64,000 nt of DNA from Enchytraeus crypticus (Eukaryota > Annelida > Clitellata > Enchytraeida > Enchytraeidae): contig CAJHZI010000741.1 of the NCBI GenBank assembly GCA_905160935.1, positions 1,917,001 through 1,981,000 of the forward strand. The letters run 5' to 3'. Under the pieces are notes generated by a model. That model worked only from the letters and a program-made list of their open reading frames with translations, made no database searches and was not told where the DNA came from. Below are positions 1 to 64,000 of the stretch, piece after piece; the first letter of the stretch is position 1; every line of letters starts with the position of its first letter. A program made the position numbers and the translations under genes.

Positions 1-31
1 ACTCTGGAAATTCATAAAATTCCCATCTCTA
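1..31 (-). mobile_element. Terminal end of a hAT-like DNA element, body left of window
   Basis: Read on the minus strand, this piece starts TAGAGATGGGAATTTTATGA and matches the left end of the complete element at 15057, including the following AATTTCC. It is therefore the outer terminus of a second copy whose interior lies before base 1. The TAGAGATGGG terminus resembles hAT-superfamily terminal inverted repeats; the family assignment is inferred from that terminus only. Confidence 0.55.
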
Positions 32-2460
32 GTTTTGATACTATCCTTTCTAATTACAGATTAAAGTTGAGAATGTGCACTTAACTAGCATATAATGCTA
101 ATATGCTAGTTAAGTGTTTTGATGTTTTGAGCTTATTATAGCTTCGTTTGCCTAATTCTATAAGTAATTGTCTTATAGCTCAATTTATGCACAGCCTATT
201 TGCTTGTCTGGTTTTTGTTGCATTGTTGTAAGATTCATGTATGGGTTATTACGCCTGAAATGAAGCAATACAAAAAATATGTCACATGGAAGTTCATTTC
301 ATTATGGAAGGAATTTCATTATGAAAATTTACTCCCAGATCAGCTGCACTTGATCTACAGGCCTCAGGAGCGGCAATTTAAAAATAGATAAGGATAGCCG
401 GCTATCTCTGATCACACTGACACATTTGAACATTCTAATTATGTTGTTTTGAATTTATCATGCATTGAATTTTTTGTATTTGTATTTGCTTTTTATATAG
501 TTTTGGTATAAACGGTATACATACGTATTTTTATATATCATACAATCACTTAAATATATACATATATTTTTGCATAATATGGCTGCAACACTTTCGTTAC
601 TATTCAGTAGTTTGCGTTTTGACACTTCAATGGCTTCTAATGTTGTCTGGGTTCGAGTATTAATTAGTTGAGTTATATTTATCATGTTGCACTCTATTGC
701 AGTGCACTAAATCCTGTATTAAGCCTGCGTAAGATTTTGTGCTTTATAGCGCTGCCCTGCAGGGGGTCTGTGCCATTCATTGATGTTCTGACTTCTTTAA
801 TTTGTTTGTTATTCACTTGCATTAAAGATTAAGGCAATCACAAAAGAACTCTCACAAAAGAGCTTCGCAGCCTTATTGTCCGTAAGTCTGTCGACTGTGT
901 ACCAGATACCCGTCAATTAGTAGCGTTCTTGTCTTCTCGGTTCAGTAAAATTTAGTTATTTTATACAATTGAGTTTTTATATACCTGTAGATCTATTTTT
1001 ATTAATTTATTTATTTAAGTCGTCCTGAATAAAATTGGTATAAAGATTTTCAACTCGCGACATGTTGGACAATTCGCCGTAATTTCGTCATTTGATGGCT
1101 ACTTCAATTCTGGGATTACAGGTTGAATAGCCGAGTTAATAGTGGGTTTTCCAAAATACCTATGATGATATATCAGCTCTATTCGATCCAGGTCCTACCC
1201 GACGGCATACCTTGTTGGCCACACTGTACGTTATATTTAGCTTTACCTTATACGCAAAATTGTTTGAGCTAGCTTCATGTTTCATGCAATTGTTTCGCCA
1301 ACTTCATACGATACTATAAACGAAATGTACAGTTTTGAAAACACTCCCTCGAGTTTACGATATCGCGGTCGGTGATTAAAAAGTGAACAAAGGCTACGCC
1401 TATTAACTAGACGATAGAAACCTTCGAGATTTGCTCTCTAGCTTGTAGTGCACTAGAATGTATGGCTCCAGGTTTGATCGATGGACTAACTACTTGTGCA
1501 CCTGTACCATGTCGTACTGAACCTACCATTCTTTGTGAAAAGCGTGTACAAAAATGTAGCACAAAGTATATCTTTGAAACCGTCAAATATGGAAATGATT
1601 AATTGAAGATTCCTTTTCCATATTGATAGTGAAGATGCTCCTATAAACGATCCACATCACTTAATTAAAGTGCCTTCACGACAACGCCGTGTATAATGCA
1701 ACAAAGTTAAAACCGACGAGCTAAGTATATAAAGGTGCATTAAAAGATGTAAATCCAAAGTCTGAAAAACGTGTTATCCCTTTGATTTCTTGATTTTGGT
1801 TAGCTCATTTGAGTACAACCAAATATAATGTTGCCATTGAACTGAACTTTAACAGTGATGTTTGACTTTGTATGTACTCTAGCTTCACTGTACAGTGTAC
1901 TTTTACTGACAGAACCCTATAGATTTTTAACCTCTAAGTTAATTGTTCACGTGCAAACAACATTTTCTTCCAGGTGTATAATTCTTAAGTTCTGTAAAAA
2001 CTTTACTCATGTTATTCGTTGCAGATTTACGCACTTTAATTTATTTTGTAATTAGACGATCGATTCATACTCATGTTTTATATGTTATAATAATAGTCTT
2101 GAGACGCAAATCCTTTAGTTTACTCTAAGGTTCTATAATTCTGCGAGGAACCGAACGTTAAATTCCTATTAATTAATTGAATGTCTTATATATTTTGGAC
2201 TTTGAAACTCTTATCCTCTATTAATATTCTAAAATATAACTACTTAGCATATTTCTGAGAGCTACAATGAGTTTGCACTATTCGAAATTACATCTGAGGA
2301 AGCTAGTAATAAACAACCTGGGAAATCATATTTCTCTTGTTATATTCTAAATTAAGATTTCATAGTGATGAGCTTTTGTAATACGATGAGGTTTGGTACG
2401 GTTTGATCGATGGTGTGCTCTTTCTACGTCTTCGTAACGTAAAGCTGAAAGTAAATAAAC
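32..2460. other. Gene-poor stretch, probably intron of the GPCR gene or 5' flank
   Basis: I see no convincing exon. Reading frames are short and low-complexity, and none encodes TM1-TM3 of the receptor that continues at 6402. A perfect hairpin lies at 78-116 (16-bp arms, 7-base loop). The stretch ends where the 233-bp satellite begins. Confidence 0.5.
78..116. repeat. Perfect 16-bp-arm inverted repeat
   Basis: CACTTAACTAGCATAT at 78-93 is followed by a 7-base spacer and its exact reverse complement at 101-116. It could be a small foldback relic or a cruciform-prone site. No coding sequence is involved. Confidence 0.8.
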
Positions 2461-2480
2461 AATATTTAATATTGATTACA

Positions 2481-5400
2481 ATTTCGTAACGGTTTAAGCA
2501 TGTTGCATACTCGGCATAGAGAAGAAACTATTCTCTAAACAATATCTTGGATGTCTACTTGTAATTTTAGTTTGTCAAAATAGCTCACTGTACAAAGCGT
2601 CAGGTAATGTCATACAATTTTTAACTGCTGTTCCTGGGGTTCTGGGAATAATTTCCAGTCTAGCTGATAAGAGAGCAGAATCTTAGACACTTGCAAGACT
2701 GGTGGAGAGCACAATTTCGTAACGGTTTAAGCATGTTGCATACTCGGCATAGAGAAGAAACTATTCTCTAAACAATATCTTGGATGTCTACTTGTAATTT
2801 TAGTTTGTCAAAATAGCTCACTGTACAAAGCGTCAGGTAGTGTCATACAATTTTTAACTGCTGTTCCTGGGGTTCTGGGAATAATTTCCAGTCTAGCTGA
2901 TAAGAGAGCAGAATCTTAGACACTTGCAAGCCTGGTGGAGAGCACAATTTCGTAACGGTTTAAGCATGTTGCATACTCGGCATAGAGAAGAAACTATTCT
3001 CTAAACAATATCTTGGATTCTACTTGTAATTTAGTTTGTCAAAATAGCTCACTGTACAAAGCGTCAGGTAATGTCATACAATTTTTAACTGCTGTTCCTG
3101 GGGTTCTGGGAATAATTTCCAGTCTAGCTGATTAGAGAGCAGAATCTTAGACACTTGCAAGACTGGTGGAGAGCACAATTTCGTAACGGTTTAAGCATGT
3201 TGCAATACCTACATGCGGCATAGGAGAGAACGATTCTCTAAACAATATCTTGTATGTCTACTTGGTAATTTTAGTTTTGTCAACAATAGCTCACTTACAA
3301 AGCGGTCAGTGATGTCATACAATTTTTATCTGCTGTTCCTGGGTTCTGTGGGATATTTCCAGTCTAGCTGATAAGAGGCAGATCTTAGACACAAATGCGT
3401 GCAGGACTGGTTGGAGAAGCACAATTTCGTAACTGTTTAAAGGCATGTTCATATCTCGGCTGAGAGAACTATTCTCTAAACACATATCTTGGATGTCTAC
3501 TTTATTTTAGTTGTCAAAATAGCTCACTGTACAAAGCGTCGGTAATGTCATATCAATTTTAAACTGCGGTTCCTGGGGTTCTGAATAATTTCCATCTAGC
3601 TGATAAGAGAGCAGAATCGTAGAAACTTGCTCAGACCTGTTGAGAGAAGCACAATTTACGTCCTAACGGTTCTATAGCATGTTGCATACATCAGGCATAG
3701 ATCCAAGGAAAACCAATTCCTCTAAACAGTTTCTTGATGTCTACTTGTAATTTTAGTTTGTCAAAATAGCTCACTGTACAAAGCGTCTAATGTCATACAA
3801 TTTTTACTCTGTTCCTGGGGTTCTGGGAATAATTTCCAGTCTAGCTGATAAGAGAGCAGAATCTTAGACACTTGCAAGACTGGTGGAGAGCACAATTTCG
3901 TAACGGTTTAAGCATGTTGCATACTCGGCATAGAGAAGAAACTATTCTCTAAACAATATCTTGGATGTCTACTTGTAATTTTAGTTTGTCAAAATAGCTC
4001 ACTGTACAAAGCGTCAGGTAATGTCATACAATTTTTAACTGCTGTTCCTGGGGTTCTGGGAATAATTTCCAGTCTAGCTGATAAGAGAGCAGAATCTTAG
4101 ACACTTGCAAGACTGGTGGAGAGCACAATTTCGTAACGGTTTAAGCATGTTGCATACTCGGCATAGAGAAGAAACTATTCTCTAAACAATATCTTGGATG
4201 TCTACTTGTAATTTTAGTTTGTCAAAATAGCTCACTGTACAAAGCGTCAGGTAATGTCATACAATTTTTAACTGCTGTTCCTGGGGTTCTGGGAATAATT
4301 TCCAGTCTAGCTGATAAGAGAGCAGAATCTTAGACACTTGCAAGACTGGTGGGGAGCACAATTTCGTAACGGTTTAAGCATGTTGCATACTCGGCATAAG
4401 ATAATAAACTATTCTCTAACACAATATCTTGGATGTCTACTTGTAATTTAGTTTTGTCAAATAGCTCACTGTACAAAGCGTCAGGTAATGTCCATCAATT
4501 TGTTTAACTGCGCTGTTTCCTGGGGTTCTGGAATAAGTTCCGATGTCTATCTGAATAAGAGAAGCAGAATCTTAGACACTTGCATAGACGGTGGAGAGCA
4601 CAATTTTCGTAACGGTTTAAGCTGTTGCATACTCGGCAATAGCGAGAACTATTCTCTTAAACACTATCTTGATGTCTAGCTTTGTAATTTTAGGTTTGTC
4701 AAAATAGCTCCGTACAAGCGTCGGTAATGTAATACCTTTTTTTACTGGCTGTTTCTGTTCCTGGGGTTTCTGGAATATTTCCAGTCTAGCGTATAGAGAG
4801 CATAATCTTAGACCTTGCCAAGATGGTTGGAGAGCACAATTCAATACGGTTTAAAAGCATGTTTGCATACTCGGCATAGAGAAGAAACTATTCTCGAACA
4901 ATATCTTTGGATGTTCTACACTTTTAATTTTGCTTTGTCAACAATAGCTCCCGGTAAAAAGCGTCAGGTAATGTCATCCAATTTTTAAACTGCTGTTTCC
5001 TGGGTTCTGGGAATAATTTCAGTCTTCAGTCTGATAGAGGAAGATCTAAGACACCTGCAGACGGGTGAGAGCAACAATTTGTCGTAACGGTTGAAAGCCT
5101 GTGCATACTCGGCCATAGAGAAGAAACTTTCTTAATAAACATATCTTGGAATGTCTACTTGGTAATTTTAGTTTCAAATAGCTCACTGTACAAAGCGTCA
5201 GGTAATGTCATACCATTTTTAACTGCTGTTCCCTGGGTTCTTGGATAATTATCGCAGTCAGCTGATAATAGACAGATCTTATACCCTTGCAAGACTGTGG
5301 GTGGGAGCACTTTCTTACGTATACTAAAGCATGTTGCATACTCGGCTTAGAGAAGAAACTATTCTCTAAACAATATCTTGGATGTCTACTTGTAATTTTA

Positions 5401-6038
5401 GTTTGTCAAAATAGCTCACTGTACAAAGCGTCAGGTAATGTCATACAATTTTTAACTGCTGTTCCTGGGGTTCTGGGAATACTTTCCAGTCTAGCTGATA
5501 AGAGAGCAGAATCTTAGACACTTGCAAGACTGGTGGAGAGCACAATTTCGTAACGGTTTAAGCCTGTTTGCATACTCGGCATAGAGAAGTAACTATTCTC
5601 TAAACAATATCTTGGATGTCTACTTGTAATTTTAGTTTGTCAAAATAGCTCACTGTACAAAGCGTCAGGTAATGTCATACAATTTTTAACTGCTGTTCCT
5701 GGGGTTCTGGGAATACTTTCCAGTCTAGCTGATAAGAGAGCAGAATCTTAGACACTTGCAAGACTGGTGGAGAGCACAATTTCGTAACGGTTTAAGCATG
5801 TTGCATACTCGGCATAGAGAAGAAACTATTCTCTAAACAATATCTTGGATGTCTACTTGTAATTTTAGTTTGTCAAAATAGCTCACTGTACAAAGCGTCA
5901 GGTAGTGTCATACAATTTTTAACTGCTGTTCCTGGGGTTCTGGGAATAATTTCCAGTCTAGCTGATAAGAGAGCAGAATCTTAGACACTTGCAAGACTGG
6001 TGGAGAGCACAATTTCGTAACGGTTTAAGCATGTTGCA
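2481..6038. repeat. ~233-bp tandem satellite, about 15 copies
   Basis: The unit starts near CAATTTCGTAACGGTTTAAG and repeats with a period of about 233 bp (starts near 2481, 2712, 2945, 3176, 3422 and on to 6011). Many units are nearly identical. Units at about 3180-3720 and 4380-5330 carry dense single-base insertions and deletions. Each clean unit contains a 33-nt open block between a TTTTAG acceptor-like and a CAG/GTAATG donor-like sequence, but no protein match is evident. The array lies upstream of the first visible receptor exon, so it is probably intronic. Confidence 0.95.
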
Positions 6039-6126
6039 TTAAAGGTGATAGATAAATAACGTCATGATCATTCTGTATAAACATCATCTATTTACTGATT
6101 TATTTAGATAATTCAATTTATACGAA

Positions 6127-6354
6127 AAGACCTTCTCCATTCCTCTCTCTCGCACACCATATCAAAAAATCCTCTAAAACTTTTCCATTCGTTTTAGAAA
6201 AAAATATTGCAATTTCTGGAGCCTGGGCAGTTACCAACCGAATGCCCTTTCTGACGCTGGTTTTTGGATCTTACATGTATTGCTTTGTCGCCTTTTACGA
6301 CACTTGTAATTCACGGTTGATCTATTCTTCAGCAGCCCGGATACAACACGGGCA
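6127..6354 (-). mobile_element. SINE family 2 copy (minus)
   Basis: This is the reverse complement of a repeat seen at 29538, 34045, 43940, 49353 and 53233 (plus) and at 45892, 56245 and 56662 (minus). Shared blocks are the CCGGGTTG..GAAGAATAGACCAAC head, the GAAAGGGCATTCGGTTGG centre and the GGCTCCAGAAATTGCTAC core. It ends 48 bp before the receptor exon at 6402. The (GAT)n tail of other copies is missing here. Confidence 0.75.
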
Positions 6355-6401
6355 ATCATTCTTATTTACGCATCCTTAATCTCTGTAAACTTGCCTTGCA
6401 G

Positions 6402-6568
6402 GTACGCACTGAAGAGAACGAAGCTGCACATGCTGCTGATGATAGCCCTGGTCTGGGCGGCCTCTGCACTAATCAGCATTCCGCCACTGTTCGGATGGAG
6501 AGATGGTGAAAAGAGTGGATTGCGCCAGTATAAGAACACAGATCAGTGCATCCTCAGTCAATCTAAAG
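6402..6568 (+). CDS. GPCR exon: TM4 and ECL2
   Basis: The acceptor is CCTTGCAG and the donor is AAAG/GTAAAG. The exon needs two bases from the preceding exon (phase 2) and ends in phase 1. It encodes [19 protein letters not shown], which is the end of cytoplasmic loop 2 running into TM4 with the conserved tryptophan of LVW. Extracellular loop 2 follows, ending in [10 protein letters not shown]; its Cys would pair with the TM3 Cys. The PPLFGW after TM4 is common to several amine receptors. Confidence 0.9.
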
Positions 6569-9407
6569 GTAAAGTAAAAGCTGGTAAAGCTAAGGTTAGC
6601 GTCAGTTTCCTCACTCGAAAGCGATGTCAGTGACGGGCGAACCCAGGATTTGAACCCCGCACATACTGATCCGCGATCGAGTATCTTACCGACGTCGCCA
6701 CTGGGTGCAGCCAGTATTGTCATGGATTTTCACTCTTTGCCTTGGATTTGATTCAATGCTACGTGATGTTGTCATTACTGACAATAGCGCTTGAATTAAT
6801 GTTGGTATTGTTGTTGTCAGTCGTTTGACTTTTTATGCCTTTAGTTAACAAATTTTTAATGGTTTAGAGTTCAATTCGAAGAATAAGGACACAACATTTG
6901 AACAACCCATGACAACATTTGAACAACCCATGACAGCATTTGAACAACCCATGACAACATTTGAACAACCCATGACAGCATTTGAACCATGCATGACAGC
7001 ATTTGAACCATGCATGATAGCATTTGAACAACCCATGACAACATTTGAACCATGCATGACAGCATTTGAACAACCTATGACAGCATTTGAGTAAACCCAT
7101 GACAACATTTGAACAACCCATGACAACATTTGAACAACCCATGACAACATTTGAGCAACCCATCACAACATTTGATCAACCCATGACAACATTTGAACAA
7201 CCCATGACAGCATTTCAACAACCCATGACAACATTTGAACAACCCATGACAATATTTGAACAACCCATGACAACATTTGAGCAACCCATGACAACATTTG
7301 AACAACCCATGACAACATTTGAACAACCCATGACAACATTTAAGCAATACATGACAACATGGATGATGTCATGGATGATGTCATTGTTCCGATTTAGTTC
7401 CATTGTTCCAGTCCACAGAAGAACCGACCAACCGTAAACTGCACTTGTTTTAAAAGTCTATTGAGCAAAACTTCGAAAGACACTGGGAAACCACCTCAGA
7501 ATAACAATTTACTCAAGTTATAGAGCGCATTAAGGTGCGGATGCTGCTTAGCATGATTTTTCGATGAATTGTTTTTTTTACTCTTTCTTAGTCATTAAAG
7601 TAGATTACGCTTAAGATAGACTATTTACCATAGAGTTATCTCATGGCAGAATGCAAGAGAAAGAGAGAGAGAGAGAAAAAAAGGAAAGAAACAAAGAGAT
7701 AGGTCACTGGTAACAATACTTTGGACTTGGGAAAAATTTTTAAATGCTATTTAAAAATTGCTATTATCAATGAAGTATATAAATCATATGATTTTACCAG
7801 AGAATAATTTTTCAAATAAAGGGTCATATTTTTTCAAACGTAATTAAATGCTGCCTTCATCTGCTTAATTATTAATAATTATTTAATTCGTTTCTCATAT
7901 TTTTCATCTCTATAATTGCGCGTGCTCAATATTTGTCATTTTTCACCATCGCTTCATTAACGTGATATCTACGTTACTTCTGAATGCTCGTGTCGTCTCA
8001 TTCATTGATTTTAAGTCAATATGATGCTTGATCTCGCTGTGTAGTCATTAAAGGCAATCAATTACATGCATGTAGTATTGCATAAGATTACACGGTAATC
8101 TTCAAAGCTTGTTCCCCACTCTCCAATCTAATATATAGAATTACAGATCCGCGGTAATGTTCGACCGCGTATCAGTATGTACGATGTTCAAATCCTGGGC
8201 TCGCCCGTTACTGACATCACTTTCGAGTGACGAAACTGACGTTAACATTAGCTTTACCATCTTTAACATAAACGAATAACTATACTTCACCCCGGCTCAA
8301 TTCTCGTTCTTTCCCCAAAGTTCCAAACCTTTCAAGATCATACATCATCCTTTTAATTGCTTCATTTTAATAACTTCAACTTTCTAACACTTAGCATCCT
8401 CCTATCGGTCAGGGATCTTCATTTCATTAGAAAATTGGTCTGGTTTCCTGAATATTGAATGTTCGCCTTTTTCGATTAATCTAAACATCTCCTGGCCTTG
8501 GTCAACCCTCTAAGCGCGACTGGCAATTAAAGCAGGATTTATCTACTTTAATTTGAATTAATGCTTATTTGAAAGATCTCTGTTAAACCATATGGTAAGA
8601 AGATGTTAATCAGACTCAACTGTAGAGTAACAGCTGGGTATTACAATTTCTTTTGTGATTTCATAACATCAATCCATTCATATTCATCCATTCATCTTTC
8701 AGTGGTAATTTTTCTGTGTACATGCATAGACTCACCAGTCATACCTCTTCCAAACATTTTAATTTTACAGCACTGCACAATACTATACTATTCTCTATTG
8801 TATTGCATTGAGAAAATAATTTATGATAAACTTGTACATATATTCAACTGAACGTTTAACAAATGAGTTAACGCTAATTAATTGTTATCTCACGAGTGCT
8901 CTGCTTTCACGCGGCTCTAAAGATTTCTATCAACCTTTCGCGGCGACGATTAAAATTTATTATCTACATCTCTATGGTCGAATTGTACGGCATCGTAGAT
9001 CCATTCTGTGTATCTTTATGTTTATCTGCAGCTATACATGTATGTTTTGCTTTACGTTTTGTATTTCATTATATTGTGCGCATGTTGTCTGACAGGCTAT
9101 CAATTCTACGCCACCATTGGAGCTTTCTACCTTCCTCTCGCAGTCATGATCATCATCTACACTCGCATCTATCTCGTGTCATCCCGCATCGCAAGGTCCG
9201 AGGAACGATCCCGACCCTCGGCGGCCATCTACTCTCGGCGCCGATCCCGGGCAGAATCTTCGGCGTCAAGCCCGGTCAGAGATCAGGTCAGATAGATACA
9301 TTTCAGTAGTTCATGCTAAGCGCATAATATATATTATTATATAGTATTAATGATAATAAAATGATTAATAATAAAATATTATACATAATATATATTATAT
9401 ATAATAT

Positions 9408-9439
<32 letters not shown>

Positions 9440-10504
9440 ATTATACATATAATACTGAATTCTTTATATATATATATATATATATATATTACTGAATTCC
9501 TGCGAAGTTAAGCTGTTGCCTACCTGATAGGGTAATGACTAAATTACAAAATAAAGCTGTTAAGCCAATGTTAACGTCAGCTTCGTCTCGCGAAAGCGAT
9601 ATCAGTGACGGACGAGTCCAGGATTTGAATCCATACATATAGATGAGAGATCGGATATCTTATCGACATCGCCACTGGCACCAGCAAATACAATACTATA
9701 CAATTCTGACTTAACGTCTATTCGGACCCCACTGATATTAACGTGTGTAATGTATAGTAAGTGTTTTAATTTCTTAAATAATCACTATTACGTGACTACA
9801 AATACTCCCACTGCCATAACCGCTTTAGTTACCCTTGCGAAACAAGATAGATAATTTAAAAACTCATTAGTTCTCGATATTCCAGGAATTTATGAGAACT
9901 GAATTCAGTATGCAGATATAAGTAAAATACTAAGTATGTACTGATTTTATGCCTGTTCATGTAGATTGCGTTTAGAGAGTTCTCTTAGTTTCGTCCACAA
10001 TCACTTTAGCTTCTGTTGTTCTGTTATATGGACCTGTATATATGTCTGAAATATAATAGTTTGATTTGATTTAATAAAGTCTGTACATATAACAAAGCGT
10101 CGAAGACGCTAAGTTTTGAATATAGAAATTTTTAAAAAAATTTAAATTTATTGACCCAACTGATGCCCCTTACAGACGTATATCGAGCCCAACCCGTCAG
10201 AGAGGGAGATAATGTTGGGACCACGTGGGACTAACGGCACGACCGAGCCCAATGGCCACAACCACTCAAACAACTACAGCAATGGTCAGTACAGTATGGT
10301 CAGTGGTCGGGATAGGGTTGATGGAAGGAAGGGAAAGATTCTGAAGCTGCTAAATCCTTGCTGCTCTTGCTGCTTTATGAGGTAGGCATATTGTGATGCG
10401 CTACTAAATTAAAATAAATATCGACAATCTGCTACCGTCTTTGTACAAAATATGACAGATATGATATATATATATACATTCCTAATATCGGTCTGATATT
10501 GACT

Positions 10505-10556
<52 letters not shown>

Positions 10557-10563
10557 TATCTGT

Positions 10564-10605
<42 letters not shown>

Positions 10606-10653
10606 CGAATCTTTAAATAATCTAACATTCCTAATATCGGTCTGATATTGACT

Positions 10654-10696
<43 letters not shown>

Positions 10697-10835
10697 CAGT
10701 CAATATCATACCGATATTAGGAATGTTAGATTATTTAAAGATTCGCTTATGTGTGGAATGTGGACATGAAGAGGAAATCGGAAGACAGCGAAGAGTGGAG
10801 GCGTTATATGCCATAGACCTGCCAGTAGGCAGTGC

Positions 10836-10901
<66 letters not shown>

Positions 10902-10904
10902 TGC

Positions 10905-10970
<66 letters not shown>

Positions 10971-11999
10971 TATAATATATTATATACTCTCGAATCCGTC
11001 ACAATGACTTTGCTAATATCATAACTGTATAATAAACATTTAGATCTCTAGAGAAGTGGGAGGCTACACGGACATAGCTACCTCCACTCACCCCAATGGC
11101 AGTTTCCAGTGGTTAGACAAATACTTTTAAGTCTAATTGTCTCATCGAATGGATCATCATGTATTAGCCTAAGCTCCCTGAGCTCGCATCTACCCGTTCT
11201 GATACTTTAGCTAATCAGTGCATATCCAATTGGACTGTGAGGTGGCGTTCCAGATTAAGTAGATCTTTGTAGTATATTACCTATTGATTAGATTAAATTC
11301 AGTCACAATCTTCTCGGAAAATTTGCAATTATTGTAGTAATGATAGATTAGAATCATTTGCTTATTCTGTGCTTCACTTTTTGTGCTTACAGTTACCCGA
11401 CAAATCGGAAAAAGGATTGTATGTGCTTAGCCGAGCCCACTCCTAAACGTTCATCCTCATATTCGTCATCTGTAGAACGTGGGCGGAGCTTAACTTTTGC
11501 AAACGTTCAGCCACTTCCTCAGAAGCGAGAGCGCAAGGCCACCAAGACCCTGGGAGTTATAATGGGGGCTTTTATCGCCTGTTGGCTTCCGTTCTTCGTA
11601 GTTGCCCTAGTGCGACCCTTTGTACCGGATATACCACCTATAGTAACCAGTCTACTGCAGTGGTTGGGATATGCTAACAGCTTTCTAAATCCAATCATCT
11701 ACGCCCGGTTTAATAGAGACTTTCGCGGTCCGTTCAAAGACATTGTCACTTTTAGGTGTCGGGGTATCAATTCCCGGCAACGCCTGGAAACCTACGCGGA
11801 GCAGTTCGGAGCCTACGATGCCCTCCATGTAGGCAATAATCAACGGCTCAGTTGTAGCGAGCATAGAGACTCAAAGACAATCAAAAGTAGCTCATTTTCT
11901 GCTCAAGAGCCGAATAGCTCTCAGAGTTATGATACTAATCAGAGAAAGTCCGCTCCTGTTGTAGTGGATGTAAGGCAGCGGGACAGTATAATTCTATAA
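6402..11999 (+). CDS. Biogenic-amine GPCR, 5-HT1-like; five 3' exons (5' partial)
   Basis: This is the gene-level entry; coding exons are 6402-6568, 9096-9286, 10176-10381, 11052-11111 and 11393-11999. All introns are GT-AG and the phases join without a frame break, giving about 410 residues. It should be a plasma-membrane rhodopsin-class receptor for an amine transmitter. TM4 ([17 protein letters not shown]), the ECL2 cysteine (DQC), TM5 ([12 protein letters not shown]), a long third cytoplasmic loop of about 190 residues, TM6 with CWLPFF and TM7 with NPIIY are all present. The [13 protein letters not shown] stretch, the [12 protein letters not shown] block and the [11 protein letters not shown] tail resemble invertebrate 5-HT1-type serotonin receptors; a tyramine/octopamine or adrenergic-like receptor is the alternative. 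N-terminus, TM1-TM3 and the DRY motif must lie left of the window. Splice signals, not transcripts, define the exons. Confidence 0.88.
6572..6716 (-). mobile_element. SINE family 1 copy (minus), tRNA-derived
   Basis: On the minus strand it reads a tRNA-like head with box A (TGGCGACGTCGG) and box B (GGGGTTCAAATCCTGGG). The tail that follows is CGTCACTGACATCGCTTTCG, then GTGAGGAAACTGACG, and ends in TTAGCTTT. It is inserted only a few bases past the donor of the TM4 exon. Sister copies lie at 8145, 9552, 12477, 17364, 49140, 53710, 54000, 61814 and 63387. Confidence 0.85.
6889..7363. repeat. 21-bp minisatellite, about 22 copies
   Basis: The unit is ACATTTGAACAACCCATGAC plus one base, with AACAACCC/AACCATGC variants in the 5' half. 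Because 21 is divisible by three, open frames run through it on both strands; these are by-products of the repeat and not genes. It is in the intron between the TM4 and TM5 exons. Confidence 0.95.
7402..7500 (+). mobile_element. SINE family 4 fragment
   Basis: It contains GACCAACCGTAAACTGCAC, TTGAGCAA and GGGAAACCACCTCAGAA. The same blocks in the same order occur at 40405-40610 (plus) and, as plus-strand text, at 36155-36340; a weak match starts near 30160. Its head resembles that of family 2 (GAAGAATAGACCAAC). Confidence 0.55.
8145..8266 (+). mobile_element. SINE family 1 copy (plus), decayed head
   Basis: It carries box B GATGTTCAAATCCTGGGCTC, then CGCCCGTTACTGACATCACT and TGACGTTAACATTAGCTTTA. 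The box A half is degenerate. It is intronic to the receptor gene. Confidence 0.75.
9096..9286 (+). CDS. GPCR exon: TM5 and start of ICL3
   Basis: The acceptor is GTCTGACAG and the donor is GATCAG/GTCAGA. Entry is in phase 1 (G+GC gives Gly) and exit in phase 0. It encodes [19 protein letters not shown] followed by [12 protein letters not shown]; the proline in FYLPL is the class-A TM5 proline. It then continues into an Arg/Ser-rich loop ([10 protein letters not shown]). The base composition is far more GC-rich than the surrounding intron, which supports a true coding exon. Confidence 0.92.
9300..9510. repeat. AT-rich microsatellite block
   Basis: Interrupted (TA)n runs starting 14 bp after the TM5 exon donor; no other content. 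Confidence 0.9.
9552..9687 (-). mobile_element. SINE family 1 copy (minus)
   Basis: As plus-strand text it reads CCAATGTTAACGTCAG, then GCGATATCAGTGACGGACGA, CAGGATTTGAATCC and ATCGCCACTGGCACCAGC. Box B is slightly diverged. It is in the intron between the TM5 and Cys-cluster exons. Confidence 0.8.
10176..10381 (+). CDS. GPCR exon: third cytoplasmic loop with Cys cluster
   Basis: The acceptor is CCTTACAG and the donor is ATGAG/GTAGGC; entry is phase 0 and exit phase 2, matching both neighbours. It encodes 68 residues of polar loop rich in Asn, Gly, Ser and Arg ([20 protein letters not shown]). The end is NPCCSCCFM, four cysteines in five residues. No membrane segment is present. The cluster could be palmitoylated or redox-active (inference). 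The exon length is 3n+2, so skipping it would shift the frame. Confidence 0.85.
10479..10750. repeat. Inverted and direct copies of a LINE tail around (AT)n
   Basis: The block at about 10602-10657 is repeated in inverted orientation at about 10693-10750, with only (TA)n between them. Part of it (CATTCCTAATATCGGTCTGA) also lies in direct orientation at about 10479-10510. The right arm is the 3' end of LINE family B. Confidence 0.85.
10705..10835 (+). mobile_element. LINE family B 3'-end fragment
   Basis: It translates to [12 protein letters not shown]...[18 protein letters not shown], the last coding part of the LINE also seen at 62340-63060. It is followed by (TA)n in place of the usual (GA)n. 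A short duplication of the GCAGTGCACAAATATA junction lies near 10898. It is 5'-truncated and inactive. Confidence 0.75.
10836..10980. repeat. (TA)n microsatellite, two blocks
   Basis: Two (TA)n runs are separated by ACAGTGCACAAA and lie 72 bp before the next receptor exon. Open frames of alternating Ile/Tyr across them are artefacts. Confidence 0.95.
11052..11111 (+). CDS. GPCR exon: short 60-nt ICL3 exon
   Basis: The acceptor is GATCTCTAG and the donor is CAGTG/GTTAGA. Phase 2 on entry (AG+A gives Arg) and on exit (TG+T gives Cys) fits both neighbours. It encodes [19 protein letters not shown]. At exactly 60 nt it could be skipped without changing the frame (20 residues), so it is a candidate alternative exon. 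Confidence 0.75.
11393..11999 (+). CDS. GPCR last exon: TM6, TM7, C-terminal tail
   Basis: The acceptor is TGCTTACAG in phase 2 and the stop is TAA at 11997. After a Ser-rich loop end comes [16 protein letters not shown] and [11 protein letters not shown] (TM6). TM7 is [20 protein letters not shown], with NPIIY in the place of NPxxY. Helix 8 is [12 protein letters not shown], then [20 protein letters not shown]. The about 85-residue tail is rich in Ser/Gln/Asn and ends RQRDSIIL, a possible PDZ-type C-terminus (inference). I see no AATAAA close after the stop. Confidence 0.95.
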
Positions 12000-12476
12000 T
12001 CTTTTATTTAGTTTCATTTTTCACAAACTTCTGTTGCTGTTACTCAAGTGTTGATTAATAATTTCAAAATTAAGCCATCTGATGTTTGTTGCTTAAAATA
12101 TTTCAATACTACAGATTTTTATAAGTTTTATAATCCGGTTTAAATTGTTTTTAGAGCGTTATCGTTGCATTTTAGCTGATAACACTTTTAATATCAAAAC
12201 GGGTAGGACACGACAGGTTTTAAGTCAAAATAATAAGATTTGCTTTTTCTATTAGGCCTATGCAGGAAGTAAAGATTTTCGTTGGAAAAGACAAAATAGT
12301 TTTCTGAAAGCTACTTCCAATATTGCTTAACGTTTGTAATTTAAACTCATAATTCGTACGATATACAATATCAATAATATTGTACAATTTATTTATATAA
12401 TATTGTATAGTTAAATATTGTAAATTTTAAAATATTTTAAAAATTATTTATGTAATTAATATTTTATAGATTATTT

Positions 12477-12608
12477 GGCTGCAGCCAATGACTATATCGG
12501 TCGTCCGCGGATCAGTATGGGCGGGGTTCAAATCCTGGGCTCACCCGTCACTGATATCGCTTTCGAGTGAGGAAACTGACGTTAACATTAGCTTTTCCAG
12601 CTTTTTTA
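12477..12608 (+). mobile_element. SINE family 1 copy (plus)
   Basis: Head TTGGCTGCAGCCAATGAC, box B GGGGTTCAAATCCTGGGCTC, tail CGTCACTGATATCGCTTTCG and TGACGTTAACATTAGCTTTT. One of the better preserved copies, about 480 bp after the receptor stop codon. Confidence 0.85.
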
Positions 12609-13271
12609 AACTGGCCTAGTTAAATTGAGGCTAAAGTTAAACTGGGACTCAAGCGAAAAAGAAGATGACAATATAATAATAATATATTTTATCACTGATA
12701 TTGTCGTAGAGAAATTACTTCGTTGGTTAGCAAAATATGCAAGGTTCGTATACAATAGTCATGAATTCCAAATATATGGGCCGTTACGTCTAAGATTAAA
12801 TAATTAAGTAAATAATACTAAAAATGTAAATATGAAACTGAAAAATTGTGTGAAAGTACATAATAAAAGTTTTCTACAAAAAATATACAAATTATGGAAC
12901 ATTTCAAACAAAAATTTGATGCTGATAAATTGAAGCTAAAGGCTATAAATTTTTAATCATGTAAAAATCATGCACAATATTGAGTTATTCATTTTAAGAG
13001 CAGTTGTTAGTGTTGAGTTTCCTGTGCCTTAGGTAGGAGAGAACCTTGATAGAGATTAATGGTAGCGATTTGTTATACAGTGTTAATATATACAGCGATT
13101 TTCAGCAAGTATTTATAAGATTTCAAACGGTACTACGCTTGAATTACGATACAACTGAATCAAGATCTCACACAAATCATGCTTTACTACTTATAGCTTT
13201 AAAGTTTTTAGTTTGTTTCAAGTTATTTGTTATTTGCTAAGCTCTTTTTCTCTCATTCTCTTTCTGACCTA

Positions 13272-13280
13272 CGCACTCTG

Positions 13281-13316
<36 letters not shown>

Positions 13317-13324
13317 ATTCTCTC

Positions 13325-13376
<52 letters not shown>

Positions 13377-13448
13377 ATCTAAGTCTCATTCTGATATACT
13401 CATACTATCTCTCTATCTCTTTCATTCTCTCCTCTCTCTCATTCTCTC

Positions 13449-13490
<42 letters not shown>

Positions 13491-13492
13491 AT
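13272..13492. repeat. (CT)n pyrimidine microsatellite
   Basis: Long interrupted CT/TCTC runs. The Ser/Leu repeat frame across it is an artefact. Confidence 0.95.
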
Positions 13493-15056
13493 TAGTATCG
13501 TGCACATATTAGCCTCCAGTGCAGATTTTGCTGCATCTATGGCATGCAAGCAAACTGACTACTGAGTATGCATGCAGTTAGGATATTTTATCCTAGTAAT
13601 TGTAACTTCTGTTGCAATTACTATAAAAATGTGGGATGTTTATTTTTAAATGTAATTAAGTCTTATGCGATCAATCCTACTAAATGATGATGTGTAATAA
13701 ATGTGTTGCTCGATCAAAAATTTGACAATTACTGTATCAAAAATATTTGAAGTGAGAAAATTACTTATTGATTAAAAGCTGTTGACAAGTGTTTCATGTT
13801 TTGCACCGCAAGTATCTAGGCCTATATGTGCAATTCTTTGTTTGTACGTGTATTATCGAACATTCAATCAAAAACATATACATACTTATACATATATAAT
13901 AAGTACATCTATTGTAATATTTTACAGCGATTCTCTATACAGAATGCTCCAGTAAGCGCTTTTGAACATATGGAGATTAAATTAAGCAGAAAAATATTTG
14001 CCTTTAGGCCACATCAGTAATTGTATTTCCAAAATTTCGAAATATTATAGCCGAGTAAAACTCCATTCATTCATTCTGTAACATTGACGAGAAGATTAAT
14101 TAATACGTAGAACATTAACGGTCACTATTCACGTATGCACAAAGAGCACACCACTGATTAACTAGTCGACCTCATCGTGTCATGACAATATAAAACATGA
14201 AAATCTTGCTGTATCCCTGCAAAATAATTAACTTCTGAAGTTTATTTTAGTTGTTAAGTATTTGTTTGTTTTTGATACATTTAATTATTAAACATTGTAT
14301 GTTAACAATATAGTATTGAATATTAACATAGTAAATAGTAAAGTTTTTGCTTGCTTTTGATATGCTTATTTATTCTCAAATCCCCGGTCCAAATTGCGAT
14401 AAATTGAGACTTCAATACCAATCACGGTTTTTTCCAACTATTTATGATTTCCTGTTATAACTTTTCTCAGATTAGTTATGAATTTAAGCACAGTTTTGAC
14501 CTTGACAAGGCACTGTGTGCTGGCGTCCAATCATTAGCAGGGGACTGTTCATGTCGTAGTCAAGGCAACGCCATGGCTCAGTCATATGGTCATGTAGTCT
14601 GCATCGACTTCAATCAATCGATTATACTACTATATAAATAAAACTAATCAATAAATATTAGCCTAGAATCTAGCATTCTACTTTCCTAAAATAAATTATA
14701 AGGACATATTGATTTTAAGCTTACATTGCAAAACTGTTTCAACGTTGTGGTATTAAATACGTCGTGTCCGGTTACTTTGTGGTAACCACCTTGGAAGACC
14801 CAGGATTGAAAGGCTTGAATGAAAAATATCCCCAGGGTGTTGGGTGTTGGAAGGTTATTCTTAATGCACGCCGGCTGCAATGAATGCTCAAACAAATGGC
14901 AACGATAGCAACGATAACTAACAACCATGGAGAGGAAGGAGAAAATAACGCAAACCATAAAAACAGCAACCAGAAACGGACACTTTGTAAACACATACGG
15001 TATTATCATGTGTGTAATTATATACGGACAATAAAATTATATATAAATATATATAT

Positions 15057-16517
15057 TAGAGATGGAAATTTTATGAATTTCCTGAGTTCGTGTTCGGTTC
15101 GGTTCGTTGAAAATGAAAGTTCGGTTCGGGTTCGGTTAGCAGTTAATAATTTGAGAGTTCGGTTCGGTTCGGATCGTTGAAAATGAAAGTTCGGTTCGGT
15201 TCGGGTTCGGTTCTAACAAGTTTTCGGGTTCGGTTCGGGTTCGGCTTGCTTTCCAACTCGCAAGAGTTCGATAAGAGTTCGACATGGTTTGGTTTGGATA
15301 ATGTTGCAATTGTTTAACTTTACTTATAAAAATCAAGGTTATGACAAACATGTTTATAATGGTTTATGGTAAATTTGCTTAGAAATTAATTAAGTCATAA
15401 TAGCTGCCTCATTTATTCACCTGGGTAAAAATATGACAATGAAAAAATGAGAGAATTGGTATTTATTCCTGTACATTTCTTAAAGTATTGCTAGTTGACC
15501 AACAAATGTTCATAATGTAGATAATTAGCTTTATTATGGTATCTGAAATATTTTCCTTGATTATAACGAGCAACTAGAATGCTTCATCAATTTTTAAATG
15601 TTTATTGTCACTACAGGCCTATATATTAGACACGTTTATAATTAAGTGGAAATGTCTTGGCTAAAATTTGATCCAATATTTCAGAGACAACGTGAAATTT
15701 AGTAATATAAAAATGTCAAATAAAGATGATTTAGTAAACACGTGTACTTCCATAGAACAATGATCATAATATATACCGTTTGCTATCAACTGACCAGTAA
15801 TAAGCTCCATAATTTGACTTAAGGGCTTCAAATTTGAAACTTCCAGATCAAATTATGAAGTACAAAAATATTTATGAAATTATTTCATTGCTATGGAGCA
15901 AAATTATTTACTCCAGATAGTCTTAACACATATAGAATGTCATATATAAAATTATTTGCAAATCTGGCTCAAAAATATTAAGGTAGCGCACTAAACTTAG
16001 GAAAAAATTCATAATTTGAATTTAACAAGAACAAATCCACCAAGATTGAGTCAAGCATTTTCAGATTTTTATGGGATACTCTCATCAATCGTGTCTCTTT
16101 GATGTTAATTTCATTCCATATTTCAATGCCGTATCATTCAGACTATCCATTATCTTCTGTAGGCCCGTCTCGCTTCCCGCTACCATTCCTCTGTACCGCT
16201 ACCATTTTAAAATTTGTGTCGGAACCAGCCTTACCTGAATATATGCTGTTAGATACTGTAAGACATGTAAATGCAAAAACTAATATATATTTGTATTGTT
16301 CTTACTGTCTTTATTTAATGTTTGGCTGGTGAAGAAGAAAGGAATTCCAAGAGTTTGGTTCAGTTCGGTTTGGACGAAGTCTGGGTTCGGGTTCGGTTCG
16401 GTCCGGCCAGAGTCTGGGTTCGGTTCGGGTTCGGTCCGAGTCTGGGTTTGAGTTCGGTTCGGTTCGGTCAAAATTTTAGATTTTAGGGTTCGGTTCGGTT
16501 TCGGTTCGATTCCCATC

Positions 16518-16521
<4 letters not shown>
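15057..16521. mobile_element. Non-autonomous hAT-like element with TTCGG arrays at both ends
   Basis: It is bounded by TAGAGATGG at 15057 and its inverted counterpart CCCATCTCTA ending at 16521. Both sides lie in (AT)n, so an 8-bp target duplication cannot be scored. Just inside the left end (about 15090-15250) and the right end (about 16355-16510) are imperfect GGTTC/TTCGG pentamer arrays in the same written orientation. The about 1.1-kb middle is AT-rich with no transposase-like frame. The TAGAGATGGG terminus fits hAT elements, and a second terminus of the same kind opens the window. Confidence 0.7.
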
Positions 16522-16589
<68 letters not shown>

Positions 16590-16600
16590 ATATGTATACA
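16522..16600. repeat. (TA)n microsatellite
   Basis: Pure then interrupted TA run directly next to the right end of the hAT-like element. Confidence 0.95.
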
Positions 16601-16927
16601 TATACAGTATATAATACGAAAACAAAATTGCACAATACAAAAGCAAATATGTAGCACATTGCAAAACCACTTCACTAAATCATCCTGACTTATATTTATC
16701 AAAGAATATTGCATTGCAATAGAGATAACTGACGGCATGTTAAAAGTGTAGACTATTGCCTGAGTATTCTAATTAACATTAATTATAATAAGATTGATTG
16801 ATAAATTTTATATTGTAATGCATAAAGTTGCATGTACACATTGCTCATAATACAATTCCATACAACAGCTTAAGGTTGCGACATTATAACTAGCCATGTT
16901 TGTATTGATGATTGTATTGATTATTCC

Positions 16928-17140
16928 AGCAATGATGCATTCTCGATGCATGCTGGTAATGATGCATGCTTGATTCATGCTGGCAATGGTGCATTCGCGA
17001 CGCATGCTGGCAATGATGCATGCTCGATACATGAAAGCAATGATGCATTCTCGATGCATGGCGGTAATGATGCATTAACGATGCATGAAAGCAATGATGC
17101 ATACTCGATGCATGATGGCAATGATGCATCGCATGCATCA
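16928..17140. repeat. ATGCAT-rich minisatellite, ~27-bp unit
   Basis: Units of the type GGCAATGATGCATNCTCGAT are repeated about eight times, each with one or two ATGCAT or GCATGC palindromes. Open frames on both strands (His/Ala/Met-rich) follow from the period and are not genes. Confidence 0.9.
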
Positions 17141-17363
17141 AGCAACTTGAAGCAATTGATAGATGGTGACTGATGATGACTGAGCATATTTAATTTTATT
17201 ACAGTAACTACTGTGTCTGATATAAGTGTAATGCGAAACCAAGTCGCAAGCAATACTTATTCCAAATGAATTGCAACAATAAGAAATGAAGTTTTTTTGT
17301 TGAGATTGAACTGGTAGTGGATAACGTTTTGGAAAACTGTAGCCTATAACAGTGCGTTAGAAT

Positions 17364-17560
17364 AAGGTAATGCTAAAGTTAACGTCAGTTTCCTCACTCG
17401 AAAGCGAAGTCAGTGACGGGCGAGCCCATGATTTGAACCCCGCCCAAACATCAGTTTGGGCGGGGTTCTTACCGACTTACCGTTCTTACCGGGGTTCTTA
17501 CCGACAGCGAGTATCTTACCGACTTCGCCAGTGGCTCCAGCCAGTGGCGAAGTCGGTAAG
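17364..17560 (-). mobile_element. SINE family 1 copy (minus) with internal duplication
   Basis: It starts, as plus-strand text, AATGCTAAAGTTAACGTCAG and passes through box B (GATTTGAACCCCGCCC). A local expansion follows (GGGGTTCTTACCGAC twice and CGCCCAAACATCAGTTTGGG), then the ATCTTACCGACTTCGCCAGT head. Slippage inside the tRNA-like region after insertion is the simplest reading. Confidence 0.8.
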
Positions 17561-19734
17561 CACTATTATAATATTGTCCTAAAACAAGTTCAAATTAAAT
17601 TAAATTGAAAATTAAAATTAAGATTAATTAATTCAAATTAAGTTAAATTGTTCAGTGGCGAAGTACTATTGTAATATTGTCCTAAAACCTGCAATTTAGC
17701 TAAACGTTTCTGCGAGCCACTCCCGTAGACAGACATAAAAATATAGCCTGTATTCCCTGGATTGAATATATATACAATTCAATGTACTAACAGAGCTTAT
17801 CAAATCTTTGTTTATTTTCTTGTTTAGTATGAATTCGGTACGTCATTGTTTAGCCATTTTACTATTAGTGATAATTTAATTTGTAATATTTAGTAAGACT
17901 TTTAATAACGATCATTGAATTGTTTTATATATTAACAATTAGTTCAAGGCAGGTAGGCCTAACTGTCTGGTCCGAGACTCATATTTAATTATGCCCTTTA
18001 AAATTCCAATACATCTATAGTAATCTGTCTGTCGTGTGTCAATGCAAATAAGGAAGTATGATATTAGTACTGAAATTACTTTAATGGCATCTTTGAAGAA
18101 TTCAAAAAATATGTCTGCACTACCATAGACTTTCTCGTTCTTTTAACTCCAATGTATAAGTAACGTGGATTGATTTCTTACTACTCATTTTGTTAAGCCC
18201 AAATAAATTAGCCAACATCGGAAAAATCAACTCTAAACAGTCTTGCGATATCTAATTAGGTGACAAAGGAATTTTCTACATTCCTAAATGCAGCTATTTG
18301 TGGTAAAATCAGCGACTGTCCTCTCGATTGCGCAAAATATATCTTAATTCTTCAGCTCCATTACTACATGATGAATCTTAACGCAAGAATTGCTCGTGTC
18401 ATCTATTGAGTCATTGTAAAAAAAATTACTAGGTCTACAACTGAGCGTGTTTATTTATTTTACTTTATGAATAATAACTAAATAAAATAAAAGCATTCAT
18501 TATTTCATTTATTTATTTTACTTTATGAATAATAACTAAATAAAATAAAAGCATTCATTATTTCATTTATTTTACTTAATTAGCTTGTTAATTACGTTAA
18601 TGCGTTGAGATATAGTGTTAAGGTATTAATCGCGTTAGTTAAAATAATTTCTTATTAAGCTAGCATGCTAGTCAAATAAATTGTCCATAAGGCTAACTAA
18701 TTAGGCCTAATTAAGATAGGTTTTTAACTGAGATAGATAGCTGTTTAAGTTAAATAACAAAGATAACTTGATAATTAAAATAGTCTGTTAATAGAGATAG
18801 CTTGTTAATTTAGCTAACGTGTTAATTTAGATAGCTTGTTAATTAAGTAGAAATGTTATGTAAGATACCTTGTTAATATCATGTTAAGTCTCTTTCATAT
18901 GATCTTTGCTAATGAATAGCAACTGAATTGTGCTGGTTGAGAAGAGAAGTTACATCTTAAAAAAATACTCACAAAGCTGCAGTATCAAGTCATGTGCAAG
19001 TCGTCAATTTTAACAAATTAACTTCAAATGTTAATTTGAATGTAGTTAATGTTAATCTGACAGATAAGCAGGATGAATATAGAGAAATAGGACAAATCAT
19101 AAAATATTACATGTATAATTTGTCTATTATCATATTAAATTTTGTGTCTTATTTATAATTATAGATATATTATGTTCTCAAAAATGTTATACTCTTATGT
19201 AGTTACAAAAAAATAATATATTTTCAGAAGTTACAATTAAAGATAGGTCTATATTATGTTTTCAAAATGTTATACTCTGGTGTAGTTACAAAAAAATAAT
19301 ATATTTTCAGAAGTTACATTTTTGATACAAATTAAATAACGTTGTAATGGTACTGGTAACTTAATTTCGCATAAAATGTAGAAAAACTGTAACTCGATAT
19401 AACCAAATAAGATCTTAATATCTTGAGATTATTAGACCCCAATGTCCCGTCTATTGTCTCGACTCTGAGTATTTTACTTTGTTTTAGTCTGGACTATCGA
19501 GATACAAAAAGATTCGACAAGACTAATTATTCTCAAAAACCTCGTGGCAATTAAAGAAGAATAACTGATCTCTAAATCTTCATGTTGAATGAGCAGCATG
19601 GAATAGCATATCCGAATACCCAACCTATAAACCATCAGCAGCCAGCTAACTTCTGCAAATTTCCGATAAATACAGATGAAGTAGGAGATAAGCAAACTGA
19701 CAAGTGTGATACTGATTCTTAAACATTGTCAGAA
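17561..19734. other. AT-rich intergenic stretch before the large intronless gene
   Basis: It holds two small direct duplications: about 60 bp twice at 18455-18570 (TTTACTTTATGAATAATAAC) and about 80 bp twice at 19165-19320 (GTAGTTACAAAAAAATAATA). Otherwise I see nothing recognisable. The TCTTAAACATTGTCAG just before 19733 could be a splice acceptor for an upstream non-coding exon. Confidence 0.5.
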
Positions 19735-22700
19735 ATGATAAGTCATTCTGATCAGCCAGAAAGTTTGAGGAATATCGGAGGAGATTTGAATCGCTTAAGC
19801 TTGATGGACTTGGAACGTCAGCTGAAGGAAGAGTTTCGAAGCCTTCAGGTGGAACAGCCAAATGCCGGTCTTCAGTCGCCCCGTCAAGATTTATTTCAAC
19901 AAAATTCTCGAGGTCAACGACAGAGGGAGGCATTATGGCAGGCAGTAAATATCGAGCAGCTAAGAGGTGTCTCTATATCTGCGAATTGGGATAGACCTAC
20001 GTTTGGAACAAGATATGACGTGGATCTTGCCCAGAAGAAGCCAATCCAGAGATTTTCTCGGCCGCTGAAATATTCTGTAAATGCCGAATTCAGTAACGAA
20101 CCTCAGACCAGCCGTGGACAGCAGACGACAAGAGGATGCACGCAGATGACTGATCCTGTCAGATCCACTGTATCCAAGCAACAATTAGACACTCTTCCCT
20201 TTCGATATCGTCAACATCCAGTGCCGACTTATGGAGAATTCAAGCAGGAAATAATGCACGGTCCCAGTGAACTGTTTAGAGAACCGAAGGTACATCAGTC
20301 GTCAGCTGAGCACAACGAAGAACTGACGACAGATCCACATTGGTCAGCATCGACTCCTAGCAAGAGTTCAGCATCAGTATATCAGAGTGACAGATATATA
20401 TTCGATGTAAGTAATAAACTATCATATGTACCAAACGATGAATATTTTCAGAAGTATTTCGTTGATAAATCTGTCAAAGAATCTGAACAGCTTCCCTTTA
20501 GAGAAAGAAGTTTTATGGATATAAAATCGATGCATGAAAATATACGCAGCGTAGACCGGCAATCTATTTTACTCAACTCTGAACATGGTCTCAGACAGGT
20601 ATCTAATCGAATACCAGATTTCTTCGAAGTCTGTGAGACTGAAGCTTTGAGAGATAATTACTTGGAAGATATTCCAGTTAGAGATAGCAATCCCGTGTCG
20701 TTAGAAAATGATAATAAAGCATCTGAACAGGAATATAGGATAAAAAGATATGCCTCGGATATAAGAGCACTGCAATATTCACTTAGGTGTGGCAAATTGA
20801 AAGGAGACTATTTGGAAGACAGAAATTACTCAATCAAAGAGCGATTGAAATATGCTAGTGGCTATGAGACATCACAAAACTCTCTCAGTCATCATATAGT
20901 TGGAGAACACAGTGAAACAAATAATGCTAGAGTCAGTCGCTTTAATGAAAATTTCAACAATGCCAGTGATCACTGGTACACTATTTCAAATTATGCATCT
21001 TCTAATCCTTCTTCAGATATGATTTCATCAAAAACCAAAACTTTATATAGCAATAAATTGTCAGAAAGCTTTGCCATAAATAATGATCTCAACGGTGGTG
21101 CTATCGCCAGTGGCAGTTACAGTAGAGAAATCCCATCATCAAATACCTTCAGGCTGGAACAACTGATCTCAGGTGAACTAAAACTGAAAGATAGAGCGCA
21201 GATTAACAAAAATAATGACATTAAAGGAAGTAATGGCTCTGTTACAACTTCAGACAACAAAGTATTTGATGAGATGAGGATAACTTTCCTCGACAAACAG
21301 AGTAATCTTAACAAGGGTTGTACATCTTCAGATAATCCAAGACGCTTCAGTGCATTTAACTATAGTGCACGTAGCACACAGCTAGACCTTAAAGATCAGC
21401 ATCGCGATTTTAACTCCAATTCACAATTTCTAAGAAATTCGTGCGAACTGAATTCATCATCGAATGCCAGGACAGTAAACAGGCACGACAATCTCTATAA
21501 AAATTTCTCCTCTAAGGTCACTACTGATGGCCGACTATTGAGGCAGTTGAACAGGAAAGAAGAGCAGTATAACAGGTCTTATAGCGACAGAGGTTTTCAG
21601 AACGAAGCAAGCACCCAATTCGCTACTTCACGGCAACGTAGCTCAGTTCTAGATAAACTCGAAGATCGACGAAAATATGAATATTTTAAATCCCAAAAAT
21701 TTCGTCGTGATTTTAATCGCGTGCTTGACAACCTGTACAACTACGACTGGGCGTACTATGCCGGAGCGGTGTCGCCTGAGACACGTAAAGAGAGGAAGCT
21801 AAGAACTACAACCGTTCCTAGATTTCGCTCTGGTCACCACCAAGACGAGCAATATAGGGACGAGGACGGAAACAACAGATGGAAAGCCATAAATGAGACG
21901 AGGTATGATAATGATGATGATGATGAATACGATGATGATGATAATAATGATGAAGTATATGAAAAAAGTAACATAGAAGATGACTCCTCCAGTCATTCAG
22001 CTACCGGATGCCATGACGAAAACGGTAAAGATGTGTATTCCACGAGTGGATCACTGAAAGAATATGGCTGTCATGAAGCTCAGAGGGATTTGCGCTTCAT
22101 GGATTTGGAACGAGAACATTCTAACGAGATAAATTTAATAGATGAATATCGATCAACTTCTGCTGATCGATCCTATGATACGTCTCAATACGAGAACAAC
22201 AACGCCACAGGACAAGCTTTCCACGAGTCTGGAGATCTTCAACAGCGTGGTGCTTGCGACAAAGTTACTGACTTTTCATCAAAGATAAAAGGAGAATCTA
22301 TCAGAGGAAGGAGATCAGCCGGAAGCTACCGCTCTAGCCAACAGGAGGATATAATTCTGCAGCGCGGAGGACGGGATCAAAGGAAATCTCTAACAAAGTC
22401 ATCGTCACGTTCTCCAAGAGGCTCCAGGTCATTCTGTGAGGGACTTCAAAACATTTTCATATTTGATCGGGGAAGAATTTCTGAGATAAAGAAAGGACGT
22501 GCCAGAGGAAGCAATGGAGTGGCTGCTCGCCAGTGCAGCAGTCATCCTGCAGGAGTTCCTAGCATGAATCCATCAGATCCGCAGCGAAATCGTCAAAATC
22601 CCAATCAGCTGCGAAGTACGAATAAGTCAAATCTGGATGAAAATGGCGGAATGCTTGGTATGTTTAAGTCACATCAGGATGAAAATGGCGGAAAGCCTAG

Positions 22701-23511
22701 TACGGATGGAAATGCTACCACTACATTTTCTACTGAGGCACAAGAGAGAACTGAGCAGCGCATTGTAAATGAGGATAAATGTACGTCTAGCGAAAGAACT
22801 AGGGAACTGGTCGATTACACTAGTCATAATAAGGATTTACGGTCTCATATTGCATGCAGCACCTGTCCAAACTGCAAAATATCTCTCCTTAATTCTGCTA
22901 GTTGCAATTCTCGGACAAATCAAGAGAAAATTGACGACAAAGCACTACACGTATCTCTCAAAGAACACGATGAAGTCGGAACAGTGGTGTCTCAGTTACC
23001 GACTCATAATGCTTCCAACAACCCGAATGAATCATTTGAACCTAACGTCAGTTTATCAGCATTACCGACTCCAAATGCTAATGTAATCTTTCAAAGTCCT
23101 ACAGACTCTGTAGCAATTAAATCGGCTGAAGCTACAACAGTAAATAGCAACAAGCGCGGTTTGTTCAGGTTTTTCTACAACTTTGGCAAACCGCAAAAGG
23201 CGCTAGATTCTGAATCGATTCCAGACAAGGCTGTTGTCGAGCAGGATACTGGTCTACGAAAGAGGTTTAATTTTCGCAGAGGGTACGTTAAGCCAGGTCT
23301 TGTCATAGCACTGCTGGTCTTTACATACCTGGTTTATTCCATTTCCAGACCGACGCTTCGAGCTCTGCAGTTGCAGATAGTGCAATATTTAGACGATGTC
23401 ATTAGTCTCTCTGATAACGATAGCTTTCTGAGAATTCTTGGAAGTTGGCTGAGTAACTGGCAGCCTCATTTTGATCCAGAAGACGACTCCGAGAATAATC
23501 ATTTCTGCTAA
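19735..23511 (+). CDS. Uncharacterised 1258-aa polar protein with C-terminal membrane anchor, intronless
   Basis: I do not recognise this protein. A TAA at 19720 lies in frame just upstream, so ATG 19735 is the first possible start in this exon. The 3.8-kb frame is open throughout while all neighbouring genes are finely split. Most of it is hydrophilic and probably disordered, rich in Ser, Asn, Arg, Asp and Tyr, with an acidic run near residue 730 (DDDDEYDDDDNNDEVY). A Cys cluster (CSTCPNCK) lies near residue 1040. One hydrophobic segment near residue 1190 (GLVIALLVFTYLVYSI), preceded by basic RRGYVK, leaves about 55 residues ending NNHFC. This suggests a type II-like or tail-anchored protein with a large cytosolic part (inference). 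It is not a KASH protein, since the Pro-rich end is absent. A small internal repeat (LDENGG/QDENGG) occurs near residue 970. Confidence 0.85.
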   Translation: MISHSDQPESLRNIGGDLNRLSLMDLERQLKEEFRSLQVEQPNAGLQSPRQDLFQQNSRGQRQREALWQAVNIEQLRGVSISANWDRPTFGTRYDVDLAQKKPIQRFSRPLKYSVNAEFSNEPQTSRGQQTTRGCTQMTDPVRSTVSKQQLDTLPFRYRQHPVPTYGEFKQEIMHGPSELFREPKVHQSSAEHNEELTTDPHWSASTPSKSSASVYQSDRYIFDVSNKLSYVPNDEYFQKYFVDKSVKESEQLPFRERSFMDIKSMHENIRSVDRQSILLNSEHGLRQVSNRIPDFFEVCETEALRDNYLEDIPVRDSNPVSLENDNKASEQEYRIKRYASDIRALQYSLRCGKLKGDYLEDRNYSIKERLKYASGYETSQNSLSHHIVGEHSETNNARVSRFNENFNNASDHWYTISNYASSNPSSDMISSKTKTLYSNKLSESFAINNDLNGGAIASGSYSREIPSSNTFRLEQLISGELKLKDRAQINKNNDIKGSNGSVTTSDNKVFDEMRITFLDKQSNLNKGCTSSDNPRRFSAFNYSARSTQLDLKDQHRDFNSNSQFLRNSCELNSSSNARTVNRHDNLYKNFSSKVTTDGRLLRQLNRKEEQYNRSYSDRGFQNEASTQFATSRQRSSVLDKLEDRRKYEYFKSQKFRRDFNRVLDNLYNYDWAYYAGAVSPETRKERKLRTTTVPRFRSGHHQDEQYRDEDGNNRWKAINETRYDNDDDDEYDDDDNNDEVYEKSNIEDDSSSHSATGCHDENGKDVYSTSGSLKEYGCHEAQRDLRFMDLEREHSNEINLIDEYRSTSADRSYDTSQYENNNATGQAFHESGDLQQRGACDKVTDFSSKIKGESIRGRRSAGSYRSSQQEDIILQRGGRDQRKSLTKSSSRSPRGSRSFCEGLQNIFIFDRGRISEIKKGRARGSNGVAARQCSSHPAGVPSMNPSDPQRNRQNPNQLRSTNKSNLDENGGMLGMFKSHQDENGGKPSTDGNATTTFSTEAQERTEQRIVNEDKCTSSERTRELVDYTSHNKDLRSHIACSTCPNCKISLLNSASCNSRTNQEKIDDKALHVSLKEHDEVGTVVSQLPTHNASNNPNESFEPNVSLSALPTPNANVIFQSPTDSVAIKSAEATTVNSNKRGLFRFFYNFGKPQKALDSESIPDKAVVEQDTGLRKRFNFRRGYVKPGLVIALLVFTYLVYSISRPTLRALQLQIVQYLDDVISLSDNDSFLRILGSWLSNWQPHFDPEDDSENNHFC

Positions 23512-23581
23512 GCGTCTGCGTATAAATCTAAGACTATGTCTGCTTGTGTTGGAGTCGAATGCTATTCAAGCTTCTAAATGT

Positions 23582-23587
23582 AATAAA
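23582..23587 (+). terminator. Poly(A) signal AATAAA of the 1258-aa gene
   Basis: Canonical AATAAA 70 nt after the TAA at 23509, in the expected range for a short 3' UTR. Confidence 0.55.
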
Positions 23588-26126
23588 TGTAAATGTAATA
23601 GAGAGTAGAAAAGTACATATACAAAAATTAGAACTTTATAAACTTTGGAATGTTATTGTAGAACTAAATTTCCTCTAGTCGAAACCATTAGTGTTATATC
23701 ACTATCTAGTGTTCCGCTAAAAGGCAGGTCCATAAGGACTAAAGGGGCATAAAATGAAAAAGTGATATTTTAGAATTTCTTCAATTTCATTCATCGGTTG
23801 GCCGAGCAATCCACCTTTTTGCCTGATCCCTCCCCTACATTAATTAATTAATTAGTGAATTGTGACCTAGTTCAGTAGTGTAACCCTTGATCTAAGTAAC
23901 CGTAAGCATATTGTTTCTCTTTATAGGTTCGTTCGCTTTGCCACTCTTTAAAAGTAACATTTAAGTATAAGTGACTGCTTAAATTAACAATGTTGCATTA
24001 GAAATGGTAATTTAAAAAATAATCAATAAATAATAGGCCTATTATCTTTAATATGCAAAATCATAACTTAACACAAGCTTTAGAAAAATTTAGAGTGCCA
24101 CTGCCACCACGACAACACCGAGCACTATTTATTATTCAATGTACATCTTGTTTTATCGAGCAGTTGTTATGGTCTAATTTGGTTCAAATACATTTAAGTC
24201 AGTTTGAAGTCTTTTCTCTAAAACATAGTCCTATCAGTCCTATCTATTGCATATATACACTGGATTTGAACCCTGGACCTACAGATTCTCAATAGGTTTT
24301 TATTCATTTGAACTTACTACAGCTTCGATCAGCTCATATGCTTGGCTAGACAATATTTTCCGGTACAACTTTATATAAGGTATCGTTATTACTTACTATA
24401 GTGTATCGATACCCGTAACACGGGCTATACTAGCGATCTTTATCTCTCTTCTCTTAATTCACCTTAGATGTATATTTAGGCCTATATAAAGTGAGCAATG
24501 TAAAGAACTACAGGCCTACTGCAGTTGTGAAACATGCTAATGCTAAACAAATGAGTTTTCAAAAGTATTTCAAAATACTTTTGAAAAGTATTTCAAAATA
24601 CTTTTGAAAAGTATTTGGCCCGTCACTTGTCATGCTTCACTAACATTTATAGAACTGGGGAATTTTGAGATAGTTTTATTATTTCATAAAAAGGAAACAA
24701 ATATGGATTATTTGATGTTAATACATGAATGGCGATGGTTTATGATTAACTGAGCGATTCACTGTACTGGTAGAGTTCATAGATTAGGATAATATCGTTT
24801 TAATCCACCCACCTAATGTCCATGAACTAAAGACCAACACGCTAACTTCCATTGCGCTACTACCCTTCTTTGGACTGATTACCCGGATTTTGACACTTAT
24901 AGTGCAGTTTATGGACCACTCACTCTGCTGATCGGTTTTGATTTAGTTCCACAGTGCTTGATGTCGTCATGTGCAACTCAAATTGTATTGTTGTTATTGT
25001 AGTTGTTATTGCTATTTTGTTGCTGCTGCTGTTGTTGTTGTTGTTGTTGTTGTTGTTAGGAAGGCTGATTAATCGTACATAGAGCTAACTTCGCTTGTCT
25101 ATGTTGTTTATATATACCTCATTATCGCTCGGTAGCTATTTTAATAATAATCTAGTAGGATTTAAGTCTCTCTGCCTGTCTGTTTATTACTACTCATTAT
25201 AAAACTTATAATTTAATAAATGAAAATTGTTATTCATATTAAATTATTCAATCGCGAAATAACTCATAACTTATATATTACAGTCAAGCAACGACATTTT
25301 GTTTTTGGTGTACTATTTATTGATTAATTTTTAACTTGGATTTCCAACAATTTCTACCAAACATATATTCTAGCTTTAAGTCGAAATAATGAGTCAGGCA
25401 TCTAAACTCGGTTCTCCGTGGTTATTGAACATTTATCGAACTGTAGGCTAATTGCCATGTAAGACTCGTGCCCATACCGTTAATTCGAACGAAAATAGCT
25501 CAACTGTTTTATGAGAATGAATCATATCAACGGAATACTGAACTAGCAGGCTGCGTAAGGTTTAAACATCCGAGAAGGCTAAGAATGAAGCTTATGATTT
25601 TGAAGTTCTACACACTTTCATGCCAGGATACATTCTTAATTATAACCTCCGTACTAAAGACACTAATGCATAATTAAATGCGATTCTTGAACTCATTTTT
25701 TATATTACATCCAAGTATACACACTGCATTCATGTGTAAAGCTAATTATTATTTTCTGCATGTGTTAGAACTAATTACTAACATTTTACTAACCAAAGCA
25801 GTTGCGCTGGTTGCTAAAAGTTTAAGTCTAATTTTAAGTTTTAGAAATCTCCTGTTTTATTTTGATTTCAGATACAACTCTAAATGAAACATCTATGGAA
25901 ATACCCAGCAATTTATTCCATTCCATGATAGATACTTAAATTTCACGTAAAAATTTAATTTTTCATACTGAAGCATCAACAGGAATCTCCACCAGTGGAT
26001 GAACAGAGTTTCAGTGAGACATTTGATGGCTGAGGAACTGTCAGGTACGAGGTTATTGTAAGCAAATAGCTGCTCGCCTGTTCCTACTCTGTTCTGTAAA
26101 TTCTGAATATTTCAACATCTCATGCA
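23588..26126. other. Intergenic stretch between the 1258-aa gene and GPCAT
   Basis: No gene recognised. It contains an inverted/direct repeat of AAAAGTATTTCAAAATACTT at about 24555-24620, a (TTG)n run at about 25021-25057, and AT-rich unique sequence. Confidence 0.5.
24555..24620. repeat. Self-complementary tandem repeat (AAAAGTATTTC)
   Basis: AAAGTATTTCAAAATACTTT and its partners repeat so that each unit is nearly its own reverse complement. It can fold into nested hairpins. Confidence 0.8.
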
Positions 26127-26194
26127 ATGGTGGACGCAGAGCGCCAGCCAGATGTCGTGTGTAACGGAACATCTGAAGATCTAGCTGCGGCAAA
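26127..26194 (+). CDS. GPCAT1: GPCAT exon 1 (start codon)
   Basis: ATG at 26127 opens MVDAERQPDVVCNGTSEDLA, ending at a good donor (AAA/GTAAGT) in phase 2. The N-terminal part of this family is variable and polar, as here. The choice rests on the donor, the join to exon 2 and the position before the conserved exons; a transcript could move the start. Confidence 0.6.
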
Positions 26195-26281
26195 GTAAGT
26201 GGATTAGTTTTATACGTAGTGTGGAGTAGTGTAAAATACTATAATTTTAAATGAAATAGTGATAATAATTGTATGGTAGTA

Positions 26282-26335
<54 letters not shown>

Positions 26336-29300
26336 TACTTAATAATAATAATAATATCTAAAAATAATACTTATAAATAATATTAATAACATCATATTTA
26401 AATGTAACTTTATATTGATTATATAATTTGAAATTGATTAGTTTTTCACTATCTGAAATTTTTCATGATTAAACATTCCGAGAAAATTTCTCTGAAGTTC
26501 ATCCAAATTTCCAGCCTTAGATGACCTTTATATAAACGAATTGTAAACATTAATCCACTGTGGAAATTTAAGATAATTGCTTCCTCATTAATGTAATGTG
26601 TTATATATAATATTACTTGTAATTTATATGGACAGATAGATTTGTTTGATATAGCTGAACTATGTATGCGTTATGAACAGTTTTGAATGTGTTTATTCAA
26701 TATATACTTACTGACAGTGCTGTGTTTTATTTGTATATATATTTCCATGGAAAATTCGGCGTGTTATGTCGAAGTGATGAAAAGGCTCTAGTCACCGTTC
26801 TGTTCGCCAACTCTCAACTGATCTTCCAGAATACCTATAATCCATACTCACTGCATATTTCTAGTGAATCAGTCACTTAATACGCAGGAGATATACTATC
26901 TGTGTAAATAATCCTAATATAACTAAACAGTTAATCATGCAGTTCTTGTTGTCATTTTTAAGAAAAAATTCTATTTTACTTGTTTGCAGCAACAGATCTG
27001 TATCCATCACATCATCTAATGGTACTGCCTCTAACGGAAGAGATGTCAATTCCAAGCAAGCGGTAGCTGTTCTGGTGTCACTTGATAATCATGGAAATAG
27101 AGCCAAAGTTGAACATTCCATTCTGGTAATTTACGATACACATACAATAGAATACAATGTAATAATTGTGATTTGATGCCTGTTTCATCAGATAACTGAG
27201 ACATATTGAGGATGTCGCTAGACAACTGATTAAAGCAGATCCTTATGGACTATGCAGTAAGAAAACTACAAACTACATATTCCAAAAAAGCCAAAGCTAA
27301 TAACTCCTCGAAGGCATGTCAGCGACAATTAGAACAATGGATTTGAACCCTGTGCTTAATGATCCGCTGTCAAGTTTCTTCCTTCAATGGCCCAGTTCAA
27401 CTGCTGAGAGGTGAAGAGGTGTAGTGATGAATGAATTTTATGAAATTTAAATATTAACAATATGACAGCAATTGAAATTGTTGAATATTGATGTGAATTT
27501 ATGGAAAATGTAAATGTTTTGTGTAATTTGAATATTGAATAATCTGATAAAAAAGCAGCAATAGTATGTTTGAAAAGTTTAGACTGAGTTTTAGTATTCA
27601 TGATAATTAGAACTCAATCCGATTCAGTTATCGTGAGTCAGAGTGACTCGTATCAATTTGTTAATTAGTAGTTGCAGATCACCAGATTAATATGTGCAAT
27701 TGTATAATTAATCTACGTCTGCATCATTATTTGTTCAGACGATAATTAGGGTGAGTCGATTGAGGGAGAAGATTGTATTCATGATCTCAGTGATCTCGCT
27801 GCTCGTCATGGCAGTCTCTATGTTTATCCTGCAGTGGTTTATTCCTTACTACTACACTGTCAGTGCACCACTACTTATTGGCCTACGCATAGTACTATAT
27901 GTGTAAGTATGAGGAATAGATATGATACACATAGCATGGTGTTGTATGTGTAAATATGTGGAATAGATATGATACACCATAGTACTATACATGTAAGTAT
28001 GTGGAATAGTAGATGTGATACACTTAGCATGGTGTTGTATGTGTAAGTATGTGGAATAGATATGATACACCATAGTACTATACATGTAAGTATGTGGAAT
28101 AGTAGATGTGATACACTTAGCATGGTGTTGTATGTGTAAGTATGTGGAATAGATATGATACACCATAGTACTATACATGTAAGTATGTGGAATAGTAGAT
28201 GTGATACACTTAGCATGGTGTTGTATGTGTAAGTATGTGGAATAGATATGATACACCATAGTACTATACATGTAAGTATGTGGAATAGTAGATGTGATAC
28301 ACTTAGCATGGTGTTGTATGTGTAAGTATGTGGAATAGATATGATACACCATAGTACTATACATGTAAGTATGTGGAATAGTAGATGTGATACACTTAGC
28401 ATGGTGTTGTATGTGTAAGTATGTGGAATAGATATGATACACCATAGTACTATACATGTAAGTATGTGGAATAGTAGATGTGATACACTTAGCATGGTGT
28501 TGTATGTGTAAGTATGTGGAATAGATATGATACACCATAGTACTATACATGTAAGTATGTGGAATAGTAGATGTGATACACTTAGCATGGTGTTGTACAT
28601 GTAAGTATGTGTAATAATGGATGTGATGCACTTCATATGATGCTTTAAAGTATGTATGATGTGATACACTTTGTATGATGCTTTAAGTGTAAGTATGTGT
28701 AATAGATGTAATAGATGCTCCACGCTTATATAGTTCTCCACGTGTATGCATGTGTAATTGATGTGATACACTGAAGTCTATTGGATCTCTTAATTCTACG
28801 TGATACACATTGTTTTAATACTCTCTATACCATATATAATCAGTCAGTCATATCTGAGTCATTGACAGCCAATAGACAATTTTTCTCTCACTAAGTTTTA
28901 CATCTGTTTAACATATGTTGCTGCACCACCTGTGGGGTATCGAACAAAATCCGGTATGATCTTGCACCTGTGGTCTCTTGCTGATCGGGAAAGTGTTATA
29001 CAATTTTGCCATCAACTGGTACTTAAGTGCAAATTATTTGTCAAATCATCTTTCATCAACGGTTCCAGAATTTTCTCCCTGGGTTTACTTTCTTTTCATT
29101 CTGTGTGTATTTTCCCTGTCAGAAAATCATACCACTTGGAGTCTGCTTTCCTGTTTAATCAATTTAACATATTTGAAATTGCATTTGCATGAATTCATAG
29201 TTAGAGCAAATAAACATAGATCTGTTTTAATGGTTAAGTGTAATTTTCTTGACTTGTATTTAACTAAATACAATTTAATTTTAAAGTTTAGAAGTATTTT

Positions 29301-32300
29301 AAATTAAATAAACTTTAAAAAAATTTCATTTTTGTGGAATTGTTACAGAAAATATAAGTGGCAGTATTTCCTGATTGATTTCTGCTACTTCGGCAACACA
29401 ATCCTTTTTGTTTTTATATGGTTAGTACTGGTCATTGTAATAGTTATAATATACGTAGAGACAGAGTTTTCTAATCTGAATAACTAAGATTTGAACATTG
29501 TATTAAATTCAATTGTTGTAGTAGCTATTAGCATACGTCCGAAAGGGCATTTGGTTAGTGAGCGCCTAAGCTCTAAAAATTTCTACAAAAGTTGAAACGA
29601 AATGGAATGGTCTGGGCATATTGTGATTGGTGTGGGACAGAGAGGATTGGAGAAGGTCTATTCTTATCCCACCCCATTTAAACTGGGATTTTAGGGAAGA
29701 TGATGATGATGATGATGATGTTTTAGTAACTTCTAGATTTAATGGTACAGTATTAATTACATTGCTATTTCTTGTCTGATAAATTACTTGTCATCAGTTC
29801 GTCTGATAAGTTGTTGCCATTAGTCTGTTTATTAGTATATTTTTTATAAATTACTAAAGTATTCAATGTAAGATGGAAACTGTTGGGTGCAAATACCTGA
29901 TAGGATGAATGTCTTCCATTCCACTTAGAATATCATTTTTCCTCTTGCCTTTAAGTAATGAAATATGGCGGCATTGTAATTGTTTTTAGCCCCTTTTGGT
30001 TTAGCGCATTCTTGAAAGTAAATGTCATAAATTTAATATCAATTCGATTAAGACTGCTGACTAATTGTTATAAGTTGTGATACCAGTGTTGTGAAAGGTT
30101 CACTGCAGAGTATAGCATCTGTATCGTGCTCATATTTTATTAGATACTGAAATCATCTAAGAAGAGCGAAGAAAAACCACCTCAGAAATTCTTTACCATG
30201 CCAAATGTGCCCTAATTATAAAGTTTGCCATTTAAATTTAACGCAGTCAAATTCTTCATGGCATGTTCTTTTGGGAGCCTGAAAGGAGACTGTGATTAGG
30301 TCAATGTACCCCTGTGTGGTTGAACATTTAAGAGTGAAAGGGGCTGACGCAAACTTGAATGCACCGATATGATTTGATGTGTTACAGGGCGGCCCCATGG
30401 CAGCCGGAGTTGTTTACAGTGACGTTTGCCCTAGCGACAGGACCAGTGGCTTGCGCCACAATACTATTCCGCAACTCTCTCGTGTTTCACTCTGTCGACA
30501 AGATGACGTCCGTCTATATACATGTCCTTCCTATGTATCTCGTCTATGTGTATGTACTGCCCATGTATCTCGTCTATGTGTATGTACTGCCCATGTATCT
30601 CGTCTAGGTGTATGTGCTGCACATGTATCTCGTCTATGTGTATGTGCGCCCGTGTATCTCGTCTATGTGTATGTGCTGCCCGTGTATCTCGTCTATGTGT
30701 ATGTGCGCCCGTGTATCTCGTCTATGTGTATGTGCTGCCCATGTATCTCGTCTATGTGTATGTGCTGCCCATGTATCTCGTCTAGGTGTATGTGCGCCCG
30801 TGTATCTCGTCTATGTGTATGTGCTGCCCATGTATCTCGTCTATGTGTATGTGCTGCCCATGTATCTCGTCTAGGTGTATGTGCTGCCCATGTATCTCGT
30901 CTATGTGTATGTGCTGCCCTGTATCTCATCTAGGTGTATGTACTGCCCATGTATCTCATCTAGGTGTATGTACTGCCCATGTATCTCATCTAGGTGTATG
31001 TACTGCCCATGTATCTCGTCTAGGTGTATGTACTGCCCATGTATCTCGTCTAGGTGTATGTACTGCCCATGTATCTCGTCTAGGTGTATGTACTGCCCAT
31101 GTATCTCGTCTAGGTGTATGTACTGCCCATGTATCTCGTCTAGGTGTATGTACTGCCCATGTATCTCGTCTAGGTGTATGTACTGCCCATGTATCTCGTC
31201 TAGGTGTATGTACTGCCCATGTATATCGTCTAGGTGTATGTACTGCCCATGTATCTCATCTAGGTGTATGTACTGCCCATGTATCTCATCTAGGTGTATG
31301 TACTGCCCATGTATCTCATCTAGGTGTATGTACTGCCCATGTATCTCATCTAGGTGTATGTACTGCCCATGTATCTCGTCTAGGTGTATGTACTGCCCAT
31401 GTATCTCATCTAGGTGTATGTACTGCCCATGTATCTCGTCTAGGTGTATGTACTGCCCAGGTATCTCATCTAGGTGTATGTACTGCCCATGTATCTCGTC
31501 TAGGTGTATGTACTGCCCATGTATCTCGTCTAGGTGTATGTACTGCCCATGTATCTCATCTAGGTGTATGTACTGCCCCTGTATCTCATCTAGGTGTATG
31601 TACTGCCCATGTCTCTCATTCTAGTTATGTACTCTGCCTATGTATCTCGTCTAGTGTGTATGTACTGCCCGTGTATCTCGTCTAGGTGTATGTACTGCCC
31701 GTGTATCTCGTCTAGGTGTATGTACTGCCCATGTATCTCATCTAGGTGTATGTACTGCCCATGTATCTCGTCTAGGTGTATGTACTGTCCGTGTCTATTG
31801 TTACGAGTAAAATCATTGTAATGCAACTATTCTTTAATTTCTAATATCTGTTTAATTCCTGTAATGATATTTCATCGCAATCCACTTAAGTGCAAAGGAG
31901 CTTTGAATCCCGATGTTAATATTATCCAAATAACTGAATTGAATTTAAAAATGAATACACCATGTACCCGCGATCAGGAGTAGATTCCTATCCCTCTTAC
32001 TATCAACTTCCTTAAATTATATGTATTTAATGACATTTTTGTAGACAACTGTTCTATCTTTATAAATTCTAAATTAATTTTCTGCTTGCTCTTCCGATTA
32101 ATTATGATAAATATCTAGGTGTCTATCCATTACAGCCAATGGCAGTCACGGTGTACCACGAATAGTGTTCTCCGGTGATTGTTATGTTTACAGTTTTAAC
32201 TTTAACATAATAACCCAACAGAGTTCTGAATATTTGACTCTGATGTTCTGTTCAACAGGATACGATGGTATCCGGACATTGTATCTCAGCACTGGTACAG

Positions 32301-34563
32301 AAGTTTTCTGCTAAACTTCAGCGAGGAGCCGGGATACATGTTTATCTGGCTTGTCGGTGTGGCCTTTGGATGCTTCGCCTTTCACACGGTACTAGACTGA
32401 TCATGACTCCTAAACTAATGTTGATAGTTTTAATCTTACTAAATAATTTTTGTTTTGTTTCAATTGTCATTCCTGCATTTGAATATCTAGATATATAGTT
32501 CTTTTTTTTTGTTATATTCTTGACTAATTTAGAATAATTTTGTATTTGGTTAAATATATTTAATTTTAATCGTGTAAAAAGCATTCAGTACTCCTATGAT
32601 AATAAAAAGCTTCTGTTTATATTCTAATCGGCTGGCGATCGAATTCATAGAAGGCTTGGCTGATAAGGAAGAGTTGAGGGGTTAAAATCCTCATTGAACT
32701 TTCTCTTACAGGCTCTCTGGATGATTTGATGCTCAATTATTACGTTTCAGATAGTCTATATGATAGTGGTTTATGCTATTATGTTTCAGATAGTCTATAT
32801 GATAGTGGTTTATGCTATTATGCTTCAGATAGTCTATATGATAGTGGTTTATGCTATTACTTTTCAGATAGTCTATATGATAGTAGTTTATGCTATTACG
32901 TTTCAGGTAGTCTATATGATACTGGTTTATGCTGTTACGTTTCAGATAGTCTATATGATAGTGGTTTATGCTATTATGCTTCAGATAGTCTATATGATAG
33001 TGGTTTATGCTATTATGTTTCAGATAGTCTATATGATAGTGGTTTATGCTATTATGTTTCAGATAGTCTATATGATAGTGGTTTATGCTATTATGCTTCA
33101 GATAGTCTATATGATAGTGGTTTATGCTATTTGTCGACCTGATCCTTCATATCTAAACAGTTATCGCTATCTCTCAACACGAGACAACTGGATTTCCAGT
33201 ATGCTTAACTTCTTTGGTCACAAGTTAGTATCTCTCAGCATTTTCACTGTTTCCATTAAGCGTCAGGTTGGATCATGCAATTAATGATGCTTTAAATATA
33301 TCAATCAATGAGCATTTTTAGAAGCGTCGCTTGAAAGTCTTCTATTTTATAGTTACTTTGTCAAAATGTAGAAGACACTCTTCTATATCAGACAATAGAT
33401 AAGAATTCCAATAATTGAAGTACTCTATTTTGTCCATGGCAACAACCGGTGTGAGAGTCTAAACCTTTACAAGCAGTTACTTTATGCATAAAATTCATCT
33501 CTATCGCAGAAATAAGTAGCTGCAGAAATCCCATCGATGGATGAGCTTTGTAGTTTCATTTATATTATTAGTTTTATTTTCTGTTTTAGTTAATATGAGG
33601 CACTGATAAAAGCAGCGTCGAATCCTTCAATGGAAACTCTCCACCTTTTCAGTTATGCAATTGCCTACGTTTTCCTATAAATAGTCATGTATTCCCGTGA
33701 ACCTCTGTTAATTATTCCTCGTGCCTGTTTCATATGACTACATATTTTGATATGCAACTGTTCAGCTCTCTTCACTTTTTACACTGTATTGATCTTGTAA
33801 ACATGACATAGTGGACATTTCACATATTTTGTCCCGCACTTTATTTATATTGACGACTATAATAATCAGTCTAAAGATTAAGTGTAGTGCTCTGTTTACC
33901 TTCATTTTAATTGAATTCTAGCATTGATATTGTTAGTCTAACAAATCTTATCTGCCATTAATTTTAGGTAGTTTTGTTTTCATTCTCTTCGGACTGTTTT
34001 TTTAATAAATTGCTTAATTTATTCAGATATATAGTATTTATTTCCCGGTGTTGTGCCCGGGTGTTTGAAGAATCTACCAACCGCCGACTGCACATGTCGT
34101 AGCAGGGGACTAAAGTACTAAGATCTAAACCAACATCAGAAAGGGCATTTGGTTGGTGAGCGCCTAGGCTCCAGAAATTGCTACAAAATTTCCTAAAACG
34201 AATGGAAGAGATTTCGATATGGTATGGGAGAAAGAGGAGTGGAGAAGGTCCATTCGTATCCCGACCCTAATTAAACTGGGATTATAGGTAAGGAGAAGAA
34301 GAATGTACATTATTTATTAATCGATAAATTAATTTATGCATTGATTTATTGATGTAATGATTTACAGGCACAGTTTTCTGATGTTCTCTCTATTTAACTG
34401 GCTCTACTGCATAGTTAGTCTGTTACTGGCTGTTCTACTCTATCGATATTTTATCGCCCACTCGATCTTCATCATCCTTATCTCTCTCAACATTCTCTGG
34501 AATGGCTCCGTCTACTATATGGATGTGTTTGCAGTCAAAGGCTTTTCCGACGACTCTGCCTAG
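26127..34563 (+). CDS. GPCAT1: Glycerophosphocholine acyltransferase (GPCAT/GPC1, DUF2838), nine-exon model
   Basis: Gene-level entry. GPCAT transfers an acyl chain from acyl-CoA to glycerophosphocholine, giving lysophosphatidylcholine for phosphatidylcholine recycling, in internal membranes. Modelled exons are 26127-26194, 26990-27062, 27211-27256 (weak), 27739-27902, 29349-29420, 30388-30549, 32259-32388, 33102-33223 and 34368-34563. From exon 4 on, every GT-AG phase agrees and gives 281 residues; with the N-terminus about 340, somewhat short for the family. Diagnostic blocks are FLIDFCYFGN, NSLVFHSVDKMTS followed by IHVLP, IRWYP, SYRYL and a last exon with LWNGSVYYMDVF. About eight membrane helices are expected. 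The family is reported absent from chordates. Three exon edges are embedded in minisatellites (separate entries). Exon 3 to 4 phases do not match, so one small exon is missing or wrong. Confidence 0.88.
26990..27062 (+). CDS. GPCAT1: GPCAT exon 2
   Basis: The acceptor is TTGTTTGCAG and the donor is AAGCG/GTAGCT. Phase 2 entry gives Asn; exit is phase 0. It encodes NRSVSITSSNGTASNGRDVN, a Ser/Asn-rich cytosolic stretch with no family motif. Confidence 0.55.
27211..27256 (+). CDS. GPCAT1: GPCAT exon 3, tentative
   Basis: The only open frame here reads DVARQLIKADPYGLC up to a good donor (TGCA/GTAAGA), leaving phase 1. The acceptor that fits exon 2 (ATTGAG) is weak, and exon 4 expects phase 0, so either this exon is wrong or a further small exon lies between 27257 and 27738. 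Confidence 0.35.
27285..27400 (-). mobile_element. Decayed SINE family 1 copy (minus)
   Basis: As plus-strand text: AGCCAAAGCTAATAAC, GCATGTCAGCGACAA, GGATTTGAACCCTG and ATGATCCGCTGTCAAG, in the order of the family with many substitutions. It is in a GPCAT intron. Confidence 0.5.
27739..27902 (+). CDS. GPCAT1: GPCAT exon 4: first membrane helices
   Basis: The acceptor is ATTTGTTCAG in phase 0 and the donor is ATGT/GTAAGT in phase 2. It encodes RVSRLREKIVFMISVISLLV, then MAVSMFILQW, FIPYYYTVSA and LLIGLRIVLYV: a basic entry and two hydrophobic spans, as at the start of the GPCAT membrane domain. The last 15 coding bases and the donor are the first unit of the 93-bp array that follows. Reading past the donor meets TAA at once, so later donor copies would add a premature stop. 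Confidence 0.88.
27888..28607. repeat. 93-bp minisatellite, 8 copies, seeded on the exon 4 donor
   Basis: The 93-bp unit is made of two related 46-47-bp halves: CATAGTACTATACATGTAAG... and AGCATGGTGTTGTATGTGTA.... The first unit is the true exon end plus donor (CATAGTACTATATGT/GTAAGT). Nearly every half-unit keeps GTAAGTATG, giving about 15 donor-like sites. Middle units are almost identical and the edges diverge; short relatives continue to about 28770. Long open frames on the minus strand come from 93 being 3 x 31 and are not genes. Confidence 0.95.
29349..29420 (+). CDS. GPCAT1: GPCAT exon 5: DFCYF motif
   Basis: The acceptor is TTGTTACAG and the donor is ATATG/GTTAGT; phase 2 on both sides. 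It encodes KYKWQYFLIDFCYFGNTI then LFVFIW, containing the FLIDFCYFGN signature of the family. This short exon is the strongest evidence for the assignment, together with exon 6. Confidence 0.93.
29538..29720 (+). mobile_element. SINE family 2 fragment with (GAT)n tail
   Basis: It contains GAAAGGGCATTTGGTTAGTG, GTGGGACAGAGAGGATTGGA and AAACTGGGATTTTAGGGAAG, followed by (GAT)7-like repeats. The head before AAAGGGCAT is missing. It lies in GPCAT intron 5. Confidence 0.8.
30388..30549 (+). CDS. GPCAT1: GPCAT exon 6: NSLVFHSVDKMTS motif
   Basis: The acceptor is GTGTTACAG in phase 2. It encodes WAAPWQPELFTVTFALATG, PVACATILFR, NSLVFHSVDKMTS and VYIHVLPMYLVY; the FHSxDKxTSxxIH block is the best conserved part of DUF2838 proteins. 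The nearest donor is TATGT/GTATGT at 30549, phase 2, joining to exon 7 as VYVIRWYP. Because the exon end is the first unit of a 30-bp array, a second identical donor sits at 30579. Using it would add YVLPMYLVYV in frame; a third read-through meets TAG at 30605. Confidence 0.93.
30519..31800. repeat. 30-bp minisatellite, ~42 copies, seeded on the exon 6 donor
   Basis: The unit (about 30 bp, some 27 bp) contains TATCTCGTCTATGTGTATGT then ACTGCCCATG. The first unit is the end of exon 6 with its GT/GTATGT donor. 5' units have TCTATGTGTATG; from about 30915 on nearly all have TCTAGGTGTATG. The 5' part mixes TGCTGCCC, TGCGCCC and TACTGCCC variants while the 3' part is homogeneous, showing expansion from one side. 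Frames through it on both strands are artefacts. Confidence 0.97.
32259..32388 (+). CDS. GPCAT1: GPCAT exon 7: RWYP block and next helix
   Basis: The acceptor is TGTTCAACAG (phase 2) and the donor is CACACG/GTACTA (phase 0). It encodes IRWYPDIVSQHWYRSFLLN, FSEEPGYMFIWLV and GVAFGCFAFHT: the RW after the lumen/cytosol turn, then a helix. It joins both neighbours without a frame break. Confidence 0.88.
32734..33139. repeat. 39-bp minisatellite, 10 copies, seeded on the exon 8 acceptor
   Basis: Each unit is TTTCAG or CTTCAG followed by ATAGTCTATATGATAGTGGT and TTATGCTATTAT. The last unit is the true 5' end of exon 8. All ten AGs are in the same phase and the frame IVYMIVVYAIMFQ (13 residues) is open from the first to the last copy. 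Units differ by single substitutions (GTTTC/GCTTC/CTTTTC, one CAGGTAGTC). Confidence 0.97.
33102..33223 (+). CDS. GPCAT1: GPCAT exon 8: SYRYL block
   Basis: Modelled from the last CAG of the acceptor array, in phase 0, to the donor CACAA/GTTAGT in phase 2. It encodes IVYMIVVYAICRPDPSYL, NSYRYLSTRDNW and ISSMLNFFGHK; the (T/N)SYRxL turn is typical of the family. Any of nine upstream acceptors would extend the exon 5' by 13 residues each without a stop. Confidence 0.85.
34045..34302 (+). mobile_element. SINE family 2 copy, near full length
   Basis: Head CCCGGTGTTGTGCCCGGGTG, then CCAACATCAGAAAGGGCATT, GAGCGCCTAGGCTCCAGAAA, ATTCGTATCCCGACCCTAAT and a decayed purine tail GGAGAAGAAGAA. It ends 65 bp before GPCAT exon 9. 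Confidence 0.8.
34368..34563 (+). CDS. GPCAT1: GPCAT exon 9: last helices and stop
   Basis: The acceptor is GATTTACAG in phase 2 (AA+G gives Lys) and the stop is TAG at 34561. It encodes HSFLMFSLFNWLYCIVSLLL, AVLLYRYFIAHSIFIILISL and NILWNGSVYYMDVF, then AVKGFSDDSA. Two helices and the WNGxxYYxxVF end fit the C-terminus of the family. Confidence 0.9.
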
Positions 34564-34770
34564 AAAAGTCTGCTTCATAGAGAATCTAGAACATTCTACT
34601 TCAAAAGAGAACCTAGAACATTTTGTTTCAAAGCGAATCTAGAACCTTCTGCTTTAAAAGAGGATCTAGAAAATTTTGCTTCATAGAAAATCTAGAACAT
34701 TCTGCATAAAGGAAAATAAATCTAGACGATTTTGCTTTACATGGTAGATAAATCTAGGTAATTCATCTTG
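34564..34770. repeat. Degenerate ~30-bp repeats in the GPCAT 3' UTR
   Basis: Starting at the stop codon, variants of GAATCTAGAACATTCTGCTT recur about six times. They are more diverged than the intronic arrays. One copy ends in the poly(A) signal region. Confidence 0.8.
34715..34720 (+). terminator. Candidate GPCAT poly(A) signal AATAAA
   Basis: AATAAA 152 nt after the stop codon, inside the 3' UTR repeat. Confidence 0.5.
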
Positions 34771-36070
34771 TATATAGTAAGGATGTAGAGAATTCTGTGT
34801 GTACATAAAAATGTATAGATAATTCTACTCTCATTCTCACCGATTGGAGATTTTGTCTGTCGATCTATCAACTTTTTAGTTGTTTTCACTGTTGTATGAT
34901 AGCAACATGTCACTTTGTTCAATTCTTAACAGCTATAGAGATATATCTCATGATTAGTTATAGTCAACATCGCGTACTACACGACATTAAACATTTTAAC
35001 TTCTTTAAATTTTTCTAGGTTTTTGTAGCTACTTTAATTTCATAGCAAACCAAACGTTGAATGAAATCTATTACAAATATCATGACCCAAATCGGTTGCT
35101 GAAACTACTTTTAATTACTTTCGCTCAATTAAGTAAGAAAATAGAGAAATGTTTTTCATTTTTGTATTGCAGCAAAGCCGTGTTGTTATATTCTTTTGAA
35201 TAGTGTTTTATTTGATTAGAGCGGCCTAACGGAATTTTAGTACTTGACTTGTGTTGAATATTTGTACTGAATATATTGTAGTAATAGTAAAGGAATACTA
35301 CTGTTGTAGTGATATATTATCACTACAACATGTTATATGTTATATTAGCCTTTAACTTATATTTTTATATTAACATGTTATATTAGAATTTTTTAAAATT
35401 GGTAATGCCAATGGTTGGCTTATACGCTTAGTTCCTGCAAAAGTGCTAATAGTAGGCCTATAAGTTAGTTGCAGCAAAAGTGCCAATAGTTGGCCTATAA
35501 GTTAGTTGCAGCAAAAGTGCCGATAGCAGTCGCATTAGTCAATTAAAAAATTATTTTTTATTTCTTTTGATATTAGATTGTTTAATATCTACAATCTACA
35601 TGTTGCATATAGGGCTAGATAGGTTGGTCAGTAGGTGAGTTTGGAAATTCTCGCAGAACTTTGTATTGTATCTGCATTTTGGAGAATCTTAAATCGTACG
35701 CTATCTTTAGAAATAATCAAATATCAGCCTAATATCGTGAAATCAGTGATATCTCTGCTATGTGCAAGGCTGGTAAATAATATAACATATAACAAGAATT
35801 AAAGTGCTACTGTCGTCAATGACAATATCAAGCACGTTTGAGTCAAATCCAAGCCGGCAAGCGATAAACATTTATCTCTTACTTAGCTTTGAATTACTTA
35901 ATGGTAGTTTGTGATTCTGTTGTGTCAGTGTTGTGCTGTGTATTTGAGTCATTCTTAGTATTTCTATAGGAAATTATTGGCCTATTCGTTTTATTGTTTG
36001 CCAACTTGTTAATACTTCATAGAAAAGTGTGCCATATTTACTGCACTTCATTTTTTCACTTTTGTTCCGT
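34771..36070. other. Intergenic AT-rich stretch with a 51-bp direct repeat
   Basis: At about 35405-35530 the block GGCCTATAAGTTAGTTGCAG plus GCAAAAGTGCCAATAG recurs about three times. Nothing else is recognisable. Confidence 0.55.
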
Positions 36071-36074
36071 GTTT

Positions 36075-36340
36075 TAGTTAATAATAATAATAAAGGTTTA
36101 ACGTCCGTTTCCTCATCAAGGATGATGTCAGGGACGTCAACATAGTTAAGTATAGTTTTGAGTCCGGACCACTGAGAAGTAGACCAATCATAAACTCTAT
36201 GTGTCGTAATGGGCGACTGAGCAAGAACTGAGGAAGGCAAAGGGAAGCCACTAAAAGTTATGGGCTGTAATTTAACCTTTTGTGAACGGATTGACTCGTT
36301 CATTAATGGAGTACTCATTATGGAGAGTGAAAGTAGAATG
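36075..36340 (-). mobile_element. SINE family 4 copy (minus) with an L2-like LINE tail
   Basis: Read on the minus strand it carries the complement of GACCAATCATAAACTC and GGCGACTGAGCAAGAACTG. It then ends GTCCCTGACATCATCCTTGA and GAGGAAACGGACGTTAAACC with (TTA)n. That tail is nearly identical to the 3' end of LINE family C at 56140-56215. Confidence 0.65.
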
Positions 36341-37099
36341 TGAGTTTGAATATGTACCTTGGATCTTCTATTTGGCAGAACACTAGAGGGCGTTAAGCCA
36401 AAGGGCTACTGACTGGATAGTCTATTGGTCGAATGGGTTATTGGACTCGCATAGGTATAATCAACCGGTAATATGTATAAAAACTATTTAGAAATCAAAA
36501 ACCTTCTGATATAAGTGCATTTACATTTACGGTGTTACAGTTAAATGTTGTTTTTTAATTGCTAAATATAATTTTAAAATCCAATTGAAATTGCAAATTA
36601 TCGTTAAATGAAACAATATCTGTAGTTTTAATTGTTGATTATGGGCTGGTCCATTTATGCAAATCTCCAATCATTTACAAATAGAGTGTCAATCTGTAAT
36701 AAGCACCATTTTAAGCAAAGAAAGAAGGGGAAACATACAATGTAGTTAATCTCATTGCACAGTCGTAGCTTTAATCTGGTTGATGTTTTTGTTCTTTGTG
36801 TAAATTGTTTAAATGAGAAGTGTCAGCTGCTAAATAAAAATATTTACTAATAGGTGCGAATTTTAGTGGTAAGCATTTATTTCAATGCTTATTTATTTCA
36901 TTTATTTTAATTTCTATTATTTTATACATTTGTATAAGGGTGTCTTTTAATAAGATCCCTTTAAAATAAAATAATATGTAATTGATTGTTTCTTACTCAA
37001 TAGTTGAGTAAGAATCATTATTTAATAATTATACATGTAGATTTTTTGTTTATTTTCATTTATACTAGAGGGGTTTTAGAATTTAATAGTCAAGTTTTA
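36341..37099. other. AT-rich intergenic stretch
   Basis: Unique AT-rich sequence with no exon, RNA gene or repeat recognised. Confidence 0.4.
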
Positions 37100-37245
37100 G
37101 TGTTATGGGCTGAGCCGGTGGCTTGTTGGTGTGTTGTTCAACAGGGTATCAGTTCGTCAAGGTAGGTTCAAATCCAGTGCTATCCCTGTCACTGACATGC
37201 TATCGAGCAGGAATCTGACGCTAAATTTAGCTTTAGATTTTCTAA
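37100..37245 (+). mobile_element. Diverged SINE family 1 copy (plus)
   Basis: GGGCTGAGCCGGTGGCTTGT, box B AGGTTCAAATCCAGTGC, CCTGTCACTGACATGCTATC and GAATCTGACGCTAAATTTAG follow the family order. It is one of the oldest-looking copies. Confidence 0.6.
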
Positions 37246-37712
37246 GCATTTATTTAAGTGATTTTGGTTACTTCATGCATTTATATAAAGGGTAAAGGGG
37301 TTTTAGTATTTCCCTTGACGAGGATCAATATTTGATTATTTTAGAATTTGTTGATTTTACGCATTTATGTTATTAGGGTTTAGTATTAACATGAAATAAT
37401 AATCAATATTGTTCTTGTGACAGTTCTGGACGTTTGCTTAGCGTGAGTCGTATTTATTTCTCATGTCGCTTGTCAATGAATTATGATCTAACTCATATTT
37501 ATAATTGGTTTTGTCAGATACGAATATGTTCTTTAAAGTATTTATTGGCTTCAGTGTATTTCATTTTAATTATTTCTGAAGATATTGTATTACGGATCTC
37601 TTTTTATTCCTCATTTTTGGGTGAGGAGTTAGAGAAAGTATGACATTGTCAAAATTTATTGGAGAGGTGATCCTACTCATGGCTAAATATCTCTCTCGTG
37701 AGTGTCCTACTG

Positions 37713-37744
<32 letters not shown>

Positions 37745-38630
37745 GCTAGGGCTGTGTATTCTCAGACAGTAGAAAAATACTTAAAGTTCTCATTAAAAAA
37801 TATGCTTAAAATGATCCATCGTCGTTCTAAGATGAAGTTAATTGTATGAAAATTCTGCGTAAAGCTGAGTTATATATCCTTCGGTAGTTAAACTGTAGAC
37901 TGCATTGTATATTATTGTACAAGTCTACTATTGTTGACTTGTATAAGTTTCCTTATGTCTTGTTAAGTTATGTGACCTTATATAATGTGACAAACTCTAA
38001 TTATAAATCATTTAATATATTTTTAGTTGTTACCCAGTTAATGCGACCATACTTAATTAATATTGTTAGCATGCTGAGTATAGACAATGAAAGGTAATAT
38101 TAAACCTAAAACCAGAAAAAGATGTCTTTTTGGTAGAAACAGCCAACTGGTGTACTTCGCAATTTTTTGTGTTAATGGCGAATTATCTCAACATTAAACT
38201 ACTTAATTTGGACAGGCTGATATATTAAAATTTATTAATAATGTTCTCTACTGCAACAGATCTCGCTTCATCAAACTCGCTATCTTGTGATATACCACAA
38301 GGACCTATAGATCATGTAGAGTGTAAATGTGTGCTTCTGTCATTGTGTCACGGAGACAGAGCAATTAAAACCTTGGTAGATCATATGAATTCGATTGCAT
38401 TTGACCGGGAACTGAGGAAATGACGTTAAAAAAAGCTTTTTATTGATACGAAGCGATACCTCTGTCAAAGAACTAAATTGCAAATCTCTGAGAATCATTT
38501 CACGTTAATTTCCTAATAGATCTGATTGGAATACAATGTCCGTCATAATAGTACAATATACATGTACATTGTAGCTAAATATACACTGTAGCATTTCTGA
38601 GTTGATTGTGACTGTGTCAGTGGAACGGCT
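37246..38630. other. Intergenic stretch with a short (CT)n run
   Basis: A (CT)n tract lies at 37712-37745. The short open frames here have no recognisable protein features. Confidence 0.4.
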
Positions 38631-38792
38631 GAGAGATATGACAGACCTGAGAGATGGAGATATGACAGATCTGAGAGATAGAGATATGACATATCTGAGA
38701 GATTGAGATATGACAGATCTGAGAGATAGAGATATGACAGACCTGAGAGATGGAGATATGACAGATCTGAGAGATAGAGATATGACAGATCT
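38631..38792. repeat. 24-bp minisatellite, ~7 copies
   Basis: Unit GAGATATGACAGATCTGAGA plus GATA, with few substitutions. Confidence 0.9.
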
Positions 38793-38924
38793 GGTTCAGT
38801 GATGTTATGCTCTAAACTCTATGAAGCTCTTCCTACTCAACGTCAAAATAATAGTGTCCTGCTTAATTTTATACAAATTCTATTTAATTCTTCATCGCCA
38901 TAGCGAACGCATGTGTGAGGTTTA

Positions 38925-39075
38925 TTCACTGCCAAGGGTTACCATTTAAATGAGGTTCATTAACTGACGATGGTTATCATGTCAGTGAGGTTCATTAACT
39001 GACGATGGTTATCATGTCAATGAGGTTTTTTAACTGACGATGGTTATCATGTCAATGAGATTTATTAACTGATGG
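38925..39075. repeat. ~36-bp repeat, four diverged copies
   Basis: Variants of GAGGTTCATTAACTGACGAT followed by GGTTATCATGTCAAT. Confidence 0.8.
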
Positions 39076-39404
39076 GTCTACTCTGGCTTGGCAATGGTAA
39101 TATGAGTTTGATGCTCCTGAATTGAACATCCTAGCAGCGTAAAATCATCATATCCGTCAGTTTTTCCAGAAATTCTGCAATTGTTATGCTATGCGTGTGT
39201 GAATGCTATGGGAGAACATTGAATAAATCAGTTAGGGCTGAATGAATTCTGTGCGTCATCTTGTATATTAATCTTATTCATGAATCTGACTGCCTTGCGC
39301 AGTGGTTGCTCTTTGCCTGTTCTTATCTTATGTAAGATAAACGTTAAAAATTAGATTTTCAGCGGTGAAATAATTATAGTGTCTATTAAAAAAAAGTAAA
39401 CACG

Positions 39405-39635
39405 CATTATAGTGAAATGATTAACTATGTTGACATCTATCACTTTTTAGTACCATATGTTTAAACCGTTGGACAATTTAGACCATTTTCCGAATAGCCA
39501 GTCCAGTGAATGTCCGAGATTTTACTCTCAGATTAGCGCGGCTGGGAGTCGAACCCGCGAGGATTCAATTCACCTCAGGATCTGTCATTTAAAACTTCAT
39601 GACGTTACCCCTACGCTATTAAGACATTCATTTAT
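39405..39635 (-). mobile_element. SINE family 3 copy (minus), tRNA-derived
   Basis: On the minus strand a tRNA-like head contains box B GGGTTCGACTCCCAGCC (plus text GGCTGGGAGTCGAACCC). It runs into a tail with the complement of GTCCGAGATTTTACTCTCAG. The second copy is at 42360. The head (AATAGCGTAGGGGTAACG) is a plausible box A region. Confidence 0.75.
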
Positions 39636-40269
39636 TCTGTTTAAACGAATAAAATGGTTTAGTTATTTATTCTGTGGAGTTAGCAGTTAATGAAATGTAA
39701 CTTTATTTTGTCTTGCATTTCCGCATCGTTGAAGAGCGATATAGTATTGCTGTGCTGCTGTCAGTTCACTGGCTATTCTCATTGGTTAATGATCTTCCTA
39801 TTCCTGCAAATTGCGTAGACAATTATTTTCTTGCATTTCCTATTATAACCTTGTGTTGAATGTTATGTTACCTTTTTGTTTGAAGCAAAGCAAAATTGTT
39901 TAGTCCAATTACTGTATAGTGCAAGTATATACTAATTCTGTATTGTTTGTGTAGATACATATATATGTCGCTAATGTCATCGTTTAATGATGAAGTCGTT
40001 GTTTACCTCGAATGCTTTGCTATGTTGATGAAATACTGAATACGTATTGTAGTATTTAGAATTAAATTTATAAATTATCTTTAAAGTAAGGAATACTAGC
40101 GCTTTAAGCGAGGAATTATAGTGAAGGATTCTAGATTTAATTATTTGCACTGCTACAGTATGTAGGCCTGCGTACAATTTTTATTGCATTTATAAGGATG
40201 TTGATTATATTAAGAGTCCTAATTATTGTTCAAATAGAATTCATAATTTTAAATATACATGTATATATA

Positions 40270-40295
40270 AATATATGTATATATACATATATATA

Positions 40296-40351
<56 letters not shown>

Positions 40352-40380
40352 CATGTATATATATATATATATATATAAAT
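40270..40380. repeat. (TA)n microsatellite
   Basis: TA/TATG/TATAC run directly before a SINE family 4 fragment. Confidence 0.95.
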
Positions 40381-40404
40381 TTGAAAAGTGGCTACAGGTG
40401 TCAG

Positions 40405-40610
40405 TTGTTGTGTCCGGGCCACTGAAGAATAGACCAACCGTAAACTGCACTTGTACGTGGCGATTGAGCAAGAAGTGGAGAACGCAACAGCAAATTACCT
40501 CATAAACCATATATTTCCCAAGCAGTATGCTACAGTAAGGCGTGGATAAGACAAATCCTTTTGTGAAGGAATTAACTTGTTGATCGATGAAGGCTACCTT
40601 GTGGATCGTG
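40405..40610 (+). mobile_element. SINE family 4 copy (plus)
   Basis: GTCCGGGCCACTGAAGAATA, GACCAACCGTAAACTGCAC, GGCGATTGAGCAAGAAGTGG and CCTTTTGTGAAGGAATTAAC match the copy at 36075-36340 in inverted orientation. Confidence 0.65.
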
Positions 40611-40889
40611 ACAGTAGACCTTGAGTATGAATGCTTTTATGTATTTATATACTGTGTATATACATGTCGGTATGTACTTATATACTGTGTAAATATACAT
40701 GTAGGTACACATATGCCTTCTATATATGTATATATCAACCGTAATCTGTTGTATGCGATTGTTGAGATGTCAAATTTCTTTATGGCGATTTTGCGACTTC
40801 CTTTGGTATCTGTTTTAGAATCTTTTGAGATAACTAATTAATTTATGTTTAGATTTTAAAACATGTATTTTACTTTCATCATAGACTCC

Positions 40890-41030
40890 TATATACTACA
40901 TATACATATATATGTATATATATATATAATATAATGTATATATATATAATATAATGTATATATATATTTACATTATATATATATACATGTATATAATATA
41001 TATATAATATAATGTATATATATATATTAC

Positions 41031-41075
<45 letters not shown>
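40890..41075. repeat. TA-rich microsatellite cluster
   Basis: Interleaved TATATA, ATATAATGTATATA and (TA)n runs. Confidence 0.9.
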
Positions 41076-41172
41076 GTATAAAGGAGTATATGCTTTTCAT
41101 ATACTTCGATGGCTGATACTAACGCAGAGTATAACTCATTCAGTTATTTAAAATTTATATTTAAGTAACTTT

Positions 41173-41935
41173 ACAAAATTTCACTGATAAAGTGACTGTA
41201 AATGTGCAGGGTTGTTACAGATTGTCTTGAAAAGATTATTGTCAGCAGAGTTACATAGATCCTCAAAATTAGATTCTTTACTGTTGAATCCAGCTCTCCT
41301 TGCCTTCTTTAAAAAGGTTTCAAGACGGGTTCTCTCTTCAGCATTTGTAAAGCCCCACCAAAATTGGGAGGCATACAGAAGCTTAGAGAGTGTGGAGGCT
41401 TGAAAGACTCTCTGAAGAAGATCATTTGCCAAACCTTTACTACGTAAAGAATAGAGCGCAAAAATGTTGCTCGAACACAAGCTAATGATGCTTGTGATGT
41501 GAGCAGGAAAAAAAATTATCAGATACTATGACACCTAAGCATTTGAAGTTAGAAACCCGCTCAATTCCTTCAAGTTATGGGACATCTCTTATCTGCCTTT
41601 TTGCTTGGGTAATTGGAAGAAAATATCTTTTGCTTTAGTTTTACTAGATTGTTGGAGCGGGACCAGTTTTCGATATGGACTAATTCCTCTTCCGTTGAGT
41701 GAAGGTTAGAGGCAGGCACAATCAGGTATGTGTCATCGGCATATTTGAACAAAGAGTTTGTAGGCTGTAGGGTTTTTAGGTCTGATGTAACAAATGCAGT
41801 TGGTCCAAGGGCTGTTCCTTGGACTATGCTGGCATTGATTGCTTCCGATGACGATGTTTGACCATCAAAGATAGTGGTGTGTGAACGGGCCGAGAGGAAG
41901 CTGGCAATCCATCCGTTAATATTAGATGCATCATA
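41173..41935 (-). mobile_element. LINE family A (CR1/L2-like), 5'-truncated reverse transcriptase fragment
   Basis: On the minus strand, from 41935 down, it encodes the last part of a reverse transcriptase. GTALGPTAF is followed by the catalytic FKYADDTYLIVPASN (YADD) and EELVHIENWSRSNNL. The connection domain follows: GLANDLLQRVFQASTLSKLL, YASQFWWGFTNAEERTRLE and the C-terminal LCNSADNNLFKTICNN. Frameshifts and stops separate these blocks and no endonuclease is present, so it is a dead copy. The YASxxWWGFTNA block is typical of CR1/L2-type elements. Confidence 0.85.
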
Positions 41936-42177
41936 TCATAACTAATATGACTGTGTTTTATCCTGAGATATGCATCGTGTATACATGTTGCTGTACATTC
42001 TTCAATGCTAGTCTAACATTGTCGCGAATTGAATTGAAATTCGATTACTTGCCCTCGAGCTTGCTCTCTTGTTCTGTTTTTGACGTAGTAATTATGTAAT
42101 ACATTGCATATCAGGATCAAGGAGCGAGGGAAGTTTACAATGCGTTTAATGATAAATCACATTCCCACTGACATTCT

Positions 42178-42315
42178 TAAAAGGTAAATGCATACCACTC
42201 AGTACATACGTATTCTTAAATGCATACCAATCAGTACATACGTATTCCTAAATGCATACCACTCAGTACATACGTATTCTTAAATGCATTCAATTCAATA
42301 CATACGTATTGAATT
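42178..42315. repeat. ~32-bp minisatellite, four copies
   Basis: Unit TAAATGCATACCACTCAGTA plus CATACGTATTCT; the last copy is diverged and runs into a partial inverted repeat (AATACATACGTATTGAATTG). Confidence 0.85.
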
Positions 42316-42359
42316 GAAGGCATGCGGAATTATAATTAATTAATTACACACATTAATTA

Positions 42360-42595
42360 CATTATTGTGAAATGATCAGCTATGTTGATATCTATCACTT
42401 TTAATACCACATGTTAAATCCGTTAGGCAATTTGTCCATTTTCCGTGTAGCCAGTCCATTGAACGTCCGAGATTTTACTCTCAGATCAGCGCGGCTGGGA
42501 TTCGAACCCACGAGGGTTCAATTCACCTCAGGGTCTGTCATTTAAAACTTCATGAAGTTATCTTCATCTCTAACTATTGCGCTATTGAGACATTC
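42360..42595 (-). mobile_element. SINE family 3 copy (minus)
   Basis: Minus-strand box B GGGTTCGAATCCCAGCC is an intact consensus. The head (AATAGCGCAATAGTTAGA) and the tail match the copy at 39405. Flanking TAAATCACATTCCCACTGAC on the right also occurs at about 42155 on the left, a possible target-site or pre-existing duplication. Confidence 0.8.
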
Positions 42596-43635
42596 TAAAT
42601 CACATTCCCACTGACATTCTCAAAAGGTAAATTCATACCATTATATTATTCCTTATATATTATATATTCATTTCTATATATAGAGAAAAATTGAGAAACA
42701 ATCACACAATCAAATAATAGGCAGTGTACAGCAGTTGACAGTAACGTTACATTTTAACATAATCTCACATTTACCCGTTTATTCGATACCCCAGAAATAT
42801 TGTTTGTACGACAGTAAACGATTGCCTTAGTTGAGAATGATTTAATACTAAAATATACCTGCGAAATTAATGCCCGCTGGATTTAAGGAGATTTTCAGAT
42901 CTAAACATTATTTTGCTCAGTTGCTTGTAATATGGTGTAAGAAATCTATAGGAAATTAGCTTCACACAATTTCTGAAAGAGTACACATCATATCAATATC
43001 ATACTCAGTTAGTATTCTATTAAAATGCAGTAACAATGCTGAAGATATTAAGGCTTATATGGCAGTTAAACTTTGGTTTATTTGTAGTGGTATTTTAGAT
43101 AGACATGAATATGCAATGCTTTAAATTTAATATCATTCCGGATGCAATATTTCCACAAAATATATCAAAGCAACGTAATAAAAAATAACTATTCCAGTTA
43201 CTTCTAACATTCAAAGTCTGTCTCATTGGAAGCTGTGAGATAAATTTGTTACAAGCCCATTTGATATAGATAAAACTTCCCAGATCTTTCACGCAATACA
43301 CGTACCATAGCGCTTGCATTTCTTGTATAACAATAACACATAAGCAAAGTAAAAATAGAAAGCATAAACGGAAAAAAGCATAGAAAAACTAAAGTGCTTG
43401 AATATAGCCTAATTACTTTAGAAACAAGAACGAGTTTGTAATACCGATATTTGTAACTTCCATTCGTGGAAAATGTATCGTCATCCCTGTACCCAAATAC
43501 TCGATATCCCTACCTAATAGTGTACACTCATCGACTTGCACATTAATTATACTATACAAAGACGTATGCGTATTCTCATACGTTAAACCACAACTTGTTG
43601 CAAGCTTTGATTAGTTAGTTTGTTTAGAACACACC
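42596..43635. other. AT-rich stretch without recognised genes
   Basis: No exon, RNA gene or repeat family recognised; short minus-strand frames look random. Confidence 0.4.
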
Positions 43636-43639
43636 GAAA

Positions 43640-43842
43640 GGGTGTTTATATAGAAAATCCATGTCATAGACAATTTATGTTATAGAAAATATCTGTTATA
43701 GACAATTTCTTTTAAAGACAATTTATGTAATAGACAATCTCTGCTGTCGACAATTTCTTTATAGGCAATCTCTTTATGGGCAATCTCTGTTATGGGCAAT
43801 CTCTGTTGCGTACAATCACTGTTATAGGACACTACAGTTATG
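43640..43842. repeat. ~17-bp degenerate minisatellite
   Basis: About eleven variants of TTATAGACAATTTCTG or TTATGGGCAATCTCTG. Confidence 0.8.
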
Positions 43843-43939
43843 GCTATATTTGCCTTCTTTAATAGGTCAATTGTGAGAACGTTATACTGAAGCGAAAGTG
43901 AGTTAAAATGTAAATAATTATAGGGTAATAGAAAAAGTG

Positions 43940-44147
43940 TTACCCTTGTTATATCCGGATTGATGAAGAATAGAACAACCGTGGACTGCGCGTGTCGTAA
44001 AGGGCGACGAGGCACTAAGATCCAAGCCAAAGTCGGAAATGGCATTCGCTTGATGAGCGCCGAGGCTCCAGAAAGTGCTACAAAATTTTATAATCTCAAC
44101 CCTAGTTAAATTGAGATCGATGGAAAAATGACGATGCTGATGATGGT
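43940..44147 (+). mobile_element. SINE family 2 copy
   Basis: TATATCCGGATTGATGAAGA, GTCGTAAAGGGCGACGAGGC, AATGGCATTCGCTTGATGAG and GAGGCTCCAGAAAGTGCTAC; internal part deleted, tail GACGATGCTGATGATGG. Confidence 0.75.
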
Positions 44148-44204
44148 AATGCTTAGGGCTTACATGTAGAGTGCATTGGCGAGATTCAGCATTTTAGCCT
44201 GCGA

Positions 44205-44540
44205 AACGGCTATGGAGAAATCTCTAGCGTAATAAGATCATCACCTGACTGCATAGTGACTGGAGAGAATTCTCTAGTATAACAGGATCATCTCCTTACT
44301 GCACACTGCACAGTGACTGCAGAGAATTCTCTAGTATAACAGGATCATCACCTGACTGCACAGTGACTGTAGAGAAATCTCTAGTATAACAGGATCATCT
44401 CCTGACTGCACAGTGACTGCAGAGAATTCTCTAGTATAACAGGATCATCTCCTGACTGCACAGTGACTGTAGAGAATTCTCTAGTATAACAGGATCATCT
44501 CCTGACTGCACAGTGACTGTAGAGAATTCTCTAGTATCGG
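44205..44540. repeat. ~50-bp minisatellite, about seven copies
   Basis: Unit contains CTGACTGCACAGTGACTGTA, GAGAATTCTCTAGTATAACA and GGATCATCT. GAGAATTCTC is palindromic and each unit has a CTCTAG acceptor-like end. The array stops exactly where an open frame begins. Confidence 0.9.
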
Positions 44541-44690
44541 CGAAAAAGTTTACACTTACGGAAGTTCTGAATCTCAGTCTAACAAACTCAAACGTGCGTC
44601 TAAAATAATTAGTACTATAAATGGAAAATGCTACACTGCTGAACAGAAGAGAATGATTACTTTTCAATGGCAAGACTCTGCCAAATAATC
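44537..44690 (+). other. Possible exon after the 50-bp array (weak)
   Basis: After TTCTCTAG the frame IGEKVYTYGSSESQSNKLKR, ASKIISTINGKCY, TAEQKRMITFQWQDSAK runs about 50 codons to a stop. Composition looks protein-like but I recognise no family, and a frame of this length can arise by chance. Confidence 0.2.
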
Positions 44691-45668
44691 TACAATACCT
44701 ATTAGCGAACACATTCGAGGAGAACACAAGTATAATACGTGTAGAATCAAACTAGTTTAAACACCAACAGAATATTTAGCAAGACGACTAGCAAAATACT
44801 CAATCTTAGACAAATAGCACTGTGTCAATTGCTTCAATGTCATAAACCCTCGTTTTAAATAATTTGCAAACCCGTTTCATAGAGCGACATACGTTCAAAT
44901 TGTGCTGCATAATTTCATTTGCCCCGCTAAATATTCCATCGCAAATGATCTGCTGAGTATCAGTTTCTATTACATCACCTAAGATGAGAGTCTGCAGACA
45001 AAATCAACCATATTCGACTATGTAAATATCCTGTAGTTATCAATATGTACAGCTTGTATTGACTAAACAGCGTCATTATAAATGGTTCAACACGTGCTGT
45101 TATATTATGTATATATTATATTATATAACATAATATACGCAGAACATTTAAGTGTCACCGTCAAGAATGACTTGCAGATTAAGCTGTACATCTCTAAAAG
45201 CCTTATTTACAAAAGGCCATATTCTATTATATTCAAAATCACTATAATAAAATGTCAATAGAAACATCGAAATAAAAAGTAAATAATGGTGATTTTGAAA
45301 TAACATAAAATTATTATACTATATAATATATAACAACTGTGTTTCTCAAATATTTTCTAAGCATTAAAATTACGATTATACACTCCAGTCGTCTCTCTGC
45401 TTTTCCTTTTATGGATCATTGAAGCTGCTAATAAATAATCTACGTTCCCTTTTGCGTGTCTTCTGTATATTTCGACATTTGGCAATTCCATGGAAATATA
45501 TAGATAAATAGCACCACTTATATGGCCTAAATCTACTGTAAGGGCAACTTCATCAGATTGATACCAAATGTTCCACTTTCTCTTCCACAACCCTCAAATA
45601 TGGCAAACCCTGCACAGCTAACAGCTCTATTGAGATAAACGATAGAGAGAACGCTGAAAGACAGAGAG

Positions 45669-45715
45669 AGAGAGAGAGAGGGCGAGAGAGAGAAAGAGAG
45701 AGTGGGAGAGAGAGA
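45669..45715. repeat. (GA)n microsatellite
   Basis: Interrupted GAGAGA run; the Ser/Leu minus-strand frame over it is an artefact. Confidence 0.95.
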
Positions 45716-45891
45716 ATATAAGTTGTGTACAAGTAATACAAAAATTAGCACCAAGTATCAGATATACATGTACGCTTACGTGAAAGTGGAGGAATGTAGA
45801 GCAGTTCTACACCTTACTTTACACTCTAGATCTGAAAAATACAAACATTTTTATGTTACCTCTATGATTGTATGGCAGCTATGACATCACA

Positions 45892-46061
45892 ATCATCATC
45901 GTCATCATCGTCATCATCATCATCATCATCGTCATCCTCTCTTAAATCCCAGTTAACCAGGGTCGGGATACGAATAGACTATTTCCATTCGTTTAATTTT
46001 TTGTAGCAATTTCTGTAGCCTAGGCGCTCACCAACCGAATGCCCTTTCCTACGTTGGTTGC
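45892..46061 (-). mobile_element. SINE family 2 copy (minus) with (GAT)n tail
   Basis: As plus text: (CAT)n, CTTAAATCCCAGTTAACCAG, GGTCGGGATACGAATAGACT, TAGGCGCTCACCAACCGAAT, GCCCTTTCC. A 3' fragment of the same family lies at about 46245-46305. Confidence 0.8.
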
Positions 46062-46305
46062 TATGACATCACAATATATCTATTAAACAACCGGAACAAA
46101 ATATGTTCCCAGTACTACAGCACTCCACCCCCACCTCCAACCATCCCTCTACCCCTTCCCCTCCGTACTATATAATGTTCATTGCTTTGATGATCAACAC
46201 CCTGATAGAAATGAACAGACGTCTCGCAATTGTGCGATTGTAAGAGCATCATCATCACCATCTTCCCTTGAATCCCAGTTTTAATGGCAGTTTAACTAGG
46301 GTCGA

Positions 46306-47340
46306 GGAATCCAAAATACAGAAGACCAGTCCAATATTAGAAGTAATTAACTTATGATAAGGGGTGTTAGGTGCTCATGGACACAGGATTGAAAAGAGAT
46401 ATAGAAAGGGTAGGCCTTCAACTGCGTATGGAATTGCACATAGGAAAGTAAAGGCCGATTTAACTCAAAAGAAGGCTTCCTAAGAGTGGATGAAAGAGAA
46501 TTCCAGATCTGCGGTGTAACATGCTGGAAAGAACGATTAGATAGCTTAGAGCGTGTAGGTGAGCTAATAGAGAATTTTTGTATACTAATATAATGAGACG
46601 ATTAATTAATTAATTCTGAAAGCAGTTTACTTTGCAGAAAGGTAAATATAAATAAACCACGCTAAATATTGGTCATAAAAAAGTTTTTAGAAATGGTATG
46701 ATGATAAAACATATATATTAATCCAATTTGAGTAGCAGAATTGAATCTCAATTAGAATGTCTAATCGAAGTAAGACATAATCTACTTAGACATAATCACA
46801 CGCAGTCGGTAGCCTAGTGTTTACTCATGTCCTACCAGTTACGCACTCTGACGCGTTCACATAATTTTATTGCCAAGATTAACTTATTATAGGCCTAATA
46901 TCTGTTTTTAGCCGCTTTAGAAGAATTTATGAAATTATCGGTGATAAAATTTGAAATTGCATGAGGTACTGAAAATAAAACGTCTCCATATAGATACTAA
47001 ATGCACAAAATGTTAATATAATAAACCTACATGGAATGTCTTAATATCTCTTCTTCGCGTAGAATGCAAAGTCAAGTTATGAAGTTTTTGCAGTCCCATA
47101 AGGAAGATTTGCAGTTCCCTAATGAAGCTCCATCCGTCCTTAAGTCATGCGATCATTTCCGGGCGAATTGATCAGACAATAGAACCTTCTTATAGAATAT
47201 TCTTATAACTGACTGCATGGACAATGCACTATAAAGGATTATACATAACTATGTGATATAAAATGTTATATATACATGTACACACATATATTATTTATAT
47301 ACATGTACATATACACGAGTATATATATACATGGATATAT
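46306..47340. other. AT-rich stretch without recognised genes
   Basis: Some plus-strand text around 46380-46540 (GGTGCTCATGGACACAGGAT, ATGCTGGAAAGAACGATTAG) is more GC-rich and may be a decayed repeat, but I cannot assign it. Confidence 0.35.
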
Positions 47341-47346
47341 GGATAT

Positions 47347-47561
47347 TTAATTAAAATGTGTGCCTTGTACTTTTAAATAGACATGCACAAACTCTTGACA
47401 GCAAAGACTTCCAGTTTCTGTGAAGCCTTCGAAACGAATACTGTTGAGATAGTCAATTAGAATCCTATTGTGCTCTCCAGATTCTTGCATGATCACAGCT
47501 TGGAGGAAAGACTGGCCCAACCCACCGTTTGTAAGCACCGCCGCAGAGTAGATGTTTTCTG
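47347..47561 (-). CDS. Putative exon A of an unrecognised gene (minus)
   Basis: On the minus strand, after an acceptor-like GTAGATTTCACAG near 47562, the frame reads NIYSAAVLTNGGLGQSFLQA then VIMQESGEHNRILIDYLNSI and RFEGFTETGSLCCQEFVHVY, to a stop. The block MQESGxHNxxLIxxLxSxxFxGFTExG recurs at 48705-48914, so selection on the protein is likely at least in the past. I do not recognise the family. It may be a terminal exon or a gene relic. Confidence 0.5.
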
Positions 47562-47820
47562 TGAAATCTACACGTATACAAACGTGCGGAAATGATTTGT
47601 TAGTTTATAAAGTTACGTTTATAACGTCACTTTTAGTATCGCAGTGTGGCTTTTGGTCACAGCTTGGAGGAAAGACTGGCCCAACCCACCGTTTGTAAGC
47701 ACCGCCGCAGAGTAGATGTTTTCTGTGAAATCTACACGTATACAAACGTGCGGAAATGATTTGTTAGTTTATAAAGTTACGTTTATAACGTCACTTTTAG
47801 TATCGCAGTGTGGCTTTTGG
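47493..47820. repeat. 164-bp tandem duplication over the exon A acceptor
   Basis: TCACAGCTTGGAGGAAAGAC... at 47493-47656 is repeated almost exactly at 47657-47820. On the minus strand each copy holds the 5' part of exon A, its acceptor and about 75 bp of upstream intron, so the acceptor is present twice. Confidence 0.9.
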
Positions 47821-48704
47821 AGACGGGTCCAGCATCGAACCCTTGTTACCTTTAGCAGAAAAGAGTGATTCATTCTTAAATGCTATTAAAATAAAATTTT
47901 ATGCCACCAGCCGTTTTGGGCGAACTATGCGAATGGTAAAGAAATTTAGGCCAAGCCTTCTATCAAAGTATTTTGTATTGAAAAGTAATTGACTGAAATG
48001 CACTCCCACAAAGTTGATTTTTTCAACATATTTGATAAAACGAGATTCAGTGGATATATACTTAAATTTAAATCATAAAGATAGCTAAGAAAGGAGAGAC
48101 TAAAAAATAGAGCACTTTATATTCTGAATAAATGTAAAATATTCGCAACATGATTGCTTAATGGGGTTGCGATATTATATCTATAGTTTCAATTAAATAT
48201 TACTTCTCAACTTTCGACGACACTCGATATAGCCTTTGCAGTTTTCGGCAGTTACATGTAGGCCTACTTGAAAGACTTTAAATTTTTAAAAAATGTCATT
48301 TATTGAAAATATTAAATTCTAATGATACAACATATGATACTGGAAACAGAAGTCAATTTTCTATCTATTTTCAATTATCTAAGTAGACTTTTATAATTCT
48401 CTTCTTATAGAGTTGTCTAACTGCCAGTTTCAAAGTACATATTCCTACTTAACGTTAGATATACCCATATCTCACATATAACAAAGCATTCGATCGACAA
48501 GTACATCACAACGCAAATAAAGAGATTATATTTCACAATTTTACTTTCGCTTTGGCTTTAAAAAATATATACTGAGAATCCACTGAAATATATTTCAGGA
48601 AATTCATGGACTTATCAATTCCTGATTAGTCGCCTCTTACCTAGCCTACTGTCCACGATTTGTATATTATCACGATCGTTATACACCCAAAGAGGTTTGT
48701 TTAG
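47821..48704. other. AT-rich stretch between the two paralogous exon-like segments
   Basis: Plausibly the intron or spacer of the minus-strand gene; nothing else seen. Confidence 0.4.
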
Positions 48705-48914
48705 TATGCTTACTAATGCAGAGCAGATTTCCTTTCTCAGTGAAACCGATGAAGTGCATACTGAGCAGCTTCTCGATCAGTTGAATGTTATGAGGTCCCG
48801 ACTCCTGCATGACTACTGCACATTTCTCAGATATGTTCAGGCCGTGGAAAAAACCTACATCATCAAAACCAACTTGTTTGAAATTATGATCACAAAGCCA
48901 CCTACGGATATTCG
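48705..48914 (-). CDS. Putative exon B, paralogous to exon A (minus)
   Basis: On the minus strand the acceptor CATTTGTCAG and the donor CATTA/GTAAGC bound a frame. It reads TNIRRWLCDHNFKQVGFDDV, GFFHGLNISEKCAVVMQESG, PHNIQLIEKLLSMHFIGFTE, KGNLLCI. The second half aligns with exon A. No family recognised; no catalytic motif that I can name. Direction and order (B before A on the minus strand) fit two repeats or duplicated exons of one gene. Confidence 0.5.
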
Positions 48915-49139
48915 TGGCTGACAAATGTAATAAATGATATATGATCTAAAGTATCAAACAAGGCACAGAGAATCAATGTTATTCATTAATTATATTAATA
49001 CGCTAAAACTACATCTTCCATCACAATCAAATATGAAATCTTATACAACCCTGAGAAAATTTGACAGCAAAAATTGGACGCAACATCAGGCAGGGGTCAT
49101 TACACGCTATTATTTAGCGCTAATAATAGTGTCGACGTC

Positions 49140-49280
49140 GTCACAGGCTGGAGCCAGTGGCGAGGTCGCTAAGATATTCGGCCGTGGATCAGTATGTGCG
49201 GGGTTCAAATCCTGGGCTCGTCCGTCACTGACATCGCTTTCGAGTGAGGTAACTAAAATTAATTTTAGCTTTTTTGGCTT
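49140..49280 (+). mobile_element. SINE family 1 copy, best preserved head
   Basis: CTGGAGCCAGTGGCGAGGTC (box A TGGCGAGGTCG), GGCCGTGGATCAGTATGTGC, box B GGGGTTCAAATCCTGGGCTC, tail CGTCACTGACATCGCTTTCG and GAGTGAGGTAACTAAAATTA. It is a good reference copy of the family. Confidence 0.88.
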
Positions 49281-49352
49281 TTGATAATAGAGCGTTAAGT
49301 TAACCTTAAATTTTATTTAATATAATTTACTGTAATATTTAATATTTAATTT

Positions 49353-49640
49353 TTCCCGTGTTGTGTCCGGGTTGTTTGAAGGATAGACCAACTGGTGACA
49401 GCACGTGTCGCAAAAGGCGACTAAGGCACTAAGATCCAAACCAACATCAGAAAGGGCATTCGGTGGATGAACTCCTTAGCTCCAGAAAATGCTACAAAAA
49501 TTATAATGAATGGAACTAAATAGGGGATTGACTGATGATATTGTGTGGGACAGAGAGGATTGGAGAATGTCTATTCGTATCCCGACCCTAGATAACCTGG
49601 GATTCAAGGAAAGATGATTGTGGTGATGATGAATTTAATT
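49353..49640 (+). mobile_element. SINE family 2 copy, near full length
   Basis: CCCGTGTTGTGTCCGGGTTG, GGCGACTAAGGCACTAAGAT, CATCAGAAAGGGCATTCGGT, GGGACAGAGAGGATTGGAGA, TCGTATCCCGACCCTAGATA, tail GATGATTGTGGTGATGATG. A second 3' end (GACCCTAGTTAGACTGGGAC) with its own (GAT)n follows to about 49712. Confidence 0.85.
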
Positions 49641-49715
49641 TAACGTACATTTACGAAATCTGACCCTAGTTAGACTGGGACTTAAAGGGATATGATGATG
49701 CTGATGATGAATAAA

Positions 49716-50985
49716 TATTTGCACACAACGCGCCCCCCGCCGGTCCTAAATGAAAATCTCAGGATGATCCTGCGACATACATCACACAGGTTCCTCAAAT
49801 ATTATTTTAAAAATGATTTATTTTAGTAGGGTATTAAGGTAATTATCCGATGATTCGTCAGTCGTTAACACAAGTGCCAGAAATCCATAAGAATACAAGA
49901 TATGGACCCATAACAAAAATAATTTTATTAACTGTTCTGAAAAATCAATAATTTCTCATCATTTGCAATGCATGATAAGGTGATATATGATATGGTAATT
50001 ATACTTGTGTGATAATTAAAATGTTATCATTACATGTGAAAATATTTTATTGTTACTCAACAATGTTTTTACTTTTGAAAAATTAATGATTGCCTTAATA
50101 CACATGATGAGGATATATCTTTTCAAGTGACAAAGTTGTAATCAATGAAAACTTATTCTTATCATGGCTATGTGATAAGTTTCTTGTTATTGAATACCTT
50201 TAATTTATTTTATCTTTGGAAAGACGATTATTATCTATACTATTCACATATGTTTTGCAGATCATAATAATGCCTAGAGCAGTAACTGTATTATCGTTAT
50301 GCCCTAATGTTAGTATTAATAGTGGTATTATTAATAAGTGTTACCGCTGTTGTACTTTAATGCCCTGAGATGTTAAGGACCCTGGACTAAAAAAAATTAA
50401 AGATATTTCGTTTAATTGAAGTCTTTTTAAAGTAGGCTTATTATTAGTAATATCATTACTAAGGCGAAAATTAGTGCAATCTATTGCCAAAGTAAAGATA
50501 ATGACTCATTTTCACCACTCTTCAACCTGGTTAGAATTCGTTTAATGCGTTAAGTTTTCTGAAATGTTCTTAACTTCAATATGATTAAATGAAGATCGTT
50601 CGTGATAGCATCATTTTATAATTCTGGTTAAAAGGAACAAAGCAATAGGCCTATAGCAACATCATTAAGCAAACATAGCAAAAGAGAGAAATTATGCTAT
50701 TGCAAAACGATATAATGAGATATAGCTATACTGCTATAAATCAAGTCAAATATAATATTTAACTAAAGTTCCACGAGAATAATGCGATGCCATAAAAGAA
50801 TTAGAAAAACTCTGCGTGTGTAATTGGCCTATAAATATGGCGTATTCAAAGTCAATTATGACTTAATAAAAACAAAGAAAGGATTGAGAGGATTGATAAT
50901 TATAACGTGAGGTATCAGTTAGTCATCATGAGGATTGTGGTTAATGGACAACATATTAATATTTTGCAATAAGTCAGGCTCGGAG
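49716..50985. other. AT-rich stretch without recognised genes
   Basis: Unique AT-rich sequence; no repeats or frames that I can support. Confidence 0.4.
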
Positions 50986-50989
50986 ATTG

Positions 50990-51635
50990 AATTTTGTTAG
51001 ATAGGGCGAATCCAACAAAAATGCACAGAAGAAGGTGAAATAGGAAATGGAGTAAGACAACGTTGTAGCAGTTCGCCGCTGCTGTTTAACATTTACGCTG
51101 AGGAAATGATGGAGGAAGCCATGGAAAACGTGGAAGATGGAATAAAAGTAGGAGGGAAAATGTTACAATTTGTACGATTTGCAGATGACCAAGGGATGGT
51201 AGCCAGCAGCGAGACTGGACTGCAGAAGATAATGGATAGGCTGAATGATACGGCCCTAAGATATGGCATGAAGATTAATATCAAAAAGATCAAGGTAATG
51301 AGAGTGACCAATAATAAAGGTGAAGTTAATATCATAATAAATGATACGACATTTAATAGGTAAGGAGTTTCAAATATTTGGGTCATAGTATAACTGATGA
51401 CGGAAAATGTGATACTGAAATATGCAGTAATAATAATAATAGTAGTAATAATAATAATAATAATAATAACCTCCGACAATTTCTATAGCGGTGTCATGGC
51501 CAGTGTCTGGTCTTTGAAACCGCTTTACATTAGGATTTCAAAAGCAAAAGTGGCCTTCGGTGATAGGAAAGAACTTTTAAGAAAAAATCTAAAGAAAGGC
51601 AGAAAGATAAAGCTAGTGAAAAACTTAGTTTGGGC
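50990..51635 (+). mobile_element. LINE family B reverse transcriptase fragment
   Basis: Plus-strand blocks: GNGVRQRCSSSPLLFNIYAE, EMMEEAMENVEDG, KVGGKMLQFVRFADDQGMV (FADD catalytic motif), then GLQKIMDRLNDTALRYGMKI and a KKIKVMRV..NNKGEVNI block. After a microsatellite interruption it continues with RKELLRKNLKKGRKIKLVKN. The copy has internal stops, no endonuclease and no 3' end, and joins a decayed NHL fragment at about 51636. I cannot fix the LINE clade. Confidence 0.82.
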
Positions 51636-52130
51636 CACGAAGACCAGAAGGGGAACATTCTGGTGGCAGACGACTGCTGCAGGGTCTGTTTGTTTGACGG
51701 GGCTGGTCGCTACGTGCGGCCCCTGCTGACTGACTAGGACCAGGTGAGGTACCCTGAAGTGGTCAGCTGTAGCGCTGACGGGCAGTTAGTCGTGACTGAG
51801 TGGATCCCCAACAACATGTTCGCCTTTAAAGTTTTCACCTTGTACGAAACGTCACAGGTGTTATAGCAGCGACAGTTGCAGCTCTTAGCAAGTTGTAACG
51901 TCGAATAGTCGCCACTGATTGGGATTCTAATATTGTGTTCGGTGTTAAAGGTTTTGTATGTATGAAACGTCTTAGGTTTAGAAGAACTCCAAGTAGTATT
52001 GCAGCCTTTGGCAAGCTATAGCAGTGAATGCTGGCTCTTTGTTCCCGAGTGAATTCCTAATAATATATTATCCTTTCCGTGCTTGCTGCATAAGAGATGT
52101 TTTAAGATGATATAATAATTGCGTTATGCA
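51636..52130 (+). pseudogene. Decayed NHL-repeat (TRIM-NHL-like) gene fragment, internally triplicated
   Basis: The frame HEDQKGNILVADDCCRVCLF, DGAGRYVRPLLTD, a TAG stop, then DQVRYPEVVSCSADGQLVVT and EWIPNNMFAFKVFTLYE is the beta-blade pattern of NHL repeats (GNILVAD..RVxLFD.xGRYV). The last part recurs twice with decay, from about 51912 and 52035, at a spacing of about 123 bp. The premature stop and missing N-terminal domains make it a relic; it starts directly at the end of a LINE B fragment. Confidence 0.6.
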
Positions 52131-52977
52131 ATAATTAAACTATTATCTGTTAGGCCTAGTGATGAAAAAACATGTTTTTGGCCGTGTTTTTTAAATTGTT
52201 ATTTGGTGTTTTTGTTGTCTTTTGTGGATTTTTGGCATTTAATGCATACGTTTCTATTACAGCTTTAAAGTATATAGTGCCTACATATTATTGCTATGGT
52301 TTTTTGTATATTTTAAGTTTAGGTTAATAAATAGAGTTTATGAATAGACTAACTAGAGTTTCTGAAAGAAAATGTAATTTGCAAATCACAAAGTCATTTT
52401 CCTGGAGAATAAATATTCAATAACTGTGAAATATTCTATTAGTTTTGCATTTCTGATTTCTAAAATGATTTTGTCTGTGGACTAAATCTTTTCAGAAGGT
52501 TTTTAATACCTACGACACGAATGCTATTAAACATTGTCAGTTATACTGGATATAAATCATTTTTGCACATATATGCATTAAAGGTAATGTCCTTCTTATC
52601 GTCTCTGAATATGTCTGAAAATAAAATGCTTAGGTTAATAAGTACAAGCCTCTCTATGGGCGACTTTGGCAATCTGGCAGCTCACTTCCATACCAATGCT
52701 CTGGATTTTAACAATAATTACAGAGATGCAATAAACCTCAACTTTCAACAATTTTGTAAGAAAAAATTGGCATATCATGTCAATAATTAATTATTGTTGT
52801 GGAAATTTGTCAAGTGGAACCTATGCGGTTTCAATAATGATGATATTTATGTGCTTATTGCATACTTCGCGAAATGCAGTCTATTGTTTTTTTATCTTTT
52901 CATTTTCTTTGTTTGTTGCACACATGAGTTTTTTCTGTTCTGCGTACGTTTTGGTTGGCCAAGTGGTGAATAGTGAC

Positions 52978-52980
<3 letters not shown>
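52131..52980. other. AT-rich stretch without recognised genes
   Basis: A plus-strand open frame at about 52521-52787 is uniform in composition with its surroundings and has no motif; not called. Confidence 0.4.
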
Positions 52981-53025
<45 letters not shown>

Positions 53026-53058
53026 ATCATTATAGATCATTATTCTATATATATATTT

Positions 53059-53095
<37 letters not shown>

Positions 53096-53179
53096 AATAA
53101 TGATATAAATAATATATATTATATATTTTTATCATTATTATAGTATTCTATATATATCATTATTCCATATTATTTTTAT

Positions 53180-53232
<53 letters not shown>
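52981..53232. repeat. (TA)n microsatellite cluster
   Basis: Several (TA)n blocks with TATTCTATATA spacers. Confidence 0.95.
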
Positions 53233-53234
<2 letters not shown>

Positions 53235-53405
53235 GGTTGGTGAGCGTCTAGGCTCCAGAAATTGCCTCAAAAATTTAAACAAATGGAAAAGTCTCAAATA
53301 GGGGATTGACTGAAGGATGATATGATATAGGACAGAGAGGATTTGAGACAGTCTATTCGTATCCCGACCCTAGTTAAACTGGGATTCAAGGGCAGAAGAT
53401 AATGA

Positions 53406-53408
<3 letters not shown>
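53233..53408 (+). mobile_element. SINE family 2 fragment
   Basis: TTCGGTTGGTGAGCGTCTAG, GATTGACTGAAGGATGATAT, GTATCCCGACCCTAGTTAAA, CTGGGATTCAAGGGCAGAAG, short GATGATGATA tail, enclosed by (TA)n on both sides. Confidence 0.8.

Positions 53409-53409
<1 letters not shown>

Positions 53410-53470
<61 letters not shown>
53410..53470. repeat. (TA)n microsatellite
   Basis: Pure TA run after the SINE tail. Confidence 0.95.
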
Positions 53471-53475
<5 letters not shown>

Positions 53476-53709
53476 ATAATTAGCTGTTCGCAAAATTACA
53501 CTACAAACTACAAAAGAAACTCAATTGTTATTATTTTATTTTTTAGAAATTTTGTGTGTGTGTTTTATTTTGTCGTTTAAGAAACGGTTTTAAAAAACAT
53601 TTGTTTTAAATAAGCTCTACTGATTAATCTTCTCATCTTACTGCCCAAAATTCTCTATTCCATCTAGCTCTACGGGCGGTTCATGATGATCTTTATCAAC
53701 ATACAGTTA

Positions 53710-53854
53710 AAAGCTAAAGCTAAAAAGCTAAGGTTAACGTCAGTTTTCCTCACTTGAAAGCGATGTCAGTGACGGGCGAGCCCAGGATTTGAACCCCGCA
53801 CATATTGATCCGCGGTCTAGTATCTTACCGACTTCGCCACTAGCTCCAGCCACT
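53710..53854 (-). mobile_element. SINE family 1 copy (minus)
   Basis: As plus text: AGCTAAGGTTAACGTCAGTT, GCGATGTCAGTGACGGGCGA, GCCCAGGATTTGAACCCCGC, GACTTCGCCACTAGCTCCAG. Well preserved. Confidence 0.88.
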
Positions 53855-53999
53855 GTTCATCCAAATCTTCAACACCGTACTATTTTAAATGATACTTAAC
53901 ATCGTGTTTGATCATCATGATCTTCAGTACCATGCTATCCATGATGACCATGAGTGCCGTATTGATTAAATAGGCCCACATTTAGGATTAGCATAATGT

Positions 54000-54137
54000 C
54001 TGGAGCCAGTGGCGATGTCGTTTAAGGTATTAGATCGCGGATCAGTATTTGCGGTGTTGAAATCCTGGTCTCGCCCGTTACTGCCATCGCTTTTGAGTGA
54101 GGAAACTCAAGTTAACATTAGCTTTTTAGGTTTTTAA
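54000..54137 (+). mobile_element. SINE family 1 copy (plus)
   Basis: CTGGAGCCAGTGGCGATGTC, ATCGCGGATCAGTATTTGCG, GTGTTGAAATCCTGGTCTCG, GCTTTTGAGTGAGGAAACTC, ending TTAGCTTTTTAGGTTTTT. With the copy at 53710 it forms an inverted pair 146 bp apart. Confidence 0.85.
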
Positions 54138-55525
54138 TTAGAAACTAAATTGCTGAATTGGTTGTGCAGAATAATTTACGAAATCAATACTACTTCTATT
54201 CTTCAGATTTCATTTTGTGCATTTGAATTGTGTTATTCATTATCATGACTTTAATTTCAATATACTAAATATATGCCTAATAACGAATATAAATGAAGAT
54301 AATTTGGTGCAATTGTCCGGTTTATAGTGGGGTAATAATTTAATTGTGTCATTGTAATGCTAAAATTTCGGCGTGAATCTTAAAATTCTTAAGAACTCAA
54401 ATAATTAAAGTATAAAGAAAAATTCACGAAGTCGCCAGTCCTTTTTCGAAATGCAGTATTCCTTTCAGTTTTTCAGATATTTTTGTGCGATTGTATCAGT
54501 ATGCAAAAACAATAGAATTGCACTTTCTTTATGGGCAACGGAAACAGTATTCATTTTTATTATTAGTTTTAGTTTGTTCTGAAATATTAAAATTAAAATG
54601 CAAATACGTTAAATTATCTACCAGTCTAATTTACAGTAGAAAATAAATAACTCTGCCAGTGTTGTAAGTACTTTGCACTACTGGTAATCAGACAATGTGT
54701 AGTGCTTTTTTTTTTTTTTTTCCGATTTGAAAGTGACTAGAACTCTTTGGGCTCTAAAATTTCTGACTGATGGCGAAAATATATATAATTATCCTACGGT
54801 TATAGTTTGAAATACAATTGATGATACAATTAAATAAGTTATTTGTGAAGATATTTTTGTGCATTATGATAATTCTAAGCGGGTATTTTTCATTCTATGC
54901 AATTGAAATGAAGTTTCGTTGTTACCTTTAATTTTCCAGAATACAGCTCAAATGTGAATATAAGGTGAATTTGACCTGTCATGTCCAATTGGAATATAGT
55001 ATTTTGCTCCTATTCATGTTCAATCTCACTTCTCAGCAGAAGATATAACTTGGTGATGAAGAATTTCCTCCAGATTGCTCTTGATTTAGAACTTCTTTAA
55101 AGGAAATTCTTCTATATCATGTTCAGAATATCTTTCCGACAACTTTTTTGTTGTAACCAAATCTAACCATGGTATATGTAGTACTCGAATAAAAAAACTT
55201 GCTTTTCAAAGCAACTGCTGTTCATCTTCCTCCGATCAGTTCACCTTTCTCATCCAAGAGTTGCCGACAGGTATTTTCACTAACCGCTAACTTGACTTAA
55301 CACTTCATGTCCTGTTTTAATTACTGATAGAAGTTTGGGTAGACGGTGCAAAACATCTATCGCTAGATGTTTTGTGATGTCTGAGCGACATTTCACTTCA
55401 GTCGATATACATGTAGCTGTTACCAGATACTGGAATATATGAATGTATGAACGAATACTCACTTTACTCGATTTTTTCTTACATCATAACAATCATAGCC
55501 ACTGCACCATTGAAATTCAAATTCT
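54138..55525. other. AT-rich stretch without recognised genes
   Basis: Contains a poly(T) run near 54707. No exon or repeat family recognised. Confidence 0.4.
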
Positions 55526-55529
55526 TGTT

Positions 55530-56215
55530 ACGTATTTAATATATTTCAGCCACTATCCCTGCTAATTCTATAGTTCATTTAAAGCTCGACTACTGTAATT
55601 CATTATCACATGGGTTGCCTATTTCTTCTCTCAATCGTTTGCAGCACGTCCAACATTCTCTTGCACGTGTTGTTTGTAAGTCCTCTCGACTTCAATTTCG
55701 CACTCTTTCTCTACTTCGCAGTCTTCACTGGCTCTCCGTTAATCAACGCATAAAATATAAAATAGCTCTATTAACTTTTAAAACTATGCGATTTGGCTAG
55801 CCTTCTTACTTATCTGAAATTCTTCTTCCCAATCGTCCCTCACGTGCACTTCGTTCCACTGATGTCAATCTTCTCTCTGTTCCAAATATTCTCATATCAA
55901 TGGGCAGAAGTTCATTTTCTTACGCAGCACCCTCGCAATCTGGAACTCTTTACCTGGTAATCTGAGCTCTTGTTTTTCTCTTTCAACATTATCTAGCAAG
56001 CTTATGACTTACCTTTTCCCACCATAGACATAATCAATCTACCCTGACCATTTTTGATGGCTTTCGTTTAGGACCTTACTTCTCCTCAGCACATTTCTTT
56101 TGCAGATTGGTCTGGGTGAATTGATCTGTAGTGATGCGTGCAGTTGGAGACGTCCCTGACATCATCCCTGGATGAGGAAACGGACGTTAAAACTCTTTAT
56201 GATTATTATTATTAT
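55530..56215 (+). mobile_element. LINE family C (L2/CR1-group), 3' end
   Basis: LDYCNSLSHGLPISSLNRLQ, HVQHSLARVV, LLRSLHWLSVNQRIKYKIAL and LTFKTMRFG are the usual C-terminal blocks of Jockey/CR1/L2-group reverse transcriptases. PSYLSEILLPNRPSRALRST follows after a stop. The 3' UTR ends GACGTCCCTGACATCATCCC, GGATGAGGAAACGGACGTTA and (ATT)n. 5'-truncated, several stops, inactive. Its tail is shared by SINE family 1 and the family 4 copy at 36075. Confidence 0.85.
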
Positions 56216-56244
56216 ATTTAAAAGAATCGTTAAATGATATACGT

Positions 56245-56525
56245 ACATCATCATCGTCTTCCCTTGAATCCCAGTTTAACTAAAGTCAGGATACGAATAG
56301 ACTGTCTCAAATCCTCTCTGTCCTTCATCATATCATCAGTCAATCCACTATTTGAGACTTTTCCATTCGTTTAAATTTGTGTAGAAATTTCTGGAGCCTA
56401 GGCGCTCACCATCCGAATGCCCTTTCTGGCGGTGGTATGGATCTTAGTGATTTAGTCGCCTTCTACGGCACGTGCAGTCACCGGTTGGTCTATTCTTCAA
56501 ACAACCCGGTCAAAACACAGGGAGT
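56245..56525 (-). mobile_element. SINE family 2 copy (minus), near full length
   Basis: As plus text: CATCATCGTCTTCCCTTGAA, TCAGGATACGAATAGACTGT, TCTGGAGCCTAGGCGCTCAC, GGCACGTGCAGTCACCGGTT, CTTCAAACAACCCGGTCAAA. Fragment families and order match 49353. Confidence 0.85.
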
Positions 56526-56661
56526 TAAATGATATAAGTGCCAAGTAGTTTTAATATAGTCTGAAGTATTTAACATTCTATTTTAAATGCGCCGATATAA
56601 GATATGCAAGACCCCACAACCGTCGGCAGTTTAAGCTACAGCTTGTGAGTACTAAATCAAC

Positions 56662-56975
56662 ATTCATCATCATCATCATCATCATAATCATCATCTTCTT
56701 CTTCCCTTGAATTACAGATTAACTAGAGTCGGGATACGAATAGACCTACTCAAATAATATCGGTCCTACACCGTATCATCAGTCAACCCCCTATATTAAA
56801 CATTTCAATTCGCTTTAGAAAATATTGCAGCAATTTCTGGATAGCCTAGCACCAGTCGAATGCCCTTTCTAGCGTTGGTTTGGATTTTAAAGCGTCGTCA
56901 CTATTTTCGATAAGTGCCACCCACGTTGGTCTATTCTTCAGCAATCCGGGCAAAGTACGGGTTATACTAAATCAG
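56662..56975 (-). mobile_element. SINE family 2 copy (minus)
   Basis: (CAT)n, CCTTGAATTACAGATTAACT, GAGTCGGGATACGAATAGAC, CAGTCGAATGCCCTTTCTAG, TTCTTCAGCAATCCGGGCAA. More diverged than its neighbour 140 bp away. Confidence 0.8.
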
Positions 56976-57091
56976 TATTTTGCCAAAATTTAGTATGCTG
57001 TATTAGCAAAAATGGCCAGTATATTATTTAAGTGTTTGTCCAACGAACTGTTATGAACCAAGGAATGTGACACGAGCGAGAAGCATGATCA

Positions 57092-57097
57092 TTTATT
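57092..57097 (-). terminator. Candidate poly(A) signal for the PHD-like frame
   Basis: AATAAA on the minus strand (TTTATT in plus text), 90 nt after the stop. Confidence 0.4.
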
Positions 57098-57186
57098 TGT
57101 AACTGAATCCAAATATACACAAATCGCATACAACGAGACAGAATACAAATAAAACGGCCGTCAGAAAGAGCACAACTGAGCTCTAT

Positions 57187-57540
57187 CTAGCTGACTCTGC
57201 AAATGTTGCATGTGAACCCCATGACATTTATGAATCTTAACACCTTGTGGTGATCGGGTTCATCGACACCGCAGCAGCTGAGATGATAGCTCAGTTCGCA
57301 CGATTCACAACGAATGGTAGAGGCTAGGGTGCCCTCTTCATTACAAACCACACAGTTCAATTTGATGTAATCACTGTTAACCTCGATGCCAGAATCTATA
57401 GAAATAGCCGGTTGAGATTGTGGGGCTTTCACCCCGCGTGTTCCTTTCTTCACTACCTGCGTGAACGATCGATCCACAGGATCAGTTGAAGCCGTATTGA
57501 TAGCGTCCAATGAATGAACTCGCTTCATTCTTAGAGACAT
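57187..57540 (-). CDS. 117-aa protein with PHD-like zinc finger (minus)
   Basis: The frame starts with a true ATG at 57540 (MSLRMKRVHSLD) and ends CNICRVS. Residues about 63-114 have the spacing of a PHD finger: CVVCNEEG, then CESCELSYHLSCCG, then VMGFTCNICR (Cys4-His-Cys3). The N-terminal half is polar and basic. AATAAA lies 90 nt past the stop (minus, 57092-57097). Short PHD proteins also occur as ORF1 of CR1/L2-type LINEs, so this may be a LINE ORF1 relic; no reverse transcriptase follows it. A small host gene or last exon is the alternative. Confidence 0.5.
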   Translation of the reverse strand: MSLRMKRVHSLDAINTASTDPVDRSFTQVVKKGTRGVKAPQSQPAISIDSGIEVNSDYIKLNCVVCNEEGTLASTIRCESCELSYHLSCCGVDEPDHHKVLRFINVMGFTCNICRVS

Positions 57541-58329
57541 AATCAGTTGTAATGATTATTCATGAGTAGGGCCTAATGGAAGAATGTAATACTGCTTAAC
57601 AGTAGCTGTTGGGCAAAGTCCAAGGCGATAATTACGATAAAGTAAAGTGAATATAAAATTAATGTTAAAATAGCCATGTATTAGTGCACCGACATCAACA
57701 AAGGATAAACTGCAAAACTTCTTCATTTTTATAGCACCCTAAGCAATTTGAGATTTATGTGCTTCCTAGTTCCATCTACTTATGATTTTCAAGATTCAAT
57801 TCGGCGTTCAAAATTAAAGTAACTAATTCATTAATTACAATTGTACAAGTTACTTGTTATATATTTAGAAATTAGCATCTTTGTTCTAACTTATAACCTA
57901 AATTACGCTATTATTCATTTTTTTCGGTGCGAAAATTTCAAAAGATTAATTTTGAAGAGATACAATTCCTTAATCCCTTAAGCATATCTTAATTTGCTCA
58001 TAAAAAACTAGAGCTTAATTTGACCTCTGATTTCGTATCTCGAAGGACACTATACGATATTGCCCGGCTGTTTATCGAACCCATGGTCACTTGCCAATCG
58101 GGCGCACATGTAGACTACGTGCTACCTAATCCACCACCCAAGCGACCAAAGTACTAAGGTATTATGACTAAATAACTAACTTGGAATCGTCTGTTGAGCC
58201 CAATTAGAGCCATGTTCTGAGCCATCAGACCTCCCCACGGCAGGATGCTGTGTCCATTCGGCCATTGTAGTACTCTTGCCAGCCCAACAAATCGCGCTAC
58301 AATTAAATACCCAAAACACTTAGCTCACA
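57541..58329. other. Stretch without recognised genes
   Basis: Text around 58090-58270 (GGCGCACATGTAGACTACGT, AGCCATCAGACCTCCCCACG) is more GC-rich and may be a decayed repeat; nothing supportable. Confidence 0.35.
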
Positions 58330-58334
58330 TTATT

Positions 58335-58790
58335 TGAATTTAAATAATCTCTCTCTCTATCTCTCTCTTAGTGCACAACCTACTGGCGGGTCAATGGTAG
58401 GCCTATATAAAGCATCTGCACTTCTCTATCTTCCGCTTTCCTCTTCATGTCCAAATATGAGTGGATCTTTAAATCATCTAGCATTCCTAATCTCGGCCTC
58501 CACTTTGTCTTCTATGACCTCTTTTCTCCTTTAGTAGACTTTCCCCCTTGGAATGGGTAATATCCAGCTCTTCTTCCTATTTCTAACTGCATTTATCAAC
58601 TGTCTATCTGTACTAAATCTCTCCAAAACTTCCTCATTCGCAAATCTTTTCCATTCTTCTCAATATTCACATTTCCAATGCGTCTAGTTTTCTGATATCT
58701 TCCTTCTTTAAGTTAAGGTCCACATTTCACATCCGTAAAATAGCGTAGTCCATACCAAGGTTTTCACTATCTTAATCTTAGTGTATTTCT
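58335..58790 (-). mobile_element. LINE family B 3' end (minus), decayed
   Basis: On the minus strand: KTLVWTTLFYGCEMW, EEWKRFANEEVLERF and, toward the 3' end, a MFKDPLIFGHEEESGR block matching 62640-63010. It ends in CTAAGAGAGAGATAGAGAGA. Multiple frame breaks. Confidence 0.75.
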
Positions 58791-60820
58791 ATTCTTCATC
58801 ATTATCATTTAACATTATCTATCACACACTTAATAACAAATATTTCAACATTCGACATTTGACAAAAATTAGATGACTATTTTGAGTAGGCCTACTTTAG
58901 ATAGAACTGATGATATTAAAACGTAAAGCTAATTATTTAGAACAAGCACAGTACTACATATATTGTCTCAATTATAGTTAAAACTTTATAAAAGTCATAA
59001 TTCGTTCATTTTTAAGTGTACACTTTTATGTATTATTGTGTCAATAGTCATATATAACTAACTATTAAAGCTCTGCTCCAAGTATGTTGCAGCTTTAGAT
59101 ATTTAAGTATAATTAATTTAAAACAATTAATTTAACTGAGAGAGTTTAAGTTTAAACTTTTTCTTAAATTTTTCAGCCACTATCTTTGCTAATGAATTCA
59201 TACCAGAATAAATATTTCAGTCAAAAACATAACCAGCACATAATTAATAATTTGTCTATTCTATCAGTAGTAGTAGTTCTATGTATTTGATCAGAAATAG
59301 AGGCTACCAAAACAGCGACTAGCGCCATCTAGTTGGTTACCTCAAAAGTACAAATGAAAACTTACAAATTAAATTTTAAAACCAGTGCAAGTCAACAGAA
59401 AAATAACATAAAAACATAAACTTGTGGGATAAAGCAAAAGAAAGGAAATTAGCTAGTTCATATTCACATTCATATTCGTGTTCCTTAATTTTCCTTAAAT
59501 AAATATTGGTGGAACTGATTGCATGTATGTTTTCAGGGAGCATATCCACAAATGGGTATATATATAACTGTTAGTTCTTTTTCCATAGTTAGTATTTGTA
59601 TTAGATTTGTATAAACTCAACGGTTTCCTCATACTATAATGGGAAAGAGAATTGGCGAAACTAATAAATACAACATAATGTTTTAAAATGTATATACCTC
59701 CTCAAAATATTTTCAATATTTTATCAATAAAATGAAACAAATAAGAATTCAGAACAAGAGTTAACATTAAGAAGAAAATTAGCTCAGAATGAAATTTTTC
59801 TGAAAATTTTGTTTAAGAATGAAATTTTTTTTTGCTATTTCCAAATTGAATAGAGGCTGAACGACAAGGGAAAAGCAGGCCTTATCTTTTAGTCTAGAAA
59901 TAAAAAAATTAAGTTACAAAGCATGATCGTAATATAATATATTCTTACCTGAGAAAAACCACATGGTTGTTGTTGCCATATATTTTTCCTAGAGACGTTA
60001 CTATATCGAGTCATGACTTTAAGTCTAGCTAGTAAGCTTCTTAACAGTCATTGCCATTACTTTTATAATAAAGACGTAGGCCTATCGTACTAACTCACTG
60101 CTTATCTAGTTACATTAATAACGAATTAATTTAATTACGCTGAAGAGATAGAATACGGCTGCATTTTGATTAACTGAAAAATAGCACAACATACTATAAA
60201 ATAGTCGATTAGCGAGCTAATATGACTACTAAGTTCCTATATTATTACTATGTAAGAAAAAAAACATTCACCTTAATAATTATATCAAATTACAGCCTAG
60301 AAATATTTGCCCATTTCTAGTCAGAATTTAATGTTAGGCCATATGACTGCTGTCATCTGGCGAGTAATAGACTATACAGATGACAACAGTACTTAAGTAG
60401 CTCTTGTCATACAATTCTTAGCATTTACTTTAGTCTATTTCTAAACGCGTGCAGTTTTCACGTGTTCTCTATTCAAATTTCCTGCATCCTGTACATGTAC
60501 AAGTGGCATAAGGGTTCTAAAGGTTATTCAGAAAATCGACTCATTTCTTCAATGTAACCATTTCATAGTTTTCACTTTGCCTAAATTATGAAATTAATAA
60601 ATAATTATTTCCTTTTATTAAATATTAATTTTAACAATTGATAATAAATAATTAATAAACAATGTATACATAATAACAAACATAAGCATCAAATAATCCA
60701 AAGCTAATGCTCATCAATAGATTCCATCCGATTAGGTAAGCTACATATACTGTAAATGTATATATAATAGTCATATATAATTTATATGTACTTGCCCTTG
60801 TCACTCTCTTTCATAAAATA
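58791..60820. other. AT-rich stretch without recognised genes
   Basis: No repeats or exons that I can support over about 2 kb. Confidence 0.4.
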
Positions 60821-60824
60821 TTCT

Positions 60825-61450
60825 CTACACTTGAAGACCAAACGTTTGTTAGAGTGATATCTCTAAAGAGTGGTCCTCCTGCTTTTATTTTTATATCCTC
60901 TATCTAATGACATTGCATTCGGAAAATTCTTTACTAATATTTGCTGATGACACAAATCTCAAAGTATCATCATCAAAGAATAATTAATGAACTTCGGAAA
61001 AATGGGCTACAGTAAACAAATCTACACCTAAACAGAAGTAAATCTAGAGAAATTATCTTAGTCACCTAGCCGTAAGCGTCAGACAATTGAAGTGCCCTAC
61101 TTAGATGGAATTGTCTGCTTTATACTCCTGAGCACAAAAGGCCTATCCAATGAAGTCCTCTTCGGATAGTGTTCCAGGCTTCTACTCAGTCAGTTACTCT
61201 ACGCCTCACAATATTGGTCGGGTTTACTGAAGATCGAAACCACCTAGAAGAATTTTAAGGCAATGAAAAGGACTGGTTTCTGTAACAAAGAGCTAACTTT
61301 TAAGAATATCCGCTTGTCAGCTGATTGTAAGCGAGTCAAGGCAGTCTGTTATAATCCTGACCACTTGCTGGCTCCGCTTTTGCGCCCACTAAACCAACCA
61401 TCATATCAAACCTGAAGAAACGTTGCCAAAGGAAGTTACACCATATCGAC
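60825..61450 (+). mobile_element. LINE family A copy (plus), heavily decayed
   Basis: Scattered blocks in order: SGPPAFIF, LLIFADDTNLKVSSS (FADD), then LLYASQYWSGLLKIETT, RTGFCNKELTFKNIRLSADC and AVCYNPDHLLAPLLRP. These parallel the connection and C-terminal blocks of the copy at 41173. Many stops and shifts. Confidence 0.65.
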
Positions 61451-61813
61451 TAAGCATAGCCCCTTGAATGATAAATACGTTATAAACCGCATGATACTAA
61501 GTGATGCTATAAAGCTATATCTAATTTATTATATATATAATATATTTTATTAATATATATAATATATCTAATTTATATATAACCGTATATTCTACTTTTC
61601 TTTGGCATCAAAACAATATTAGAAAAAAATACAGGTCAATTCTAAACTTCTATAATTTACAAAGCATTGATTACACTTATCATATATATAAGCTGACAAT
61701 TGTAGTGGCAACCTAATACAATTAGCTATAGCCTATACAATAACTGTAGTTACTAAGGTTTCAAAATTAAATCAAATATTAGTTAGGATAGAATATTATA
61801 TATATACACGTAT

Positions 61814-61942
61814 ATGCTACTGGCCGGAGAAGATACTCGACCGCGGATCAGTATCTGCTGGGTTCAAATCCTGGGCTCACCCGTCACTGATATCGCCTTC
61901 GAGTGAGGAGACTGACGTTAATACTAGCTTTGTAGCTTTACA
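61814..61942 (+). mobile_element. SINE family 1 copy (plus), short head
   Basis: GAAGATACTCGACCGCGGAT, GCTGGGTTCAAATCCTGGGC, CCGTCACTGATATCGCCTTC, GACTGACGTTAATACTAGCT. Confidence 0.85.
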
Positions 61943-62003
61943 ATATGTAATTTTAACAATAATCGTTGAATTTCCGTTCAAGAACGGGATTTTGAAGTCA
62001 TTT

Positions 62004-62115
62004 ATTAGGCTCGCCAGCTGTAGTTGGTTAAAATGAAGTGTCATTTTAACCAACTACAGCTGTAGTTGGTTAAAATGACACTTCATTTTAACCAACTACA
62101 GCTGGCGAGCCTAAT
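62004..62115. repeat. Perfect 112-bp palindrome
   Basis: The two 56-bp arms match base for base about a centre in CAGCTG (62059/62060). Each arm holds a second hairpin, GTAGTTGGTTAAAATGA paired with TCATTTTAACCAACTAC, with loops AGTG and CACT. No spacer at the centre. Confidence 0.95.
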
Positions 62116-62339
62116 TCAGACTGTGAACTACTGTATTACTTAACTGTCTCCCTGCCAATACTGTCAGGCATACATGTAGACACCTGTGCAATAGGCCCAT
62201 CGAAGAGAGTGCCTAGAAATTTTCTCGCATGTTTTTTTTGATATCACTAAGCAAACCTTATACAACAATATTTAGTACAACAATATTTACAATCTAAGGC
62301 AAACATCATATAACGTGAAATAGATATTTTGGGGTAGCC

Positions 62340-63060
62340 CTACGTATCGTAAATATTTATTCTTAAAGATAGACCAGAAAGTTAATTATTATCCTACTGA
62401 TGTTAAAAAGACAAAAGTTATGAGACTGTTCCGTAATAAAGGTGAAGTTAATATCACAATAAATGGTACGAAATTGGAACAGGTAAGGAGTTTCAAATAT
62501 TTTGGTCATACTGTAACCGATGATGGAAAATGTGAGATTGAATTATGCAGTAGGATTGCACAAGCAACAGAGGCTTTGGGTAGTAGGAAAGAACTTTTAA
62601 CAAAACGTCTAAAGAAAGCCACAAAGATTGAGATAGTGAAAACCTTGGTTTGGAACACGCTATTATATGGATGTGAAACACAGGTCTTGAGGAAGGAAGA
62701 TATCAGGAAACTAGGGAAATGTGGATTTGAAGAAGAATGGAAAGGATTAGTTCGACGCAAAAGGTTACAAATGAGGAAGTTCTGGAGAAAGTTGGCACAG
62801 ATAGAAAGCTGATAAATGTATTAAGAAATAGGGAGAAGAGTTGGATAGGACAAATTTTAAGGGGAAACGTCTACTAGAAGAGGTCATAGAAGGCAGAATG
62901 GAAAGAAATAGAGGCAGAGGCAGGCCGAGATTAGGTATGTTAGATGATTTAAAGATCCACTCATATGTGTGAACATGAAGAGAGGAAAGCGGAAGACAGA
63001 GAAGATTGGAAGCGTTATATGCTATGGACCTGCCAGTAGGCAGTGTACTAAGAGGGAGAG
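62340..63060 (+). mobile_element. LINE family B 3' half
   Basis: Plus-strand blocks: TKVMRLFRNKGEVNITINGT, KLEQVRSFKYFGHTVTDDGK, CEIELCSRIAQATEALGSRK, ELLTKRLKKATKIEIVKTLV, WNTLLYGCETQVLRKEDIRK, then after shifts GRMERNRGRGRPRLGMLDDL and GRQRRLEALYAMDLPVGSVL. It ends GTACTAAGAGGGAGAGAG. This is the post-catalytic part of the reverse transcriptase; endonuclease and finger/palm are missing. Confidence 0.85.
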
Positions 63061-63386
63061 AGCTAGCGCTATATCTTTTCAGTCCTCATTTCTCACCTTT
63101 CTGAACTATCGCTATGACTGCAATTTAATTTCATATCTACTGAACCTCGCTTTATCAATCTTTTGAAATATCAACATTTCAGTTATTTGCTTTTAGAAAT
63201 CAATACTAAATAATTATTGTAATACAAGGCTTTGTCTTTCTACTTTTTATTTCTACTTTTTAAAAGGCTTGCCGAATATGATACGGCTACTTGTAGATTT
63301 CTAAAGAACACTGTTAGGTCATCATCGTGCTCGATTTTGTAATGGATGGCAGTAGCACTCTAATTGTTGTTATGTTATTTTGTTAT

Positions 63387-63529
63387 GCTAAAAAGCTGGT
63401 AAAGCCAATGTTAACGTCAGTTTCCTCACTCGAAAGCGATGTCAGTGACGGGCGAGCCCAGGATTTGAACCTCCCACATACTGATCCGCGGTCGAGTACC
63501 TTATCGATATTGCCACTAGCTCCAGCCAG
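63387..63529 (-). mobile_element. SINE family 1 copy (minus)
   Basis: As plus text: AAAGCTGGTAAAGCCAATGT, GCGATGTCAGTGACGGGCGA, CCCAGGATTTGAACCTCCCA, TATTGCCACTAGCTCCAGCC. About 0.3 kb after the LINE B copy. Confidence 0.87.
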
Positions 63530-63719
63530 AAAAGATTAAACACACTTTGTAATAAATATATTATTATGATCTTATATGCCGAAGTACATTATTATAAGTA
63601 TTATGTGTATGTAGCTGTTGTAATCATGCTTATTGAATATTTTGTTATATTAAGGTATGTAACTGCCATGGTGTTGTAAGTCTCTGTGACTTCTTGAACC
63701 AGTTAAGAAATGATCATTT

Positions 63720-63970
63720 TTTATTTCATCTATCACTTTTAACATCACAAAACTTCTAATATCGCATCACTTTTAACATCACTCTTAACATTACATGACT
63801 TCTAATATCACACCATTTTTAACATCACATAACTTCTAATATCGCAATACTTTTAATATCACTTTTAACATCACATAACTTCTAATATCGCAATACTTTT
63901 AATATCACTTTTAACATCACATAACTTCTAATATCGCAATACTTTTAATATCACATCATTTATAATATCT
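63720..63970. repeat. ~36-bp minisatellite, six copies
   Basis: Unit TTTTAACATCACATAACTTC plus TAATATCGCAATAC, with half-unit variants; runs into (TA)n at the window edge. Confidence 0.9.
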
Positions 63971-64000
63971 TATATATATATTATACACTTATATATACTG

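What the first reader, a model, noticed from the sequence alone, without database searches (positions are those of the whole stretch)
26127..34770. Three splice sites of one GPCAT gene are each the seed of a minisatellite
The donor of exon 4, the donor of exon 6 and the acceptor of exon 8 each lie inside the first or last unit of an independent tandem array (93 bp x 8, 30 bp x ~42, 39 bp x 10). The three arrays have unrelated sequences. In each case the repeated unit spans the exon-intron border, so the splice signal and its exon flank are copied. A fourth, older array begins at the stop codon. Minisatellites falling on three borders of one gene by chance seems unlikely. A local mechanism that starts duplications at exon-intron junctions, or tolerance of redundant splice sites there, would be new to me. 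The exon calls rest on matching phases and the DUF2838 motifs.
Basis: partly seen in the sequence, partly recalled or inferred. Interest (0 to 1): 0.88.

Follow-up and report, generated by a model that had tools for sequence, protein, structure and literature searches.

The report
Splice sites copied into minisatellites
In this gene of a small soil worm three of the borders between coding and non-coding DNA have been copied many times into the neighbouring intron, and a sample of the same genome suggests that this is common there, so the gene looks typical and not an oddity.

Summary
A GPCAT-like (DUF2838) gene of 8 coding exons (26127-34563) has arrays of 93, 30 and 39 bp whose units carry the donor of coding exon 3, the donor of coding exon 5 and the acceptor of coding exon 7; a weaker fourth array starts at the stop codon. 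Homologous proteins support the exon-nearest copies as the true borders.

The reading "unlikely by chance, special to this gene" fails. In 98 further exons from 4 gene families of this genome, 30 of 178 borders lie inside a tandem duplication, against 71 of 452 intron control points and 0 of 98 exon middles. At that rate 3 or more of 14 borders has P=0.43. An acceptor excess in CCT genes (13 arrays against 3.6 expected) did not recur in the second sample (4 against 5.2).

The structure is known: "mirages" of amphioxus genes and the human IFI6 donor minisatellite. New here, as far as my searches show, are the annelid and the scale. Most likely, tandem duplications are frequent and those crossing a border are tolerated because surplus copies fall on the intron side. 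Which copies are spliced was not tested.

The parts
26127..26194 (+). coding exon 1 (start codon at 26127)
   Evidence: spliced model, GT donor
26990..27125 (+). coding exon 2
27739..27902 (+). coding exon 3; its last 15 bp and its donor lie in the first 93-bp unit
27888..28616 (+). array 1, 93 bp x 7.9 (two half-units of 43 and 50 bp, each with a GTAAGTATG donor copy); runs into intron 3
   Evidence: of 17 donor copies (one beyond the array) only the first keeps the frame open
29349..29420 (+). coding exon 4
30388..30549 (+). coding exon 5; its 3' end lies in the first unit of the 30-bp array
30522..31794 (+). array 2, 30 bp x 42.5, units with GTATGT donor copies; runs into intron 5
   Evidence: only the first 2 of 41 exact GTATGT donors keep the frame open
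32259..32388 (+). coding exon 6
32738..33131 (+). array 3, 39 bp x 10.1, each unit 13 bp of intron end (...TTCAG) plus 26 bp of exon start; runs from intron 6 into exon 7
   Evidence: all 10 acceptors give an open frame, 349 to 466 aa
33102..33223 (+). coding exon 7 (conserved acceptor = last copy, 33101|33102)
34368..34563 (+). coding exon 8 with the stop codon
34560..34705 (+). array 4, about 26 bp x 5.5, degenerate, from the stop codon into the 3' UTR

Best explanation
These are 'mirages': minisatellites that arose by local tandem duplication across exon-intron borders of an ordinary GPCAT-type gene in an annelid, very probably Enchytraeus crypticus. Tandem arrays are dense in this genome's introns (11-13% of sampled intron bases). 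A duplication that crosses a border leaves one full exon with its native splice signal at the outer edge and puts all surplus copies inside the intron, where they are spliced out with it; so it is tolerated like an intronic duplication, the array can grow only into the intron, and duplications inside exons are purged. Shown: the arrays, the conserved borders at the exon-nearest copies, a rate at sampled borders like that at sampled intron points, none at exon middles. Inferred: that the exon-nearest copy is the one spliced, that exon copies are purged by selection, and that slippage or unequal exchange made the copies.
For: Gene and borders. Sample, self-similarity test: 22/89 acceptors, 8/89 donors, intron control points 71/452, exon middles 0/98 (tests). 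TRF test: 15/43 and 5/46 acceptors, 2/43 and 5/46 donors covered by an array. Read by eye, copies that include exon sequence: 13/43 CCT acceptors, two of them with only 6-7 exon bases, 6/46 acceptors of sample 2, one degenerate, and 5/89 clear donors. Surplus copies are mostly unusable: in GPCAT 16 of 17 and 39 of 41 donors break the frame; of 11 CCT acceptors printed (two of them microsatellite-type without exon copy), 10 have an in-frame stop within 20 codons upstream. Intron array cover 13.4% (TRF periods 10-300) and 11.4% (periods 12-300, microsatellites left out).
Against: CCT acceptors exceed random placement (13 arrays against 3.6 expected; none of 2000 simulations reached it), which plain tolerance does not predict; sample 2 does not repeat it (4 against 5.2), but it took the best-scoring exons with only 350 bp of flank, so it is not a like-for-like repeat. 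Sample borders are ends of profile matches, not mapped transcripts; in L058 and L098 the match itself starts in an inner copy. The self-similarity test does not exclude microsatellites, at borders or at controls. In GPCAT all ten acceptors of array 3 stay in frame, so there the surplus copies could be used, and within the gene alone border arrays are somewhat more than random placement gives (P(>=4)=0.025).
Confidence: 0.72

Rival explanations
1. Junction-seeded duplication: a process tied to splicing or transcription starts duplications preferentially at 3' splice sites, perhaps helped by sense-strand (ATTG)n tracts that sit just upstream of acceptors.
For: CCT acceptors 13 against 3.6 expected; acceptors 22/89 against donors 8/89, P=0.008; sense (ATTG)n tract within 100 bp of 14/89 acceptors against 1/89 donors.
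Against: No excess in sample 2; borders as a whole equal the intron rate; nine of the 13 CCT cases come from two genes; in the GPCAT gene itself two of the three are donors and the window holds no (ATTG)3 run on either strand.
Confidence: 0.15
2. The copies are used: the arrays give alternative donors and acceptors and so a set of protein isoforms, as for human IFI6. In GPCAT the 39-bp array could add 13 to 117 membrane-type residues in frame.
For: All 10 acceptors of array 3 and the first 2 donors of array 2 give open frames; precedent in IFI6.
Against: 39 of 41 and 16 of 17 donor copies are unproductive; none of 11 homologues has an insertion there; 10 of 11 printed CCT acceptors have a stop in frame just upstream.
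Confidence: 0.08
3. Assembly error: the repeated units are artefacts.
For: The published assembly combined Illumina and PacBio reads, and 80.6% of the PacBio reads map back.
Against: Units differ from one another in an ordered way, and the same pattern recurs at independent loci with diverged copies; that an assembler rarely invents diverged copies is general knowledge, not tested.
Confidence: 0.03

Closest known systems
Amphioxus 'mirages' (Adh3, globins BflGb6/BflGb9; also PGBD5 and troponin C)
   Same: Minisatellite-like tandem duplication across exon-intron borders, at 5' and 3' borders, many copies keeping AG/GT signals; PGBD5 already has two such repeats in one gene (PMC3087553, PMC3902484; passages read).
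   Different: Another phylum (annelid); three in one gene; an estimate of how common it is (30/178 sampled borders). Amphioxus has RT-PCR and haplotype data, none here. Units in BflGb6/9 are 150-160 bp, here 30-93 bp; Adh3 has 10-72 bp.
Human IFI6 (6-16) minisatellite with multiple splice donors (Turri, Cuin and Porter 1995)
   Same: A minisatellite whose units provide splice donors (cited in PMC4526556, passages read; the original was not read).
   Different: There downstream units are used as donors; here nearly all downstream donor copies would break the frame.
Variable tandem repeats at exon-intron boundaries of human genes in segmental duplications
   Same: Repeats at the boundary can change gene structure and may form introns (PMC2812944, passages read).
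   Different: Human recent paralogues; mostly longer exons or introns by repeat number, not described there as arrays of one splice signal in the passages I read.
Intron gain by tandem genomic duplication
   Same: Duplication that copies splice signals (search listing and starts of abstracts only: PMC4974935, PMC3443670; also discussed in PMC3087553).
   Different: Here existing introns are lengthened; no new intron was looked for or seen.

Membership tests
Mirages (border-spanning minisatellites) | tandem units that span an exon-intron border | tested here: met
Mirages (border-spanning minisatellites) | both 5' and 3' borders can be affected | tested here: met
   two donors and one acceptor in this gene; both kinds in the sample
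Mirages (border-spanning minisatellites) | many units keep AG/GT signals | tested here: met
Mirages (border-spanning minisatellites) | regular splicing is not disturbed | not testable with these tools
   no RNA data; the protein alignment is only consistent with it
Mirages (border-spanning minisatellites) | length instability between haplotypes or somatic cells | not testable with these tools
   one assembly held, no reads
GPCAT / DUF2838 gene | DUF2838 domain above the curated cut-off | tested here: met
   110.5 bits against 25.2
GPCAT / DUF2838 gene | similarity to named glycerophosphocholine acyltransferases | tested here: met
   42% to Owenia and 41% to Haliotis records so named; 53% to Ridgeia (name cut off in the listing)
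GPCAT / DUF2838 gene | acyltransferase activity | not testable with these tools
   enzyme assay needed
IFI6-type donor minisatellite | several donor copies are used in mRNA | not testable with these tools
   only reading frames were tested: 1/17 and 2/41 donors productive

The most novel reading that the evidence does not exclude
This worm carries a genome-wide, splicing-coupled duplication process: 3' splice sites, often with sense-strand (ATTG)n tracts that resemble repeated branch points, are hot spots that copy exon starts into the intron, giving thousands of redundant splice sites that buffer splice mutations, supply isoforms (in GPCAT up to 117 in-frame membrane-type residues) and feed intron gain.
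Probability: 0.12. Interest if true: 0.85.

Novelty: new member of a known kind. Interest (0 to 1): 0.55.

Why it matters
If the sampled rate holds (30/178 by the self-similarity test, 24/178 clear by eye), about one splice border in six to seven in a standard soil-toxicology worm lies in a tandem array. Its introns would then be a natural experiment on how the spliceosome picks one of many near-identical sites, on tolerance of redundant sites, and on intron lengthening and gain by duplication. It also suggests caution with gene models and short-read mapping at such borders.

Tried and rejected
Rejected: that the gene is special in its genome (P=0.43 for 3 or more of 14 borders at the sampled rate). 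Not accepted because unreplicated: a general acceptor hot spot. Rejected: that the multiple-of-three units (93, 30, 39) mean selection for frame; CCT acceptor arrays have many other periods (80, 73, 109, 76, 61, 67, 46, 83 bp among them) and stops. Donor hexamer conservation in array 2 (0 changes at its six positions in 34 units of exactly 30 bp) says little, because the units were picked by that motif and look like recent copies. My first guesses of a flatworm and of amphioxus, made while reading, were dropped after COX1. The neighbouring serotonin-receptor-like gene shows no array at the exon matches found; its other exons were not located. Rfam gave nothing at its gathering scores. Matches were only partly fetched: of 128 kinesin matches two single-exon ones were dropped and 20 of the other 126 taken; 20 of 81 myosin; of 36 adaptin matches the top, long one was dropped and 6 of the other 35 taken; always the best-scoring ones. 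Five of 57 CCT-family matches (C373, C259, C400) were left out. PF00171 did not complete.
Full report
What is in the window. A spliced model of eight coding exons from 26127 to 34563 gives 349 aa with GT..AG introns and a DUF2838 domain at E=6.7e-32. Several of its relatives are named glycerophosphocholine acyltransferase 1. In an alignment with 11 homologues the three borders carry no insertion (P0008 lacks two residues beside the first border, P0006 one a few residues after the third). So the donor of coding exon 3 (27902|27903), the donor of coding exon 5 (30549|30550) and the acceptor of coding exon 7 (33101|33102) are conserved borders, and the exon part of each unit matches conserved coding sequence. 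The arrays therefore grew out of the exon edges, not the other way round (inference).

Anatomy. The 93-bp unit is two related half-units of 43 and 50 bp, each with GTAAGTATG. The 30-bp unit repeats a GTATGT donor, 41 exact copies. The 39-bp unit is 13 bp of intron end plus 26 bp of exon start, with ten TTCAG acceptors. In each case the surplus copies lie on the intron side. Using an inner donor breaks the frame in 16 of 17 copies at array 1 and 39 of 41 of array 2, while all ten acceptors of array 3 keep the frame, giving 349 to 466 aa.

Which genome. G000 has 524,188,772 bases in 802 contigs. The COX1 match on contig C802 is 95% identical to records labelled Lumbriculus variegatus, Mesenchytraeus and Enchytraeidae. 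C802 is 15,205 bp. The E. crypticus paper gives 525,192,231 bp, 910 scaffolds, GC 35.41% and a 15,205-bp mtDNA (PMC8460440, passages read). I take the window to be E. crypticus; the organism name itself came from no record of the window, and the contig count differs (802 against 910).

Is it special to this gene? I sampled other genes of the genome. Sample 1: nine loci of the CCT chaperonin family, 52 of 57 exon matches; the five left out lie on C373, C259 and C400 in long open frames. Sample 2: the best-scoring 20 kinesin, 20 myosin and 6 adaptin exon matches with 350 bp on each side (90, 91, 93), after dropping two single-exon kinesin matches and one long adaptin match. Borders are the ends of profile matches. 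A point counted as duplicated if a local alignment (score 36 or more) to the neighbourhood (800 bp in sample 1, 340 bp in sample 2) covered at least 8 bp on both sides of it; microsatellites were not excluded. Acceptors: 16/43 and 6/46. Donors: 2/43 and 6/46. Intron control points: 57/360 and 14/92. Exon middles: 0/52 and 0/46. Together borders 30/178, controls 71/452 (P=0.72), exon middles 0/98 (P=5e-7 against controls). The TRF version gives acceptors 15/43 and 5/46, donors 2/43 and 5/46, against intron cover of 13.4% and, with microsatellites left out, 11.4%. At 30/178, three or more of 14 borders has P=0.43. So the gene looks typical of its genome.

Random placement of arrays. Leaving microsatellites out, CCT acceptors carry 13 border arrays against 3.64 expected (0 of 2000 simulations), donors 2 against 3.67. 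In sample 2, acceptors 4 against 5.17 and donors 5 against 5.06; one array (L098) was set aside by the placement rule. The acceptor excess is thus not general on this evidence; nine of the 13 CCT cases come from two genes (C795 with 4, C368 with 5). The GPCAT gene itself: six arrays, four at exon ends (one of them the stop-codon end), 1.34 expected, P(>=3)=0.13-0.14 and P(>=4)=0.025.

Reading the sequences. Copies of exon edge plus splice signal were read in CCT acceptors (for example 83 bp x 4.8 in C372, 46 bp x 3.9 in C368) and in sample 2 (kinesin L058 acceptor and donor, L060 acceptor, L072 donor 44 bp x 8.8, L061 donor, myosin L081 donor and L092 acceptor, adaptin L095 and L098 acceptors). 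Weak cases: L063, L066, L092 and C445 donors, L090 acceptor. In L058 and L098 the profile match begins in an inner copy, so the true acceptor lies further down.

How it most likely works. Tandem duplication is frequent in this genome's introns. A copy made inside an exon is harmful and is lost. A copy made across a border leaves the native exon with its signal at the edge and the rest in the intron, so it behaves like an intronic duplication. These steps are inferred from the counts; splicing was not observed.

Against what is known. Border-spanning minisatellites were named mirages in amphioxus Adh3 and found in globin genes, where RT-PCR suggests normal splicing and haplotypes differ in copy number (PMC3087553, passages), and in PGBD5 and troponin C (PMC3902484, passage). 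The Adh3 paper itself is not held. The human IFI6 minisatellite provides several donors that are used (PMC4526556, passages). Tandem repeats at exon-intron boundaries of human genes are discussed in PMC2812944 (passages). Of my searches with annelid and Enchytraeus terms, one search found two papers in all, and searches listed the best 12 of 1,871 and 10 of 2,147; by title and abstract start none listed reports splice-border minisatellites in annelids. One of the two, an Amynthas genome paper (PMC12130307), was not opened. The E. crypticus genome paper has no word beginning with 'splic' in its held main text. An earthworm metallothionein paper describes intronic minisatellites, not border copies, in the passages I read; it also mentions unexplained fourth-exon duplications (PMC12783039).

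Limits. No RNA, one assembly, borders from profile matches, a sample of 98 exons plus this gene, and sample 2 chosen by score.

Noticed in passing
introns of sampled genes, e.g. L041 9171-9552, L043, L048: (ATTG)n runs are strongly sense-strand biased in genes (92 runs against 8 antisense in 132 kb; of 43 gene loci 16 have more sense, 4 more antisense, 23 none) and lie within 100 bp upstream of 14/89 acceptors but within 100 bp downstream of 1/89 donors (antisense 1/89 each). TTGAT resembles a branch-point consensus (recalled). Many runs lie inside arrays, so they are not independent.
   Followed up: partly
29535-29711 (+), 34133-34292 (+), 49444-49632 (+), 53231-53409 (+), 56246-56426 (-): A dispersed element of about 180 bp, 75-78% identical to the copy at 29535, two copies inside this gene; shorter or weaker relatives elsewhere in the window and in many fetched loci. 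SINE-like by length and dispersal only.
   Followed up: partly
6385-11999 (+): A serotonin-receptor-like GPCR gene, exon matches at 6385-6564, 9074-9223 and 11499-11975; a 21-bp x 22 array lies in its intron 327 bp past an exon match, not at a border.
   Followed up: partly
2478-6039: A 3.5-kb array of a 233-bp unit (x15) just upstream of the first located exon match of the GPCR gene.
   Followed up: no
47493-47820: Two copies of a 164-bp unit in tandem, 100% matches: very recent duplication or an assembly effect.
   Followed up: no
19723-23511 (+): A 1262-aa open frame without Pfam match, charged, with a hydrophobic segment near its C-terminus by eye.
   Followed up: no
G000 C259:219813-222410 and C400:245545-248142: Two chaperonin-family matches with identical scores and spacing on two contigs: a recent copy or uncollapsed haplotypes.
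   Followed up: no
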